The notes under the pieces were generated by a model. The model was given only the letters and a program-made list of their open reading frames with translations, did not search any database and was not told the DNA's origin. Positions 1 through 64,000 of a stretch of DNA of 64,000 nt are shown here, in pieces. A program made the translations under genes and the position numbers. The DNA is taken from contig JAGCVH010000058.1 of the NCBI GenBank assembly GCA_017962495.1, forward strand, positions 1 to 64,000, read 5' to 3'. The stretch is from Bacteroidaceae bacterium (GTDB lineage Bacteria; Bacteroidota; Bacteroidia; Bacteroidales; Bacteroidaceae). Position 1 is the first letter of the stretch. Every line of letters begins with the position of its first letter.

Positions 1-167
1 GGACTCGACACCTCCGTCAGAATCATAGATTCTTCCCCTCATCAGGCACTGATTGCCAAAGGGCAATCATCTAAAGGCCTTCTTCGCCCTTTGTGGGGCC
101 GTAGTGACATTCTTGGACGAGCCAAGCGACAAGTCGATTACTGTCACTACTCTAAAGACCCCAGTCG

Positions 168-200
168 CCCTCTCCCCCATAGGAAGAGGGGTTTCTTTTA
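168..200 (+). terminator. Candidate rho-independent terminator
   Basis: CCCTCT (168-173) pairs with AGAGGG (185-190), followed by the T-rich GTTTCTTTTAT. It would end a plus-strand transcript entering from the left. It also resembles the C/G-rich palindromes found elsewhere in the window. Confidence 0.45.
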
Positions 201-271
201 TCTAATTTTTCATTTTTCATTTTTAACTTTTAATTTTTAATTTTTTTCGCGTGCGTGTTTGAATAATGAAA

Positions 272-279
272 TATATTTG
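272..279 (+). promoter_or_regulatory. Putative -7 box for pruA
   Basis: TATATTTG fits the Bacteroidetes -7 consensus TAnnTTTG. No TTTG lies at the usual 19-20 nt spacing upstream. Transcription would begin near 285, which favours the ATG at 338 over the one at 299. Confidence 0.45.
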
Positions 280-337
280 CTAATTTTACACTCGATAAAT
301 GCTATATAAACCATTAAACCATAAAAACATACGCATT

Positions 338-1963
338 ATGAGAAACGCAATCATCAATTTCCCTCTGCCACAGAACGAGCCGGTGAAGGGGTATTTGAAG
401 GGTTCACCCGAACGGGTGGCATTGGAAGAGGAACTGGAACGTCAGAAGAACATCGTGGTGGACATACCCATCATCATTGGCGGTAAGGAAATCAGGACTG
501 GCGACACGGGCGAAGTGCGCTGTCCGCACGACCACAAGCATCTGCTGGCTACCTACCACAAGGTGGGGGAGAAGGAGATACAGCTTGCCATAGATACCGC
601 TATGGAGGCTTGGAAGGAGTGGTCGAAGACGGACTGGACGGTGCGTGCCGGCATTGCCCTGAAGATGGCAGAACTCTTGGCTACGAAATATCGTCCCATC
701 ATGAATGCCGCTTGTATGCTGGGTCAGTCGAAGAACTTCTACCAGGCAGAGATAGACTCGGCTTGCGAGACCATCGACTTCTTCCGCTACAATGTGCATT
801 ATGCTTCGAAGATTTATAACATGCAACCCAAGGATGGCGTGGGCAACATCAACCACACGGAGTATCGTCCGCTGGAGGGCTTCGTGCTGGCTGTGACCCC
901 ATTCAACTTCACTTCCATTGCCTCCAACCTGTGCATGACACCCGTGCTGATGGGTAACGTGGCTGTGTGGAAGCCTTCGACCACAGCATTGCTCTCTAAC
1001 TACTACTTGATGCAGCTCTACAAGGAGGCTGGATTGCCCGACGGCGTCATCAACTTCCTGCCAGGTAGCGGAGCGCTGATAGGCAAGATATGCACGCAGT
1101 CGAAACACTTCGCAGGCATCCACTTTACGGGTAGTACGGCCACCTTCAAGAGCCTCTGGGGACAGGCATGTTCGAACCTCGACCGCTATGTTTCCTATCC
1201 TCGTCTGGTGGGCGAAACGGGTGGTAAGGACTTCATCTTCGTTCATCCTTCGGCCGATAAGAAGGCTGTGGCTACGGCTGCTTTCTGCGGAGCATTCGAG
1301 TTCCAGGGACAGAAGTGTTCGGCTGCCAGCCGTATGTACATCCCCAAGAGCCTCTGGCCCGACGTGCTTGCCGACATGAAGCGCATGGCTGCTGAAATCA
1401 AGATGGGCGATGTGTGCGACCCCATGAACTTTGTGAATGCCGTCATCGACGAGGCTTCGTTCGACAAGTGCAAGTCGTACATCGACTTTGCCCGCGAGGC
1501 TAAAGACGCAGAAATCGTGCTTGGTGGCAAGTGCGACAAGAGTGTGGGATGGTTCGTAGAGCCCACAGTTATCGAGACCTCTAATCCTCACTTCAAGTCG
1601 ATGGAAGAGGAAATCTTTGGCCCCATCATCACCGTTTATCCCTACGACGACGATAAGGTGGACGAGACCGCTCGCTTGTGTGACGAGACTTCGCCCTATG
1701 GCCTGACTGGTGCCGTCTTCGGTCGTGACCGTCTGGCTGTGGAGAAGATTGCCGACACGCTGGCTTATGCTGCAGGTAACTTCTACATCAACGACAAGCC
1801 CACAGGTGCAGTAGTAGGTATGCAACCGTTCGGTGGTGCTCGTGCCAGTGGTACAAATGACAAGGCCGGTGGTGAGTTCAACCTCATCCGCTGGATTATC
1901 CCTCGCGTCATCAAGGAAACGCTGGTGTCGCCTACTGATTATCGGTATAGTTATATGAAGTAA
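338..1963 (+). CDS. pruA: L-glutamate gamma-semialdehyde (1-pyrroline-5-carboxylate) dehydrogenase
   Basis: NAD-dependent aldehyde dehydrogenase that oxidises glutamate semialdehyde, the open form of pyrroline-5-carboxylate, to glutamate in the last step of proline or hydroxyproline breakdown. The 541-residue protein has the full ALDH fold. The general base is Glu293 in VGETGGK and the nucleophile is Cys327 in GQKCSAAS. The C-terminal PFGGARASGTNDKAGG segment is typical of P5C dehydrogenases. I chose the ATG at 338 because family members begin near MRNAIINFPLP; an in-frame ATG at 299 would add 13 residues and lies very close to the putative -7 box. There is no PutA-type proline dehydrogenase domain, so the enzyme is monofunctional. 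The glycyl-radical hydroxyproline dehydratase at 17683 could supply its substrate. Confidence 0.93.
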   Translation: MRNAIINFPLPQNEPVKGYLKGSPERVALEEELERQKNIVVDIPIIIGGKEIRTGDTGEVRCPHDHKHLLATYHKVGEKEIQLAIDTAMEAWKEWSKTDWTVRAGIALKMAELLATKYRPIMNAACMLGQSKNFYQAEIDSACETIDFFRYNVHYASKIYNMQPKDGVGNINHTEYRPLEGFVLAVTPFNFTSIASNLCMTPVLMGNVAVWKPSTTALLSNYYLMQLYKEAGLPDGVINFLPGSGALIGKICTQSKHFAGIHFTGSTATFKSLWGQACSNLDRYVSYPRLVGETGGKDFIFVHPSADKKAVATAAFCGAFEFQGQKCSAASRMYIPKSLWPDVLADMKRMAAEIKMGDVCDPMNFVNAVIDEASFDKCKSYIDFAREAKDAEIVLGGKCDKSVGWFVEPTVIETSNPHFKSMEEEIFGPIITVYPYDDDKVDETARLCDETSPYGLTGAVFGRDRLAVEKIADTLAYAAGNFYINDKPTGAVVGMQPFGGARASGTNDKAGGEFNLIRWIIPRVIKETLVSPTDYRYSYMK

Positions 1964-1974
1964 GGACGAAACAT

Positions 1975-2010
1975 GAGAGCAATGCCAAGTTAGCTTGGAG
2001 CATTGCTCTC
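1975..2010 (+). terminator. Hairpin after pruA, probable terminator
   Basis: GAGAGCAATGC (1975-1985) and GCATTGCTCTC (2000-2010) form a perfect 11-bp stem, extended inward by CAAG/CTTG. There is no clean T-run, so it could act as a 3'-end stabiliser instead. Confidence 0.5.
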
Positions 2011-2061
2011 GTGCTTCTAATGAAGGATTAAGGGTTAAGGATTAATAATTAAAGATTAAGA

Positions 2062-2919
2062 ATGAAGAATAGTTGGATAATAGCGGGTGTTGCATTGTTT
2101 TTGCTCCTCGCAAGTTGTAAGGATGTTTCTGCTCCCTCCCTAACAGGGACAGCGGGGGAAGAGTCTCTTTCCATTCCCGAGTGCATAGTCACTTCCGTAC
2201 CCGATTCGTTGGGGCTGGACTCCTTCTATGTGAAGTATGTGGATGTGAACGGATTGCCACTCGTCTCATCATGGCGAGTACCCGACTCCGCTTTCGTAGC
2301 CGCTCATCGCACGCTATACGCTATGACTTGCATGCTCGACCCTGCTATACTGCAGGCTATGATTCGTTCGCATGCCCGCGTAGCCATCATGGGACGCTAT
2401 GAGGGAACTACCGACCTGCCTGAGCATCGCTATCTGGTGAACGATACTTCGCTCAACTGGGACCTGCGGGCAAGAGGATTAGGCGGAACCATCCATGAAC
2501 CCCTGACCTCGTGTGCTGAGGAGAATGTGCTGGCCTATCAAATCGACAAGTACCACGCCGAGGACATACTCATCCATGAGTTTGCCCATGCCATCCACTG
2601 CATAGGCATCATTCAGGTCGATACCACCTTCAACGCCCGTCTGCAAGCCCTCTACGAGGCTGCAAAGGGTAGGGGAGACCTCGATGGCACTTATCGCATT
2701 ACCGACAAGGAGGAGTACTTTGCCGAGGCTGTTCAGGACTGGTTCAATGTGAACGCCGAGATGCCTCATACCGATGGGAAGCACAACTGGTGCAACACGC
2801 GTGAGGAATTGAAGAAATTTGATCCCGACCTCTATCAACTGCTTTCAGAATATTTCCCCGAGACAAACCTGCAAATCAGTAAACATAAAAAAGTAAATGA
2901 ATATGGTCCCATCCAATAA
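2062..2919 (+). CDS. Putative zinc metallopeptidase lipoprotein
   Basis: A 285-residue predicted lipoprotein. A short hydrophobic signal ends in the lipobox LLASC, so it should be anchored to a membrane facing the periplasm or the surface. The centre carries the zinc-protease motif HEFAHAIH (residues 172-179), followed about 40 residues later by EEYFAEAVQDWF, whose glutamate (218 or 222) is a plausible third zinc ligand. The later segment NTREELKKFDPDLY looks conserved in HExxH proteins of the anthrax-lethal-factor-like zincin type, as I remember them, but I cannot name the family securely. Substrate unknown. Its last 23 bases overlap the start of the aminopeptidase gene, suggesting translational coupling and perhaps a joint role in peptide breakdown. 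Confidence 0.7.
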   Translation: MKNSWIIAGVALFLLLASCKDVSAPSLTGTAGEESLSIPECIVTSVPDSLGLDSFYVKYVDVNGLPLVSSWRVPDSAFVAAHRTLYAMTCMLDPAILQAMIRSHARVAIMGRYEGTTDLPEHRYLVNDTSLNWDLRARGLGGTIHEPLTSCAEENVLAYQIDKYHAEDILIHEFAHAIHCIGIIQVDTTFNARLQALYEAAKGRGDLDGTYRITDKEEYFAEAVQDWFNVNAEMPHTDGKHNWCNTREELKKFDPDLYQLLSEYFPETNLQISKHKKVNEYGPIQ

Positions 2920-4339
2920 CAGACTCTCCCCCTGCCCCTCGGGATTGAGGGTGAGTCCACAATCTTACGAGCGTCGTCGTTCTCGCCTGAAGAAGGATGT
3001 GGGAAGTGGCATTCTGCTCTTCCTCGGAAACATGGAGGTGGGCATGAACTATGCCGACAACACCTATCGCTTCCGGCAAGACTCGTCGTTCCTCTACTTC
3101 TTTGGCCTCGACTATGCCGCTCTGGCCGCTGTCATCGATATTGACGAAGACCGCGAGATAGTGTTTGGCAACGAACTTACCATCGACGATATCGTGTGGA
3201 CGGGTACACAACCCACCCTGCACGACAAGTGCGAGGCTATGGGCATCAAGGACAGCCGTCCAATGAATGAACTGAAGACCTACCTCGACCAGGCTCGCAG
3301 GCGCGGGCAACACATCCATTTCTTGCCACCCTACCGAGGCGACCATCAAGTGTGGTTGTGGGAACTGCTTGGACTCAATCCTGCCGAACAGAACAATAGT
3401 GTATCGCAGCGGTTGGTAAAGGCAATCGTGCGCCAACGCATATACAAGGACGAGGAGGAGATTGCTATTATCGAGGAGGCTGTAAATATAAGCACCCAGA
3501 TGCACTTGGCCGCCTATCGCAAGGTGCGTCCCGGCATTCATGAGGCTGAAGTGGCAGCCGCCGTGGAGGAAGTGGCTTGCAAGGGAGGCAACACACTCTC
3601 TTTCCCCACCATCGCCACCGTGAAAGGACAAGTGCTGCACAATCATGGTTTCATCCATACGCTTAAGGAGGGTGATATTTTCCTCCTCGACGCAGGAGCA
3701 GAGACACGCATGCATTATGCCGGCGACCTATCATCCTCGATGCCTGTGGGCGAACGATTCACAGAAAGGCAGGAAATCATCTATAACATCCACCTTGACA
3801 GCTTCCGTGCGGCAGTCGATATGCTCCATCCTGGTGTTCCCTTCCGCGAGGCTCATTTGGCTGCAGCCACAAAGATTTGCGAGGGCATGAAATCGCTTGG
3901 ACTGATGAAAGGCGACCCCGTAGAAGCCGCTCACATTGGTGCGTATGCACTCTTTTTCCCCTGCGGATTAGGACACATGATGGGACTCGATGTGCATAAT
4001 ATGGAAAATCTTGGCGAGGAGTATGTGGGATATAACGAAGGAGAGGCAAAGAGCACGCAATTTGGCTTCAAATCCCTCCGTCTTGCCCGTCCGCTTGAAC
4101 CCGGTTTCGTGTTTACTGTAGAGCCAGGCATCTACTTCATTCCTGAACTCATCGACAAGTGGGAGGCCGAGCATCAGTTTACCGACTTCATCAACTACGA
4201 CAAATTAGGTCCTTGGCGTGATTTCACGGGCCTTCGCAACGAACTCGACTATGTCATCACTACTGATGGCGTGCGTCAGTTGGGTACCATCAAAAAGCCC
4301 ATGACGCTCGAGGAGGTGTATGCGGCAAAGGAAGCGTAA
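2897..4339 (+). CDS. pepP: Xaa-Pro aminopeptidase (M24 family)
   Basis: Metal-dependent aminopeptidase P, which removes the N-terminal residue when proline is in position 2. An AMP_N domain (about residues 20-160) precedes an M24 'pita-bread' catalytic domain. Metal ligands are visible: the aspartates of LLDAGAE and GDLSS, the His of GLGHMMG, and the glutamates of VEPGIYF and RNELDYV. The family start corresponds to SPQSYERRRSRLKK. The first about 18 residues come from a C/G-rich intergenic-type repeat, so translation may instead start at the GTG at 2951. The 5' end overlaps the lipoprotein gene by 23 bp, and the next gene follows after 12 bp, so it probably belongs to a plus-strand operon. 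Confidence 0.9.
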   Translation: MNMVPSNNRLSPCPSGLRVSPQSYERRRSRLKKDVGSGILLFLGNMEVGMNYADNTYRFRQDSSFLYFFGLDYAALAAVIDIDEDREIVFGNELTIDDIVWTGTQPTLHDKCEAMGIKDSRPMNELKTYLDQARRRGQHIHFLPPYRGDHQVWLWELLGLNPAEQNNSVSQRLVKAIVRQRIYKDEEEIAIIEEAVNISTQMHLAAYRKVRPGIHEAEVAAAVEEVACKGGNTLSFPTIATVKGQVLHNHGFIHTLKEGDIFLLDAGAETRMHYAGDLSSSMPVGERFTERQEIIYNIHLDSFRAAVDMLHPGVPFREAHLAAATKICEGMKSLGLMKGDPVEAAHIGAYALFFPCGLGHMMGLDVHNMENLGEEYVGYNEGEAKSTQFGFKSLRLARPLEPGFVFTVEPGIYFIPELIDKWEAEHQFTDFINYDKLGPWRDFTGLRNELDYVITTDGVRQLGTIKKPMTLEEVYAAKEA

Positions 4340-4351
4340 ATACTAAGAGCG

Positions 4352-6559
4352 ATGCAAACTGAAGGCAGAGATTTCAAACGAATGTTCCTCAAGTTCGGCA
4401 GGCAGTCAGGACTGGTAATCATCATCCTTGCTGCCATCGTTTTGGAGGCTATCTCGGCTTTCCAGTATTACTACACGCGTGGTATGCTGGAGCGCAAACT
4501 GGAGGAACAGATGCTGATTCTGCTTCAGGTGTCGGCGCAGCGTATGGATGGCATCATGCGGGAGACAGCGAGCGCGACATATAACCAATTGTGGCACGCC
4601 CAGCAGCATTTGGACGATGCCGATTATATGGAGACGCTGGTTCGCAATATGGTGATGATTGATGACGACAAGATTGTTGGTGCTGGCGTTGCTTTCCGTC
4701 CTTACTACTTTGCCGACAAAGGCCGATGGTATGAGCCATACGCCCGTCGGGAAGGTGATTCTATTGTTGTACTCCAGATTGGTTCTGCCCAGCACAACTA
4801 TTTTACGCGTGAGTTCTATCAGACTTGCATCAAAGGTGACACTATCAAATGGAGTACGCCCTATGTCGATAATGAGGGAGCAAAAGATACCGTCTCCACT
4901 TATGGCTTGCCTTTACGAGACAAACAGGGGACGCCCATAGGCGTTTTGGGTATTGATGTCTCTACGGAGTGGATAAGAGATATACTGAGGCAAATTCGTC
5001 AGCATCCGTCGAGTTTCAGCATAGTGCTTTCGAATGAAGGCAACTTGATATCCACGCCAGACGATAGCCTTTGCAGCCACGAACTGGCAGAAAAGATTGC
5101 CCTGATGGTCAACGATAGCACGGTGAAGAAGGAGCTGAAGTCCAACGGGCGTGTGACAAGCTTTAAGTTCTACGATGAGGAGAAAGGCCGTGCGGCACGC
5201 GTGTATTATGCCAGAAAGCGTGTAGAACCGAAATGGTGGTTGGTGAAGGTGTGCTATGACGATGAGGCATTTGGCGAACTGCATAAGATGCGAAAGACTA
5301 TTATGTGGATGTCGCTACTTGGTTTGTTTGCATTGGGACTCATCATCCAACTCTTTGCGCGTAACGACCGCAAGATGCAGACGAGTCTGATGAAGCAACA
5401 ACGCATCGACGGCGAACTGAAGATAGCCAAAGACATACAGACGCAGATGTTGCCACGCGAAAGCAGTATCGTACACAACGATGTCAAACTGCATGGTTCG
5501 CAAATTCCTGCACGCGAGGTGGGAGGTGACTTGTATGACTTCTTCATCCGCGACGAAAAACTCTTCTTCTGTATAGGTGATGTGAGTGGAAAAGGCATTC
5601 CTGCCTCTTTCATTATGGCCGTTACGCAATCTTTATTCCATAACATTGCATCGCGTGAGAGTGGTCCAGCTCACATTATGAACCTCCTTAATGCAACGGC
5701 GTGTCGGAATAATGAGTCGAACATGTTTGCTACTTTGTTCATCGGCGTTCTCGACCTGCCGACTGGACATTTGCGCTACTGCAATGCTGGGCATGAAATT
5801 CCGATTCTCTTCGACCAATCGCCGACCACTATCGATGTAAAATCCAACATTCCTATTGGGCTATTCAGCGATTTCAAGTATGAAATGCAGGAGATGGTTA
5901 TGCCATCTGGTTCGACACTTTTCCTCTATACTGACGGATTGACAGAGGCCAGAAATGGTCAGCGAGAGCAGTTTGGGATGGAGCGTGTCAAACAACTGGT
6001 GGCACGCTATGGCACTATGAGTCCGAAGGAGATGATAGACATGACCATCACCGAAGTGGAAAGATTCTCAGAGCATACCGAACAAGGCGACGACCTGACC
6101 CTGCTAGTCATCAACTATACCCCGATGGTGGAGAAAATGTTGCTCGATGAAGAACTGACACTGGCAAACGATGTAAAAGAGGTAACCAAACTGAGCAGTT
6201 TCATCAAGGATGTGATGGCGCGTTTGAACATCGACAAGTCATTGGCATCGAAGTTGCGACTGGCTTTAGAGGAAGCTGTGGTCAATGCGATGGAATATGC
6301 CTATCCGGCTGGTAGTCAGGGCGATGTTAAAGTCCGTGTGACATACGATGAAAAGCGATTAAGGTTCATAATTACCGATTCAGGCATTCCCTTCAATCCC
6401 ACAGAAGCATCAAAAGCTGACACTACACTCTCTGCCGAAGAGCGTCCTGTGGGAGGATTAGGCATCCATCTCATGCGTCAGTTGATGGACTCTGTCAATT
6501 ATGAACGCATCAACAAGAAAAATGTACTGACCCTGACAAAGAACGTAAACGTAGAATAA
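4352..6559 (+). CDS. SpoIIE/RsbU-type PP2C phosphatase with sensor domain and fused RsbW-like ATPase
   Basis: A 735-residue membrane-bound partner-switching regulator. A transmembrane helix (about 19-40) and an extracytoplasmic Cache-like sensor region end at a second helix (about 316-336). A linker (ELKIAKDIQTQMLP) then leads to the SpoIIE-type PP2C phosphatase, with EVGGDLYDFF (D393), GDVSGKG (D410), NAGHE and LYTDGLTEA, closing with GDDLTLL. The C-terminus (about 600-735) is a HATPase_c domain of the RsbW anti-sigma kinase type, with the N-box EEAVVNAMEYA (N645) and GGLGIHLMRQL. Phosphatase and kinase modules in one chain could set the phosphorylation of the STAS protein encoded 23 bp downstream. 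No sigma-B-like factor is present, so the final target is unknown. Confidence 0.9.
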   Translation: MQTEGRDFKRMFLKFGRQSGLVIIILAAIVLEAISAFQYYYTRGMLERKLEEQMLILLQVSAQRMDGIMRETASATYNQLWHAQQHLDDADYMETLVRNMVMIDDDKIVGAGVAFRPYYFADKGRWYEPYARREGDSIVVLQIGSAQHNYFTREFYQTCIKGDTIKWSTPYVDNEGAKDTVSTYGLPLRDKQGTPIGVLGIDVSTEWIRDILRQIRQHPSSFSIVLSNEGNLISTPDDSLCSHELAEKIALMVNDSTVKKELKSNGRVTSFKFYDEEKGRAARVYYARKRVEPKWWLVKVCYDDEAFGELHKMRKTIMWMSLLGLFALGLIIQLFARNDRKMQTSLMKQQRIDGELKIAKDIQTQMLPRESSIVHNDVKLHGSQIPAREVGGDLYDFFIRDEKLFFCIGDVSGKGIPASFIMAVTQSLFHNIASRESGPAHIMNLLNATACRNNESNMFATLFIGVLDLPTGHLRYCNAGHEIPILFDQSPTTIDVKSNIPIGLFSDFKYEMQEMVMPSGSTLFLYTDGLTEARNGQREQFGMERVKQLVARYGTMSPKEMIDMTITEVERFSEHTEQGDDLTLLVINYTPMVEKMLLDEELTLANDVKEVTKLSSFIKDVMARLNIDKSLASKLRLALEEAVVNAMEYAYPAGSQGDVKVRVTYDEKRLRFIITDSGIPFNPTEASKADTTLSAEERPVGGLGIHLMRQLMDSVNYERINKKNVLTLTKNVNVE

Positions 6560-6582
6560 TCAACAAATAAATATAGATAAAC

Positions 6583-6885
6583 ATGAAGACTACTATTCAA
6601 GAATTAGCGGACAAGTACCTTGTTACCTTCGAGGGAGAACTCGATACGACTGCCGCCACTGAGGTAAATGAGAAACTGCAACCGCTCTACACAGCCAACG
6701 GCAAGGGTGTGGTTATCGATTGTACGAAACTGGAGTATATCGCGTCAAGTGGTCTGCGTATCCTCATAAGCATACTGAAGGGTGCTAAGAGTGGTGGAAG
6801 TCAGGTAGTGCTCAAAAACCTGAACGACGACATCAAGGATGTGTTTAAGTTGACGGGATTCATCAACCTTTTTGATATCGAATAG
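6583..6885 (+). CDS. STAS-domain anti-sigma-factor antagonist (SpoIIAA/RsbV type)
   Basis: A 100-residue single STAS domain. The phosphorylation site region reads YIASSGLRIL, with serines at 55 and 56 at the position that kinase-type anti-sigma factors phosphorylate in SpoIIAA and RsbV. It lies between the phosphatase/kinase gene (23 bp gap) and the porin gene (5 bp gap). This strongly suggests it is the substrate of the upstream protein. It acts in the cytoplasm by switching partners; the partner is not identifiable here. Confidence 0.9.
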   Translation: MKTTIQELADKYLVTFEGELDTTAATEVNEKLQPLYTANGKGVVIDCTKLEYIASSGLRILISILKGAKSGGSQVVLKNLNDDIKDVFKLTGFINLFDIE

Positions 6886-6890
6886 TTCCC

Positions 6891-8243
6891 ATGAAGCCCT
6901 CTGTCGTTTATCTCCGAATACTTGCTACTGCGGGATTGCTGTTACTGGCTACTGCTGCCAATTGCCAAAATGAGGAAAAGAAGAACCTTTTCTCTTTGGA
7001 TTTGCACATGATGACGCGTGGAGAAATCCGTGATGGAGGAGTGGTGTCTTCGGAAGAAGAAGCGGGGGATGACAAATCGAGTTTCGTACTCGGTCGTGAG
7101 AGGTTGATTGTCGGTTACGAAAACCTGCGTCTAAACAAAGATTCGTTAGCAACAACACCATGGTTGCAGATGAGCCTAAACGTACAGCATCAGGGCGTAT
7201 GGGGACAGTCGGGCAAAGGCGTTTTTAATGTCCATGAAGGATGGGCAAGACTCACGGCAAATAACGGCCTTTTCGCACAAGTTGGTCGGCAGGTACTCGC
7301 CTACGATGACGAGCGCATTATTGGTCCTAATGATTGGTCGATGGCAGGAATCTCGCACGATGCCCTAAAACTTGGTTATGAGGGACATGGTCACAAAGCA
7401 CATGCCATATTCTCCTACAACCAAAATGCCGAGAACATGAATGGCGGTACTTATTATATGAATGGTGCTCAGCCTTATAAGACGATGCAGACCGTGTGGT
7501 ATCATTACGACATTCCTAAGATTCCGTTAGGTGCTTCGTTATTGTTCATGAACATCGGTATGCAAGGTGGAGAGAAAGGTGAGGACGAACGGACGGAATG
7601 GCAGCAACTCATTGGTGGATACGTGAAATACACCGATAAAATCTGGTCGTTGGAAGGTTCTTATTATCGCCAGATGGGCAACGATGAAGGCGGCACCAAG
7701 ATTAAGGCATGGATGGCCAGCGTGAGGGGTCAGGTGAGTCCGAGTCGTTACTTCGGTTTTGAAGCAGGCTACGACTATCTGAGTGGTGACGAGAAATTTG
7801 CCGTTCCCGCAAAGGGTGACATCGGCCTGATCAAGCACGATGTCATCAAAGGCTTTAACCCCGTCTATGGTTCTCACCACAAGTTTTATGGGGCTATGGA
7901 CTTCTTTTATGTGAGCACATATGTCAACGGCTTCACTCCAGGTCTGCAAAATGCTTTTGTCGGTGCATATGCAAAACCCGTTAAGGGATTGAAGATTGGA
8001 GTGGGTTACCATTATCTCGCCATGAGTACCAAGTTAATCGACATGGATAAAAAACTTGGACACGAATTTGAGTTGAGTGCCTCCTATCAAATCATCAAAG
8101 AGGTCAATGTGTCCGCTGGTTTTTCTTATATGACAGGCACAGACACAATGGAACGACTGAAACGTGCCTCTAACGATGGAAACTTGAAATGGGGATGGAT
8201 TTCTTTGAACATCACCCCTAGAATATTTTCCGTCAAATGGTAA
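6891..8243 (+). CDS. Alginate-export-like outer-membrane beta-barrel protein
   Basis: A 450-residue predicted outer-membrane barrel with a signal peptide (MKPSVVYLRILATAGLLLL...). The segment GRQVLAYDDERIIGPNDW and the following alternating-polarity strands match the Alginate_exp (AlgE-like) domain as I know it, and the protein ends with strand-like hydrophobic alternation (ISLNITPRIFSVKW). The natural cargo is unknown; many Bacteroidetes members are not linked to alginate. It starts 5 bp after the STAS gene, so it is co-transcribed with the partner-switch pair. It ends 54 bp before the NRPS gene with no clear terminator between, so transport of the NRPS product or its precursors is possible but unproven. 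Confidence 0.75.
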   Translation: MKPSVVYLRILATAGLLLLATAANCQNEEKKNLFSLDLHMMTRGEIRDGGVVSSEEEAGDDKSSFVLGRERLIVGYENLRLNKDSLATTPWLQMSLNVQHQGVWGQSGKGVFNVHEGWARLTANNGLFAQVGRQVLAYDDERIIGPNDWSMAGISHDALKLGYEGHGHKAHAIFSYNQNAENMNGGTYYMNGAQPYKTMQTVWYHYDIPKIPLGASLLFMNIGMQGGEKGEDERTEWQQLIGGYVKYTDKIWSLEGSYYRQMGNDEGGTKIKAWMASVRGQVSPSRYFGFEAGYDYLSGDEKFAVPAKGDIGLIKHDVIKGFNPVYGSHHKFYGAMDFFYVSTYVNGFTPGLQNAFVGAYAKPVKGLKIGVGYHYLAMSTKLIDMDKKLGHEFELSASYQIIKEVNVSAGFSYMTGTDTMERLKRASNDGNLKWGWISLNITPRIFSVKW

Positions 8244-8297
8244 CCAACTTGTGGTTGCTTAACTATTACAGAACAACAATATCCCCCTTAATTAATT

Positions 8298-11200
8298 ATG
8301 AAAACTACAGCACCTTTATCGAGAGAACAATACGGCCTTTATGTCGAGTGTGTAGAACACAACGGAGAGCCTTGTTACAATATACCTTATTTATATGTTT
8401 TAGACGGTTCGCTCGATGGTGAACAATTATGTCGTGCTATCGAAACTGTGGTAAAAGCACATCCTACGCTATTTACCCGCATCGAAGTGAATGCTGATGG
8501 TGAGCCGATACAGACTATTGATGATGGTGAGACATTCACTTTGACTGTAGATGACGTGACAAATGTGGAGCAAGTAAAGGCACAATTTGTTCAGCCTTTC
8601 GACATTCACAAAGACCGATTGTTCCGTTTCCGCCTTCTGAGAGACGAGGCACACTACTACCTGTTTCAAGATATCCACCACATCATTAGTGACGGAGCGA
8701 CACGCAAGGTGTTGTTGGCAGATATCGAAAAGGCCTATGGGGGTGAGGCGATTACACTTGAGGAACTGACTTTAGGCGAAGTGGCTGAAGCCGAGGCTAA
8801 TGCCAGAAAGACTCCTGCCTTTGAGGAGGCAAAGTCGTGGTATGCCCAGAATTTTGATTGTAGTGATACCTTCAGTCCTCTCTTGCCCGATATGGAGGAA
8901 ACTGAACCAAAGGAGGGACTGAAGACAAGAATAATGAATGTTGATGTCGAGCAGGTAGAAGGCTTTTGCAAAACGCATGGTATATTCAAAAGCACTTTCT
9001 TTACTGCTGCATATAGTTTTCTGTTAGCGAAGTTTAATAATGAACACGAGGCCCTCTTTAATACCATCCATAACGGGCGTTCTGATAAGCGGCTGGCGCA
9101 CTCAGTAGCTATGCTGGTGAAGACATTACCAGTCTATTCGAAGTTTACGGATGATACCACTATACTCGATTTCTTGAATGCTGAACAAGAGCAGATGACT
9201 GGTTGCCGTCAGCACGAGGCTTACGCATACGCGGACGTAGTGACAGATTTGAATATTCAGCCCGCAACTCTTTTTGCTTGGCATGGTACTTTGTTCGATA
9301 ATTTGGAGTTTTGCGGGAAGCCGATGACGGCACAAAGACTGAATAATAACACCCGTGAGGTTCCTATTTACTTGAAGGCCTATTTGCGCGATGGCCACTT
9401 CTGTGTTGAAGCAGAATACAGCGCCAATGCGTATAGCGAGTCACTCATTAGTCAGTACTTGGAGAGTTACGAGGCAATCGTAGAGGGATTTGTCAGTAAG
9501 GAATACCTGCGGGATGTGGATATTACCACACCATCACAGATAGAGAAGCTTGACCAATTCAACCAGACAGATGTCGATTACGATAATACGCAAACCATCA
9601 TATCGTTGTTTGACAAGCAAGCAATAACTACTCCCGATGCCATAGCTGTGGTGTATAAGGACAGGCGATACACCTATAAAGAGGTGGATGAAATAAGTAA
9701 TCGTATAGCCACTCATATTGCATCGATGGGGTTAGTTGAAGAGGATGTAGTATCCGTATTGATTCCCCGTTGTGAGTGGATGGCTATTGCCTCACTTGGC
9801 GTATTAAAGGCGGGTTGTGCTTATCAACCCCTTGACCCCAGCTATCCCAAAGAGCGTCTGAACTTCATGATGCAGGATTCAAGTGCCAAGTTACTGATAG
9901 CTGACGAAGAACTGCGTGATATCGTGGATGAGTATAAGGGTGATGTTTTGTTGACGAAAGATATTCCAAGCCTTCCAGCGTCTTCAAATCTTCCAGATGT
10001 TACAGTTACCCCTGCCAGCCTCTTCATCCTTCTCTACACTTCTGGTTCTACGGGTGTACCTAAAGGATGCCAGTTGACACATGGCAATCTGGTGGCTTTC
10101 TGTCATTGGTATCAGCGATTCTATAGCCTGAAGCCGGAACATAATGTTGCTGCATACGCCAGCTATGGATTTGACGCTTGCATGATGGACATGTATCCTG
10201 CTCTTACCTGCGGGGCAACCGTTTACATTATTCCAGAGGAGCTGCGCCTTGACTTGATAGCCCTGAACGAATACTTTGAGGCGAACAGTATCACTCACTC
10301 GTTCATGACCACGCAAGTGGGTTTCCAGTTTGCTTCTAGTATAGAGAACCACTCGTTGCTATATCTTTCTACTGGTGGTGAGAAACTAGCGTCTTTGACT
10401 CCTCCTACGAACTACAAGTTCTATAATGTTTATGGACCTACGGAGTGTACTATTTTCACAACTACTTATTTGGTGGATAGAAAGTTGAAGGATATTCCCA
10501 TTGGTAGTCCGCTCGACAATATGTGTCTCTATATTGTAGATGCTCAGGGCCATCGTCTGCCAATTGGTGCTTCAGGAGAACTATGGGTTAGTGGTCCACA
10601 AGTAAGCCGTGGCTATCTGAACCGTCCTGAAAAGACTGCAGAAGTGTATATTGGCAATCCGTTTGCAACTGATAAGAAATACGCTCGTGTTTATCGTACA
10701 GGCGATATTGTTCGTTATTTGCCAGATGGTAACATTCAGTTTGTAGGTCGTCGTGATGGACAGGTGAAGATTCGTGGTTTCCGCATCGAACTGAAAGAGG
10801 TGGAGGCTGTTATCCGTGATTTCCCAGGAATTAAGGATGCTACGGTTCAGGCTTTCGATGAAGAGGGTGGTGGCAAGTTTATAGCTGCATATATAGTTAG
10901 CGACCAGCAGATAGATATCGAGGCACTCAATAATTTCATTCTCGACCAAAAGCCTCCTTATATGGTGCCTGCTGTGACGATGCAGATAGAAAACATTCCA
11001 CTTAACCAGAATCAGAAAGTAAACAAAAAGGCACTTCCGAAGCCTGAAAAGAAAGCTACTGCAATAGAAGAAAGTAATGTGCCAATGAATGTGCTTGAGA
11101 AGGAGTTACATGACATGGTGGCAGGTATCGTTGGTAATCAAGACTTTGGTATTACAACAGTTCTTGGTTATGCAGGCTTGACTTCTATTTCAGCTATTAA

Positions 11201-14200
11201 GTTAGCCGTACAGGTAAACAAACGCTTTGGAGTAACTGTCGATTCAAGGGCTTTGGTAAAGAATGGTAGCATTCAGTCCATAGAGAATGAGATACTTGGT
11301 TCGATGCTCAATGGGCAAATGGCTGTGGATAATGGAAAGTCAAAAGGGCAATCGACAAATGATAATGAAAAAGCTCAATTGGTAAGTGTTCCACTATCAT
11401 ATGCCCAAACAGGTGTCTATTTTGAGTGTTTGAAGAATCCCACCTCCACCATCTATAACATTCCTTATCTGTTGTCTTATCCAGAAGGAACTGATGCAGG
11501 TCGACTTGCAGAGGCTGTCAAGCAAGTGGTGGCTTGTCATCCAGAGTTGAGTGCGCACTTCATGACCGAAGGGGACCAAATTGTGCAGACAATTGATGCT
11601 GACGTATTGCCCAACATTCCCATCAACGAAATGACGGAAGAGTCATTATTCACCTATAAGAATGAGTTCGTGCAACCTTTCAACCTGCAGCGTCCACCAC
11701 TTTACCGTTTTGAAGTGGTGAAGACAGAGTATGGTGTCCACCTTTTGATGGATGTCCATCACCTTGTGTTCGATGGAGGCTCCGCAGATATCTTTATTCG
11801 CCAGATTTGTGCTGTTCTTGAAGGTTCCTCGGTGGAGAAAGAGGGCTATACCTATATTGATTTCGTAAGTGATCAGCAGTTGGCTGAGGATGGTGATGCG
11901 TTCCGCTCTTCTCAACAATTCTTTGCCGAAAAGCTTCAGACCTGTGAGGGAGCAAGCGAGATTCCTGCCGACTTACCCAAGACCGACAGACAAGGTCTTA
12001 TTGGTGAGGCTGTGGTTCGGGCAGATCATGACAAGGTTTCGGCATTCTGTCGTCAGCAGGAGATTACCCCTGCACATTTATTCTTAGCTGCTACGGCTTA
12101 TGTCGTATCTCGATATACAAACAATAGGGAAGTTTATCTTAGTACGGTGAGCAGTGGACGATCGAACTTAAAGATAGCTGATACGGTGGGTATGTTTGTC
12201 AATACCTTAGCCTTAGGGCTGAACATTGACGACATAACGGTCAAGGACTTTTTGCAGAAAACTTCTGAGACTTTCGATGAGACTCTGCGTCACGAGGACT
12301 ATCCGTTTGCTCGTATCGCTACAGACTATGGTTTCCTTCCCTCCATCGCCTTTGCTTATCAAGTTGGAGTTTTATCCGAATATACGATTGGAGGCAAGGC
12401 TATTCGTCAAGAATTGTTGGAACTGAATGTGCCGAAGTTCAAAATCAACATTAAGATAGAGACGCGCGGTGTTGTTGTGCAATACGATGACTCTCTCTAT
12501 TCTGAACGTGTGGGCAATGCATTGGCAGAGAGCATTGTCGCAGTCACGGAACTAATGATGGCACAACCACAAGCCAAAGTACGCAAGATTTCTATCGTCA
12601 GCAAGAATCAGGAAGAGGAGTTAAGTCACCTGCGTCAAACTGCTACGGGAGATGCTCCGTTTAAGTTCTTCCACGAGTGCATCAGTCATTATGCTCAAAC
12701 ACAACCTGAGCATGAGGCACTGGTGGCTATAGATGCCAGCTTTACTTATAAAGAGATGGATGATGTCACCAATTGCATTGCGGCAAATTTGCGTAATAGG
12801 GGAGTAAAGGAACATGACCGCGTGGCTTTGCTGTTGCCTCGCACAAGTCGCCTCATTCTATCCCTCTTCGGTGTTCTTAAAGCTGGAGCTGCCTATATCC
12901 CTTGCGATCCTGAATATCCTGCCGACCGCATTAAACTTATACTCGAAGACAGCGAGGCTCGTTACATTATTACTACTACCGACCGACTTGATAGTGTGCC
13001 AGCTGAAAAAGCTATCGACGTAGAAGAGCTAATGCAAGTCCTAAGTTCAGAGAATGTTCAATGCTCCATCACCCCTGATGCCCTTGCATACCTCATCTAC
13101 ACCTCTGGCTCTACTGGACGTCCGAAAGGCGTAATGCTCCGTCACGAAGGCATCTGTAATTACCTTTATGGTCATCCTGCTAATGTTTTTGCCAATGGAG
13201 TGTTGACCGACGCAGACCGCATCATTAGTGTTACCACCATTTCATTCGATGCTGCTTTGCAAGATATAGGTATGGCGTTTTACAACGGCAAGACATTAAT
13301 TGTTGCAACGGAGGAGCAAGCTAATAATCCTCTCGATCTGGCACAACTCATCAATGAACAGCACATCAACATGGTGAGCGGTACGCCTTCGCGCTGGCAG
13401 ACTTGGCTTACTAGTGAAGATTTCTGTCAAGCTATCAGTCATGTTAAGATTTGTCGTGCCGGTGGTGAGAAATTCTCCGACCAGTTGCTGGAACAAATGC
13501 GTGATGTTACAAAAGCTCGCATATTCAACTGCTATGGGCCGACTGAGATTACCGTAGCGTCGAACAATAAGGAACTTACTCATGCCGACCTTGTGACGGT
13601 AGGTAAACCGCAACTGAACGTGATAGAGTTTATTGTTGATGCCGATGGTAACGAGTTGCCTGTAGGTGTTGTAGGCGAACTATATATTGGCGGGCGTGGT
13701 GTTGCTCGTGGTTACAACAATCTTGATGAGATGACTCGCGAGCGCTTTATTGAATATCATGGTGAACGCATCTATAAGTCGGGTGATTATGCAAAATGGT
13801 TACCGGATGGTGATGTAGTCATTCTTGGACGCACAGACCATCAGATTAAGCTGCGTGGCTTGCGAATCGAATTGGGCGAGATTGAGAATGTTATGCTGAA
13901 AGTGAATGGTATGAAAAAGGTGGTTATCCTTATCCGCAAATTAAACGGGAAGGAACACCTTTGTGCTTACTATACCGCTGACCATGAAATAGCGCCTGAA
14001 GACTTGAAAGCGGAGATTTCGAAGAGCTTGACTCAATATATGGTGCCTACTGCTTACTTGCAACTGAAAGAAATGCCGATGACGCCCAACGGTAAGACTG
14101 ATGTCAAAGCCTTGCCCGAGCCACAGCTTGCCATTACTTCTGCATATGTGGAACCATCCAATGAAACAGAAAAAGCGTTTTGTGACATTTTTGCCAATAT

Positions 14201-15578
14201 CTTGCAAATGGACCAAGTGGGTGCTACCGACAACTTCTTCGAACTGGGTGGCACTTCGCTCGTTGTGACACGTGTCATCATCGAGGCAGACAAGGCTGGG
14301 TTGCATGTGGCTTATGGTGATGTGTTCGCGAATCCGACACCTCGAAAACTGGCTACGCTTATCACAGGAACTGATGGAGAATCGTTAGGAGAATCTTCCG
14401 ATCCCGTTGCCAACTATGACTATAGTGCTATTAACAATTTATTGCGAAGCAACACACTTGATAACTTCCGTCATGGCGAGCGTCGCTCATTGGGCAATGT
14501 ATTGCTGACAGGTGCCACTGGTTATTTGGGCATTCACATCTTGCGTGAGCTGATAGATTCAGATGCCGGAAATATCTATTGTCTGGTGCGTGGCAAAACG
14601 CAGGAAAAAGCCGAGAATCGTCTGCGCACTTTACTTTTCTACTATTTTGCTGATGCATTTAAGGAGCTCTTTGGAACACGCATCCATGTGATTCTTGGTG
14701 ATGTGACCGGTGAGTTTGGTGATGGATTGCAGATAGACACCGTATTCAATTGTGCAGCTGTGGTTAAACACTTCTCTGAAGGTACAGAGATAGAGGATGT
14801 GAACATTGGTGGCGCACAACGATGTGTTGACTTTTGCCTCAAAACGAAAGCCACTCTTGTACATGTTTCTACAGCCAGTACTAGAGGTATGTGGGTAGGA
14901 GAGGTTAAGGACGAGACTTTCACAGAACAACGATTGTACATGGGGCAATATTTGGGTAATAAGTACATCTATTCAAAGTTTATGGCGGAACGACTCATTC
15001 TCGATGCCATTGCCATGCATGGTCTCAATGCCAAAATCATGCGAGTAGGTAATCTTTCTGCTCGCTCAACCGATGGTGAGTTCCAGGCTAACTTCTCCAC
15101 CAATTCCTTCATGGGACGCATCAAGGTTTATAATATGCTTGGGTGTTGTCCTTACAGCATGCGCAACAAACGAGTCGAGTTCTCGCCCATTAACGAGGTG
15201 AGCCATGCTATCGTATTGCTTGCCACCACTCCAAAGGATTGTACAGTGTTCCATCCATATAACATTCATGGACAGTTCCTTGGAGATGTCCTCTTGGGAT
15301 TGACTACTGTAGGTAAAGGGATTCGTTTCGTGGAGCAGGAGGATTTCCAACAAGCAATGAACGAGGCCTCAAATGACCCACAGAAGGCGAAGACCTTATC
15401 AAGTATGCTTGCCTATCAGGATATGGCACATGGGCAGAAGACTGCCGACGTTCAGCGTGACAATGACTACACAACGCAGGTCCTCTATCGCCTTGGCTTC
15501 TCATTCTCACCCACTTCTTGGGACTATGTAGAGCGTATGCTCAATGCTATAGGTGGATTCGGATTCTTTGAAAATTAA
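8298..15578 (+). CDS. Two-module non-ribosomal peptide synthetase with terminal reductase (C-A-T-C-A-T-R)
   Basis: A 2426-residue multidomain NRPS. Module 1: condensation domain (about 1-430; active site HHIISDG, 127-133); adenylation (about 433-915; YTSGSTGVPKG near 578, YGPTE near 711); carrier domain with Ser963 in AGLTSISAI. Module 2: condensation (about 1010-1435; HHLVFDG, 1154-1160); adenylation (about 1454-1950; YTSGSTGRPKG near 1598); carrier with Ser1987 in LGGTSL. The end is a thioester reductase of the NAD-binding_4 type: TGATGYLG (2071-2078) and YIYSK (Y2223, K2227). There is no thioesterase. Reductive release should yield a dipeptide aldehyde, its alcohol, or a cyclised pyrazinone-type product. 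The intact first condensation domain suggests an N-acyl starter. Known gut clusters of this architecture make peptide aldehydes or pyrazinones. The exporter and PPTase genes follow directly. Confidence 0.93.
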   Translation: MKTTAPLSREQYGLYVECVEHNGEPCYNIPYLYVLDGSLDGEQLCRAIETVVKAHPTLFTRIEVNADGEPIQTIDDGETFTLTVDDVTNVEQVKAQFVQPFDIHKDRLFRFRLLRDEAHYYLFQDIHHIISDGATRKVLLADIEKAYGGEAITLEELTLGEVAEAEANARKTPAFEEAKSWYAQNFDCSDTFSPLLPDMEETEPKEGLKTRIMNVDVEQVEGFCKTHGIFKSTFFTAAYSFLLAKFNNEHEALFNTIHNGRSDKRLAHSVAMLVKTLPVYSKFTDDTTILDFLNAEQEQMTGCRQHEAYAYADVVTDLNIQPATLFAWHGTLFDNLEFCGKPMTAQRLNNNTREVPIYLKAYLRDGHFCVEAEYSANAYSESLISQYLESYEAIVEGFVSKEYLRDVDITTPSQIEKLDQFNQTDVDYDNTQTIISLFDKQAITTPDAIAVVYKDRRYTYKEVDEISNRIATHIASMGLVEEDVVSVLIPRCEWMAIASLGVLKAGCAYQPLDPSYPKERLNFMMQDSSAKLLIADEELRDIVDEYKGDVLLTKDIPSLPASSNLPDVTVTPASLFILLYTSGSTGVPKGCQLTHGNLVAFCHWYQRFYSLKPEHNVAAYASYGFDACMMDMYPALTCGATVYIIPEELRLDLIALNEYFEANSITHSFMTTQVGFQFASSIENHSLLYLSTGGEKLASLTPPTNYKFYNVYGPTECTIFTTTYLVDRKLKDIPIGSPLDNMCLYIVDAQGHRLPIGASGELWVSGPQVSRGYLNRPEKTAEVYIGNPFATDKKYARVYRTGDIVRYLPDGNIQFVGRRDGQVKIRGFRIELKEVEAVIRDFPGIKDATVQAFDEEGGGKFIAAYIVSDQQIDIEALNNFILDQKPPYMVPAVTMQIENIPLNQNQKVNKKALPKPEKKATAIEESNVPMNVLEKELHDMVAGIVGNQDFGITTVLGYAGLTSISAIKLAVQVNKRFGVTVDSRALVKNGSIQSIENEILGSMLNGQMAVDNGKSKGQSTNDNEKAQLVSVPLSYAQTGVYFECLKNPTSTIYNIPYLLSYPEGTDAGRLAEAVKQVVACHPELSAHFMTEGDQIVQTIDADVLPNIPINEMTEESLFTYKNEFVQPFNLQRPPLYRFEVVKTEYGVHLLMDVHHLVFDGGSADIFIRQICAVLEGSSVEKEGYTYIDFVSDQQLAEDGDAFRSSQQFFAEKLQTCEGASEIPADLPKTDRQGLIGEAVVRADHDKVSAFCRQQEITPAHLFLAATAYVVSRYTNNREVYLSTVSSGRSNLKIADTVGMFVNTLALGLNIDDITVKDFLQKTSETFDETLRHEDYPFARIATDYGFLPSIAFAYQVGVLSEYTIGGKAIRQELLELNVPKFKINIKIETRGVVVQYDDSLYSERVGNALAESIVAVTELMMAQPQAKVRKISIVSKNQEEELSHLRQTATGDAPFKFFHECISHYAQTQPEHEALVAIDASFTYKEMDDVTNCIAANLRNRGVKEHDRVALLLPRTSRLILSLFGVLKAGAAYIPCDPEYPADRIKLILEDSEARYIITTTDRLDSVPAEKAIDVEELMQVLSSENVQCSITPDALAYLIYTSGSTGRPKGVMLRHEGICNYLYGHPANVFANGVLTDADRIISVTTISFDAALQDIGMAFYNGKTLIVATEEQANNPLDLAQLINEQHINMVSGTPSRWQTWLTSEDFCQAISHVKICRAGGEKFSDQLLEQMRDVTKARIFNCYGPTEITVASNNKELTHADLVTVGKPQLNVIEFIVDADGNELPVGVVGELYIGGRGVARGYNNLDEMTRERFIEYHGERIYKSGDYAKWLPDGDVVILGRTDHQIKLRGLRIELGEIENVMLKVNGMKKVVILIRKLNGKEHLCAYYTADHEIAPEDLKAEISKSLTQYMVPTAYLQLKEMPMTPNGKTDVKALPEPQLAITSAYVEPSNETEKAFCDIFANILQMDQVGATDNFFELGGTSLVVTRVIIEADKAGLHVAYGDVFANPTPRKLATLITGTDGESLGESSDPVANYDYSAINNLLRSNTLDNFRHGERRSLGNVLLTGATGYLGIHILRELIDSDAGNIYCLVRGKTQEKAENRLRTLLFYYFADAFKELFGTRIHVILGDVTGEFGDGLQIDTVFNCAAVVKHFSEGTEIEDVNIGGAQRCVDFCLKTKATLVHVSTASTRGMWVGEVKDETFTEQRLYMGQYLGNKYIYSKFMAERLILDAIAMHGLNAKIMRVGNLSARSTDGEFQANFSTNSFMGRIKVYNMLGCCPYSMRNKRVEFSPINEVSHAIVLLATTPKDCTVFHPYNIHGQFLGDVLLGLTTVGKGIRFVEQEDFQQAMNEASNDPQKAKTLSSMLAYQDMAHGQKTADVQRDNDYTTQVLYRLGFSFSPTSWDYVERMLNAIGGFGFFEN

Positions 15579-15609
15579 CATGGGAGGATAGTATTGCCTC
15601 GGGAAGAGA

Positions 15610-16932
15610 ATGGATAATATCAACAAGCAATTCTATAACTACTTATGGGCCTATGTCCTGGTGGCGCTCTCAGGATGTTTAGGCAATGTGGTGGATGGTA
15701 TTATTGTGGGTAACCTCATTAGTGCTGACGGCGTGAGTGCCATTAGTTTGTCGAAGCCTGTCAACCAGTTTATCTTTACCCTCCATCTGCTCATCAATGC
15801 TGGTGCGGGTATGCTGGTAGGTTATGCTTTGGGACAGAAAAACATCAACGATGCTCGGCGCTTTTTCTCTATCTCCTTGTCGTTGAGTGTTGGACTTGGG
15901 GTGTTGCTTGCTCTATTTTGTGGCGTATTCTTTCTTGATGAAACCACACGTTTGTTGTGCAACAACGAGCAGATACTTCCATTGGCCCGTGACTATATGC
16001 AAGTATTGTTGCTTGGCAATCCGGCTTTTATCCTGATGTGGGGACTTTCTACGATGGTTGGAGTCGATGGGCAACCAAGATTAGTTTCCCTTGCCGTTAT
16101 CATAGACAATGCGTTGAATCTTTTTTTAGACATTGTTTTTATCCAATGGCTCGATTGGGGAATCACAGGCTCATCTGCGGCTACTGTGGTTGGTCATCTT
16201 GTGGGCATTGCTATTTTATTGAGTCATTGGTGGAAGCCAGAGCATCGTAGGTTGAAGTACATTGGTATTTCATGTGAATCAGGGGGGATTATTGCCAGGA
16301 TTGTATCTCAAGGAGCCCCCCTTGCTGTTGCCTCCATCAGTCTCACACTATTGTTGCTTTCAGCAAATAGGATTGTACTTTCAACTTTAGGACAGACAGG
16401 TATTTTTGCTTTTGCTGTTTGTATGAACCTCTTGCAGGTTTATAATCTCTTCCTCTCTGGTACTTGTCAAACCTTGCAGTCATTGGGTGCAATACAAGTG
16501 GGAAAACACGATGCCGAAGGCTTGAATGTGGTGCTGCGTAAGGCTTTCCGTTTCATCACCATAGCAATGGCTATCACTTGCTTATTTGTTTGGATAGATC
16601 CTCAGGCCATTGCCGCCTTGTTTGGGGCCAATAATCCTGATTATATTGTGGAAACCGACAATGCCCTGCGCATATTTGCCATCAGTTTCATTCCATTCTG
16701 CTACATTTACACGCTGATGGTTGTATATAAGCTATATGGGTATCACAAAATGGCTCTATTCATCTCCTTAGCCCTTTCGTTAACGGTTATTCCAGTCCTT
16801 TGGGGTGTAGCTCATACGGTTCCTAATTATCTTTGGTACAGCTACTTGATAGCCTACATTATAGAGGCTCTACTCATCGTTCTCTTCCACCGTATTGGAC
16901 ATGTTAAATTCGAGTTGAAGGCAAAGGAATAG
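15610..16932 (+). CDS. MATE-family efflux transporter
   Basis: A 440-residue inner-membrane protein with about 12 hydrophobic helices and MATE features (GNVVDGIIVGNLI near the N-terminus, then a second repeat). MATE proteins export small organic molecules using H+ or Na+ gradients. The gene starts 31 bp after the NRPS stop, and its stop codon shares a base with the GTG start of the PPTase gene, so the three genes form a tight operon. The likely role is export of, or self-protection from, the NRPS product; this is inferred from position only. Confidence 0.88.
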   Translation: MDNINKQFYNYLWAYVLVALSGCLGNVVDGIIVGNLISADGVSAISLSKPVNQFIFTLHLLINAGAGMLVGYALGQKNINDARRFFSISLSLSVGLGVLLALFCGVFFLDETTRLLCNNEQILPLARDYMQVLLLGNPAFILMWGLSTMVGVDGQPRLVSLAVIIDNALNLFLDIVFIQWLDWGITGSSAATVVGHLVGIAILLSHWWKPEHRRLKYIGISCESGGIIARIVSQGAPLAVASISLTLLLLSANRIVLSTLGQTGIFAFAVCMNLLQVYNLFLSGTCQTLQSLGAIQVGKHDAEGLNVVLRKAFRFITIAMAITCLFVWIDPQAIAALFGANNPDYIVETDNALRIFAISFIPFCYIYTLMVVYKLYGYHKMALFISLALSLTVIPVLWGVAHTVPNYLWYSYLIAYIIEALLIVLFHRIGHVKFELKAKE

Positions 16933-17513
16933 TGGTTTATTTGAATGACCATATAGAAGACATAAACGTATCGGAGGCCTTACTGAAAGTCAGTAAACAG
17001 CGAGCTGAATATGCCCTTCGCTATCGACAAGTCCTAGATCAACGGCTTTCCCTTGCCGCCGTTCTGCTACTTGCGGAAGGGTTGAAGAGAGAATATGGGA
17101 TTAGGGAATTGCCAGAATTCATTTACCGCCCTCATGGGAAGCCTGAACTAAGAGGTCATTCGGATATTCATTTCAATATGAGCCATTGCAAACGGGCAGC
17201 CCTATGCGTTATAGATAATGTCCCAGTTGGTTGCGATGTTGAGTGCGTCCCCAAGGAATTGGATATGGATGTTTGTCGATATTGTTTCAATGAAAGTGAA
17301 ATTACAGACATTTTAGGTTCTGATGCCCCAACGCTAACTTTTACAATACTTTGGACTAAGAAAGAGGCTTTTTTAAAGTTGACAGGCGACGGTTTGACAA
17401 ACGATTTGCCCAAGTTACTCTTTAGCCCTCAGGTGCGGGATGTCACCTTTCAGACTCACGTTGCATCGGACAAATCGTATGTTTATACCATCTGCAGGTG
17501 GATTGATATATAA
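16932..17513 (+). CDS. 4'-phosphopantetheinyl transferase (Sfp type)
   Basis: Transfers the phosphopantetheine arm of CoA to carrier-domain serines. The 193-residue protein has the family motifs: FNMSHCKRAALC, then VGCDVECV with the Mg-binding aspartate, and WTKKEAFLKLTGDGL. Length is at the short end of the Sfp-type range. Translation should start at the GTG that overlaps the MATE stop (TAGTG); no upstream ATG is available. As the last gene of the NRPS operon it most likely activates Ser963 and Ser1987 of the synthetase. Confidence 0.92.
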   Translation: MVYLNDHIEDINVSEALLKVSKQRAEYALRYRQVLDQRLSLAAVLLLAEGLKREYGIRELPEFIYRPHGKPELRGHSDIHFNMSHCKRAALCVIDNVPVGCDVECVPKELDMDVCRYCFNESEITDILGSDAPTLTFTILWTKKEAFLKLTGDGLTNDLPKLLFSPQVRDVTFQTHVASDKSYVYTICRWIDI

Positions 17514-17588
17514 TACGAATGTGGAAAATTATTAGGTGCAAGTGACACTTTTCCCATGATACCGAGCATACTATTCACAATTATTTCG

Positions 17589-17596
17589 TATTTTTG
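17589..17596 (+). promoter_or_regulatory. Putative -7 box of the hypD promoter
   Basis: TATTTTTG matches TAnnTTTG; no clear -33 TTTG. It would give a leader of about 80 nt before hypD. This suggests hypDE are transcribed separately from the NRPS operon. Confidence 0.5.
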
Positions 17597-17633
17597 CACG
17601 TAATTAACTGTATCGTGTATAATTCGTAAATGC

Positions 17634-17654
17634 GAAGACCATTAATGGCTCTTC
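17634..17654. promoter_or_regulatory. Palindrome in the hypD leader
   Basis: GAAGA / TCTTC flank the palindrome CCATTAATGG, giving a near-perfect 21-bp dyad between the putative promoter and hypD. It could be a regulator-binding site or an RNA hairpin. Confidence 0.4.
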
Positions 17655-17682
17655 TGTAAGTAATTATTTATTTGTATAATCG

Positions 17683-20085
17683 ATGTCACAATTCAGCATC
17701 AAACACCCCGAAAGCATGGGTGGCATGAACGAACGTATAAAGCGATTGCGCCAAGAAAGTATGGAAACCCCAACCACACTCTCCATCGAGCGTGCGCTTA
17801 TCGAAACTGCTTTTTATAAGCAGCACTATGGTACGATGCCCATTGCCGTATTGCGAGCCAAGAACTTCTATGAGATATGTAAGAAGAAGACTATTTACAT
17901 AGGAAGTGACGAATTGATCGTGGGCGAACGAGGTCCCGTCCCCAAGGCAGTACCCACTTTTCCAGAACTGACTTGTCACTCGGTAGAGGACTTACATACT
18001 CTTGATACACGTGAATTGCAATCGTATCATATCTCACAACAAGATATTGACACCTATGAGCAAGAGGTAATTCCCTATTGGAAGGGTAAGACCCAACGTG
18101 AGCGCATTTTTAATCACGTCAGCAAGGAATGGGAAGAGGCTTATCATGCAGGCGTATTTACGGAGTTCATGGAACAGCGTGCCGCAGGGCATACGGCTAT
18201 GGACGGCAAGATGTACCGCATCGGCTTGCTCGACTTGAAAGCGCGTATAGAGAAACGCATTAGTGAGTTGGATTACATCTACGACCCCGAGGCCACCGAC
18301 AAACAACAAGAGTTGGAGGCAATGGCTATTTCGTGTGATGCGGCTATCCTCTTTGCAGAGCGTCATGCGGAACTTGCTGAGCAAATGGCAAAGACGGAGA
18401 CCAATCCACAGCGTAAACGCGAGCTGGAGAAGATTGCCGATGTATGTCATCATGTGCCTGCTCATGCTCCTCGCGATTTATGGGAGGCCATCCAGATGTA
18501 TTGGTTTGTTCATCTGGGAACGGTAACTGAACTGAATGGTTGGGATTCTATGAACCCCGGACACATCGACCAGCATCTGTTTCCCTTCTACCAAAAAGGC
18601 ATTGAGGACGGGACGCTCACCCGTGAGCAGGCAAAGGAACTCATTTCATGTCTTTGGATTAAGTTCAACAACCAACCGGCTCCGCCCAAAGTGGGTGTAA
18701 CGGCATTGGAATCAGGAACGTACAACGACTTTACGAACATTAATATCGGAGGAGTTGATCGCGAAGGTAGGAGTGCTGCCAACGATATATCCTTCATGAT
18801 ACTTGAGATTCAAGAAGAGTTGCACGAACTGCAACCAGGTCTCTCCATCCATATAGCCGAGCAGACTCCCGACGAATTCCTGCTGGCAGGCATTCGTGTT
18901 ATTCGTCAGGGTCACGGCTATCCCTCTGTCTTCAATCCAGACACTTATGTTCGTGAAATGACTCGGGCGGGTAAGACGCTTGAGGATGCTCGCGAAGGCG
19001 GTTGTTCGGGTTGTATTGAGGTTGGAGCCTTTGGTAAGGAGGCCTATCTGCTTACGGGTTATCTGAACACACCAAAGATTCTGGAGATTACACTCAATAA
19101 TGGCATCGACCCGGAAACAGGCAAGAAACTTGGTTTGGAAACAGGTTCCCCTTGCGAGTTTAAGTCATTCGAGGAACTCTATGAGGCTTGGCATCGGCAG
19201 ATGGTATCCTTTGTCAACCTGAAGTTATCGGTCAACAACTACATCGAACGCATGTTCTCACTCTATGCCCCTGCCACATTCCTTAGTCTCTTCATCGACG
19301 ACTGCATTGACAAAGGTAAGGATTACTATAGCGGCGGAGCACGATACAATACCACTTACATCCAATGTACGGGACTTGGAACTATTACCGACTGCTTCAC
19401 TACACTAAAGAAACATGTCTTTGAGGATAAGCGTTATACGATGGAGCAAATCCTTAATGCCTGCAAGGACAATTGGGAGAACGAGGAGGTAATGCGCCAA
19501 TACATCCGTAACCATACACCTTTCTTTGGAAACGATGACGAGTATGCTGATGCCATAGCCGTTCGTGTATATGAAGACTTGGTTAAGGCCATAGAAGGTC
19601 GACCCAATACGCGAGGAGGGGAGACTCACCTGAATATGCTCTCCACGACTTGTCACAATTACTTTGGTTCGGTATGTGGAGCAACACCAAACGGCAGGTT
19701 CGCCTACTTTGCCATTAGCGATGGGACGTCTCCTTCTCATGGTAGTGACACACATGGACCTACGGCTGTTATCAAGTCACTTGGTAAGCTCGACCAAACG
19801 AAATCAGGAGGAACTCTGCTGAACGTGCGTTTTGTGCCTGCTTTGCTTAAGCGTGAGGAGGACATGAAGAAACTTGGAAACCTCATTCGTACTTACTTTA
19901 AGTTTGGTGGACATCATATCCAATTCAATATCGTTGATACAGCAACCCTGCTCGATGCACAGCAACATCCAGACCAGTATCGTGACTTGCTTGTGCGCGT
20001 TGCAGGATATAGCGATTATTTCAATGATATGACAGAGCAATTGCAAAACGAAATCATCGCTCGAACGGAGAATGAGGACCTTTAA
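17683..20085 (+). CDS. hypD: Glycyl radical enzyme, trans-4-hydroxy-L-proline dehydratase (HypD-like)
   Basis: An 800-residue oxygen-sensitive glycyl radical enzyme. HypD dehydrates trans-4-hydroxy-L-proline to pyrroline-5-carboxylate. The active-site loop reads GGCSGCIEVG, with the thiyl cysteine Cys444 and catalytic Glu446, as in the SGCVE motif of Clostridioides difficile HypD. The glycyl radical site is Gly775 in RVAGYSD. From memory, other segments also match HypD rather than pyruvate formate-lyase or glycerol dehydratase: FTEFMEQRAAGHT, TELNGWD, KFNNQPAPPKVG, GKEAYLLTGY. The activating enzyme is encoded 43 bp downstream. No P5C reductase (proC) is adjacent, unlike many hypD loci; pruA lies 16 kb upstream instead. 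Substrate assignment is by motif and remains unproven. Confidence 0.85.
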   Translation: MSQFSIKHPESMGGMNERIKRLRQESMETPTTLSIERALIETAFYKQHYGTMPIAVLRAKNFYEICKKKTIYIGSDELIVGERGPVPKAVPTFPELTCHSVEDLHTLDTRELQSYHISQQDIDTYEQEVIPYWKGKTQRERIFNHVSKEWEEAYHAGVFTEFMEQRAAGHTAMDGKMYRIGLLDLKARIEKRISELDYIYDPEATDKQQELEAMAISCDAAILFAERHAELAEQMAKTETNPQRKRELEKIADVCHHVPAHAPRDLWEAIQMYWFVHLGTVTELNGWDSMNPGHIDQHLFPFYQKGIEDGTLTREQAKELISCLWIKFNNQPAPPKVGVTALESGTYNDFTNINIGGVDREGRSAANDISFMILEIQEELHELQPGLSIHIAEQTPDEFLLAGIRVIRQGHGYPSVFNPDTYVREMTRAGKTLEDAREGGCSGCIEVGAFGKEAYLLTGYLNTPKILEITLNNGIDPETGKKLGLETGSPCEFKSFEELYEAWHRQMVSFVNLKLSVNNYIERMFSLYAPATFLSLFIDDCIDKGKDYYSGGARYNTTYIQCTGLGTITDCFTTLKKHVFEDKRYTMEQILNACKDNWENEEVMRQYIRNHTPFFGNDDEYADAIAVRVYEDLVKAIEGRPNTRGGETHLNMLSTTCHNYFGSVCGATPNGRFAYFAISDGTSPSHGSDTHGPTAVIKSLGKLDQTKSGGTLLNVRFVPALLKREEDMKKLGNLIRTYFKFGGHHIQFNIVDTATLLDAQQHPDQYRDLLVRVAGYSDYFNDMTEQLQNEIIARTENEDL

Positions 20086-20128
20086 GCAACGCTTTTAGAC
20101 ACTCACGCTCGACAGGATTAAATTATCT

Positions 20129-21028
20129 ATGCGTCTTCGTATCTTTGACATCAAACGCTATGCCATCCACGATGGGCCAGGCATTCGGACGACCATATTC
20201 CTAAAGGGTTGTCCGCTCAGATGTGTGTGGTGTCACAATCCCGAATCATGGAGTCTGCAATCGGAAAAGATTTACAGACAGCAAAGATGCATAGGTTGTG
20301 GTTCATGTGTGGAGGCGTGTCCCAATAAGGCCTTAGGGCTTACGGCGGAAGGCCTAAGGCTTACGGGCATCGAATGCAGGCGTTGTGGCAAGTGTGCCGA
20401 GGCTTGTCCTTCCAAGGCCTTAGAGATGTGTGGAAGCGAGTGGGAACTCGACGATTTGCTGGCAGAAGTTGAGAAGGAACGAGACGTAATGACCATTGGC
20501 GAAGGAGGGGTCACTCTCTGTGGAGGAGAACCGCTTATGCACGACATCGTGCCTTTGTTACAAGAGCTTGGCCTAAGGGGTTTTCATCGTGTGGTAGATA
20601 CTTCTCTTTACGCGTCCGAGCAAGTGGTTCGTCGTGTGGCAGAGGAGTGCGAATTGTTCCTCGTTGATATAAAGCTGATGGACAATGAGAAGCATCGCCA
20701 ATATACGGGCGTTTCCAACCAAATCATCCTTGACAATATCCGTTTGCTTGCCCGTATGGGTAAGCCCTTCCTTGTGCGTATTCCCCTTATAGAAGGCGTT
20801 AACGCCGATGAGGACAATATTGATGCTACGGCACGCTTCCTTGCCGAATTACCCATGAAAGTGATGGTGGAGCTTTTGCCTTACCACGATGTGGGCAAGG
20901 ATAAGCATCGCAGGCTTTGGAGTCAATATAATCCTGATAACTATACAATGGATAAACCCGATGAAAACACAATTCAGCGATGCATCGGGCAATTTTCGCA
21001 GTACGGCATTGAAGCACGCGAAGGTTAA
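20129..21028 (+). CDS. hypE: Glycyl radical enzyme activase (radical SAM, HypE-like)
   Basis: A 299-residue activating enzyme that uses S-adenosylmethionine and a 4Fe-4S cluster to generate the glycyl radical on its partner. The radical-SAM motif is C28-x3-C32-x2-C35 (GCPLRCVWC). An insert of two ferredoxin-type clusters follows (CIGCGSCVEAC and CRRCGKCAEAC), as usual for activases of non-PFL glycyl radical enzymes. It sits directly after hypD. Between the two ferredoxin motifs the DNA (20327-20370) is a 22-bp duplication resembling intergenic repeats elsewhere in this window, yet the frame and protein length look normal. The 3' end overlaps the convergent dnaG by 4 bp. Confidence 0.9.
   Translation: MRLRIFDIKRYAIHDGPGIRTTIFLKGCPLRCVWCHNPESWSLQSEKIYRQQRCIGCGSCVEACPNKALGLTAEGLRLTGIECRRCGKCAEACPSKALEMCGSEWELDDLLAEVEKERDVMTIGEGGVTLCGGEPLMHDIVPLLQELGLRGFHRVVDTSLYASEQVVRRVAEECELFLVDIKLMDNEKHRQYTGVSNQIILDNIRLLARMGKPFLVRIPLIEGVNADEDNIDATARFLAELPMKVMVELLPYHDVGKDKHRRLWSQYNPDNYTMDKPDENTIQRCIGQFSQYGIEAREG
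20327..20370 (+). repeat. 22-bp duplication inside hypE
   Basis: Two adjacent units start AAGGCCTTAGGGCTTACG and AAGGCCTAAGGCTTACGG, 22 bp apart. They encode the linker between the two ferredoxin clusters. The sequence resembles the intergenic arrays near 26867 and 45518, including a following ATCGAA. Confidence 0.6.
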
Positions 21029-23172
21029 TTCATTGTTCCGCCTCCCTGCTGGAGAGTGAGTTTTTGTTCTGCTTCCTTTAATTGTTTGAGTTGCATCAAG
21101 ATCTCGAGTTGTTGCTTGGGGTCTTTCGCAAGAGTGGGGTCTTGCAATTGTCGCATGACCTTTTGAAGCCTTTGTCGGATAATCTCCAATTTATAGTCGG
21201 CCAGAATGTGATTAGTGAGCTGTAGGTAATATTCGGGATCGTAATTGTTTTCCTTACTTACATTGTGCATTCTGCTCAAAGGTTCGGGGTCGGTTCCTAA
21301 CTCGAACGCGAGTGCATTGATTTGCGGGTCGGGGTAATTGAGCAAGTATCGCTCGGCCACAAAGCCTTCATTACTAATGCATGAAAGAACGGCTTGAAGC
21401 AAACTTTGATGGAGGGGAACCAATAACGATAATCCGTCTTGCTGAAGAGCCATATCGATGCATTCCACTACGGTAATGGGTCGTTGTGTTCCGTCCTCTT
21501 CCGTTATTTCTCCAATCTTTTGTTCGCCAAACCGGACGATTAGTCGCATCAGCTCTCGTTCCTTCTGTTCAAGGCGTTTCTCTTCTCGTGTACGGATGCT
21601 TTGAACGAAAGGCTCATAAGGATTATCGGTTGGAGGAGGCACTTCTCCATTATTTCCTTGCCCACCTATTGGGGTATCATTTATGTTGGGCAATGGTGGA
21701 CGGTCTCCGTCAGAAGGAGGCGCGTCCTCAGCTTTTGGCAGGTTCCTTCTTGCTCGTTCCCTTTCGCGTTGTTTTTCAGTCTCCTCTTGATTGGCTTGCA
21801 CCTGGTTCGCAACTGCCGAAGCAATAAGTCGCTCTTGCATCTGCATTGTGTTCGCCGTCTCTTGAACATAGACTGCCCGCGTTATCTCATTAGGTATAAC
21901 GGCAATGCTCTGAACTATATTATTCACAAGCTGGCTTTTCTTGACAGGATCGCCTTGGGCTTCTTCCAATAGAAGATTTGTCTTAAAACGGATGAAATCG
22001 ACCTGATGGTCGGCGAGATATTGCTGATACTCTTCGGCATTATGTTTGCGGGCAAACGAGTCTGGGTCATCCCCGTCGGGAAGCAGTAGCAGACGCACAT
22101 TCATCCCTTGTGCAAGCAACATGTCAATACCGCGTTGCGAAGCTTTGATGCCCGCTGCATCGCCATCGTAGATAACTGTTATGTTGTCGGTCAACCGATG
22201 GATGAGGCGAATCTGGTCGTCTGTCAGGGCTGTACCCGAGGAAGCAACCACATTCTCTATTCCGCTTTGGTGCATTGCCATTACGTCCGTGTAACCTTCG
22301 ACAAGGAAGCACAGGTCTTGCTTGCGTATGGCCATTTTGGCTTGAAATAGGCCGTAAAGTTCACGCTTCTTGGAGTAGATGATGCTTTCTGGAGAGTTTT
22401 GGTATTTTATATTTACTCCCTTCGTGGCTGCATCGAGTACGCGTCCTCCGAAACCCACAACCTTGCCCGACATCGTGAATATGGGGAAGATGACTCGTCC
22501 CCAATAGCGGTCACGCAAAGCCCCTTTCTCGTTGCGGATGGAGATACCAGTCCCGATACCCGATTCGGGATCGTTGGTGAGATACTTCTCTTGATAACCC
22601 GCCTTCAAAGCATCGGCACTCATGACTCCCATGCGCAAACGGACAGTCTCGCCCTCTTCGTCGGTTCGCTCCACGTCTATGTTCTTGTCGGGACAGAAAC
22701 CCAATTGGAACTTCTTGATAATATCGTCTCGGAAACCACGTTGGCGGAAGTAGGCCAATCCGATTGCGCGTCCGTCGGGTGTGTCATTCATCTGATGCTG
22801 GAACCATTCGTTTGCCCATTGATTGACAATAAACATCGATTCCCGATCGTCTTGGCGTTGGATGTCTTCCTTCGTCATCTCCTTCTCTTCGATAGTAATG
22901 CCGTACTTCTTGGCAAGATAGCGCAGAGCCTCGGGATAGGTTATCTGCTCATGCTCCATAATAAAGCCTACGGGATTGCCTCCCTTGCCACAGGCGAAGC
23001 ACTTGCAATAGTTCTTGGCAGGAGATACCATGAAGGAAGGCGTGCGGTCATCGTGGAAAGGGCAGAGCCCCTTGAGGTTGGCACCTGCACGCTTAAGTGT
23101 GACGAAGTCGGAAACGACGTCCACAATGTTCGCCGCATCCATTATCTTATTTATAGTCGCCCGATCAATCAT
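21025..23172 (-). CDS. dnaG: DNA primase
   Basis: Makes RNA primers for DNA replication. The 715-residue protein begins with the CHC2 zinc finger (CPFH...CKCFACGKGG), then the catalytic core and TOPRIM domain with VEGYTDV, YDGDAAG and GDDPDSF. A low-complexity, proline- and charge-rich linker (about residues 455-520: RERERARR, PPSDGDRPPLP, PPPTDNP) separates the core from the C-terminal helicase-interaction region. The start overlaps the stop of the upstream secreted-protein gene by 4 bp, and the stop overlaps hypE on the other strand by 4 bp. The arrangement S4 protein, secreted protein, dnaG looks like one minus-strand transcript. Confidence 0.95.
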   Translation of the reverse strand: MIDRATINKIMDAANIVDVVSDFVTLKRAGANLKGLCPFHDDRTPSFMVSPAKNYCKCFACGKGGNPVGFIMEHEQITYPEALRYLAKKYGITIEEKEMTKEDIQRQDDRESMFIVNQWANEWFQHQMNDTPDGRAIGLAYFRQRGFRDDIIKKFQLGFCPDKNIDVERTDEEGETVRLRMGVMSADALKAGYQEKYLTNDPESGIGTGISIRNEKGALRDRYWGRVIFPIFTMSGKVVGFGGRVLDAATKGVNIKYQNSPESIIYSKKRELYGLFQAKMAIRKQDLCFLVEGYTDVMAMHQSGIENVVASSGTALTDDQIRLIHRLTDNITVIYDGDAAGIKASQRGIDMLLAQGMNVRLLLLPDGDDPDSFARKHNAEEYQQYLADHQVDFIRFKTNLLLEEAQGDPVKKSQLVNNIVQSIAVIPNEITRAVYVQETANTMQMQERLIASAVANQVQANQEETEKQRERERARRNLPKAEDAPPSDGDRPPLPNINDTPIGGQGNNGEVPPPTDNPYEPFVQSIRTREEKRLEQKERELMRLIVRFGEQKIGEITEEDGTQRPITVVECIDMALQQDGLSLLVPLHQSLLQAVLSCISNEGFVAERYLLNYPDPQINALAFELGTDPEPLSRMHNVSKENNYDPEYYLQLTNHILADYKLEIIRQRLQKVMRQLQDPTLAKDPKQQLEILMQLKQLKEAEQKLTLQQGGGTMN

Positions 23173-26100
23173 CTTATCCTTTTCTTTCCGTTCTGTATGT
23201 ATAAACCACGAGGAAGGTTATCGTTATCTGCGACACGCACGCCACTAACGGTGTAGGTGCCGCTTGCGACGAAAGGGTTGCGCTTGAGTGCTTTTATGCC
23301 TGTCGTCACTTCACCGTTCTCTACATATACGCGGGTTTCCTTTCCCTTGGGAAGTGTAATGGTGTTGGTGTGTGCGCTTCCGTCCGAAATGATGGTGACA
23401 GTTGCCTGGCAATCACTATCCGCCGTCAGGAAGGCTACTTCGTTATTGTCTGCATCTTGCCGAGCCTTGATGCCATCGCCCTGAACGAATACCTTCAGCA
23501 CTTGGGCAACGCTATGGTTGGCTGTAGCATTGAAGTTTGCCGACGAACGATTATTGGTGATGGTGGTCTCACCCTCAAATACGGGAGCCCCCAATGGGCA
23601 GCTGATGTTGGAGAGCGAGGTTGCTGAGGTGGCTCCATAGAAGTGGGAGAGGAGCAGATAGCAAGTGCCATCGGGGTCGGGAACAATTGCTCCGTTCCAT
23701 CCGTTCGGAAGTGCTTCGACGAGGAGTTGCAGTTCTTCCTCCATGCGAGCGGTTTCCTTTGCCGATATGTTACTATAATAAATGATGTTGCGACGGTCGA
23801 CCGTCGTACCGTTGTTGAAGGTGCGGCTCTCGTTGGAGTAGGAAGGATAGAGTTTGGCCGTCATAATGCTGTTGTTTGCACTCTTATCTCCAAAGGCCAT
23901 AGCCTTGTTGCTCCGACTCACGAACCCAATCTCGTTGTCGATGTTCAACCAATTGGTTTGGAATTGCTGCAGGGAACTTCCGTCTAGCTGCTTGCGGCTA
24001 TCGTTGTAGTAAAGCGTTCGAAGGGTCTTGGTAAATTCGTCAACTGAAATGGCCATAAGTCCTCCGCGTTCGCCAGTAATCGTACCACTGCCCAAACCTC
24101 GGACAAAATCGAGATAGACAACGGCGTTGCCCGGTGAGGAATAGATGACAAAGCGATTGTCCAAGAGTTCGTCGTTGGTCTTAATCTCGCCATTCATCGT
24201 GTAAGCATCGCCCTTCAGGTCGTAGTTCCCGCTAATAACGGGTGTTGCATTTGTGCCTTTCCCGCTTACCGTGTACCATCCAAGGAAGTTGCCCGTATTG
24301 TTGGCGCGGTAGGGAACAATTATCTTGTTCTTATCCACTGAGTTCGAGGCGATGTAGCCGGTATAGCTCTTGAGTCCGGTACTCCACGAGAAGGTGGTGA
24401 AGCGGTCTTTCGTGAATGCCCGGACAACATTCTGGCAAGGCAGAATCTTAGCTTCGCTCCGAGCCGAACGGAATGCTTCCCAATCGGTAGGCTTGAGGTC
24501 GGCGGTGGAGTTGTGGAGGTGCATCAGGTAGGTCATCATCACTCGATGGGCTTCCACTCCCATTCGGCGAGCCTGCACATCGGGTCGGAGGAGCCACGAA
24601 CCGTCGCTTGTGGTCGTCTGGCGTGCTTTTATGTATTTGTAGGCAAGATTCTCGAGCATCAAGGCATTAGGGTCGCGCTGGTAGCACGCTTGTGTGGTGT
24701 ACGACGTAATTTGGTCGTAGAGGAAGAGACTCCAGTCGTTTCCGTTAGGCATTGCAAGTTCGCCATCGGTTAAGGCTAACCAGCAAAGCACACTGTCCAT
24801 AACTTCCTGATTGTTATGCATAAGTGCATTTGTCTTCCACTTTTCTTCGAAGCCTTGTCCCTTTTGGAACATCTGCAGGGCAAGTGCCGCTTCACCCAAC
24901 TCTTGCATAACCACGTTCTGATAGGAAGTATGGAACAAGTTGTGGTTCTGCAGGGTGTAGTCGTCATAGAGATTTTGTCCTTTGTAGAGGTTAGCTACGC
25001 TCTTTTGGTTAAACCAAGGGTCTATTGCCTGTCTATTCTGGGCGTCTTTGGCGTGACTATAGCTGTTGACGGCAAACTCCCTTAGGCGCTCGAACCACTT
25101 AGGTGCCAACTCATCGTTGGGGAACAAGCCCAAGGTTGCCGCCAGGACATCGGCTTCCCACCCGTTTTCCTCGGCTTTCGTGTCGCCGTTATAGCCTGTG
25201 GGGATAGAGCGATAGAGCTCGTAGTTGCATTCGGCCTTTAGCAAGTTGTAGATGTATCCCTTTTGCTCGTCGGAGAGCTTATCCCATTGGAAATAAGCAG
25301 AATAGGCCACCGACATTGCCCATAAGGATGATTCCCAAACGCGATCGCTCGTGCTGGTGCTTCCCCAATAGTCTCCGCCCGAGCAAACCTTCAGCTTATT
25401 GGCTTTATGCGTTGAGTAGGCAAAGACGAGCGTCTTCTTGGCGTAGTCCTCGATTATGTTCCAAGTGACTCCTGCGGGAAGGCTGATGCCGGCAGGCTTA
25501 GCATATTTGACGAGGAAAGCACATATCATGGAGAGGTCGGCATTGGTGCGGACACCGGCTTCATTGCTTGCCATCGTGCTCTCGCCTCGGAAACAGCCAC
25601 ATTCCTCGCCGATGCTATTGGGATACTGGCAGGCCTGATAGTCGTTGACCAAGTATGTACTGAAGCACGCGAGCATCTTCAGCAGGTCTGTCATCATTTC
25701 CTTCTCTTCGACGAACTTGTTCGTGACGACTCCCTCAGTTGGGGACTCCACGCTCTGTTCATCGGGTTCCTGTGGTTCGATGTATTCGTCCGATATCTTG
25801 GTTAGGGAGATCTTGTCGAGCATGACACACGACCCTCCGCTTTGCCAACTAATCTCGACACCCAGGGAAACGCTTTTCGCTTGCTTTATGCCGAATGTAA
25901 GAGTGCTTTCGGTCCATTGTCTGGTGGCAAAGATGCCTTGACTGCCTGCGTCGAAGGCAATCGTCTGACTGGCGTCGTCCGCTACGAGCGAGAGGGTGGA
26001 GGCGGCATTGTTGACGAAGGCAGAGCGGTGGGACACTTTCATTTCATAAGTGCCTTTCGATAGCGTAACCGCTTGTTTGAGCTGTGTGCTACCTGTTGAC

Positions 26101-26396
26101 CATCCCATTCGCAGGTAATAGGCTTGCTGGCCGTCGGCAATCGTTGTGACAAGTCCGAAATTGTTGTCGGTGTAACAACTCTTGGTAACAAGCAGGCGGG
26201 TTACTTCTGTGCCTGTCACGGTCCATCCTTTCGGGGCGTTGAGCGTATAGCCTCTAAGCCCGTCGGCGGAATTGTTGACAGCCTCGAGCTTGCTTGCGTC
26301 GTCTTCCTCAAAAGAGGGATTTGAAAGCGACACGTTTTGTGCCACCACGAAAGCAACATTGAGGAACAGGGCGAGTAAAAGCGTAAGTCGTTTCAT
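23169..26396 (-). CDS. Large secreted protein, possible polysaccharide-degrading enzyme
   Basis: A 1075-residue exported protein with a clear signal peptide (about residues 1-19, ending AFVVAQ). Residues about 20-205 look like a carbohydrate-binding jelly-roll (NPSFEEDDASK, ending VMLDKISLTKI). The middle (about 230-620) is helical and tryptophan-rich, suggesting an alpha/alpha toroid. The following part (about 640-1000) looks like beta-sandwich, as in polysaccharide lyases and some glycoside hydrolases. The last about 25 residues (VSGVRVADNDNLPRGLYIQNGKK) resemble the C-terminal sorting-type tails common on secreted Prevotella proteins. I cannot assign a family or catalytic residues. Odd context: it is wedged between dnaG (4-bp overlap) and an S4 RNA-binding gene (12-bp gap), with no PUL genes nearby. 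Confidence 0.6.
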   Translation of the reverse strand: MKRLTLLLALFLNVAFVVAQNVSLSNPSFEEDDASKLEAVNNSADGLRGYTLNAPKGWTVTGTEVTRLLVTKSCYTDNNFGLVTTIADGQQAYYLRMGWSTGSTQLKQAVTLSKGTYEMKVSHRSAFVNNAASTLSLVADDASQTIAFDAGSQGIFATRQWTESTLTFGIKQAKSVSLGVEISWQSGGSCVMLDKISLTKISDEYIEPQEPDEQSVESPTEGVVTNKFVEEKEMMTDLLKMLACFSTYLVNDYQACQYPNSIGEECGCFRGESTMASNEAGVRTNADLSMICAFLVKYAKPAGISLPAGVTWNIIEDYAKKTLVFAYSTHKANKLKVCSGGDYWGSTSTSDRVWESSLWAMSVAYSAYFQWDKLSDEQKGYIYNLLKAECNYELYRSIPTGYNGDTKAEENGWEADVLAATLGLFPNDELAPKWFERLREFAVNSYSHAKDAQNRQAIDPWFNQKSVANLYKGQNLYDDYTLQNHNLFHTSYQNVVMQELGEAALALQMFQKGQGFEEKWKTNALMHNNQEVMDSVLCWLALTDGELAMPNGNDWSLFLYDQITSYTTQACYQRDPNALMLENLAYKYIKARQTTTSDGSWLLRPDVQARRMGVEAHRVMMTYLMHLHNSTADLKPTDWEAFRSARSEAKILPCQNVVRAFTKDRFTTFSWSTGLKSYTGYIASNSVDKNKIIVPYRANNTGNFLGWYTVSGKGTNATPVISGNYDLKGDAYTMNGEIKTNDELLDNRFVIYSSPGNAVVYLDFVRGLGSGTITGERGGLMAISVDEFTKTLRTLYYNDSRKQLDGSSLQQFQTNWLNIDNEIGFVSRSNKAMAFGDKSANNSIMTAKLYPSYSNESRTFNNGTTVDRRNIIYYSNISAKETARMEEELQLLVEALPNGWNGAIVPDPDGTCYLLLSHFYGATSATSLSNISCPLGAPVFEGETTITNNRSSANFNATANHSVAQVLKVFVQGDGIKARQDADNNEVAFLTADSDCQATVTIISDGSAHTNTITLPKGKETRVYVENGEVTTGIKALKRNPFVASGTYTVSGVRVADNDNLPRGLYIQNGKKRIR

Positions 26397-26408
26397 ATTA
26401 TTGTGTAA

Positions 26409-26831
26409 TTATTCGTCGTCAAGGTCATAGTCGAAATCGGAAAAGAATATGGGTGTGTCCTCGTGAAAGTCGTCCAGCTGTCGGCGCTCTTTCTTCGTGG
26501 GTCGGCCGGTTCCTCGAGCCCTGTCGACAAAGCCGCTTATGCGACTCATCTCAAGGAGTTCGTATTGTTCGGGTGCGGTCACGTTCTCCAGCACCTCGGG
26601 GATGAGCTTTGCACCCACGCGATGCTCGATGGCTTGGAGGATGCGAAACGAGTAGGTGATGGGTGGCTTTTTGACGTCGACCACATCTCCGACCTTCACC
26701 ATACGCGAGGGCTTGAGCTGTGTGCCGCCCATGCTCACTTGCCCTTTCTTGCATGCGGCAACGGCTATGCTTCGCGTCTTGAAGATGCGAGCTGCCCATA
26801 ACCACTTGTCCACTCTTGCTTCCTGATTCAT
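26409..26831 (-). CDS. S4-domain RNA-binding protein (Hsp15/HslR-like)
   Basis: A 140-residue protein with an N-terminal S4 RNA-binding domain (RVDKWLWAARIFKTRSIAVAAC...GQVSMGGTQLKPSRMVKVGD). Hsp15-type proteins bind stalled large ribosomal subunits carrying nascent chains. The C-terminal tail is acidic (DFDYDLDDE), unlike the basic tail of E. coli Hsp15. In Bacteroidetes this gene usually lies near pth and rplY; here a repeat array and pepT intervene. Confidence 0.87.
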   Translation of the reverse strand: MNQEARVDKWLWAARIFKTRSIAVAACKKGQVSMGGTQLKPSRMVKVGDVVDVKKPPITYSFRILQAIEHRVGAKLIPEVLENVTAPEQYELLEMSRISGFVDRARGTGRPTKKERRQLDDFHEDTPIFFSDFDYDLDDE

Positions 26832-26866
26832 GTGTATCTAATCCTTTTATTAATTGGCCTTATGTC

Positions 26867-27002
26867 TTCCGTCGTAAGCCTTAGGCGTTCCGTCTTAACC
26901 CCTTAGGGCTTCCGGAATAAGGCCTTTGCCTTATCTTCATCGAACCTATGCTCGAGGTCCATCGAACCTATATTCGAAGTCCATCGAACCTATGTTCATT
27001 TC
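26867..27002. repeat. Intergenic degenerate tandem array, 22-bp period (array A)
   Basis: Between the S4 gene and pepT. Three units of 21-22 bp begin TTCCG (26867, 26888, 26910) and contain CCTTAGG-like cores. Then three 22-bp units begin CATCGAACCTA (26938, 26960, 26982), the first two with palindromic CTCGAG or TTCGAA centres. The last unit runs into the pepT stop codon. Confidence 0.75.
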
Positions 27003-28245
27003 ATATCGTACCTAAGCCCACAATCCGACAGATGTTCACGATGGTCATCGTGGCCTTCTCCATACTCTGTATGGGAACAAATTCGTGACGCCCGTGGAAG
27101 TTAAGTCCGCCTGCAAAGATGTTAGGGCAGGGGAGGCCTCGGAAACTCAGTTGAGCCCCGTCGGTGCCGCCTCTGATGGGAATCACCTCGCAATGTCCGC
27201 ACGCCTCCTCGATGGCCTTCTTGGCGATGTCGGTAACGTGTGGTTTGTCGAGTAATTGTTCGAGCATATTGCGATATTGGTCCTTGATGGCAATCGTCAC
27301 CGTCCCCTCGCCATAGCGCTCATTGAGGAAGTTGGCAAGGGTTGCGAGTCCTCGCTTTCGGCTCTCGAACTTCTCGCTGTTGTGGTCGCGAATGATGTAG
27401 CTAAGCGTTGCCTCCTCCACCGTTCCGTTCATACTTGTCAGGTGGAAGAAACCTTCGTATCCCTCGGTGGTTTCAGGGCGTTCGGCCTTGAGCGAACCGA
27501 TGAACTCCTGAGCCACTATGCAGGCGTTAATCATTTTTCCCTTGGCGTAACCTGGGTGGACATTGCGTCCTCGGATGGTCACCTTTGCGCTTGCGGCGTT
27601 AAAGTTCTCGTATTCCAGCTCTCCAACCTCGCTTCCGTCCATCGTGTAAGCCCATTGGCAGGCAAACTTCTCTACGTCGAACAAGTGGGCGCCCATACCT
27701 ATCTCCTCGTCGGGATTAAAGGCGATGCGCACCTTGCCGTGTTCTATCTCGGGATGACCCATAAGATAATCGACTGCCGACACTATTTCGGCAATACCCG
27801 CTTTGTCGTCTGTTCCTAACAGGGTGGTACCATCGGTGACGATGAGGTCCTCGCCTACGTGGTTGAGCAATTCGGGAAACTGCTTGACGTGCGTAGTTAC
27901 CTCATCGTTAAGAACAATATCCTTGCCGTCGTAGTTTGTAATGATGCGGGGCTTCACGTCCTTGCCCGAGCAGTCGGGACTGGTGTCGATGTGTGCGATG
28001 AACCCTATTGTGGGGACTTCTTTTCCCGTGTTCGAGGGCAATGTGGCATAGACGTAACCGTGTTCGTCCATTTCCACATCTTCGAGTTTCATCTCTTTCA
28101 ATTCGTCGCGCAAGTATTGTGCCAAGAGCATCTGCTTAGGCGTACTCGGACATGAGCCTTCCTCCGCGTCCTCGCTTGATTGCGTATCGAACGACACATA
28201 GCGCAGGAAGCGGTTTACAAGCTTATCGGTGTATTCTTTTTCCAT
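27001..28245 (-). CDS. pepT: Peptidase T (tripeptide aminopeptidase)
   Basis: Zinc-dependent M20 aminopeptidase that cleaves the N-terminal residue of tripeptides in the cytoplasm. The 414-residue protein shows the M20 metal-site segments [33 protein letters not shown] and the later [14 protein letters not shown] placed the start at the ATG ending at 28245 ([16 protein letters not shown], the conserved start); the longer frame adds 8 residues that fall close to the promoter. Two near-identical copies of a good Bacteroidetes promoter lie upstream. Confidence 0.93.
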
Positions 28246-28266
28246 CTTTACTCTATTATATGAGAG

Positions 28267-28298
28267 CAAAGATACGAATAAGTGAGGACAAAAACAAA
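28267..28298 (-). promoter_or_regulatory. pepT promoter, proximal copy
   Basis: On the minus strand: TTTG (28295-28298), 20 nt, TATCTTTG (28267-28274), an exact match to the Bacteroidetes consensus, 21 nt upstream of the pepT start codon. Confidence 0.8.
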
Positions 28299-28354
28299 TT
28301 AACGATTTGTTTTTTGTCGAGCGGGAGTATCTAAGACGGATGATTAACGTCAGT

Positions 28355-28386
28355 CAAAGATACGAATAAGTGAGGACAAAAACAAA
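28355..28386 (-). promoter_or_regulatory. pepT promoter, distal copy
   Basis: Minus strand: TTTG (28383-28386), 20 nt, TATCTTTG (28355-28362). Identical to the proximal promoter within the 88-bp duplication. Confidence 0.7.
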
Positions 28387-28483
28387 TTACCGATTTGTTT
28401 TTTGTCTGGCAAGGGAATCTTAAGCCAACGAATAAAGTCGGACAAAGATTCGGCTTAATAAGAATAGATGATTTTGGGGGATT

Positions 28484-29104
28484 TTACTTTCCGTTAAAGT
28501 GGTTCATGGCAAAGGTCATCCCACTTAACGCATAAGCCTTAATGGCCTCGGCCGCTTGCATCTTGCGTTCATCGACAAGGGCTTCCTCGTCAGGAAGGAA
28601 GTGTCCGAGGACAAAGTCAACCTGTCCACCTTTGGGGAAATCTCCTCCGACGCCGAAGCGCAAGCGATTGAATTGCTGTGTGCCTAATACCTGAGCTATG
28701 TGCTTGAGACCGTTATGTCCTCCGTTCGCTCCTCCTTGTCGCATGCGAATAGAGCCTAAGGGGAGGCTGATATCGTCGCAGACGATGAGAACGCGTTCGA
28801 GAGGCACCTTCTCCTGTTGCATCCAATAACGAACGGCATTGCCCGAAAGATTCATGTAAGTGGAAGGCTTGAGGAGAACAAGTTCCTGATTCTTGACACG
28901 CATGTGGGCGACGAAGCCGTAACGCTTGTCCTCAAAAACGACATTGGACGCACTGGCTTTCGCCAATGCATCCAATATGCGGAAACCTATGTTGTGGCGG
29001 GTTCCTTCGTATTCGATTCCGATGTTACCAAGCCCAACGATGAGGTTCTTCATGTCGTTCTCTGTTTCCTGTTTGCCGAAGATGCGGCGAAGGAAGTCGA
29101 ACAT
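28484..29104 (-). CDS. pth: Peptidyl-tRNA hydrolase
   Basis: Releases peptides from prematurely dropped peptidyl-tRNA. The 206-residue form contains the whole Pth domain: LIVGLGNIGIEYEGTRHNIGF with the catalytic His in TRHN, then LLKPSTYMNLSG and GGANGGHNGLKHI. I chose the ATG ending at 29104, one base after the rplY stop, giving a short hydrophobic/basic leader (MFDFLRRIFGKQ). The domain itself begins at the ATG ending at 29053, which could be the true start. Co-transcribed with rplY. Confidence 0.94.
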   Translation of the reverse strand: MFDFLRRIFGKQETENDMKNLIVGLGNIGIEYEGTRHNIGFRILDALAKASASNVVFEDKRYGFVAHMRVKNQELVLLKPSTYMNLSGNAVRYWMQQEKVPLERVLIVCDDISLPLGSIRMRQGGANGGHNGLKHIAQVLGTQQFNRLRFGVGGDFPKGGQVDFVLGHFLPDEEALVDERKMQAAEAIKAYALSGMTFAMNHFNGK

Positions 29105-29105
29105 G

Positions 29106-29705
29106 TTACTCAGTTGCAGCCTTAGCGGCAGCACTCATGGCACTACGTGTCATCTTCACCTGGCATACGACAACGCTGGCGGGAGTAACCATTTCGAGAC
29201 CCTCGAACTTAAGTTCGCCAGCCTTGATGGTCTTACCCAAACCCAGAGAGGTTACATCGATGTCGAGACGCTCGGGAATCTGAGTGTAAGGAGCCTGAAC
29301 CTTCAGTTTGCGCACGTTTGCGGCCAACTTACCACCAGCCTTTACACCCTCTGCCAAGCCGTTCAGCTTGATGGGAACTTCCATTACGATGGGCTTCTCG
29401 GGAGTAACCTCATAGAAGTCAACGTGCAGAAGTTGGTCACTTACGGGATGGAATTGCAGTTCGCGCATAACAGCGGTGTACTGCTTGCCGTCGATGTCAA
29501 GGTTTACGCTGAAAATCTCAGGCGTGTAAACCAGATTGCGAAGACCAGATGCAGGAACACAGAAGCTCAATGCAACGGGCAATCCCTTTTCGTCGCGTGC
29601 CTCTCCATAAAGGTTGCAGGGTACGATACCTTCCTTGCGGAGTTGCTTGGTGGCTTTCTTGCCAGTTTCGGTACGAACGGTACCTTTGATGTCAATACTT
29701 TTCAT
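29106..29705 (-). CDS. rplY: 50S ribosomal protein L25 / general stress protein Ctc
   Basis: Binds 5S rRNA in the large ribosomal subunit. The 199-residue protein is the long (Ctc/TL5) form: an N-terminal L25 domain (about 1-95, KGTVRTETGKKATKQLRKEG) and a C-terminal beta domain (about 100-190). It is followed immediately by pth, the usual pairing in bacteria, and has its own consensus promoter upstream. Confidence 0.95.
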   Translation of the reverse strand: MKSIDIKGTVRTETGKKATKQLRKEGIVPCNLYGEARDEKGLPVALSFCVPASGLRNLVYTPEIFSVNLDIDGKQYTAVMRELQFHPVSDQLLHVDFYEVTPEKPIVMEVPIKLNGLAEGVKAGGKLAANVRKLKVQAPYTQIPERLDIDVTSLGLGKTIKAGELKFEGLEMVTPASVVVCQVKMTRSAMSAAAKAATE

Positions 29706-29784
29706 CTTTTTTGTTTGTGTTACTATAAATTAAGTTATTTGCTTAATTCGCCATCACACGTGGTGTGTGCTCCGAAAGCGGGCA

Positions 29785-29816
29785 CAAAGATACGAATAAG
29801 TATGCGATCTACCAAA
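29785..29816 (-). promoter_or_regulatory. rplY-pth promoter
   Basis: Minus strand: TTTG (29813-29816), 20 nt, TATCTTTG (29785-29792). About 80 nt upstream of the rplY start; the leader contains CACACCACGTGTG, a short dyad. Confidence 0.8.
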
Positions 29817-29959
29817 TTTTAGAGCAGGTAATGCAAAAAATGTGCATTATTTCGATGACTTGAGGTCGCTGGACACTTGTAACACTGCATTAAGCGCAGT
29901 AAATATGAAGAAAGAGTACTCCGTATATCATACCTATATATGAGTACCCTTCAACATGC

Positions 29960-30301
29960 TCAAAAGTCCATATCGATTTTTATATCGTTCTGGCCAGGCT
30001 CAGGTCTGGGTTCTGCCTTACCTTGTTCCTTTTCGATGTAAGAGATAGCCTCATTCATCCCACCAAGGAATTTCTCAAAGTCTTCCCTATAGAGGAATAT
30101 CTTATGCTTCTCGAAACTGATGTTTGGAGCCGAGAAATCTTCACCGCTTACTATCTTTTTACTTTCTGTGATGGCCAGATACAATTCGTCCTTTCTGTTG
30201 CGCTTAACATCGACGTAATAAATGCGCTTTCCTGCTTTGATGGTTCTTGAGAATACTATTTCGCGGTCTCTCACATCTTCGTTCCTTTTTAATTCTTCCA
30301 T
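29960..30301 (-). CDS. PUR-family DNA/RNA-binding protein (DUF3276)
   Basis: A 113-residue nucleic-acid-binding protein of the DUF3276 family, widespread in Bacteroidetes and related to the PUR domain of Borrelia BpuR. Typical residues: REIVFSRTIKAGKRIYYVDVKRNRKDELYLAITESKK split over two beta-rich halves, then EKHKIFLYREDFEKF. I chose the ATG ending at 30301 (MEELKRNED), because the longer frame would start upstream of the mapped promoter. Monocistronic between divergent nusB and the convergent side of rplY. Confidence 0.88.
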   Translation of the reverse strand: MEELKRNEDVRDREIVFSRTIKAGKRIYYVDVKRNRKDELYLAITESKKIVSGEDFSAPNISFEKHKIFLYREDFEKFLGGMNEAISYIEKEQGKAEPRPEPGQNDIKIDMDF

Positions 30302-30357
30302 AGGATGATAGTCCTTAATTGATCTAATGTAAACGTAATTAATTGAAAATCTGGGCT

Positions 30358-30389
30358 CAAAGTAACATTTATTTTTCAAAACTACCAAA
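30358..30389 (-). promoter_or_regulatory. Promoter of the DUF3276 gene
   Basis: Minus strand: TTTG (30386-30389), 20 nt, TTACTTTG (30358-30365), one mismatch to TAnnTTTG. Confidence 0.6.
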
Positions 30390-30437
30390 TAATTTGGATA
30401 TATTTTTTACTTAAATAGGATAAAATGACTAATAAAA

Positions 30438-30469
30438 ATTGTATTTTCGCACACTTATTCGTACCTTTG
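30438..30469 (+). promoter_or_regulatory. Promoter of the nusB operon
   Basis: ATTG (30438-30441), 20 nt, TACCTTTG (30462-30469), 37 nt upstream of the nusB start. Confidence 0.7.
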
Positions 30470-30506
30470 CATTCTAAAATGCTGCATTTCTTATATAAAC
30501 ACACCA

Positions 30507-31433
30507 ATGATTAACCGTGAATTAATTAGGCTAAAGGCGGTGCAAATTCTTTATTCTCACTACAATAGAGAAGGTCAAACACCCGAGACCGCAGAGAAAG
30601 AATTTCTATCAAGCCTTGACAAAGCATACGAGCTTTATCAATTTCTACTTATGCTGATGGTAAGTGTTCATCACATGGCAACACGAATCATCGAAATGCG
30701 TCAAAGCAGGGCTCATCGTTTGGGCGAGAATGATACGGTTTCCACTAAGTTTATTCAGAACCGTTTCATCGCCCAACTTCGTGAAAACGAACAATTGCGT
30801 GCGTTCAAAGAAAAGAATAATACCTTCTGGAGCGACGAAGAGGATTTCCTCCGCCAATTCTATTCGAAGATTACCGAACAACCATTCTATAAGGAATATA
30901 TGCAGAATGGTGACTCCTCTTATGAGGAAGACCGCGAGCTTTGGCGCTTGATCTATCGCCATTTGATAGTGGAGAACGAGGAACTCGACGAGATTCTCGA
31001 GGACCGTTGCATATATTGGAATGACGACAAACCTATTGTCGACACCTTCGTGCTGAAGACTATCCGTCGTTTCGAAGAGAAGATGGGACCTCAGCAACCA
31101 TTGCTTCCAGAGTTTAAGGATTCCGACGATCGCGACTTTGCGGTTACACTCTTCCGCACGGCTTTGAAGGGAGAGGACAACTTCCGTGGGCTCATTAAGG
31201 ACCAGACAAAGAATTGGGATCTCGATCGCATTGCCTTGATGGACCTTGTTATCATGCAAGTGGCGTTAGCTGAGATTACGTCTTTCCCTGGTATCCCCTT
31301 GAGCGTGAGCATCAACGAATATGTTGAAGTGGCTAAGTACTATAGCACACCCCGCAGCGGAAGCTATATCAACGGTATGCTCGACACCATTTCAAAGCGA
31401 CTGATTGCTGAGAATAAGATAGAGAAAAAGTAA
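30507..31433 (+). CDS. nusB: Transcription antitermination factor NusB
   Basis: RNA-binding antitermination factor acting with NusE on rRNA leaders. At 308 residues it is the long Bacteroidetes form: E. coli NusB is about 140 residues, here matched by the C-terminal half (DLDRIALMDLVIMQVALAEITSFPGIPLSVSINEYVEVAKYYSTPRSGSYINGMLD in pieces), with an extra helical N-terminal half. First gene of a housekeeping operon with yajC, ybbR, coaE and DUF5606. Confidence 0.93.
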   Translation: MINRELIRLKAVQILYSHYNREGQTPETAEKEFLSSLDKAYELYQFLLMLMVSVHHMATRIIEMRQSRAHRLGENDTVSTKFIQNRFIAQLRENEQLRAFKEKNNTFWSDEEDFLRQFYSKITEQPFYKEYMQNGDSSYEEDRELWRLIYRHLIVENEELDEILEDRCIYWNDDKPIVDTFVLKTIRRFEEKMGPQQPLLPEFKDSDDRDFAVTLFRTALKGEDNFRGLIKDQTKNWDLDRIALMDLVIMQVALAEITSFPGIPLSVSINEYVEVAKYYSTPRSGSYINGMLDTISKRLIAENKIEKK

Positions 31434-31467
31434 TTAATACGTTTTATACAATAATCTAATAAGTAAA

Positions 31468-31794
31468 ATGATTATGAACGCAATGTTTATCTTGCTTCAG
31501 GGAACAGCTACTGGTCAGCAAGGAGGAATGTCTTTCATTATTATGATGGTCATCATCTTTGCCATCATGTGGTTCTTCATGATTCGTCCCCAACAGAAGA
31601 AGCAAAAGGAAATCCAGAACTTCCGCAATAGCATCAGCGTGGGCAGTTCTGTAGTCACAGCCGGTGGCTTGTATGGCACGGTGAAGTCTATTGAGGAAGC
31701 CGACAACACCCTCATTATCGAGATCGCTCGTGATGTTCGTGTCAAGGTCGATCGCAATTCCGTCTTCGCCACAGCGCAAGTAGGTCAGAATTAA
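31468..31794 (+). CDS. yajC: Preprotein translocase subunit YajC
   Basis: Small accessory subunit of the SecDF-YajC complex. The 108-residue protein has one N-terminal transmembrane helix (SFIIMMVIIFAIMWFFMI), then the diagnostic RPQQKKQKE and a cytoplasmic domain (GSSVVTAGGLYGTV). The second in-frame ATG (residue 3) or third (residue 6) could also be used. Follows nusB by 34 bp; one base separates its stop from the next start. Confidence 0.95.
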   Translation: MIMNAMFILLQGTATGQQGGMSFIIMMVIIFAIMWFFMIRPQQKKQKEIQNFRNSISVGSSVVTAGGLYGTVKSIEEADNTLIIEIARDVRVKVDRNSVFATAQVGQN

Positions 31795-31795
31795 A

Positions 31796-32803
31796 GTGAA
31801 CAAGTTTAGGACATTTAGGATAGTTAAGCGAGTTCGCGACTTCTTATTCAGTTACAGGAGTCGCGAGTTCGGCGTCTTCCTCTTCTTCCTTGCGGTCTCG
31901 GCAGGTTTCTGGCTTTTACAGACGCTTGACGAAACTTATGAGAATGAGGTGGAAGTCCCCATCGCCCTCGTCGATGTTCCCACCGACGTGGTCATTACTA
32001 CCCCCTTGCCCGAAAACATTCGTGTCACCATTCGCGACAAAGGAACTACGCTTGTCCGCTATTGGAATCATAAGTTCGACACCCTTCGCCTTTCTCACAA
32101 GACCTATTCGGGAGGGCGCATCTATGGGCGTACAATTATTCCCCATTTCGATGTTGTAGAAGCTTTGCAAGAACGTCTGATAGGTGGAACTAAAGTCGTA
32201 TCCTACACTCCCGATACACTTGTTTACTATTACAACCACGGACTTCATGCAACAATCCCCGTTAGGGTAATGGGGGACATAGAGACCGATTCCCACTATT
32301 ATCTGTTAGGTGTTAAGACAGAGCCAAGCGACGTTCTCGTTTATGCCTCTTCCAACATCCTCGACACCCTCACTGGTGTTCCAACTGCTCCAGTTAACCT
32401 CAAAGACCTTCGTGAGAATACATCTGTGGAAGTAGCCCTTGCACCCGTTCGCGGTAGCAAGGCCGAACCTCAAAAGGTGAAACTGACTGCGTTGGTGGAT
32501 GTATATATGGAGAACACCGTTGATGTCCCCATTGTTTCCCTGAACTTCCCTGGCGATAGGCAGTTGAGAACCTTTCCTTCTGCCGTCCAAGTTACCTATA
32601 CTGTTGGTTATACGCGCAATCGCGAGATTACGCGCGATAAGTTCGTGTCGGTTGTAACCTATGAAGAGATACTCGACTTGCAGAAGCAGGGCAAGAAGAA
32701 GATCCCTATTCGCCTGAAGAGCATCCCTGATGGCGTGAGCAACGTGCGCATACAACCTCAGGAGGTCGACTATCTGGTGGAAACCGTCAGCGAGGAGGAT
32801 TAG
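31796..32803 (+). CDS. YbbR-like domain protein
   Basis: A 335-residue membrane-anchored protein: an N-terminal basic segment and one transmembrane helix (GVFLFFLAVSAGFWLL), then extracytoplasmic YbbR-type beta repeats (for example VDVPTDVVITTPLPENIRV and VPIVSLNFPGDRQL). In Firmicutes YbbR (CdaR) regulates a c-di-AMP cyclase, but no cyclase gene is adjacent here, so that role should not be assumed. The start is a GTG one base after the yajC stop. Confidence 0.85.
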   Translation: MNKFRTFRIVKRVRDFLFSYRSREFGVFLFFLAVSAGFWLLQTLDETYENEVEVPIALVDVPTDVVITTPLPENIRVTIRDKGTTLVRYWNHKFDTLRLSHKTYSGGRIYGRTIIPHFDVVEALQERLIGGTKVVSYTPDTLVYYYNHGLHATIPVRVMGDIETDSHYYLLGVKTEPSDVLVYASSNILDTLTGVPTAPVNLKDLRENTSVEVALAPVRGSKAEPQKVKLTALVDVYMENTVDVPIVSLNFPGDRQLRTFPSAVQVTYTVGYTRNREITRDKFVSVVTYEEILDLQKQGKKKIPIRLKSIPDGVSNVRIQPQEVDYLVETVSEED

Positions 32804-32809
32804 CATGCA

Positions 32810-33397
32810 ATGATTAAGTTAGGCGTCACTGGCGGTATAGGAAGCGGCAAGTCGTATGTTTGTAACATCTTGTCGTCCGTATTCCAAATCCCCATATATA
32901 ACTGCGATATTCGAGCCCGCATTATTACTTTGTGCGACCCCGATGTTGTTGAAGCACTTTCCGCTCTTGTACCTGGTCTCTATAACGAGGACGAAGAACT
33001 TGATAAGAAACTTCTATCGCAGTATCTCTTTGCCTCAGAGGAGCATGCACGAGAGGTCAATGCAATAGTGCATCCTGCTGTTCGTCGCGACCTTCATGAA
33101 TGGTATTCTCGTTGTTCTGCGCCCATTGTTGCTGTCGAGAGTGCAATCCTTTATGAGAGTCATTTCGATATGGAAGTCGATAAGGTGCTTTTTGTCGTTG
33201 CCCCATTAGAGCTTCGCGTACAGCGTGTTATCTCACGCGACGGGTTAAGCGAGCAGGAGGTGCTGAGTCGCATTGCTATGCAGCACGCCGATGAGGCCTT
33301 GAGACGAGCCGACTTTGTCGTAATGAATGATGATACTTCTCCACTTATCCCTCAGTTGCAGGATATATTTTCCCAAATCACCAATAATGAATCATAA
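32810..33397 (+). CDS. coaE: Dephospho-CoA kinase
   Basis: Last step of CoA synthesis, phosphorylating the 3'-OH of dephospho-CoA. The 195-residue protein has the P-loop GGIGSGKS at residues 8-15 and the CoaE-type lid segment (VVAPLELRVQRVISRDGLSEQEVLSRIAMQ in pieces). Starts 6 bp after ybbR. CoA is also the donor for the phosphopantetheinyl transferase encoded at 16932. Confidence 0.95.
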   Translation: MIKLGVTGGIGSGKSYVCNILSSVFQIPIYNCDIRARIITLCDPDVVEALSALVPGLYNEDEELDKKLLSQYLFASEEHAREVNAIVHPAVRRDLHEWYSRCSAPIVAVESAILYESHFDMEVDKVLFVVAPLELRVQRVISRDGLSEQEVLSRIAMQHADEALRRADFVVMNDDTSPLIPQLQDIFSQITNNES

Positions 33398-33409
33398 AAC
33401 TTAAAGCAT

Positions 33410-33829
33410 ATGTTAAAGAAAATTCTCGCCATTTCTGGCAAACCAGGGCTCTATCGCCTTGTATCGCGCGGTAACCGTAGTCTTATAGTGGAAACCCTTG
33501 ATGAGGCTCACAAGCGTCAGCCTGCTTTCGGCACCGATCGCATTATCTCGTTGGCCGACATCGCCATGTACACCGATGAGGAAGAAGTTCCCTTGCGTCA
33601 GGTACTTAATAACATCAAGGCTAAGGAGCAGGCAAAGGTTGTCAGTTCCATCGACCTGAAGTCCGCCACAAAGGATGAACTCTTCCAGTTCATGGGGGAA
33701 GTCCTTCCCGAGTTTGACCGCGATCGTGTACACGCTTCTGATATCAAAAAACTCATCCAATGGTACAACATCCTCATTGAAAACGGCATCACCGACTTCG
33801 ATGAAGAGGAATCTGAGCAAGAAGCATAA
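33410..33829 (+). CDS. DUF5606 domain protein
   Basis: A 139-residue conserved Bacteroidetes protein of unknown function, always short and soluble (begins MLKKILAISGKPGLYRLVSRGN). Acidic C-terminus (FDEEESEQEA). Its place at the end of the nusB-yajC-ybbR-coaE operon is typical. A rho-independent terminator follows. Confidence 0.85.
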   Translation: MLKKILAISGKPGLYRLVSRGNRSLIVETLDEAHKRQPAFGTDRIISLADIAMYTDEEEVPLRQVLNNIKAKEQAKVVSSIDLKSATKDELFQFMGEVLPEFDRDRVHASDIKKLIQWYNILIENGITDFDEEESEQEA

Positions 33830-33893
33830 ACGAAATAATCTTAGATAATAAGATAATCATCTGATAGTCTTAGACGATTCAGATATGATGCAA

Positions 33894-33917
33894 GAAAGGG
33901 AGTTTTCTCCCTTTTTT
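33894..33917 (+). terminator. Rho-independent terminator of the nusB operon
   Basis: AAAGGGAG, loop TTTT, CTCCCTTT followed by a T-run. Clear intrinsic terminator. Confidence 0.9.
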
Positions 33918-33982
33918 GCGTTTTGAGACAAACACGAAAGCGAAAGAAACACACGCATGTATGCGTATATTCCTTTTTCATA

Positions 33983-33990
33983 TAACTTTG
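33983..33990 (+). promoter_or_regulatory. Putative -7 box of the xylanase/esterase gene
   Basis: TAACTTTG fits TAnnTTTG, 37 nt before the ATG; no good -33 element is visible at 19-20 nt. Confidence 0.5.
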
Positions 33991-34006
33991 TGGCATAAAC
34001 GCTTAA

Positions 34007-36223
<2,217 letters not shown>

Positions 36224-36246
36224 GACTTGAACGTCATATTAGCAAG

Positions 36247-36276
36247 CAACCCTGCGATAGTATAGTCGCAGGGTTG
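36247..36276 (+). terminator. Terminator hairpin after the xylanase gene
   Basis: CAACCCTGCGA / TCGCAGGGTTG, a perfect 11-bp stem with an 8-nt loop, 23 bp after the stop. Confidence 0.75.
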
Positions 36277-36343
36277 TTGCATTTATATGTGGCATGGAGA
36301 CAAATATAATACCTCCGTCTGGAGATTGCTCAATCATGATGCC

Positions 36344-36443
36344 ATGATTGTACAACCTTGGGCCAATGATTGTACAACCTCAGGGCAAAGGTTGTACAAC
36401 CTTACGCCGATGGTAGTACAACCTTTAATCGATGGTAGTATAT
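36344..36443. repeat. Intergenic tandem array, 22-bp period (array B)
   Basis: Four full units starting at 36344, 36366, 36388 and 36410, plus a partial fifth at 36432. The core is RTTGTACAACCT, containing the palindrome TTGTACAA in the first three; the fourth has AGTACAACCT. It lies between the 3' ends of the convergent xylanase and chromate transporter genes. A short open frame across it (36287-36535) is most likely not a gene. Confidence 0.85.
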
Positions 36444-36499
36444 TCGTGATTTGGAGATGGTTTGCTCTACGTCGGCCTGTAACTTGTGGAATCGCACAA

Positions 36500-37078
36500 T
36501 CACATAAGCACGATTCCCGCAATGGCGCAGAGTAAGATGATGCGGATGGGGCTTAACTTGTAGACCCTATTGCTGATGAATGCGAAAAGGAATAATAGTA
36601 TACTAACCCAGAATTGCCAAGGACACTCACGGGGAGTAGAGAAGTTCTCGGATGTCATAAGGCAGAGGGCTGCTGCAGCCAACAAGCCTACTACGGCAGG
36701 ACGCAGGAACGAGAACACTTGTTCTACACGTGGGTGATGGCGATATGCCATGAGAAAACGACTGATTATAATCATCAGCACCAGTGAGGGAAGTACTACA
36801 GCCGAGGTGGCAACCACGGAACCTAACACACCCCATATTGGGGCATATCCAGCATTTACAAGTGAGGTGTACCCGACATAGGTGGCGCAGTTGATGCCAA
36901 TAGGGCCTGGGGTCATCTGCGATATAGCGACGATGTCAGTAAACTGTCCCATCGTCATCCAGTGGTGATGCGTCACTACTTCGCCCTGTATCATGGAGAG
37001 CATGGCATAGCCTCCGCCAAAGCCAAATAGACCAATCTGCAGGAAGGTCCAGAACAAGAGTATGAAATATGCCAGCAT
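36500..37078 (-). CDS. Chromate transporter, short CHR-domain protein (second subunit)
   Basis: A 192-residue membrane protein with a single CHR domain: N-terminal FGFGGGYAMLSMIQGEVV and SQMTPGPIGINCATYVGY are the conserved motifs. Short CHR proteins are encoded in pairs and thought to function together, standing in for the two-domain ChrA. Such pairs are common in anaerobes and their real substrate is uncertain. The gene starts one base after the stop of its partner. No promoter seen. Confidence 0.88.
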   Translation of the reverse strand: MLAYFILLFWTFLQIGLFGFGGGYAMLSMIQGEVVTHHHWMTMGQFTDIVAISQMTPGPIGINCATYVGYTSLVNAGYAPIWGVLGSVVATSAVVLPSLVLMIIISRFLMAYRHHPRVEQVFSFLRPAVVGLLAAAALCLMTSENFSTPRECPWQFWVSILLFLFAFISNRVYKLSPIRIILLCAIAGIVLM

Positions 37079-37079
37079 C

Positions 37080-37694
37080 TTACGTTTTCTTATTTAGTTT
37101 ATTCTCATTCTCTATCTCTCCGTAGACGTAACCTCCAATGCCTGCGACAAGGATGACGTAAATGGGACTTACGCCCATAAGCCAGATAAGCAGGGCGGCA
37201 ACGACGGGTATCCACACATTATAGCGATTAATCTTCGCCATGCGAGCCATGCGGAACACTGGGGCGGCAATGAGGGCAACGACAGCAGGGCGTATGCCTT
37301 TGAATGCTCGCTCTACATAGATGTTGTCGCGGAACTGCTGGAACAAGAGTGCAATGGAAAGTATAATGACGAAGGAGGGTAGTACTGTTCCCAATGTCGT
37401 AATGAATGCTCCTCGCGTGCCACGTAATTTATATCCAACAAAGATGCCGATATTGACAGCGAAAATTCCAGGACACGACTGAGCCACAGCAATGAGGTCG
37501 AGCAACTCGTCTCGAGTCATCCAACGACGTTCATCGACAACCTTTTGCTCGATGAGAGGTATCATGGCATAGCCACCTCCAATCGTGAACAACCCTATGC
37601 GTAGGAATGTATAAAAAAGGTCAAACAAGACCCCACCCCCTTTACCCTCTCGGGGAAGGGGGGAAGTCGTGCTTGAAGTTTGTGTATTATCCAT
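37080..37694 (-). CDS. Chromate transporter, short CHR-domain protein (first subunit)
   Basis: A 204-residue membrane protein with one CHR domain (IGGGYAMIPLIEQKVVDERRWM, then AVAQSCPGIFAVNIGIFVGY). Pairs with the gene that follows immediately. The first about 22 residues (TTSPLPREGKGGG) are encoded by a C/G-rich intergenic-type palindrome, so the functional start may be internal. It lies 51 bp after purL on the same strand. Confidence 0.88.
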   Translation of the reverse strand: MDNTQTSSTTSPLPREGKGGGVLFDLFYTFLRIGLFTIGGGYAMIPLIEQKVVDERRWMTRDELLDLIAVAQSCPGIFAVNIGIFVGYKLRGTRGAFITTLGTVLPSFVIILSIALLFQQFRDNIYVERAFKGIRPAVVALIAAPVFRMARMAKINRYNVWIPVVAALLIWLMGVSPIYVILVAGIGGYVYGEIENENKLNKKT

Positions 37695-37745
37695 TATGAT
37701 GTCTCGATTGCGGAAAGTATCTACTCCTTTTCCTTTTGGAAGGGT

Positions 37746-40700
37746 TTAGGGATGGAGTTTCTTCTCAATCCATTTCCTTGCGTTGACGAAGGCCTCTATC
37801 CAAGGCGTCACCTCATCCATGCGATGCTGGACTGGATACCAGCCGCATTGCCATGGGAAGATTGCACGCTCCAAGTGAGGCATCATAGCCAGATGACGTC
37901 CATCAGCCGAACAGATACCTGCTACAGCATAATCGCTTCCGTTGGGATTGCCAGGATATTCTGCATAGTTATACTTAGCCACGATGTTGTAGTCCTCTTC
38001 CTTGCCGGGCAACGAGAACTTGCCTTCTCCGTGGGCTACCCAAATACCCAAGCGTTGTCCGCTAAGCGAGCCAAGCATAATGCTTTGGTTCTGAGGGATG
38101 GCAAGGGACAGGTATGCCGACTCAAACTTGTGACTGGTATTGTGCAACATTCGTGCTTTTGGCGAATCTACAAGATCTAATTCCACCATGAGCTGGCACC
38201 CGTTGCAGATGCCGAGCGAGAGGGTGTCGGGGCGAGCAAAATATCGGTCGAGTGCTTCCTTTGCCTTGGGATTGTAAAGGAAGGCGCCTGCCCAACCTTT
38301 CGCAGAACCAAGTACGTCGGAGTTAGAGAATCCTCCACAGAAGACGATGAGGTTGACATCATCGAGAGTTTCGCGTCCACTTACCAAGTCCGTCATCATG
38401 ACATCCTTCACGTCAAAGCCTGCAAGATACATCGAGTAAGCCATCTCGCGTTCGCCATTGGTACCTTTCTCGCGAATGATAGCGGCACGAATACCTGTTG
38501 GCTTTCTTCTGTCGGGATTCAGCCCATATTGCGATAGGCGTCCGGTGAATTTAGGACTAAACTGTATCTCTACGGGTTGATGCTTATAGTTCTTGAAGCG
38601 TTCATCAGCCTGTCCATTCATGCTTTGCTTGCGATCTAAAACCATTGAAGGACGATACCAAACGTCGCGCAGACCATCAATGTCAAGTGTTTCCTCGTAT
38701 TCGCCTTTACGCAAACGGATAGAACGGTCACGGCAAGGAACGCCAATATAGATAAAGCCTACACCCATCTCATCCATGAGTTTCTTAAACTCGGCTTCGC
38801 GGGAAGAGGCTACCTGTACTACTACACCTGGGTTCTCGGCAAAGAGTATCTTACTAAGGTCTGTCTCCTCAAAGTTATTAAGGTTTATCTTCAAACCGCC
38901 TTTGGTGTTGGCAAAACACATTTCGAGCAACGTGGTAATAAGTCCACCTGCAGAGATGTCGTGACCTGCCAGGAGCAAGCCTTTGCGAACACATTCTTGT
39001 ATGGCCTCAAAGGCATCACGGAAGTATTCCGCATTGGTGACAGTGGGAACGTCGCTTCCTACAAAACCTTGACTCTGTGCGTAAGCACTTCCTCCAAGTC
39101 GCAACTGATCGAAAGAGAAATCGATATGGTATAGAGCGCTCTTAGGTTCATCAGCCAATACAGGACTAACCACCTTGCGAATGTCGGATACTTGTCCGCC
39201 TGAGCTAACAATAACGGTTCCTGGGGCAATGATTTTAGAGCCATCGGGATATTTCTGACTCATGGAAAGGCTATCCTTACCCGTAGGAACATTGATTTCC
39301 AATTGACAGCAGAAGTCGCTAAGAGCTTCGACTGCCTCATAAAGGCGTGCATCCTCACCCTTCTGCGAACGGCAAGGCCACATCCAGTTGGCACTCAGAC
39401 TTACACTATCGAGTCCCTCCACTAATGGTGCCCATACGATATTGGTAAGGCTTTCTGCAACAGATAATACACTACCTGCAGCAGGGTTGGCAAGTCCTGC
39501 CTGTGGAGCATGGCCAAGAGCCGTGGCTATACCTTTTCTTCCACGATAGTCTAAGGCAACTACACCACAATCGCTTAATGGCAATTGCAGGGGACCTTGA
39601 CATTGTTGGCGAGCCACCTTGCCCGTTACAGAGCGGTCGACCTTATTTGTAAGCCAATCTTTGCACGCAACAGCTTCGAGGGAAAGAACTTTCTCCAATT
39701 GGGGCTTAAGCATCGAGCATTGAGAGTTATCAGTGCTCACATCCTTATATTTGCGTTCCACCGTCTCGTCAACCATAATTGTTTTGGGCGAGTGACCGAA
39801 CATCTGTGCCACATCGAGGTCAAAGGGACGTACACCATCGCCTTGTTCAAAGGCAAAGTGTGCATCTCCTGTTGTTTCTCCTACCACATACATAGGAGCA
39901 CGTTCGCGTTCTGCAATCTTCCGTACATGTTCCAGATGTTCCTCTTGAATGAGAAGTCCCATGCGCTCCTGGCTTTCGTTGGCAATGATTTCCTTCGAAG
40001 ATAGGGTGGGGTCGCCAATGGGCAATTGTGTCATATCGATAAGGCCTCCACACTCTTCCACAAGTTCTGAGAGGCAATTGACGTGTCCTGCCGACCCGTG
40101 ATCGTGAATACTAACGACGGGATTCACTTCCTCCTCGCACAAAGCACGCACAAGATTGTTGGCACGCTTCTGCATCTCAGGGTTCGCACGTTGTACAGCA
40201 TTCAACTCAATGCCACTGCTATAGCGACCTGTGTCAACACTTGACACGGAACCGCCACCTAATCCGATGCGGTAGTTATCACCACCTACGACAACAATCT
40301 TGTTACCCTTCTTTGGTGTGCCTTTCAGACAATCGCGTTTCGTTCCATAACCCACACCACCGGCAAGCATAATCACCTTATCATAACCATATTGTTCGCC
40401 ATTCTCCTGATGCTCGAAGGTGAGTACCGAACCGCAAATAAGGGGCTGTCCAAACTTGTTACCAAAATCACTTGCGCCGTTTGAAGCCTTGATGAGGATT
40501 TGTTCGGGAGTTTGATAGAGCCACTTTCTAACGGGGAGCAGACGTTCCCATTCGCGTTCCTCCTCAGTATTGCGAGGGTAACTGGTCATGTATACTGCCG
40601 TTCCTGCAATAGGCCACGAACCCGTTCCTCCTCCCATACGGTCTCGAATCTCTCCACCCGTACCTGTTGATGCACCATTGAAGGGTTCCACGGTAGTGGG

Positions 40701-41456
40701 GAAGTTGTGGGTCTCGGCCTTAAGGCTAATCACACTCTCAATGTCGCGAATGACGAAGTAATCGCTGGTGGAATGGTCGCGTGGTGCAAATTGCTCCACA
40801 ACAGGTCCTTCGGCAAAAGCTACATTATCCTTATAAGCCGAGATGATGTGATGAGGATTCTCCTGGGTCGTACGCTTTATCATCTGGAAAAGGCTGCTTT
40901 CCATCTCTTTCCCGTCGATAACGAATGTACCGCCGAATATCTTATGGCGGCAATGTTCGGAATTGATTTGTGCAAAGCCAAAGACTTCGCTATCGGTGAG
41001 TTGGCGTCCGAGTTGTTTCTCGACGTTGTGCAAGTAGTCTATTTCCTCTGGACTCAGGGCAAGGCCTTCTTCCTCGTTGTATGCTTCCAGGTCTTCGATG
41101 AAGCGGATGGGAGCAGGCTTAACGTTGATGGTGAAGATGCCTTGGTTGAGGACCTTGTAGAGGCGTTGCAACATGGGGTCGTGCGGAGCATTCTCATCCT
41201 TTACGGGGAAATACTCTTCTATGCGAGATATACCCTGAATGTTCATGTTCTGGGTAATCTCCACAGCATTGGTACTCCAGGGAGTTACCATTTCGCGACG
41301 AGGGCCTGTGAAGAAGCCTTCCAACTCTTGTTTGTCGAGTAGTTCGGCCTTGCCATAAAGCCAGCAGAGTTTTTGTATATCTTCATCGTTGAGATGCTTT
41401 TCGCATTCTGTTGCGATGATGGTTCCTTGAGGTGTCTTGAAAAAGAGGATAGTCAT
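37746..41456 (-). CDS. purL: Phosphoribosylformylglycinamidine synthase (single-chain PurL)
   Basis: Fourth step of purine synthesis: FGAR + glutamine + ATP to FGAM. The 1236-residue protein is the large single-chain form: an N-terminal PurS-like domain, two AIRS-type ATP domains (AETHNFPTTVEPFNGASTG near residue 300) and a C-terminal class I glutamine amidotransferase with the nucleophile Cys in LGICNGCQL. Length is slightly below the about 1300 of E. coli. It lies 17 bp after the DUF5723 gene. Confidence 0.96.
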   Translation of the reverse strand: MTILFFKTPQGTIIATECEKHLNDEDIQKLCWLYGKAELLDKQELEGFFTGPRREMVTPWSTNAVEITQNMNIQGISRIEEYFPVKDENAPHDPMLQRLYKVLNQGIFTINVKPAPIRFIEDLEAYNEEEGLALSPEEIDYLHNVEKQLGRQLTDSEVFGFAQINSEHCRHKIFGGTFVIDGKEMESSLFQMIKRTTQENPHHIISAYKDNVAFAEGPVVEQFAPRDHSTSDYFVIRDIESVISLKAETHNFPTTVEPFNGASTGTGGEIRDRMGGGTGSWPIAGTAVYMTSYPRNTEEEREWERLLPVRKWLYQTPEQILIKASNGASDFGNKFGQPLICGSVLTFEHQENGEQYGYDKVIMLAGGVGYGTKRDCLKGTPKKGNKIVVVGGDNYRIGLGGGSVSSVDTGRYSSGIELNAVQRANPEMQKRANNLVRALCEEEVNPVVSIHDHGSAGHVNCLSELVEECGGLIDMTQLPIGDPTLSSKEIIANESQERMGLLIQEEHLEHVRKIAERERAPMYVVGETTGDAHFAFEQGDGVRPFDLDVAQMFGHSPKTIMVDETVERKYKDVSTDNSQCSMLKPQLEKVLSLEAVACKDWLTNKVDRSVTGKVARQQCQGPLQLPLSDCGVVALDYRGRKGIATALGHAPQAGLANPAAGSVLSVAESLTNIVWAPLVEGLDSVSLSANWMWPCRSQKGEDARLYEAVEALSDFCCQLEINVPTGKDSLSMSQKYPDGSKIIAPGTVIVSSGGQVSDIRKVVSPVLADEPKSALYHIDFSFDQLRLGGSAYAQSQGFVGSDVPTVTNAEYFRDAFEAIQECVRKGLLLAGHDISAGGLITTLLEMCFANTKGGLKINLNNFEETDLSKILFAENPGVVVQVASSREAEFKKLMDEMGVGFIYIGVPCRDRSIRLRKGEYEETLDIDGLRDVWYRPSMVLDRKQSMNGQADERFKNYKHQPVEIQFSPKFTGRLSQYGLNPDRRKPTGIRAAIIREKGTNGEREMAYSMYLAGFDVKDVMMTDLVSGRETLDDVNLIVFCGGFSNSDVLGSAKGWAGAFLYNPKAKEALDRYFARPDTLSLGICNGCQLMVELDLVDSPKARMLHNTSHKFESAYLSLAIPQNQSIMLGSLSGQRLGIWVAHGEGKFSLPGKEEDYNIVAKYNYAEYPGNPNGSDYAVAGICSADGRHLAMMPHLERAIFPWQCGWYPVQHRMDEVTPWIEAFVNARKWIEKKLHP

Positions 41457-41473
41457 GCTATGTATGATGTTTT

Positions 41474-42925
41474 TTAGTTGTCTTTAACTTTACCAAAGGG
41501 TATGTTCAAGCCGATGGTGACATCGGTATTGTTCTTTTTGGGATAGCCTTTCTTTGCCAGTTTACCTAACATGTGGTCGAGGCCGAGAAAGAGGTTGAAT
41601 CCACGAGGATGAATGTTGATGACGCCACCCACACTTGCACCAAGGGTGCCAACTGCACCTGATAGAGCCATCTCGAATGCCTTTGCAGGGGAGAGATTGA
41701 CACTAAGGCGTTCTTCATTCCAACTAAAGCTACCTTGAATGCGAGTGGTGGAGAGCAAGCCAAATCTTAGCTTGTCATAGGAAGGCAGAGCATACTCTAC
41801 TCCAATGTTCAAGGTCGCTCCCAGAGGATGGGCTTTCTTTGTGGTGCCGTCGTCTTTCAGTTGATACAGGTCTTCGAGTCTTTCACCCAGATTCTCCCAT
41901 TCAGCATCAACCATCTGGCCTCCAGCATAATATGTTTCTTCGTCATATCCGTCAAATACGAAAGGTTCTCCCGTGTTGCTGGCTCGCAATGTGTTCTTCC
42001 ATCGGATGAAACCCAAGTCGAGTAGGGAGGCAGAGAGTTTAAGTCCGTCAAGCAGACCTTGTTTACCCAAATCCCATTCCGTTCCGAAATCTATGGCAAA
42101 ACCTGCTCCTCCAACACCAGAATTGTCCAGCTCCATTTCCTCAAAGTCGACTTGTTCGTAGGTTGCAGGGCTGTTGGGGTGTTCTTTCATATATTCGGGC
42201 GAGTGCCTTTTGAGTTGCTTATCGCCCCATGTGAGACCTTTCATGCTAATGTCAACATCGGCATCAACTATAGCTGTCCATCTTTCCCTGCTTGAGAGGT
42301 CGAGATTAAGACTTCTTGCATTGACGCGTGCGCTAGCGGCTCCCAATAACAACTTGAACTTTCCACCTACGCGCCAGGCATCGTTCAACTGATGGCTGTG
42401 TCCCATACCCACTTCTACCCAACCGGTAGCGGTGCCTTTGAACTTACCAACTTCGTAGTTCTGTTGCTGCAGGTTCTTCATCACATCGAATAGTTCGTAC
42501 GGAGCAATGATTCCTGCATTGGTGCGAACCCCTATGTTGAATGTGTTGAAGCCATTAAAGGCTTTGAAGCCAAAGCCTAATACTTCCAGATGAACCTCAG
42601 AGAGCATCTTGTTGTTCTTGTTGAATTTGCTCATTACCTCTTCTGTACTGAGGTCTGGATTCAGGAACGTTGTAACTCCATCGCCAAAGGGATTTTGATA
42701 TAGGATGTCGTTTAAATTCAGGTTGCCATAGATGCCTGCTTTGATGTGGCCCAGTCCTGGGAAGCTGACATATCCCTTTCGGTCATAGTCTTTGGCGGGA
42801 TTCATCTGGTGGCCATATGTGTAGCCATCAAGGAAATAAGCACTATTCAGGTTCTGACCCAGTGTCTTGTTGGTGACAGCAAGGAGGCTTATGACAAATA
42901 ATAGGCTAAGTCTTCTTCTTTTCAT
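41474..42925 (-). CDS. DUF5723 family outer-membrane protein
   Basis: A 483-residue exported protein (signal peptide ending TLGQ) with many amphipathic beta strands, matching the DUF5723 family of Bacteroidetes as I recognise it (SAYFLDGYTYGHQMNPA, then FPGLGHIKAGIYGN). Likely an outer-membrane beta-barrel; function unknown. It precedes purL on the same strand by 17 bp, perhaps only sharing a transcript. Confidence 0.75.
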   Translation of the reverse strand: MKRRRLSLLFVISLLAVTNKTLGQNLNSAYFLDGYTYGHQMNPAKDYDRKGYVSFPGLGHIKAGIYGNLNLNDILYQNPFGDGVTTFLNPDLSTEEVMSKFNKNNKMLSEVHLEVLGFGFKAFNGFNTFNIGVRTNAGIIAPYELFDVMKNLQQQNYEVGKFKGTATGWVEVGMGHSHQLNDAWRVGGKFKLLLGAASARVNARSLNLDLSSRERWTAIVDADVDISMKGLTWGDKQLKRHSPEYMKEHPNSPATYEQVDFEEMELDNSGVGGAGFAIDFGTEWDLGKQGLLDGLKLSASLLDLGFIRWKNTLRASNTGEPFVFDGYDEETYYAGGQMVDAEWENLGERLEDLYQLKDDGTTKKAHPLGATLNIGVEYALPSYDKLRFGLLSTTRIQGSFSWNEERLSVNLSPAKAFEMALSGAVGTLGASVGGVINIHPRGFNLFLGLDHMLGKLAKKGYPKKNNTDVTIGLNIPFGKVKDN

Positions 42926-43023
42926 AAAGGTTCTTTAGGTTACGGGACTTGAATGATGGTTCTTGATGTTTTATGTCTTTGTTGTTGTATGGTTGCTTTC
43001 GAGGCATTGTTGTATTACGACAC

Positions 43024-43057
43024 AATTGTGGCTGTTGCCATAAGCACAGCCACAATT
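43024..43057 (-). terminator. Hairpin downstream of the ROK kinase gene
   Basis: AATTGTGGCTGT (43024-43035) and ACAGCCACAATT (43046-43057), a perfect 12-bp stem with a 10-nt loop, 40 bp past the kinase stop. No strong T-run on the minus strand, so function is uncertain. Confidence 0.55.
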
Positions 43058-43097
43058 CGTAACCAGTTTCTCACCATACAATATAAATAGGTAAGTG

Positions 43098-44087
43098 TTA
43101 TACAATGCCTCTTTCCATAGCGATTTCCCAACCCAGAGCACTTGCTCCAAGCACAGCTGCTTTGGCGTCATCGAGTTGGCTTACCAGCATCTTAGCCTTG
43201 CCGCGATAGATTTTCAGCACCGTCTCTTCGTAGGCTCGCTTAATTGGATCCATGATGAGGTCTCCAGCCTTTGTGAGACCGCCAAAGAAGATGAAGGCTT
43301 CAGGGCTATTGAAAGCGGCAAAGTTGGCACATGCTTCACCAAGCATGCGGCCTGTGAACTCAAATATCTCCTTTGCCACCTCGTCGCCTTTCGCAGCAGC
43401 GATGCTGACATCCTTACTTTCGATTTCGTCCAGAGGAATTTCGCGAAGCAGGGTGGGGCGATCTGTCTTGCTGATAATCTCTCGTGCAGTACGAGCCACA
43501 CCTGTAGCAGAGCAGTATGCCTCGAGGCATCCCTTGCGTCCACATCCGCATTCGCGTCCATCCTTCTCTACGATAACATGTCCCAGTTCGCCTGCCATAC
43601 CGTCGCATCCATAGACCATCTGTCCGTTGACAACGATACCGCTACCTACTCCCGTACCCAGGGTAATCATGATGAAATTCTTCATACCTTTTGCGGCACC
43701 ATAGGTCATTTCACCGATAGCGGCAGCATTGGCGTCGTTAGTCATAGCTACGGGAATGCCCAGAGCCAAGCCAAACATCTTTGCCAAAGGCACTACGTCG
43801 CGTCCCCAAGGAAGGTTGGGAGCAAACTCGATACAGCCCGTGTAGTAGTTCCCATTGGGAGCACCGATACCCATAGCGCGAATCTTTTCGATGCCGCCTA
43901 CCTGGTCGATGATCTTGCGGAGTTCCACGATGCAATCGTCCACATACTGCTGGGCATTGTCGTTATGCCCTTTGGTTTTCACTGAGGTCTGTGCTACGAC
44001 GTTGGCGTCGGCGTCAACGATGCCAAACACTGAATTGGTGCCTCCAAGGTCGAGACCAATTACATAAGGTTTTTCGGATTGTGACAT
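43098..44087 (-). CDS. ROK-family sugar kinase, probable glucokinase
   Basis: A 329-residue ATP-dependent hexokinase of the ROK family. Visible: the N-terminal phosphate loop IGLDLGGTNSVFG, the sugar-binding GELGHVIVEKDGRECG, and the ROK zinc-binding motif CGCGRKGCLE. No DNA-binding domain, so it is a kinase rather than a repressor. Glucose is the likely substrate; N-acetylmannosamine or fructose cannot be excluded. It has its own consensus promoter. Confidence 0.88.
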   Translation of the reverse strand: MSQSEKPYVIGLDLGGTNSVFGIVDADANVVAQTSVKTKGHNDNAQQYVDDCIVELRKIIDQVGGIEKIRAMGIGAPNGNYYTGCIEFAPNLPWGRDVVPLAKMFGLALGIPVAMTNDANAAAIGEMTYGAAKGMKNFIMITLGTGVGSGIVVNGQMVYGCDGMAGELGHVIVEKDGRECGCGRKGCLEAYCSATGVARTAREIISKTDRPTLLREIPLDEIESKDVSIAAAKGDEVAKEIFEFTGRMLGEACANFAAFNSPEAFIFFGGLTKAGDLIMDPIKRAYEETVLKIYRGKAKMLVSQLDDAKAAVLGASALGWEIAMERGIV

Positions 44088-44132
44088 TGTATATGTTTTT
44101 TGATGTTAGTGTGAACTTTTTATAACGCTGTA

Positions 44133-44163
44133 CAAAGGTAACGCTTTTTGTCGAAAAATCAAA
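44133..44163 (-). promoter_or_regulatory. Promoter of the ROK kinase gene
   Basis: Minus strand: TTTG (44160-44163), 19 nt, TACCTTTG (44133-44140), about 46 nt upstream of the start codon. Confidence 0.8.
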
Positions 44164-44245
44164 GGTCTGCCAAACAAATTATGTAAGTTTTTCGTCTCTC
44201 GCGAGGATATGCTTTTGGGCTTATGTGGTAAGATGAGGGTAAAAT

Positions 44246-44277
44246 GTTGCTCATGTGCCGATTTTTTCGTATCTTTG
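44246..44277 (+). promoter_or_regulatory. Promoter of the LysE-DUF4924 genes
   Basis: GTTG (44246-44249), 20 nt, TATCTTTG (44270-44277). The leader is very short, about 5-10 nt, if translation begins at 44288. Confidence 0.7.
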
Positions 44278-44287
44278 CGCCCAACTT

Positions 44288-44950
44288 ATGATGTGGATTC
44301 AACATGTTGATGCAATAGACCTTGTATTCAAGGGAATAGTAATCGGAGTCGTAGCTTCGGCACCGATGGGGCCTGTTGGTGTGCTAACGGTTCAGCGCAC
44401 ACTCAATAAAGGACGATGGTATGGTTTTGTCACAGGGCTTGGAGCTGCCTTGAGCGACATCATCTATGCACTTATCACAGGACTCGGCATGAGTTTCGTG
44501 ATGGATTTCGTAGAACGGCCTCGCAACATGTACATACTCCAACTGGTGGGTGCAGTCATGCTTTTCGCCTTCGGATGGATTACATTCAAGTCGAATCCCA
44601 CCAAGGTTATTCACCCCTCAAAGGGGCAGCGAGGCACCCTCTGGCATAATGGTCTGACGGGTTTTCTGGTGACTTTGAGTAACCCCCTTATCGTATTCCT
44701 TTTCGTGGCTCTGTTTGCCCGGTTTGCCTTTATCGTACCCCGACATCCACTCGAACAAGGACTCGGCTATCTTGCCATCATGGCAGGAGCCATTGCATGG
44801 TGGTGGGGGCTGACATACAGTATTAACAAGGTGAGGAATAGCTTCAACATTCGTGGCATTTCATGGCTAAATCGCACCATCGGTGTGGTAGTTATGGTGG
44901 TGTCGTTGATGGGATTTTATTTCACTCTTAGAGGTAAAGCTTTATATTAA
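44288..44950 (+). CDS. LysE-family translocator
   Basis: A 220-residue inner-membrane exporter of the LysE/RhtB type, with six hydrophobic segments. The N-terminal motif GVVASAPMGPVGVLTVQRTLNKG is diagnostic. Members export amino acids or related compounds; the substrate here is unknown. I start it at the ATG at 44288, because the longer frame from 44255 would begin upstream of the promoter's -7 box. The stop is directly followed by the DUF4924 start. Confidence 0.87.
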   Translation: MMWIQHVDAIDLVFKGIVIGVVASAPMGPVGVLTVQRTLNKGRWYGFVTGLGAALSDIIYALITGLGMSFVMDFVERPRNMYILQLVGAVMLFAFGWITFKSNPTKVIHPSKGQRGTLWHNGLTGFLVTLSNPLIVFLFVALFARFAFIVPRHPLEQGLGYLAIMAGAIAWWWGLTYSINKVRNSFNIRGISWLNRTIGVVVMVVSLMGFYFTLRGKALY

Positions 44951-45493
44951 ATGAAGGTAGCCAAACAACTGATAGCCAGTAATGTATGTGAGTATCTTCT
45001 ATACATGTGGCAGATAGAAGACACGCTTCGTGCCTTCTCCTTGGATACGGACAGGATAGCGAAGGAGTATGTCTCCCGTTTCCAGCTATCAGACTCGGAG
45101 GCTCGTGAGGAAATGGAGTGGATCGAGAACCTGGTAAGGATGATGCGTGAGGAAGGATGCGTGGAGTCGGGACACCTGCAGATGAACCAAGGCACCCTGT
45201 CGCTTCTTGTCGACCTGCATCAGCAATTACTGCGCAGCCCCAAACATCCCTTCTACTCGGCAGCATATTACAAGGCGTTGCCGTTTATAGTCGAGCTGAG
45301 GGCAAAGAGTGGCAAGGAGGAGACGGGAGAACTGGAGACCTGCTTCAATTGCCTTTACGGCGTGATGATGCTGAGGTTGCAGGGACGCGAAGTCAGTAGT
45401 GAGACACAGGCTGCCCTTGCCGACATCTCCCACCTGTTGGCTCTCCTCGCCGATGCATACAAGAGGGAGAAGAACGGCGAACTTGAGTTGTAG
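44951..45493 (+). CDS. DUF4924 family protein
   Basis: A 180-residue, mostly helical soluble protein conserved in Bacteroidetes and of unknown function (MKVAKQLIASNVCEYLLYMWQIED at the N-terminus, in the family style). It abuts the LysE stop with no gap, so the two genes are co-translated. Confidence 0.78.
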   Translation: MKVAKQLIASNVCEYLLYMWQIEDTLRAFSLDTDRIAKEYVSRFQLSDSEAREEMEWIENLVRMMREEGCVESGHLQMNQGTLSLLVDLHQQLLRSPKHPFYSAAYYKALPFIVELRAKSGKEETGELETCFNCLYGVMMLRLQGREVSSETQAALADISHLLALLADAYKREKNGELEL

Positions 45494-45517
45494 CGAAGGA
45501 GGGCTTAGGCTTGATGG

Positions 45518-45583
45518 AAATAAGACCTAAGGCCTTCCGAAATAAGACCTAAGGTGCAAAAAAATAAGGCCTAAGGTTCGAGT
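45518..45583. repeat. Intergenic tandem array, 22-bp period (array C)
   Basis: Three units beginning AAATAAGACCTAAGG or AAATAAGGCCTAAGG at 45518, 45540 and 45562, followed by TTCGAGTCGCATCGAAC. The CCTAAGG core and the ATCGAAC element recall array A. It lies between DUF4924 and prfC. Confidence 0.75.
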
Positions 45584-45633
45584 CGCATCGAACAAGGGTT
45601 CGATTGGAAAAGGAATTAAGTTAAAAAGGATAT

Positions 45634-47202
45634 ATGAACGAAGAGATAACGAGAAGAAGAACATTTGCCATCATTTCGCACCCTGATGCGGGAAAGACGA
45701 CGCTAACGGAGAAGTTTCTCCTCTTTGGCGGCCAGATACAAGTGGCTGGAGCCGTGAAGAGTAACAAAATTAAGAAGACGGCGACAAGCGACTGGATGGA
45801 AATCGAGAAGCAACGCGGTATCAGCGTCACTACCTCGGTGATGGAGTTCGATTACAATGGATACAAGGTAAACATACTTGACACCCCTGGCCATCAGGAC
45901 TTTGCAGAAGACACCTTCCGCACGCTGACAGCAGTCGATTCTTGCATCATCGTTGTCGACGGAGCCAAGGGTGTGGAGGCACAGACCCGGAAACTGATGA
46001 CGGTCTGCCGTATGCGAAAGACTCCTGTGATAGTCTTCGTAAACAAGATGGACCGTGAGGGAAAAGACCCCTTCGACTTGCTCGACGAGTTGGAGACGGA
46101 ACTCCAGATTCGGGTTCGCCCACTTTCGTGGCCCATCAATCAGGGGGCAAAGTTCAAGGGAGTCTATAACATCTACGAACAGAACCTGAACCTGTTCACA
46201 CCCGAAAAGACGCGTGTGACGGAGAAGGTGGAAGTGGACATCGACAGCGAGGAACTGGAGGCACAGGTGGGGACGGAGGATGCCCAGAAACTACGCGAAG
46301 ACCTGGAACTGATAGGAGGCGTATATGACGAGTTTTCCGTTTCCGACTATCTCGAGGCTCGCACGGCTCCTGTCTTCTTCGGATCTGCCCTGAACAACTT
46401 CGGCGTGGAGGAGCTGCTGAATTGCTTCATCGAGATAGCCCCGTCGCCCCGTCCCACTCAGGCAGAGGAACGCCTTGTACAGCCCGACGAACCTAAGTTC
46501 ACGGGTTTCATCTTCAAGATAACAGCCAACATCGACCCCAACCACCGTTCGTGCATCGCCTTTTGCAAGGTTTGCTCAGGCAGGTTCGTCCGCAATGCCC
46601 CTTATCTGCATGTACGCCAGGGCAAGACCCTGCGTTTCAGCAGTCCTACGCAATTCATGGCGCAACGCAAGTCCACCATCGACGAGGCTTGGCCTGGTGA
46701 CATTATAGGCCTGCCAGACAACGGCACCTTTAAGATTGGCGACACCCTGACGGAAGGCGAGGTGATGCACTTCAGGGGATTGCCTTCCTTCTCGCCGGAG
46801 ATGTTCAAGTATATCGAGAACGCCGACCCGATGAAGACAAAGCAGTTGCAGAAGGGTATAGAGCAATTGATGGACGAGGGTGTGGCGCAGTTATTCGTCA
46901 ATCAGTTCAATGGACGGAAGATTATCGGAACCGTGGGTCAACTGCAGTTCGAGGTCATCCAGTACCGTCTGGAAAACGAGTACGGCGCCAAGTGCCGCTG
47001 GGAGCCCCTCTCGCTGTTCAAGGCTTGCTGGATAGAGAGTGACGACGAACAGGAGCTGGACGCATTCAAGAAGCGCAAGTACCAGTATATGGCTTGCGAC
47101 AGGGAAGGGCGCGATGTCTTCCTTGCCGATTCCAACTATGTCTTGCAAATGGCTCAACAGGACTTCAAACATATCAAGTTCCACTTTACAAGCGAATTCT
47201 AA
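45634..47202 (+). CDS. prfC: Peptide chain release factor 3
   Basis: Translational GTPase that recycles RF1 and RF2 from ribosomes. The 522-residue protein has G-domain motifs HPDAGKTT (G1), DTPGHQDF (G3) and NKMDRE (G4), and EF-G-like domains 2 and 3. Length is normal for RF3. A 22-bp repeat array lies upstream; no clear promoter is seen. Confidence 0.95.
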
Positions 47203-47258
47203 GTGATCTAATTCATAATTAATTCAATACGTGAGAGGGGGCAAGGGGCAAGAACCTC

Positions 47259-47325
47259 AAACCTAAAACCTCAAACCTCAAAACCTCATTCTTCATTCTT
47301 CATTCTTCATTCTTAATTTTATTAT
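47259..47325. repeat. Low-complexity intergenic repeats
   Basis: Tandem CCTCAAA-type units followed by four copies of CATTCTT and AT-rich filler between prfC and tsaC. Same style as other AT-rich filler in this window. Confidence 0.7.
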
Positions 47326-47327
47326 TT

Positions 47328-47897
47328 GTGAATTGCGATATCGATATAAGAAATGCCGTTGAGGTGCTGAAGCAGGGTGGAGTCATCCTGTACCCCACGG
47401 ATACGATTTGGGGCATCGGATGCGATGCACAGAACGAGGAAGCCGTACGCAGGGTGTACGAAATCAAAAAGCGCGAGGACTCCAAGGCACTGATATGCCT
47501 CGTGGACTCCGCCAATCGCATGCAACGCTACTTCCGTCAGGTTCCCGATGTGGCGTGGGACCTCATAGAGTATGCCGAACGCCCCCTGACGCTGATACTT
47601 GACGGTGCCGTCAATGTGGCTCCCAATCTCGTGGCAGAAGACGGGTCTTTGGGCATCCGTGTCACGAAGGAGCAGTTCTCGCAGCAGCTTTGCTATCGTT
47701 TCCAGCGCGCCCTCGTCTCCACCTCCGCAAACTTGAGTGGGGAGCCTTCGCCGAGAAGTTTCTACGACATCCCGGAGGAGATAAAGTCGAAGGTCGACTA
47801 CATAGTTCAGTTCGCCAGAGGGCGCAAATCCGACGGACGCCCCTCCAGCATCATCAAACTTACCAGCGACGGGGCGGTGACGGTAATTCGTAGGTAA
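47328..47897 (+). CDS. tsaC: L-threonylcarbamoyladenylate synthase
   Basis: Makes threonylcarbamoyl-AMP for the t6A modification of tRNAs reading ANN codons. The 189-residue single-domain YrdC/Sua5 protein shows GGVILYPTDTIWGIGCDA and the KxR-type KREDSKAL, with the later SANLSGEPSP. The start is a GTG. It lies 24 bp before the chloride channel gene. Confidence 0.92.
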   Translation: MNCDIDIRNAVEVLKQGGVILYPTDTIWGIGCDAQNEEAVRRVYEIKKREDSKALICLVDSANRMQRYFRQVPDVAWDLIEYAERPLTLILDGAVNVAPNLVAEDGSLGIRVTKEQFSQQLCYRFQRALVSTSANLSGEPSPRSFYDIPEEIKSKVDYIVQFARGRKSDGRPSSIIKLTSDGAVTVIRR

Positions 47898-47921
47898 CCA
47901 TATATATATAAGAGAGGTATA

Positions 47922-49718
47922 ATGAGCAGGAACATCATCGACAGGGCTTTTGCCCAACTCATGGTTTGGAGCAAACGGGGCATCAAGGAGAATCGCTTCA
48001 TACTCTTGCTGGCTTTGCTTGTAGGAGTACTGACGGCTTTTGCCGGCTTGTTGCTGAAGTGGCTCATTGCCCACATTCAGTACTTGCTGACCCACCAGTT
48101 CAGCGACTCCTCGTCCAACTGGCTCTACCTCATCTATCCCGTAGTCGGCATCTTCCTCACTTCCGTCTTCATCCGTCGGATTGTGAGAGACGACATCGGG
48201 CATGGGGTGACAAAGATACTCTTCGCCCTGGCGCGGAAGCAGAGCAACATCAAGGCGCATAACTGTTGGAGCAGTCTCATAGCTTCTGCCATCACGATTG
48301 GGTTTGGTGGATCTGTCGGTGCCGAGGCACCTATCGTACTCACGGGTTCTGCCATCGGCAGCAACCTGGGCCGCATGTTCCGCCTCAATGCCAAACAGCT
48401 GATGCTCCTTGTGGGCTGTGGTGCTGCCGGTGCTGTGGCAGGCATCTTCAAGGCACCCATAGCAGGCCTTGCCTTCGTGCTGGAGGTGTTGATGATAGAC
48501 CTTTCCATGGGTTCGCTTCTGCCTCTGCTGGTATCCTGCGTTACGGCAGCAGCGGTGACATTCTCCATAACGGGTATCGACCCCCTGTTCGAGTTCCATC
48601 ACGAATACGTCTTCTCTGCCACCCGCATTCCTGCCAACGTACTGCTGGGCATCGGATGCGGGCTGGTGTCGTTGTATTTCACCCGCACCATGAACTTCCT
48701 CGAGGGCCTCTTCCGTAAGCTGAAGAATCCCTATGCACGGCTCGTCACGGGAGGAACCCTGCTTTCCGTCCTCATCTTCCTGTTCCCGTCGCTATATGGC
48801 GAAGGTTACGACCTCATCGAACTCTTGCTTTCCGGCAACGGCACGCAGGATTGGCTGGCAGCGATGAACCACTCCATCTTCTATGGCGACAATCACATGC
48901 TACTCATCTATCTCTCCCTCGTCATCGTCTTCAAGGTCTTTGCCACCACTGCCACGAATGGGGGAGGGGGATGCGGAGGAGTCTTCGCCCCCACGCTATT
49001 CCTGGGGTGCATCTTCGGATTCGTCTTCTCGCAGGTGTGGAATCAGAGCGATGTCTTCGGCATCCATCTGGCAGAGAACAACTTCGCCCTTCTGGGCATG
49101 TGCGGACTCATGAGTGGCGTCATGCATGCCCCCCTGACGGGAATCTTCCTCATTGCCGAACTGACGGGAGGCTATCAGCTCTTCATGCCGCTGATGATTG
49201 TCTCCGTCTGCGCCTACCTCACCATCCACATCTTCGAACCCCACAGCATCTATGCCATGCGTCTGGCACGCCGTGGCGAGTTGCTGACCCACAACAAGGA
49301 CCGAGCCATACTGACGCTGATGACCATCGACTCCGTCATAGACCGTTACAGCAAGTTCCTCACTCCCGAGATGACGCTGGGAGAGGTGGTGAAGCAGATC
49401 TCCGCGTCGAAGCACAATGTCTATCCCGTCCTCAACGCCCAGCGCCAGCTGGTGGCAGTGTTGTATATCGATGACATCCGTCACATCATGTTCCGCACCG
49501 AACTCTACCAGCGCTTCACCGTCGCCCAGTTGATGGTGGAACCGCCAACCCGCCTCTTCACCAACGACGAGATGGAGGACATCGTCAAGGTGTTCGAACG
49601 CACCGGTGCCTGGACGCTACCTGTCGTGGACGACGATGGTTGTTTCGTAGGCTTCATCCGCAAGTCCCGCGTCTTCACCATCTACCGCGAACTCCTCGCC
49701 GATATAAGTAATGACTAG
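47922..49718 (+). CDS. ClC-family chloride channel/transporter with CBS domains
   Basis: A 598-residue inner-membrane protein. The ClC motifs are a GFGGSVGAEAP variant of the usual G(K/R)EGP signature, keeping the gating glutamate, and GGVFAPTLFLG. Residues about 450-598 form a pair of CBS domains (MTIDSVIDRY..., QLMVEPPTRLF...). The retained gating glutamate suggests H+/Cl- exchange, as in ClC-type antiporters, with possible nucleotide regulation by CBS. It follows tsaC closely. Confidence 0.9.
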   Translation: MSRNIIDRAFAQLMVWSKRGIKENRFILLLALLVGVLTAFAGLLLKWLIAHIQYLLTHQFSDSSSNWLYLIYPVVGIFLTSVFIRRIVRDDIGHGVTKILFALARKQSNIKAHNCWSSLIASAITIGFGGSVGAEAPIVLTGSAIGSNLGRMFRLNAKQLMLLVGCGAAGAVAGIFKAPIAGLAFVLEVLMIDLSMGSLLPLLVSCVTAAAVTFSITGIDPLFEFHHEYVFSATRIPANVLLGIGCGLVSLYFTRTMNFLEGLFRKLKNPYARLVTGGTLLSVLIFLFPSLYGEGYDLIELLLSGNGTQDWLAAMNHSIFYGDNHMLLIYLSLVIVFKVFATTATNGGGGCGGVFAPTLFLGCIFGFVFSQVWNQSDVFGIHLAENNFALLGMCGLMSGVMHAPLTGIFLIAELTGGYQLFMPLMIVSVCAYLTIHIFEPHSIYAMRLARRGELLTHNKDRAILTLMTIDSVIDRYSKFLTPEMTLGEVVKQISASKHNVYPVLNAQRQLVAVLYIDDIRHIMFRTELYQRFTVAQLMVEPPTRLFTNDEMEDIVKVFERTGAWTLPVVDDDGCFVGFIRKSRVFTIYRELLADISND

Positions 49719-49721
49719 TAT

Positions 49722-49900
49722 ATAATTCATAATTCACAATTCACAATTCATCGCTCGAGCTTTGCTCGCTTGCGTAGTAAAATGGAGCAAGAATTCATAA
49801 TTCACAATTCATCCTTACCATGCTGACGCACAGTTATTATATAGTTGTCTAAGGCAAAGCTCTCTCCCCGACGGGGAGAGCGGGGAAAGGGGCTTTCATT
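49722..49900. repeat. Repeat-rich intergenic region before fmt
   Basis: Repeated AATTCACAATTCAT filler flanks GCTTGCGTAGTAAAATGGAG-type sequence at about 49770-49790, and a C/G-rich palindrome CTCTCCCCGACGGGGAGAG lies at about 49861-49879. A very similar GCTTGCGTAGAGCAACGGAG block occurs at about 51985-52004. Confidence 0.65.
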
Positions 49901-49925
49901 TTTCATTATTCATTCTTCATTTTTT

Positions 49926-51026
49926 ATGTCTCTCCGTATCATATTCATGGGAACCCCCGACTTCGCAGTCGAATCCCTTCGCCGTCTTGTAGAGGACGGA
50001 TGCCAGGTAGTAGCCGTTGTAACGATGCCAGACAAGGCGATAGGCCGTCACCACGATGTCCTGCAGCAGAGTCCCGTCAAGCAATATGCCCTGTCGCAGA
50101 ACATCCCCGTGTTACAACCCGAACGCCTGAAGGACGAAACCTTCCTCAGCGAGTTGCGTAGCTATCATGCCGACCTGCAGGTGGTGGTGGCATTCCGTAT
50201 GTTACCCGAAGTCGTGTGGGCAATGCCGCGCCTCGGCACTTTCAACCTCCACGCCGCCCTCCTGCCGCAGTACCGCGGTGCTGCCCCCATCAACTGGGCT
50301 ATCATCAACGGAGAGAAGGAGACTGGCATCACCACCTTCTTCCTCGACCACGACATCGACACGGGTCAGGTCATCTATCGCCAGTCCGTCCCCATCCATG
50401 ACGATGACGATGCCGAGGCAGTCCACGACAGACTCATGCTCCTGGGTGCCGACCTCGTGTTGCGTACGGTCCACGATGTCGAGGCGGGTCAGGTCCGTCC
50501 CATCCCCCAGAGCCAGCTGCAGGTCGATGGTCCTCTTCGCCCTGCCCCCAAGATCTTCAAGGAGACCTGTCAGATTCGTTGGGCAGACCTCACGGCACGC
50601 GAAGTCTATAACTTCGTCCGTGGCCTCTCTCCCTATCCCGCCGCATGGACCACCCTCAATGGCACGATGCTGAAAATCTATAAAGTAAAAGACCTACCCC
50701 AGCCCTCCCTTAAAGGGAGGGAGAACTCAATGTCCAAGGCTGCGGTTGAGCGAGAGGAGAGTCAAACAAGTTTGAACTCTTCCGAGTGTGAGCAGGCTCG
50801 AGGCGAAGCCTCCAATCGTCCAATCGTTCAATTGTCCAATTGTCCAATCGTCCAATTGTCCAATTGTGCGCCTGGCACAATCATGTCTGACGGCAAAACC
50901 TACCTCCACATAGCCTGTCGCGAGGGTTGGGTATCGGTACTCTCCCTCCAGCTTGCGGGGAAGCGCCGAATGTCCATCGAAGACTTCCTTCGGGGTGCAC
51001 ACATCGATGCCAAGTGTGTAGAATAA
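49926..51026 (+). CDS. fmt: Methionyl-tRNA formyltransferase with repeat-derived insertion
   Basis: Formylates initiator Met-tRNA. The 366-residue protein starts at MSLRIIFMGTPDFAVESL. The formyl-transfer domain shows the catalytic Asn/His region (FNLHAALLPQYRGAAPINWAI) and the SLLP-equivalent loop. The C-terminal tRNA-binding domain is interrupted after LKIYKV by about 60 residues where family members have about 15: bases about 50700-50870 hold a palindrome and seven 8-bp repeats encoding NRPIVQLSNCPIVQLSNC. After this, the normal end resumes (APGTIMSDGKTYL...LQLAGKRRMSIEDFLRG). Reading frame is intact, so it is probably functional. The longer frame from 49845 includes repeat sequence and is unlikely. 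Confidence 0.9.
   Translation: MSLRIIFMGTPDFAVESLRRLVEDGCQVVAVVTMPDKAIGRHHDVLQQSPVKQYALSQNIPVLQPERLKDETFLSELRSYHADLQVVVAFRMLPEVVWAMPRLGTFNLHAALLPQYRGAAPINWAIINGEKETGITTFFLDHDIDTGQVIYRQSVPIHDDDDAEAVHDRLMLLGADLVLRTVHDVEAGQVRPIPQSQLQVDGPLRPAPKIFKETCQIRWADLTAREVYNFVRGLSPYPAAWTTLNGTMLKIYKVKDLPQPSLKGRENSMSKAAVEREESQTSLNSSECEQARGEASNRPIVQLSNCPIVQLSNCAPGTIMSDGKTYLHIACREGWVSVLSLQLAGKRRMSIEDFLRGAHIDAKCVE
50703..50721. repeat. Palindrome inside fmt
   Basis: CCCTCCCTT and AAGGGAGGG separated by one base. First part of the insertion in fmt; the same style of C/G-rich palindrome occurs between genes in this window. Confidence 0.7.
50811..50866 (+). repeat. Seven 8-bp tandem repeats inside fmt
   Basis: Units TCCAATCG / TCCAATTG / TTCAATTG repeated seven times in frame. 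Because 8 is not a multiple of 3, gain or loss of one unit would shift the frame before the C-terminal domain ends. Confidence 0.88.
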
Positions 51027-51067
51027 GGCCTTTTTCGAGGAAAAAATAAAAAAAATGTCAATTTTCT

Positions 51068-51098
51068 ATTGTCAATTATCCATTCTTTATTACATTTG
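51068..51098 (+). promoter_or_regulatory. Promoter of the ECF sigma factor gene
   Basis: ATTG (51068-51071), 19 nt, TACATTTG (51091-51098), about 70 nt before the start codon. Confidence 0.65.
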
Positions 51099-51169
51099 CA
51101 CTCGCTAACCATTAAAAACAATACGCCTATCGACAAAACATTACCCCAGTAATTGATAATTGTAAGGTA

Positions 51170-51784
51170 ATGGATAATTACATCAAGCAGACCGACGAAC
51201 AACTGGTCCGCATGTACGAAGAAGGCGACTTCCAAGCATTCGATGTTCTTTTAGCACGTCATCAAGACTGTGTCTTTGGTTTCATATATGGTATGGTAGC
51301 CGACAATGAGCTGGCAAACGATGTCTTCCAGGACACCTTTGTCAAGGTCATCATGGCAATCCGCAATGGCAACTACACCGAGTCGGGTCAGTTCCTGGCA
51401 TGGGTCAAGCGAGTAGCCCGCAATCTGGTCCTCGACCGTTTCCGCAGTCAGCGCACCGCCACCCGCAACGTCGTGTCCCACGAGGTAGTCGATGGCGAGG
51501 GCGAAGTCGTTGGCGACCTCTTCAACGACTCGTCGCTCTGCGAACCCAATATCGAGGAACTGATGCTTGTCGAGCAGTCCCACGACGATGTCCGTGACAT
51601 GATCGACCTCCTCCCCGATGCCCAGCGCGAAGTCGTAGTCATGCGCTACTATCGCGACATGTCCTTCAAGGAGATTGCCGAAGCCACTGGCGTCAGCATC
51701 AACACCTCCCTGGGTCGCATGCGTTACGCCATGATCAACCTCCGTCGCATGGCACAGCACCGCGATCTCTACCTCGACGCATAG
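51170..51784 (+). CDS. ECF-type RNA polymerase sigma factor
   Basis: A 204-residue sigma-70 family factor with region 2 (FGFIYGMVADNELANDVFQDTFVKV in part; WVKRVARNLVLDRFR) and region 4 (LPDAQREVVVMRYYRDMSFKEIAEATGVSINTSLGRMRYA in pieces). A 45-residue acidic linker (about 100-145) separates them. No anti-sigma factor gene is adjacent. Preceded by its own promoter and followed by a terminator-like hairpin, so it is monocistronic. Confidence 0.93.
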   Translation: MDNYIKQTDEQLVRMYEEGDFQAFDVLLARHQDCVFGFIYGMVADNELANDVFQDTFVKVIMAIRNGNYTESGQFLAWVKRVARNLVLDRFRSQRTATRNVVSHEVVDGEGEVVGDLFNDSSLCEPNIEELMLVEQSHDDVRDMIDLLPDAQREVVVMRYYRDMSFKEIAEATGVSINTSLGRMRYAMINLRRMAQHRDLYLDA

Positions 51785-51816
51785 ACTCCGTCCCCACATC
51801 CTAACTTTTTCATAAA

Positions 51817-51854
51817 AAAGCAGCCTGTCCGCACAATAAACGGCAGGTTGCTTT
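51817..51854 (+). terminator. Terminator of the sigma factor gene
   Basis: AAAGCAGCCTGTCCG and CGGCAGGTTGCTTT form an imperfect long stem, followed by CGTTCT. Likely intrinsic terminator. Confidence 0.7.
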
Positions 51855-51934
51855 CGTTCTATATATAGAAAAAGAGAATATTCACCGCTCGGCGTTCCCA
51901 ACGCTTGCAAAAGAGAAAGAACAAAGATGAGCAA

Positions 51935-52085
51935 AACTTTTAACTTTTAACTTTTAATTTTTCGCTCGGCGACGTCAGGAGACGCTTGCGTAGAGCAACG
52001 GAGCAAGAATTCTTAATATCATTTTGAATTTTGAATATCATTTTTAATTTTTAATTTTTAATTTTGTATTTTTAATTTCTAATTC
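51935..52085. repeat. AT-rich filler and intergenic repeat
   Basis: Repeated TTTTAACTTTTAA and TTTTTAATTTTTAA strings surround a CGCTCGGCGACGTC...GCTTGCGTAGAGCAACGGAG block like that before fmt. Apart from this, 51855-52097 holds nothing I recognise. Confidence 0.65.
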
Positions 52086-52097
52086 CCCTCCTCGCCT

Positions 52098-52202
52098 ATG
52101 ACCCAACAACTACCCCAAGAAGCACCACAACTCAACCCTGCAGTACTTCAGTTCATTCGCGACTTCGCTCGCAACTACAAACCCGTCCGCCCCACATGTT
52201 AG
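52098..52202 (+). CDS. Small ORF overlapping the start of rpe
   Basis: A 34-residue open frame (MTQQLPQEAPQLN, PAVLQFIRDFARNYKP) that ends 7 bases inside rpe in another frame, which suggests translational coupling. The composition looks protein-like and amphipathic, and I recall similar short ORFs ending in FIRDFARNYKP near Bacteroidetes genes, but I cannot name a family. Alternatively it is only a leader peptide for rpe. Confidence 0.5.
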   Translation: MTQQLPQEAPQLNPAVLQFIRDFARNYKPVRPTC

Positions 52203-52843
52203 TAGCTCCGTCATTGCTGGCAGCAGATTTCGGCAATCTCGAACGTGAGATGCAATGGTTCAATGCGAGCCAGGCCGACTATCTCCATCTCGATGTCATG
52301 GACGGTGTCTTCGTCCCCAACATCTCGTTCGGTTTCCCTGTCCTTCGTCATGTAGCCCGTTTGTGCCGCAAGCCCCTCGACGTCCATCTCATGATAGTCG
52401 AGCCGCAGAAGTTCATCCCCCAGGTCGCCGAGCTTGGAGCCTATTACATGAATGTCCATTTCGAGGCGTTAACCCATCACCACCGTGTCCTTCAGCAGAT
52501 CCGTGAGGCAGGTCTCCATCCCGCCATCACGCTATGTCCCTCCACGCCAGTCAGTTCTCTGGCAGACATCATTACCGATGTCGACATGGTGCTACTCATG
52601 TCTGTCAACCCCGGGTTCGGGGGACAGCAGTTCATTCCCCACACCCTCGACAAGGTCCGTCAGCTGCGTCAGCTCATCCGTGAGTCCGGCAGTCATGCCT
52701 TGATAGAGATCGACGGAGGCGTCAACCTCCGCACGGGTCAGCAGCTTGCCGAGGCAGGAGCCGATGTCCTTGTTGCCGGTTCCTTTGTCTTCGGTGCTGA
52801 TAAGCCAGCCGAAGCCATCACCGCCCTCAAGTGTCTTTCGTAA
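52196..52843 (+). CDS. rpe: Ribulose-phosphate 3-epimerase
   Basis: Interconverts ribulose-5-phosphate and xylulose-5-phosphate in the pentose phosphate pathway. The 215-residue TIM barrel has LAADFGNLEREM, HLDVMDGVFVPNISFG with metal-binding His/Asp, DVHLMI, and the C-terminal EIDGGVN and GSFVFG. The start overlaps a 34-residue ORF by 7 bp and the end overlaps the GTG start of comEC by 13 bp. Confidence 0.95.
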   Translation: MLVAPSLLAADFGNLEREMQWFNASQADYLHLDVMDGVFVPNISFGFPVLRHVARLCRKPLDVHLMIVEPQKFIPQVAELGAYYMNVHFEALTHHHRVLQQIREAGLHPAITLCPSTPVSSLADIITDVDMVLLMSVNPGFGGQQFIPHTLDKVRQLRQLIRESGSHALIEIDGGVNLRTGQQLAEAGADVLVAGSFVFGADKPAEAITALKCLS

Positions 52844-54108
52844 TTCCGAATAGATATTTGTTTTTGCTGATGGCCATTTCGTTGGCCATTGGCATATATT
52901 TTAGTTCCTTCGTTGCGCTTTCTATAAGTGCCTCCGTTTCGTTTCTTGTTGCTGCACTCCTTTTTTTAGTTTCTTTTTGGCAGACACGTAGGGGATGGGC
53001 CAATCTCACTGCATTGTGTTCATTCTTCTTTCTATTTGGAATTGTTCGAGCACAATTACCAGATGTGAAATGGATTCCTGATACCATTTATTCACTATCC
53101 TTAGACCTTTCTGTTCATTTTCAACAATTGATTAGTAGCTCAGGTTTATCGAATGAAACGGAAACTCTGATATCTGCTTTATTGCTGGGAAATAGAGACG
53201 GTCTGTCTGCTGATACCGTAGATTTATTTCGTCAGACGGGAGCATCACATCTCCTTGCTTTGTCAGGTCTGCACCTTAGCATCTTATTTGGTGTTGTTTA
53301 TTATTGTCTTTTACGCGTACTTATAAGTCCACTTCGCTACGTTCTTGGTATCGTAGGCTTGTTGTTATTATGGGGTTATGTTTTTGTAACCGGATTCCCA
53401 GTTTCACTTTGTCGTGCGTCGTTGATGATGTCTTTATTGATGATTAGTCAAATGAGAATGGTCGGGAACGACACCTTTCATACACTTGCTTTTTCAGCCA
53501 TATTATTGCTCCTCTTTGCTCCTTCCATGTTATATGATGTGGGTTTCCAATTATCGTTCATGTCAGTTGCAGGGTTGGCGTATTTTTATCGTCCATTAGT
53601 TGAAATAGGGTTACCTAGGCATTATATATTGCGATGGCTATGGCAATTTTGGTTAGTATCACTTTCTGCACAACTGGGAGTACTTCCTTTACTATTATAT
53701 TATTTCCATTCTATTTCAGTATCAGGAATTCTTTTAAGTCCCATATACATACTTATTGTCACTGCTATTATATATAATGCACTTGCCTTCTTGTTATTAT
53801 TCTCTTGTGGTTATGGAATCTTTTTGCGTTACCTAATTGAACTATTTGTTTCTTTACAACATAGTTTGATGTCATTTGCCTCTCATCTTCCTTTTGGTCG
53901 ATTTGATGGTATCAGGATACGTGTAGAGCAAGTGATTCTACTCTATGCAGCTCTGGTTATACTCTTACCAGTAATTCGTGTTTTGCGTCAGCCTGATTCT
54001 CAGCCTCCAGGCTATCGATTAGCCATGTTTTTCCGTTCATGGCCTTATGTGCTTTCTATTATAGTTTTATTGTTCACCATCTTCCTCCTTTCTTTCCCCC
54101 TTTTTTGA
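52831..54108 (+). CDS. comEC: ComEC/Rec2-type competence protein (short form)
   Basis: Predicted inner-membrane DNA-uptake channel. The 425-residue protein contains the Competence domain (LLLGNRDGLSADTVDLFRQTGASHLLALSGLHLSIL in pieces) and about 10 hydrophobic helices. It ends after a final helix, with no C-terminal metallo-beta-lactamase domain, and the N-terminal OB-like domain is reduced. Full ComEC proteins usually run about 650-800 residues. The frame is open and clean, so it is a natural short form or a stably truncated gene. Base composition is clearly AT-richer than rpe next door, suggesting transfer or relaxed selection. Starts at GTG inside rpe. Confidence 0.82.
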   Translation: MSFVIPNRYLFLLMAISLAIGIYFSSFVALSISASVSFLVAALLFLVSFWQTRRGWANLTALCSFFFLFGIVRAQLPDVKWIPDTIYSLSLDLSVHFQQLISSSGLSNETETLISALLLGNRDGLSADTVDLFRQTGASHLLALSGLHLSILFGVVYYCLLRVLISPLRYVLGIVGLLLLWGYVFVTGFPVSLCRASLMMSLLMISQMRMVGNDTFHTLAFSAILLLLFAPSMLYDVGFQLSFMSVAGLAYFYRPLVEIGLPRHYILRWLWQFWLVSLSAQLGVLPLLLYYFHSISVSGILLSPIYILIVTAIIYNALAFLLLFSCGYGIFLRYLIELFVSLQHSLMSFASHLPFGRFDGIRIRVEQVILLYAALVILLPVIRVLRQPDSQPPGYRLAMFFRSWPYVLSIIVLLFTIFLLSFPLF

Positions 54109-54128
54109 ATTGGTGTTATAAATTGGAA

Positions 54129-54159
54129 AGCCCGCACCCCCGTGGGGGGATGCGAGCCT
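54129..54159. terminator. Bidirectional terminator between comEC and susD
   Basis: AGCCCGCACCCC and GGGGGGATGCGAGCCT form a long imperfect stem between two convergent genes, with T-rich flanks on either side. Confidence 0.7.
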
Positions 54160-54193
54160 TCTCTCAGTTTAGTTAGTAACAGGTAAGTTTTTC

Positions 54194-56413
54194 TTACTTA
54201 GTGGGGAGGGGGAAGTACCAGTTCTTGGGGTTCTGGAGCTTACCCAACAGGGCCGGGTCGCGACGTGCCACGCGAGAAGCGAGGTAGTTGGCATCGCCAC
54301 GGCGGTGTGCCACACGCAGGAGGTCGAAGAAGCGGGTGCCTTCGAAGGCAAGCTCGAGGGCTTCCTCATCGACGATGAGGTCTTCGACACAGTCCTTCAC
54401 GACGTCGTCGTAACTGCCGCTGTAGATGTCGGCCTTAGTGAGGGTGACACCGTAGTTCTCCTGTGCCTTCTTCGTGATCTGCTTCACATAGTCATAGACA
54501 CTCTCCTTGTTCTTCACAAGAGGCACGGTACCGCATCCGTGGGTGTGGATGCCCTTGGTGAACTTGTCGTCGCCTTCGGCAGCAACAGACTTCGAACCAA
54601 TGCCACGCTCGGTGAGTGAGGTGCGGTAGTAGATCTGCTCGGCAGCCATGTTACCATTGAGCTCCTCGAACGAGAAGTTGAGGAACGACGGACTGCGCTC
54701 TACCTCACGCTTGTCGAGGTAGTAGAGGACTGCCTGACAACCATCGTCGGGGTAGTTCTCATAAGTGACGGCACGCCACTGGAGTGGAATTTGAGTTTCC
54801 TCATCAACGACGATAACAGAGTCGGCAATCAACTGATCGATGTATGCAATAAGGGACTCACGGGTCGGACAAGTGGCATTTTCCATCCAGTCAGCGGGAT
54901 ACCATTCGTCATTGTAACGAGCTGCCCATGAACTATCGCGTGCTGCATAGTCTGGTGAATTGGGAACAGGATACCAGATATCGTTCTTGCAGAGTCCGTT
55001 CTTCAGGATGGCGAAGGCGTAGCTGGGATAGCCGGCACGGTTGAGGGCCTCGGCATAGCGCAGCCAGATCATGGACTTGCGGTAGATCATGTGTGCCACG
55101 GTGGAGAAGGAACCGGTGGGGTTGATCTTGCGGATGAACCACTCGCGGTTGGTGAGTCCGTTCTCATACTCCACACGTTCCTCCTGTACCCAGTACTGGC
55201 GTGCGTCGCCAACGACGGTGTCGACAGTGAGGACAAGGTCGCCAACGGTGCTGCTGCTGGCACCTACGCAAATCTCGAACTGCTGTGCCTTGCACAGGTC
55301 GTAGTAGGCGTCGGATGCCATGAGCTGCTTGACATCGTACTGAGGACGGATGACAACGGAAGCGTTGGTGGTGGAGGTGGTGTCGTTGAGGTCGCTGGTG
55401 AGTACGGAGATTTCACTGTCGTAGCCATAGAGCTGGTTGACACCACGAAGCACGGTACCCCACAACTTGTTGGTGGAGGAGGGGATGCAGGTGACGGACT
55501 CGCGGTCGGAGGCGACAGCGCCAGTCTCGGTCCAGGGAATGTTACCCGTGTATCCGTAGTTGGGACGTTCCATGCCCTCGCCCTTGTAACCGTAGCAGAT
55601 GTTGCGGTCGGGGAGTGCGCCACCGGGTACCATGAGACCCTGTCCCTGGTTGTTGGAGAGGTAGTCGTAGTAGTACTGCGCTGCCTTCTCACAGCTCTGG
55701 GGATCGCCCTTGGCGAGATAGAGGTCGCCGAGGATGAGGTTGAGGGGTATCATCGCCTTGGTGCTGTGACAGACATTCTTGTAGTTGTCGTACTGAGGAA
55801 GTCCGTAGAGCTGTTCGATGCGAAGTGACTTCTCGAGTTCGGGTGCGAGGCGATCGGCAAGATTGTCGATGCTGACCTTATCGGGATAGATCATGAAGGC
55901 GGTGATGTCGTCGGTGGTGAGCAGGGGCTCGGTGTAGAAGGGTACCTCACCATAGACCTGCACGAGCTGGAGATAGACCCATGCGCGGATGGCTGTCACC
56001 TGGGCGGCCTCCTTCAGCATGTAGGGCTGGAGGGTGCCGGTGGTGCGCAGCGTGTCGCAGTTTGCCAGATAGGCGTTGCAGGAGTTGATGATGTGGTAGT
56101 AGTCGCTGGCACGCAGGAAACGGCAGGTGCCGTCGGTGGCCTTAGACATGTCGAAGTCGAGGAGTGCCGTGATGGAATCGCTGACATAACCCGTACCGCT
56201 GACGAGTTCGCCACGGCATTCTCCCAGCACGATGTAGCGTTCGGCTACGTTCTGGAGCGACTTGACAATGCCCCAGTAGCTGTAAAGGGTGTCCTCTGCT
56301 ATCTCGTAGCTGTGGCGCTCGCTGCTGGGCGAAAGCATGTCCTCGCACGACGTGAATACAGCGCCGAAGAGCATGCAGCTAATCAGTAAACTTATAATAG
56401 ATGTCTTTTTCAT
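54194..56413 (-). CDS. SusD/RagB-family outer-membrane lipoprotein
   Basis: Surface glycan- or peptide-binding partner of the SusC protein encoded just upstream. The 739-residue lipoprotein has a signal ending FTSC (lipobox) and a helical SusD core with TPR-like repeats (SDYYHIINSCNAYLANCDTLR, then AAQVTAIRAWVYLQLVQVYGEVPFYTEPL in parts). At 739 residues it is longer than typical SusD (about 500-600). I start it at the ATG ending at 56413 (MKKTSI); four more residues are possible upstream. Last gene of a four-gene minus-strand operon. Confidence 0.9.
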   Translation of the reverse strand: MKKTSIISLLISCMLFGAVFTSCEDMLSPSSERHSYEIAEDTLYSYWGIVKSLQNVAERYIVLGECRGELVSGTGYVSDSITALLDFDMSKATDGTCRFLRASDYYHIINSCNAYLANCDTLRTTGTLQPYMLKEAAQVTAIRAWVYLQLVQVYGEVPFYTEPLLTTDDITAFMIYPDKVSIDNLADRLAPELEKSLRIEQLYGLPQYDNYKNVCHSTKAMIPLNLILGDLYLAKGDPQSCEKAAQYYYDYLSNNQGQGLMVPGGALPDRNICYGYKGEGMERPNYGYTGNIPWTETGAVASDRESVTCIPSSTNKLWGTVLRGVNQLYGYDSEISVLTSDLNDTTSTTNASVVIRPQYDVKQLMASDAYYDLCKAQQFEICVGASSSTVGDLVLTVDTVVGDARQYWVQEERVEYENGLTNREWFIRKINPTGSFSTVAHMIYRKSMIWLRYAEALNRAGYPSYAFAILKNGLCKNDIWYPVPNSPDYAARDSSWAARYNDEWYPADWMENATCPTRESLIAYIDQLIADSVIVVDEETQIPLQWRAVTYENYPDDGCQAVLYYLDKREVERSPSFLNFSFEELNGNMAAEQIYYRTSLTERGIGSKSVAAEGDDKFTKGIHTHGCGTVPLVKNKESVYDYVKQITKKAQENYGVTLTKADIYSGSYDDVVKDCVEDLIVDEEALELAFEGTRFFDLLRVAHRRGDANYLASRVARRDPALLGKLQNPKNWYFPLPTK

Positions 56414-56449
56414 AATCATTATCAATTATAAATTGTCAATGTCAATCGG

Positions 56450-59400
56450 TTACAGGTTGATGGAGAAACCGAGGTTGAAGCTGCGTCCGCTGGGGAGCAG
56501 ACCGGTATCGACGCCCTGGTAAAGCACATTGTTGCGGCAGGACATTTCGGGATCGGTGCCCAGGTAGCGGGTAATGGTCCAGAGGTTGTTGCCCTCAGCC
56601 CATATCTTCAGACCATGGAGCCATGAGTTGTTGTAAGGCAGGGTGTAGGTGAGGCGGACATTCTTGAGCTTAAGGTAGCTTCCGTCCTCAATCCAGCGGT
56701 CACTCATGCGTTCGTTGTTACGCCATCCGTCGTTGTCGGTGTAGCATGCACGGGGCAGGTCGGTCTGCTGGCCCTCATAGGTCCAGCGACGCAGGGTGGC
56801 AGTGGTCTGGTTGTAGGTGGTGTTGAGACCTTCGAGGATGCTGCGCTGGTAGTTGTAGATGTCGTTGCCGAGCGAATACTTCCAGTTGAGATCGAGACGA
56901 AGGTTCTTCCACGTGAGACTGGTGTAGAGGTTACCGTAGATGTCGGGGTTGGGGTTGCCAATGACAACTCTGTCGCCATCGTCGATGACGCCGTCGCCAT
57001 TCTGGTCAACGAAGCGTACATCACCTGCCTGGAAGTCGCGGTAGGGTGCCTCGACAAGTCCGGTAGGATACTTCAGGTAACCCATAGCGCCTGCCTGCGA
57101 TGCAGTGGCATCGTCGGCAAGGATGCCGTTGGTCTTCCATCCGAAGAAACTGCCAGCAGCATAGCCAACGGCAGTGAGTACGTTCTCCTTGCCATAGACG
57201 CTGTTGAGTGAACCGTTGATGCTCTTCGTGAGGTTTCCGTTGACGTCACGAAGTTCGAAGTGGTTCTCCTCGGGCAGTGCGGTAATCTCGTTGTTGTAGT
57301 GGCCGAGGGTGGCTCCGAACTCCCACTTCCAGTCCTTCTTGTTGACGAGGACGGCGTTGGCGTTGAACTCGAAACCTGTGTTACGCATGGCACCCTCGTT
57401 GGCCCAATACTTCTGCATACCGGACACATAGGGGAGGTCCTTGACGGTGAGCAGATTGTCGATCTTGTGCCAGTAGAGGTCGACGCCGGCGTGGAGGCGA
57501 TTCTTGAGGAATGAACCCTCGAGGCCTACGTTGTACTTCGTAACAGTTTCCCACTGTACGGTGCTGTTCTCGATGTTGGCAAGAACGAGGCCGACGGTGG
57601 TCTCCGTTACCTGCTGGCTCTCCCAATAGGTGCGGGCTGCGTAGTAGTCGATGTTGTCGTTACCACTCTGGTCGACACCGGCGGTGAGCTTCAGGTAGTT
57701 GACTCCTGTGTGGGACTTGAACCACTTCTCGTTGGTGAGAACCCATCCGAGCTGGAGGCTCGGGAAGATGCCCCAGCTGACACCGGCAATCTGTACGCCG
57801 TCCTTCGTGTTGTCACCAAAGACACTGCTTGCCTGGCTGCTGACGGTGAGGTCGGCATAGTACTTGTGGGCATAGTTGTAAGAGGCATTGAAGTAGTAGG
57901 TCATGTCGATCCAGTTGTCCTTCGTACCGCCATAGTTGGCATACTGCATGTTCTTGGCGAGGTTGGGCAACTTGTCGTTCTCGTTGTTGTAACCACGGAG
58001 GTAACTATAGGAGAAGCTGTAGTTGTTGTAGCGCCATCCGCCGAAGATGTCGATGTTGTGGGCTCCGTAGGTGTTTGCCCATTCGAGACGCAGGTCGTTG
58101 TTGAGCGTTGTCTCCTTGGTGAACTGGTTCTTGACAACGGAGGTGATGTTACCCAGGTCGGTCAGCATGTACTGTGTGGTACCGGCGATGGGGAGGAAGT
58201 ACTTCTCGTTGTTGCGGTTCAGCTGATAGTTGAAGCGATCGCTGATGGAGAACTGCTTTGTGATTTGATACTTAGGACTCACGTTGATGTTGATCTGCGA
58301 GAGTTCGGCGTAGTTCTTGTTCTTACCCTTACCGTTGGCGAGAATCCAATAGGGATTGCGAAGACTCTCGTTGATACCCATCTTCTCGGGGAAGTTGAAG
58401 GGGTTCTGAATCCACGTGCTGCGGGTGTCGGAGGCATACTTACCTGCATACTCCTTGGAGAGGAGCAGACCACCTGCATCATCGTCGTGGTAATAGGCGT
58501 AGGGGCTGATCATGGGGCTCTGTACGAGTCCGAGAACGTTGGTGCTACCGATGTTCTGCATGTCGTAGTTCTCGCTCCATCCGTTGTCAAGAATCTTGTA
58601 GCTGGTCTGGTTGTAAGCAATGTCGAGGCCAGTGGAAATCTTGTCGGTAATCTTGATGTCGGTGTTGAAGCGGAGGTTGAGACGGTTCATGTCGGTGTTC
58701 TTCAGCGTGGCGTCGGCCTTCGTGTAACCCAGCGACAGGGAGTACATACCCACTTCGTCACCACCTTCTACATTAATCTTATAGTTCTGGACGAAGGTGT
58801 TGCGATACATGTCCTTCTGCCAGTCGGTGTCGTTGTGGAAGATGTTGTAGTAGTAGTTGCTAGGGTTGTCGTTGAGGAATGCCCAACGCTGTGCGTCGAT
58901 GCCGTTGTCGGTACTCATGACGTTGACGTCGCGAACGGTGCTGGTGAGGTCGCCCAGATAGGTGCGATATTCCTTACCGTTGAGCATGCTGAGCTTCTTC
59001 GGTGTGAGCTCGGTACCACCATAGGCTCGGAAGTTGATCTTGGTGGTGAGGCTCTTACCGCGGCGAGTGGTGATGATGATGACACCGTTACCACCCTTGG
59101 CGCCGTAGAGGGCTGTACCGTTCTTCAGTACCTGGATGCTCTCGACATTTTCGGGATCGAGACCTGCGAGCAGATTGTTGTAATAGCCCTCGTGGAGGCT
59201 TGTACGTTCGTACTCGGGGTCGATGATGTTGCCGTCGATCACTATCAGGGGCTGGGCATTGGCATTGAGGGAGTTGACGCCTCGGATGCTGAGGTAGGCA
59301 CCCTGTCCGGGCAGACCACTGCGGGAGACGCTGTGGATGGAGCCGGCGAGGTGGTTCTCGATATCCGTCTCCACCGTGATGCTGCTGGTTTCGTCGAGCA

Positions 59401-59887
59401 GCAGTCCGTCGGTGGCAGTAATGCTGGTCTTTTCGGCATAGTAGTTCCGGAATGCATCGCTCAGCATGGAGGTGTTGGCGTCACGACCCGGCTTGATGGC
59501 AAGCTGCTGGGTAACGTAGCCTGGCACATTGAGATAGAGGGAGTGGACGAACACGGGAACTCTGATCTCGTAGGTTCCGTCCTCCTCAGTCAGTGTGGAG
59601 AACTTCTCGTATCCGAACGCCTGAACTCGTACACCACCAAGGGGCTGACCCGTGGCATTGTCAGTAATAAGACCTTTGACTGTCTTCATCTCGTAGAGCT
59701 TTTCGGCTTTCTCCTGCTCAGCCTTGCGCTTGTTGTAGATGACTTTGGCCTGTTCTTCGGCCTCGATGTCCTCTTCAACTTCATCGGTTTGGGCAAAGGC
59801 TGGAGTGTAGCATAGGCCCGAAAGCATCATAAGGCACAGTCCTCTCCAGAGGATGTTGCGCACGATATTATAGCTTGTCTTTTTCAT
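56450..59887 (-). CDS. SusC/RagA-family TonB-dependent outer-membrane transporter
   Basis: A 1145-residue TonB-dependent importer. Signal peptide (to PAFAQ), then an unusual charged helical stretch rich in Glu and Lys (about 34-65), then a carboxypeptidase-D-like domain (MKTVKGLITDNATGQPLGGVRV), the SusC plug (SIRGVNSLNANAQPLIVIDGN, KNGTALYGAKGGNGVIIITTRRG in parts) and a 22-strand barrel ending FNLGFSINL. It pairs with the SusD gene downstream (36 bp gap); the two FAS1 lipoprotein genes precede it by 5 bp. Substrate unknown; no glycosidase gene in the window accompanies it. Confidence 0.93.
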   Translation of the reverse strand: MKKTSYNIVRNILWRGLCLMMLSGLCYTPAFAQTDEVEEDIEAEEQAKVIYNKRKAEQEKAEKLYEMKTVKGLITDNATGQPLGGVRVQAFGYEKFSTLTEEDGTYEIRVPVFVHSLYLNVPGYVTQQLAIKPGRDANTSMLSDAFRNYYAEKTSITATDGLLLDETSSITVETDIENHLAGSIHSVSRSGLPGQGAYLSIRGVNSLNANAQPLIVIDGNIIDPEYERTSLHEGYYNNLLAGLDPENVESIQVLKNGTALYGAKGGNGVIIITTRRGKSLTTKINFRAYGGTELTPKKLSMLNGKEYRTYLGDLTSTVRDVNVMSTDNGIDAQRWAFLNDNPSNYYYNIFHNDTDWQKDMYRNTFVQNYKINVEGGDEVGMYSLSLGYTKADATLKNTDMNRLNLRFNTDIKITDKISTGLDIAYNQTSYKILDNGWSENYDMQNIGSTNVLGLVQSPMISPYAYYHDDDAGGLLLSKEYAGKYASDTRSTWIQNPFNFPEKMGINESLRNPYWILANGKGKNKNYAELSQININVSPKYQITKQFSISDRFNYQLNRNNEKYFLPIAGTTQYMLTDLGNITSVVKNQFTKETTLNNDLRLEWANTYGAHNIDIFGGWRYNNYSFSYSYLRGYNNENDKLPNLAKNMQYANYGGTKDNWIDMTYYFNASYNYAHKYYADLTVSSQASSVFGDNTKDGVQIAGVSWGIFPSLQLGWVLTNEKWFKSHTGVNYLKLTAGVDQSGNDNIDYYAARTYWESQQVTETTVGLVLANIENSTVQWETVTKYNVGLEGSFLKNRLHAGVDLYWHKIDNLLTVKDLPYVSGMQKYWANEGAMRNTGFEFNANAVLVNKKDWKWEFGATLGHYNNEITALPEENHFELRDVNGNLTKSINGSLNSVYGKENVLTAVGYAAGSFFGWKTNGILADDATASQAGAMGYLKYPTGLVEAPYRDFQAGDVRFVDQNGDGVIDDGDRVVIGNPNPDIYGNLYTSLTWKNLRLDLNWKYSLGNDIYNYQRSILEGLNTTYNQTTATLRRWTYEGQQTDLPRACYTDNDGWRNNERMSDRWIEDGSYLKLKNVRLTYTLPYNNSWLHGLKIWAEGNNLWTITRYLGTDPEMSCRNNVLYQGVDTGLLPSGRSFNLGFSINL

Positions 59888-59892
59888 AGTCT

Positions 59893-61761
59893 TTAGTCTT
59901 CTTTACTTCTAAGAATGAAACGGTCGATGCAGAACGAGTTGCTGTAGCCCTCGCGGCGCTCCTTACTCGTTGTCTTCGTGGTAAGGGAGATCGTGGGGTA
60001 GCACTGGCGCATGTTCTTGTAACTATAGGGGAACTCGAAGTCCGGGAACAGCAGGATGGTGTCGACCTTCTCACCCAGATACTCAATGACATCCGTCGAC
60101 AGACTGGCTTCGTTGCCATTGGCGTTGCCGTTGCAGTAGTTCAGGGTGGCAACAATCTTGTGTTTCACGGTGTCACCAACGATGGTGTCGGAACTGGTGA
60201 TGTAGAAGTCGGGAACCATGACAACATAGATGTCATACTTGCCACTCATAACATCGCTTTCGCGATTCTCACCATGGGTACCCACCAACTTAAAGTCGAA
60301 CTTGGGGTTACCAGAGGCACTGCTGGGCCAAATGTAGTAGAAGTTGTCCTCACTGACACGGCCTACACTGTCGATCCATGCCTCGGCAGCAGCATTGCTG
60401 AATGGCACAGCCTGGTAGTTACCCGTTGCCTTACCGGTGTTGAAGAAGCTGCGATAGCCCACTTCAATGTGGAGGTCGGGCTGGTAGAGCTTGAGGGGGA
60501 AGTCCCACTCGTCCTTGATGATGGCAACGCCGTTGCTGACGTCGACCTGCTTACCCTCGAGGAGGCTGCTCTTGTCCCAGTTGGCATCGCTGCGAAGCGT
60601 GTCACCAAAGGTGTTGAGGAAGTATTCGGCACTCTGGCCCTTTTCTGCCATGAAGTCGTCGAGCTTCCAGCGACCTATCTGACCTCCTGCGTTAGGCTGG
60701 AAGTGGAGGTTGAAGCAAAGCGGGGAAACAATGTCCATGGCAATGTTCTTCTCCTTCAGAGAGTCGGGGTTGGTGACGTCGCGATAGAGGGTACTCTTGC
60801 TGTCGCCACCCAGATCAAACTTCTCCTTGTCGACATACTTCTCGGCGTAGTTGTAGAGGCGCTCCAGCTTCTGGTGTGCCTTCTCCCAAGCCTCGTCGGT
60901 GGGGTAGAGCATGATGAAGGTGGAGTCCTCACCCACCAGGTTGGCACCGAAACTTTCGTCATAGGTGAGGTACTGGTCGGTGTTGTTCTGGCTGGGGAAA
61001 GCGTGGGTCTGACGGAACATGGTGTTGGTGATGTTGTATACGCTGTCGACATAGGTGGGGTTACCATTGATGTCGGGGTTACCCTCAACACTCCTGTTCT
61101 CATCGAAGTACGTGGTGTCGTTTTCTACCACGAAGTCGTGGAAAATACCAACATTGTTGGCAGATGCGTTACGTTCGTCCTTCAGGTATTCGTAGAGATT
61201 GTACTTGAAGGGGAGGGGAGCAGGCATGATGTGCAGTGTACCATTGGTGGCAGCGATGTTGTAAGGCTTCATCGGGATGAACTGCATTGTGAAATCATCC
61301 TTGTTAAACTCCAGCTTCTTGCCGTTTAGCATTGCCAGGGTGTCGATGCCACCACCAGTGGCGACATGGCGATAGAGGGCAATGCTGTTTGCCATCAGCT
61401 GCTGCTGAACGGTGAACCCATTGGTCTCTGCCATCTCCATCCACTCCTGAAATTCGGCATCGGTGAAGGCACTGTTTTCAGGCACCCATGCTGTAATCAG
61501 CATAGAGCCGTTGAGCATGTCCTTGAAGGTGTAGTTGTCCTGAGGACGAGTCTCGTCGCGGTAGTATGTCGATTTCTCGGCAATCTGCTTGAAGCGGCTC
61601 AGCTCAGGCCTTTCGCAGATGAGTTCCCAAAGCGTCTTGTTGGCAAAGGTACCCTCATCTATTTTGTCGTAGTGGTCGTCCCACGTCTCGGTGCAACTTG
61701 GAATAGCCAGTGTGGCAAATCCCAGCAGTGCTGCTCCGATGTATTTATTAATCCTTTTCAT
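59893..61761 (-). CDS. FAS1 (fasciclin) domain lipoprotein
   Basis: A 622-residue predicted lipoprotein (signal ending LAIPSC). N-terminal FAS1-like segment: TLWELICERPELSRFKQIAEKS, then MLITAWVPENSAFTDAEF, and the later GTLHIMPAPLPFKYNLYEYLKD and FIMLYPTDEAWEKAHQKL, a second FAS1-like domain. FAS1 domains mediate adhesion. The position between another FAS1 lipoprotein and SusC suggests an accessory surface component of the SusCD complex. I start at the ATG ending at 61761 (MKRINKYIG); six residues more are possible. Confidence 0.8.
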   Translation of the reverse strand: MKRINKYIGAALLGFATLAIPSCTETWDDHYDKIDEGTFANKTLWELICERPELSRFKQIAEKSTYYRDETRPQDNYTFKDMLNGSMLITAWVPENSAFTDAEFQEWMEMAETNGFTVQQQLMANSIALYRHVATGGGIDTLAMLNGKKLEFNKDDFTMQFIPMKPYNIAATNGTLHIMPAPLPFKYNLYEYLKDERNASANNVGIFHDFVVENDTTYFDENRSVEGNPDINGNPTYVDSVYNITNTMFRQTHAFPSQNNTDQYLTYDESFGANLVGEDSTFIMLYPTDEAWEKAHQKLERLYNYAEKYVDKEKFDLGGDSKSTLYRDVTNPDSLKEKNIAMDIVSPLCFNLHFQPNAGGQIGRWKLDDFMAEKGQSAEYFLNTFGDTLRSDANWDKSSLLEGKQVDVSNGVAIIKDEWDFPLKLYQPDLHIEVGYRSFFNTGKATGNYQAVPFSNAAAEAWIDSVGRVSEDNFYYIWPSSASGNPKFDFKLVGTHGENRESDVMSGKYDIYVVMVPDFYITSSDTIVGDTVKHKIVATLNYCNGNANGNEASLSTDVIEYLGEKVDTILLFPDFEFPYSYKNMRQCYPTISLTTKTTSKERREGYSNSFCIDRFILRSKED

Positions 61762-61804
61762 ATTGTTATCAATTATCAATTGTCAATAATCAATTTCATA
61801 GAGG

Positions 61805-63982
61805 TTACCAAATGTCTTCGGGAGTCATGGGGTTGTCATATACTTCCTTCGAACATATCTCAAAGTAGTCCATATAGAATTCCTTGTCAGTGGCATCAAG
61901 CACACTCTTGAACTTCAGGTAGTAGGTGTTCTCGGGATACAGATACTCGCGGACGAGGATGCGGCGAAGTTTTCTTTCCTCATGACGTGCGGGATTAGAG
62001 AAGTTACCTGCACCACAGTCATAGAGAGCCGGGCCCTTCATGAAGCCATTGTTACGCATCTTCTTGTCGACTTCTGCATTGTAGTCGTCGTCTTCGATAT
62101 CCTGTTCCCATCCTACAAGGGTGGAAGGTACGTTACCACTTGCCAAAGCACGATAGGTACCAGCCTGACGAATGTCGAGAGGAAGACCCATGGCAGGAAG
62201 GTTGCCCTTGTCCTTACCAAAGTATACCTGACACATGCCTCGCAAGTTACTGTTCGACTGTACGGCGAAGCGTACCTCATAGGTACCTGCCTTGGGAACG
62301 GGTGGCAACGTGAATATCATTTCGAGGGTTCCACGTACATTGAATTCATCACCCTGCCAGTTGAACCAGTAGTTGTCATATCCGCTGAGATAATAGAACT
62401 GTGTGCCTTTCAACAGGTCGATGTTCGTCAGATACTTGTAATTGTCATCGATGGGCATACCGGTGTAGAGGTTCAGGGTAGTGCCACGAAGGTCGTTATT
62501 GGCGAACTCGGGGGTGATGGTGGTCAGGTCGAAACGGATACGCTGCTTCTGCAGGTTCGTACGTACGTTCTCGTCATAAACCACGGGTTTGTCGACAGGA
62601 TAGATGTAGGCATTGATGAGGTCGATGGCATTCTCGGTATCGATGACAATACCTTCTGTCTCAGGTGTAATGCTCTTCTCGGAATAGTCGTCACGGCGTC
62701 CGTTGTTCAATACGGGGAAACGATTGATGTAAATCTTGCCTTCGCCATCCAAGCAATAGCGTGGACCTGCCTGATAAATCTTCATCAAGCGACGCTTACC
62801 CATGGTGGTCCAAATCTCGTAGATGGGAACAGTGAAGGGCTTGTTCTTGTCCTTGTAGGTATATCCATGTTCGTTGTAGTGGATAACCAACTTGTTGGCA
62901 GGAAGGCGTTCGGGCAGCAGGTGATAGGTAAAGAACTGGTTCAGTACATTATCCTCATCCTCGTAGTTGGTGTCATCCTTGGCATCGGGATAGAAGCCTT
63001 GACTTACTACCCATGCCTGGATGTCGGCGACACTGATGTCCTTTGGCTCCTTGCCTAAAGTGGCACGCCAGAAATCGTCGGTCTCGGCAAAGAGGGTGTA
63101 GCCATAATATCTGTGTTCTGGCAGGTCACCCGAATTAGCATTACCCTTGAAGTCACCGATATTGGCAAGGCGGGGGTCTTCGTTCAGTTTCATGTCTTCG
63201 TACACCTCATCCTTTTCCTTCGTCAGGGTGTCGGTAAGACCCGTTGCCAACATCATCTTTGCTGCCACAATGTAGTCACCAGTGTTCTCGTCGATGTATC
63301 TCTGCAAGAGGTCGGCAAGGGTCTCGTTGCTGGGAGCCACTACGGAGTGAACCTGATGGATGTAGCCGTTGATGGTGTAGATGTCGCGGTTCTTCAAGTC
63401 GATGAGACAACCCTTGATGATGTTGCCTTCCTTGTCCTTGACACCACTGACAAACACACTGTCGGGGTTCTTGTCGTAGGCAATTTTAAGCTTACGTTCG
63501 TTCATGTTGGGGATGGTAAATTCGAAGCCATCCTCGGGGAAACTACCACTCTGGAAGGGTTCGATGTCGTCCTTCGTACCATCGAGGATACTGTTGTAAA
63601 CAATAATCTTCTGAATGGAGTCGAGGGTGCGATCGTTGGGGAATCCATCCCATGAGGGTTCTGAGATGATGCCCTTGGCGCAAAGCGTATCCAGATAGTT
63701 GTGGATAGCCTTGTTGGTAGGTGCAAACATCGTGTATTTACCACGTGCCGACATCAACTGGAATACAGTGGACTTGGAACGGTGGCTTATATTGACTTTC
63801 TTAAGCAAGTCGATGTACTCGCTGTATGTGCTGTCGTGCTCTGTCAGGTAGCTGGCGATGGTGTACTCCTTGAAGGTGTAACGGTCCGACATATCGATGT
63901 CTTCCTTACAACCTTGCAGGAAACCAAGTGCTAATGCCAACAGAGGCAGGAAAGCATATTTTGTCAGATTATTCTTTTTCAT
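61805..63982 (-). CDS. FAS1 (fasciclin) domain lipoprotein
   Basis: A 725-residue predicted lipoprotein (signal ending FLQGC). It has an N-terminal FAS1 domain (STVFQLMSARGKYTMFAPTNKAIHNYL, NGYIHQVHSVVAPSNETLADLLQRY, in parts) and a second FAS1-like region (about 220-430), then a beta-rich C-terminal domain (about 480-725) that may bind ligand. First gene of the operon FAS1-FAS1-SusC-SusD. A strong Shine-Dalgarno sequence lies just upstream, unusual in Bacteroidetes. Substrate unknown. Confidence 0.8.
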   Translation of the reverse strand: MKKNNLTKYAFLPLLALALGFLQGCKEDIDMSDRYTFKEYTIASYLTEHDSTYSEYIDLLKKVNISHRSKSTVFQLMSARGKYTMFAPTNKAIHNYLDTLCAKGIISEPSWDGFPNDRTLDSIQKIIVYNSILDGTKDDIEPFQSGSFPEDGFEFTIPNMNERKLKIAYDKNPDSVFVSGVKDKEGNIIKGCLIDLKNRDIYTINGYIHQVHSVVAPSNETLADLLQRYIDENTGDYIVAAKMMLATGLTDTLTKEKDEVYEDMKLNEDPRLANIGDFKGNANSGDLPEHRYYGYTLFAETDDFWRATLGKEPKDISVADIQAWVVSQGFYPDAKDDTNYEDEDNVLNQFFTYHLLPERLPANKLVIHYNEHGYTYKDKNKPFTVPIYEIWTTMGKRRLMKIYQAGPRYCLDGEGKIYINRFPVLNNGRRDDYSEKSITPETEGIVIDTENAIDLINAYIYPVDKPVVYDENVRTNLQKQRIRFDLTTITPEFANNDLRGTTLNLYTGMPIDDNYKYLTNIDLLKGTQFYYLSGYDNYWFNWQGDEFNVRGTLEMIFTLPPVPKAGTYEVRFAVQSNSNLRGMCQVYFGKDKGNLPAMGLPLDIRQAGTYRALASGNVPSTLVGWEQDIEDDDYNAEVDKKMRNNGFMKGPALYDCGAGNFSNPARHEERKLRRILVREYLYPENTYYLKFKSVLDATDKEFYMDYFEICSKEVYDNPMTPEDIW

Positions 63983-63991
63983 GACTTAGTT

Positions 63992-63997
63992 CCTCCT
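63992..63997 (-). promoter_or_regulatory. Strong Shine-Dalgarno before the first FAS1 gene
   Basis: AGGAGG on the minus strand, 9 nt before the ATG ending at 63982. Most genes in this window lack such a sequence. Confidence 0.6.
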
Positions 63998-64000
63998 TTC

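Follow-up and report, generated by a model that had tools for sequence, protein, structure and literature searches.

The genes at positions 4352-17513 of the window (the whole stretch of 64,000 nucleotides that was analyzed) fairly probably encode a signal-gated pathway that would make and export an N-acyl-dipeptide aldehyde, perhaps a protease inhibitor. What appears to be new is a Bacteroidaceae variant of the AusA-like aldehyde-forming nonribosomal peptide synthetase (NRPS) that is joined to sensor/partner-switch and export genes. The host is a Prevotella-like gut bacterium, and goat, sheep and deer bacteria related to it carry the same kind of unit. The six genes, tightly packed and all on the forward strand, encode a sensor fusion, a STAS protein, a porin-like protein, the NRPS, a MATE exporter and a phosphopantetheinyl transferase (PPTase; Table 1), and judging by spacing and strand they are probably one operon. 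An earlier note had drawn the cluster at 8298-17513; its NRPS, MATE and PPTase part stands, and its extent was too short, as it overlooked the Cache-PP2C-HATPase, STAS and porin-like genes upstream on the same strand (4352-8243). The PPTase gene starts with GTG and has one base in common with the MATE stop codon. Purifying selection is evident in each of the six genes tested (dN/dS of 0.043-0.089 against the nearest relative, with 0.049 for the NRPS and 0.043 for MATE).

Table 1. Genes of the unit and predicted domains of the NRPS, with positions in the window.
Feature	Position	Strand	Evidence
735-aa membrane sensor/phosphatase/kinase fusion	4352..6559	+	Pfam PF07228 177 bits, PF13581 104, PF22673 67.5
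100-aa STAS-only protein, RsbV-like	6583..6885	+	PF01740 59 bits
450-aa outer-membrane porin-like protein	6891..8243	+	PF13372 Alginate_exp 25.2 bits, exactly at cut-off
NRPS, C-A-T-C-A-T-R, 2426 aa	8298..15578	+	ORF, Pfam, motifs; dN/dS 0.049
C1, N-terminal condensation domain (aa 1-425), HHIISDG	8298..9572	+	His128/Asp132 in 79/79; dN/dS 0.097
A1 (aa 435-925), code DAMFSGVIFK, hydrophobic pocket	9600..11072	+	alignment to LgrA
T1 (aa 935-1000), Ser963	11100..11297	+	kept in 76/76 placed sequences
C2 (aa 1025-1445), HHLVFDG	11370..12632	+	kept in 76/76 placed sequences
A2 (aa 1455-1945), code DAQSRGCVAK	12660..14132	+	residue 278 = S or W by alignment
T2 (aa 1955-2025), Ser1987	14160..14372	+	kept in 80/80 placed sequences
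R, thioester reductase (aa 2060-2426): GATGYLG, Thr2192, Tyr2223, Lys2227	14475..15575	+	triad in 78/78 placed
MATE-family exporter, 440 aa	15610..16932	+	PF01554 94.6 bits
Sfp-type PPTase, 193 aa	16932..17513	+	PF01648 46.3 bits

Pfam matches over the cut-off in the NRPS, MATE and PPTase genes comprise two Condensation, two AMP-binding and two PP-binding domains, NAD_binding_4, MatE and ACPS. Together with a motif check (HHIISDG at residue 127, HHLVFDG at 1154, GLTS with Ser963, GGTS with Ser1987, GATGYLG at 2072 and YIYSK at 2223), they bear out the seven intact domains with active-site residues that had been described from the letters, and the open reading frames agree with a synthetase that terminates in a reductase and is followed by closely spaced MATE and PPTase genes. 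None of the residues whose loss had been named beforehand as refutation (HHxxxDG, the carrier serines, the reductase YxxxK) proved to be lost. The active-site and code counts are based on the best-matching frame per locus, and five named loci that could not be placed over C2-A2 (L067, L070, L073, L078 and L081) were excluded from the counts for that part, which leaves 76 there instead of 81. The A-domain codes are alignment readings made without a trained predictor; that of A2 is identical in 62 of the 76 placed sequences, the window included, and the arginine in its predicted pocket weakly suggests an acidic or polar residue. Four loci (L023, L046, L059 and L070) have a second, tandem synthetase, which is the longest open frame there, and apparent module swaps at these loci were rejected, as the codes had come from that second enzyme.

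The R domain alone scores 193.9 bits with the model of the aureusimine synthetase AusA, 153 with TIGR01746 and 60.2 with that of MxcG (myxochelin). The AusA model (NF047350) is the best for R alone and for the whole NRPS, which at 1168.6 bits lies below the equivalog cut-off of 2500 and so does not qualify as an AusA equivalog. The enzyme has two C/A/T modules with an intact R, and an R of the AusA kind, as expected of AusA-type aldehyde-releasing dipeptide NRPSs, and its leading C domain with an intact HHxxxDG is a feature expected of ruminopeptin-type N-acyl-dipeptide aldehyde clusters. Because R scores higher with the AusA than with the MxcG model, a dipeptide aldehyde is our best guess for the product. 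The same difference makes a four-electron reduction to a peptide alcohol quite improbable, although some NRPS reductases work in this way and the MxcG model does match R weakly. If C1 were inert, an AusA-like free-amine dipeptide aldehyde could instead cyclize and oxidize to a pyrazinone, and AusA being the best profile for both the NRPS and R would fit such an outcome. AusA, however, is not known to have a leading C domain, and here the catalytic C1 residues persist in every placed sequence under selection that is not relaxed. Pyrazinones are less likely because C1, with its catalytic motif kept, would cap the amine, and an N-acylated aldehyde is favored because C1 is conserved though nothing precedes it. 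We thus regard the pyrazinone as unlikely, even though gut aldehydes of this type have been isolated as pyrazinone by-products (PMC12327764, partial text) and rumen dimodular NRPSs have been described as pyrazinone makers in 13 of 981 genomes (PMC9540692, partial text). Of the "dipeptide aldehydes or pyrazinones" that the earlier note ascribed to known gut clusters of this architecture, the AusA-like R supports the former and the C1 motif makes the latter less likely. The host genome (85% complete) has only two condensation domains, both in this NRPS, so that no NRPS module is known that could supply C1 from upstream. An extra gene lies directly 3' of the NRPS in 7 of 80 named loci, in six of them before MATE; the single one that was scanned is similar to an AMP-binding ligase, with a score below the cut-off.

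The 735-aa fusion is laid out, by profiles and hydropathy, as a transmembrane span (19-37), a Cache-like domain (about 103-241), a second span (317-335), a SpoIIE-type PP2C phosphatase (401-588) and an RsbW-like HATPase (605-730). Its PP2C motifs (GGD391-393, GDVSGKG409-415, TDG527-529, DD580-581) and the ATPase N-box of the HATPase (EE640-641, N645) are invariant in all 26 aligned sequences, that is, the window and 25 from 60 candidate frames. The dCache_1 model reached 31.3 bits, below its cut-off, and inspection by eye revealed no clear dCache_1AA amino-acid motif in the Cache domain. The STAS protein carries ASSG at 54-57, with Ser55 or Ser56 as the candidate phospho-serine. A partner switch is predicted from the PP2C metal-binding motifs, the RsbW-like kinase N-box and a STAS protein with a phosphorylatable Ser. 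The porin-like protein has a signal-peptide-like N-terminus and an aromatic C-terminus; its fold and that of the sensor are assigned from profiles. For the PPTase the best NCBIfam model is AusB (NF047349), with 67.5 bits against a cut-off of 225, so that it does not qualify as an AusB equivalog; its translation carries GCDVE and WTKKEA, which we take to be family motifs.

The earlier note's view of a Prevotella-like host as an unusual producer did not hold: the R domain has matches at E<=1e-30 in 56 of 399 genomes from this GTDB family, and in 44 at the stricter E<=1e-100. Contig searches confirmed at least 588 relatives. Of the 80 closest named ones among the matches listed, 59 have ruminant or RUG names. 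In the rumen, 934 NRPS clusters from Bacteroidaceae have already been counted (PMC8241843, partial text).

Among the 80 named relatives, the gene in question was in place at 68 of 74 testable loci for STAS, 62 of 71 for the SpoIIE fusion, 60 of 73 for MATE and 56 of 73 for the porin (missing from 17), and all four were in place at 46 of the 66 loci testable for the four. The PPTase is missing at 39 of 68 testable loci; present near the NRPS in only 29, and with a second PPTase domain elsewhere in the host genome, it was rejected as a core gene. Our own frame finder yielded different counts (SpoIIE 65, MATE 64, porin 60, STAS 52 and PPTase 25, out of 80 loci) because it drops overlapping frames and counts a gene wherever in the locus it lies. 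In a second sample, SpoIIE and STAS were both present in 13/15 loci at >=70% R identity, 7/8 at 58-70%, 6/10 at 40-58% and 0/8 testable ones below 40%. The exceptions are L146 and L124, without the PP2C/STAS pair, L150, with STAS only, and 4 of the 10 testable loci at 40-58%, which have neither; L132 (36% R identity), uncounted for its short upstream stretch, does have the pair. Within the genus, SpoIIE occurs in 13/13 genomes with the R domain versus 13/20 listed without it, and a STAS protein of >=56% identity in 12/13 versus 1/20, the single one on a contig of 5358 bases, which breaks off soon after the porin gene.

Could the STAS and PP2C genes be neighbors of the NRPS by chance? SpoIIE domains are indeed common in genomes lacking R (the 13/20 above), and elsewhere in the host genome such a pair adjoins an AraC-type HTH gene, and a CitMHS transporter has a STAS gene next to it. 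With three SpoIIE genes in 2.95 Mb, however, chance adjacency to the NRPS amounts by our own arithmetic to about 1-2% per locus, and against it stand the in-place counts of both genes and the second sample, with the pair in 13 of 15 close relatives and in none of the eight testable distant ones. Chance linkage is refuted, with next to no probability left to it. The membrane sensor encoded beside synthesis and export genes also fits another role for the aldehyde, that of a signal or self-regulator sensed by the Cache domain in place of a protease inhibitor. We consider this possible but doubtful, given that potent inhibition of proteases has been described for dipeptide aldehydes (PMC10039858, partial text).

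For the preferred reading, an exported N-acyl-dipeptide aldehyde, we propose the following course. The PPTase, to go by the protein families, would arm both carrier domains; C1 would acylate a hydrophobic amino acid picked by A1, with acyl-CoA or acyl-ACP as the probable donor, and C2 would add a second residue picked by A2, tentatively an acidic or polar one. The AusA-like R would then use NAD(P)H to reduce the thioester and so release the aldehyde, which would leave through the inner membrane by way of MATE and perhaps through the outer one by way of the porin. Most likely the aldehyde would act as a reversible inhibitor of serine/cysteine proteases of neighbors, protozoa or the host. The Cache domain may sense a signal from beyond the inner membrane, upon which PP2C and the HATPase kinase would act in opposition on the STAS serine, and the output of this predicted partner switch, whose domains and linkage are observed, would gate the unit. 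Gene counts at the 80 named loci revealed no sigma factor or DNA-binding gene that recurs in the unit, and no SigB/F/G-type sigma factor exceeds the cut-off in the 85% complete host genome (best 110.9 bits versus 234.35). For this reason we raise the speculative, and in our judgment improbable, idea that STAS gates the pathway directly after translation, the Cache-driven PP2C and kinase switching it between binding and releasing the synthetase or exporter. If true, nonribosomal peptide synthesis would be gated by phosphorylation across a bacterial family, and the synthetases of that family differ in the second A-domain pocket, that is, in the residue deciding which proteases an aldehyde hits.

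Among known systems, AusA/AusB of Staphylococcus aureus resemble the unit in having two modules that end in R and provide the best NCBIfam models for the NRPS, R and PPTase; the unit differs in its extra N-terminal C domain, in missing both equivalog cut-offs and in the accompanying MATE, porin and Cache-PP2C-HATPase/STAS genes. Gut dipeptide-aldehyde clusters, including that of ruminopeptin in Ruminococcus bromii, were reportedly described by Guo (2017) and by Schneider and Balskus (2018), and ruminopeptin is said to have the C-A-T-C-A-T-R order and an N-acyl group. By description, the unit is akin to these clusters in its short NRPS for dipeptide aldehydes; it differs in its Bacteroidales host, partner-switch genes and porin. 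RsbU-RsbW-RsbV is a partner-switch module, and HsbR/HsbA and CrsR/CrsA are examples of fused forms. The PP2C and HATPase motifs and the STAS serine are shared with all three, whereas the Cache-like sensor between two membrane spans and the lack of a recurring sigma or DNA-binding gene set the unit apart. The fused forms gave no match in a STAS review (PMC8256260). Rumen Bacteroidaceae NRPS clusters found by antiSMASH (PMC8241843) and dimodular NRPSs (PMC9540692) come from the same host family or habitat, and the partial texts of both papers contain no description of this gene set, switch or product; in that of PMC9540692, which also covers biosynthetic gene clusters and Prevotella, SpoIIE appears only as a general dCache_1 partner. 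Genome mining of Bacteroidetes found few clusters in Bacteroidia (PMC9248904, partial text). A search of the open-access literature found no published account of a STAS/PP2C-linked NRPS in Bacteroidales.

Proteolysis in ruminants bears on nitrogen loss and on feed efficiency. Reactive gut dipeptide aldehydes are tied to Firmicutes, with a clan that is all Blautia (PMC10039858) and with Ruminococcus bromii (PMC12327764), according to the partial texts of both. Here a related enzyme belongs to a Bacteroidaceae export unit that is conserved and linked to a sensor, and its closest relatives, among the matches listed, are mostly ruminant. Prevotella clusters, some of them NRPS, were expressed at higher levels in less efficient steers (PMC8241843, partial text), and the present unit may belong to these. 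The switch genes offer a way to search for what induces a cluster that is perhaps silent in culture.

A hydroxyproline link was also considered, as the genes for HypD (17683-20085) and its activase, together with those for P5C dehydrogenase and an M24 peptidase upstream, had hinted at a proline-related product; these genes were rejected from the unit, since of the 80 named loci only that of the nearest relative (L003) has them. At another locus, L064, an activase-like gene follows MATE.

The three genes at the core of the earlier note, a C-A-T-C-A-T-R nonribosomal peptide synthetase (NRPS) with MATE and PPTase genes behind it, are genuine and intact where claimed, as judged from reading frames and profiles. 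Every NRPS motif checked is kept, comprising two condensation motifs, two carrier serines, the adenylation-domain lysines, GATGYLG and the Thr/Tyr/Lys triad. The NRPS gene is under selection, since its dN/dS against the nearest relative (L003) is low, at 0.049 for the whole gene and 0.012-0.097 over single domains. The unit extends beyond these genes to three more on the same strand 5' of the NRPS, and the spacings from sensor to STAS to porin-like gene to NRPS are 23, 5 and 54 bases.

Genes of the unit in the window
Gene	Length (aa)	Position	Description
Sensor	735		Two membrane spans with a Cache-like region between, SpoIIE-type PP2C phosphatase, RsbW-like ATPase
STAS	100		Directly in the upstream half of the unit; NRPS strand
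Porin-like	450		NRPS strand; Pfam score exactly at the cut-off
NRPS	2426	8298-15578	Domain order C-A-T-C-A-T-R
MATE		15610-16932
PPTase		16932-17513

The PP2C phosphatase, RsbW-like kinase and STAS protein are predicted to be the three components of a partner switch. The phosphatase and kinase motifs are unchanged in all 26 aligned sequences (the window plus 25 relatives picked stepwise out of 60 candidate frames). The porin, whose Pfam score sits at the cut-off, is the weakest assignment among the upstream genes.

At least 588 relatives were confirmed in the genome collection, and we analyzed the best 80 of these, chosen by likeness to the query (named loci). Ruminant or RUG record names, the latter denoting rumen MAGs, account for 59 of the 80, and the names of the remaining 21 (16 SRR, 4 UBA, 1 HAN) tell no host. 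Among named loci with sufficient flank, the SpoIIE-type sensor gene is in place in 62/71, STAS in 68/74, the porin in 56/73, MATE in 60/73 and PPTase in 29/68; sensor, STAS, porin and MATE are jointly in place in 46/66. Some of the misses are rearrangements rather than absences, with MATE between porin and NRPS in L060 and the porin 3' of MATE in L068. Genes flanking the unit are seldom shared, the commonest outside family occurring in 10 of the 80.

A second sample was drawn from the same GTDB family, where the R (thioester reductase) domain was matched in 56 of 399 genomes and 12 of 30 genera (E<=1e-30), including 18 of the 207 genomes with >=90% completeness and <=5% contamination. It comprises 61 R matches in 59 stretches, the window included, that were not picked by full-length likeness. 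Where at least 9.5 kb of sequence lies 5' of R (testable stretches), SpoIIE and STAS both occur in 13/15 at R identity >=70%, 7/8 at 58-70%, 6/10 at 40-58% and 0/8 below 40%. Neither was detected in testable stretches L146; L124; L126, L162, L164, L166; L168, L171-L177, and L150 has a STAS match without SpoIIE. One or both genes are present in 7 of the 18 shorter stretches (1/5, 1/3, 4/7 and 1/3 by identity group). The distant group is not entirely without the pair, because L132 (R identity 36%, too short to count) carries it. SpoIIE and STAS genes likewise accompany remoter NRPS clusters in this bacterial family (L118, L120, L122, L127, L128 and L132), some of which have MATE too; the partner switch may be a broader NRPS companion there. 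On linkage the second sample agrees with the named relatives; the two overlap, as the genomes of L003 (= G078), L006, L031 and L044 are in both.

Within the genus, we compared 13 genomes having an R domain with the 20 lacking one among those listed. A SpoIIE domain alone is not specific, because it occurs in 13/20 R-negative genomes (three of them weak) as well as 13/13 R-positive ones. Unlike it, a close STAS (>=56% identity) is specific to R-positive genomes (12/13 vs 1/20). The R-negative exception, G271, has close STAS, SpoIIE and porin on a 5358-base contig that stops ~420 bases past the porin reading frame, at the expected start of the NRPS; in G152, the sole R-positive genome without a close STAS, a STAS of 37-38% identity adjoins the NRPS. 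Within the order, this type of reductase synthetase is largely confined to one family, since R matches at E<=1e-100 number 2 in 295 order genomes (the window's own genome and one of another family) vs 44 in 399 family genomes.

Earlier publications count 934 rumen Bacteroidaceae NRPS clusters (PMC8241843), note dimodular NRPSs in 13 of 981 rumen genomes (PMC9540692) and establish the dipeptide aldehyde idea for gut Firmicutes (PMC12327764, PMC10039858). A search of the open-access literature yielded no account of a switch-linked NRPS unit.

In the best-known partner switches, the kinase holds a sigma factor. No sigma-factor or DNA-binding gene recurs beside the unit among flanking families found in at least four of the 80 named loci (families were named by eye or by their likeness to window genes). 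In the window's own, incomplete genome, the best match to a SigB/F/G-type sigma factor stays under the cut-off (110.9 vs 234.35 bits). A weak sigma-factor-like match to TIGR02980 lies at 51575-51700 in the window (25.6 bits, under cut-off). Related genes of the same genome adjoin other possible outputs, namely an AraC-type HTH gene and a CitMHS transporter gene. In its stretch L114 (7528-10688) a SpoIIE-STAS pair precedes the AraC-type HTH gene, and elsewhere in this genome a STAS gene lies 3' of the CitMHS transporter gene. In L123 (7829-12162) and L115 (5041-7170), STAS genes adjoin a CitMHS-type transporter with a TrkA_C domain; in L123 a SpoIIE gene precedes the STAS gene.

The earlier note suggested an aldehyde or pyrazinone product. 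Taken alone, the R domain matches the aureusimine synthetase model best, at 193.9 bits, with 153 bits for the general thioester reductase model (under its 213 cut-off) and 60.2 bits for the myxochelin one. These scores favor aldehyde release. The first domain, C1, keeps His128 and Asp132 in 79/79 placed sequences (first His 78/79, Gly 77/79), and the window's own genome (85% complete) shows only two condensation domains, both within this NRPS. As the catalytic residues are kept though C1 comes first, the simplest reading is that C1 accepts an acyl group. Pyrazinone is therefore the less likely half of the suggestion, because an acylated amine should not cyclise to it. Directly 3' of the NRPS, 7 of the 80 named loci have a ~450-aa gene, followed by MATE in six (not L041); the only one scanned (L016) resembles a stand-alone adenylating ligase (25.7 bits, cut-off 29.9).

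The window unit appears, from profile matches, to be set in a proline/hydroxyproline neighborhood. Just 5' (299-4339) are genes for L-glutamate gamma-semialdehyde dehydrogenase and an M24 Xaa-Pro-type peptidase. Downstream (17683-21028), HypD, a trans-4-hydroxy-L-proline dehydratase (NF043068, 1141 bits vs cut-off 1100), comes before a radical-SAM activase (319.9 bits, under cut-off 425). Among the best 80 relatives, only L003 has HypD downstream of the unit.

The A1 code starts DAMFSG in 64/79 placed sequences and the A2 code is DAQ(S/W)RGCVAK in 62/76, residue 278 being S in one alignment and W in the other; by our judgement, anchoring on the following TPS favors S. The A2 Arg at position 299 suggests, by inspection rather than a trained predictor, an acidic or polar second residue. 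The other A2 codes are DAH(S/W)RG(T/S)VSK (7), DMK.MGTVSK (4), DAEGTGVDDK (1), DGV.MGCVEK (1) and one incomplete. Six named loci (L023, L046, L058, L059, L070, L074) have a second full synthetase in the same stretch, with A2 code DAEGTGVDDK in all five readable copies (the sixth is unreadable). The pocket this code describes is acidic and would fit a basic residue. The second residue would end up as the aldehyde, the position that sets the target class of a protease inhibitor. It is reasonable to propose, as a hypothesis rather than a finding, a family of inhibitors with differing P1 residues. In L117 (11805-16202) and L143 (5069-9436), the main NRPS is immediately followed by another reductase NRPS, shorter at ~1460 aa, that aligns to C2-A2-T2-R. 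The NRPS cluster of L119, in which the second synthetase terminates with a thioesterase domain, includes a beta-lactamase-family (PF00144) serine hydrolase gene (6772-7854).
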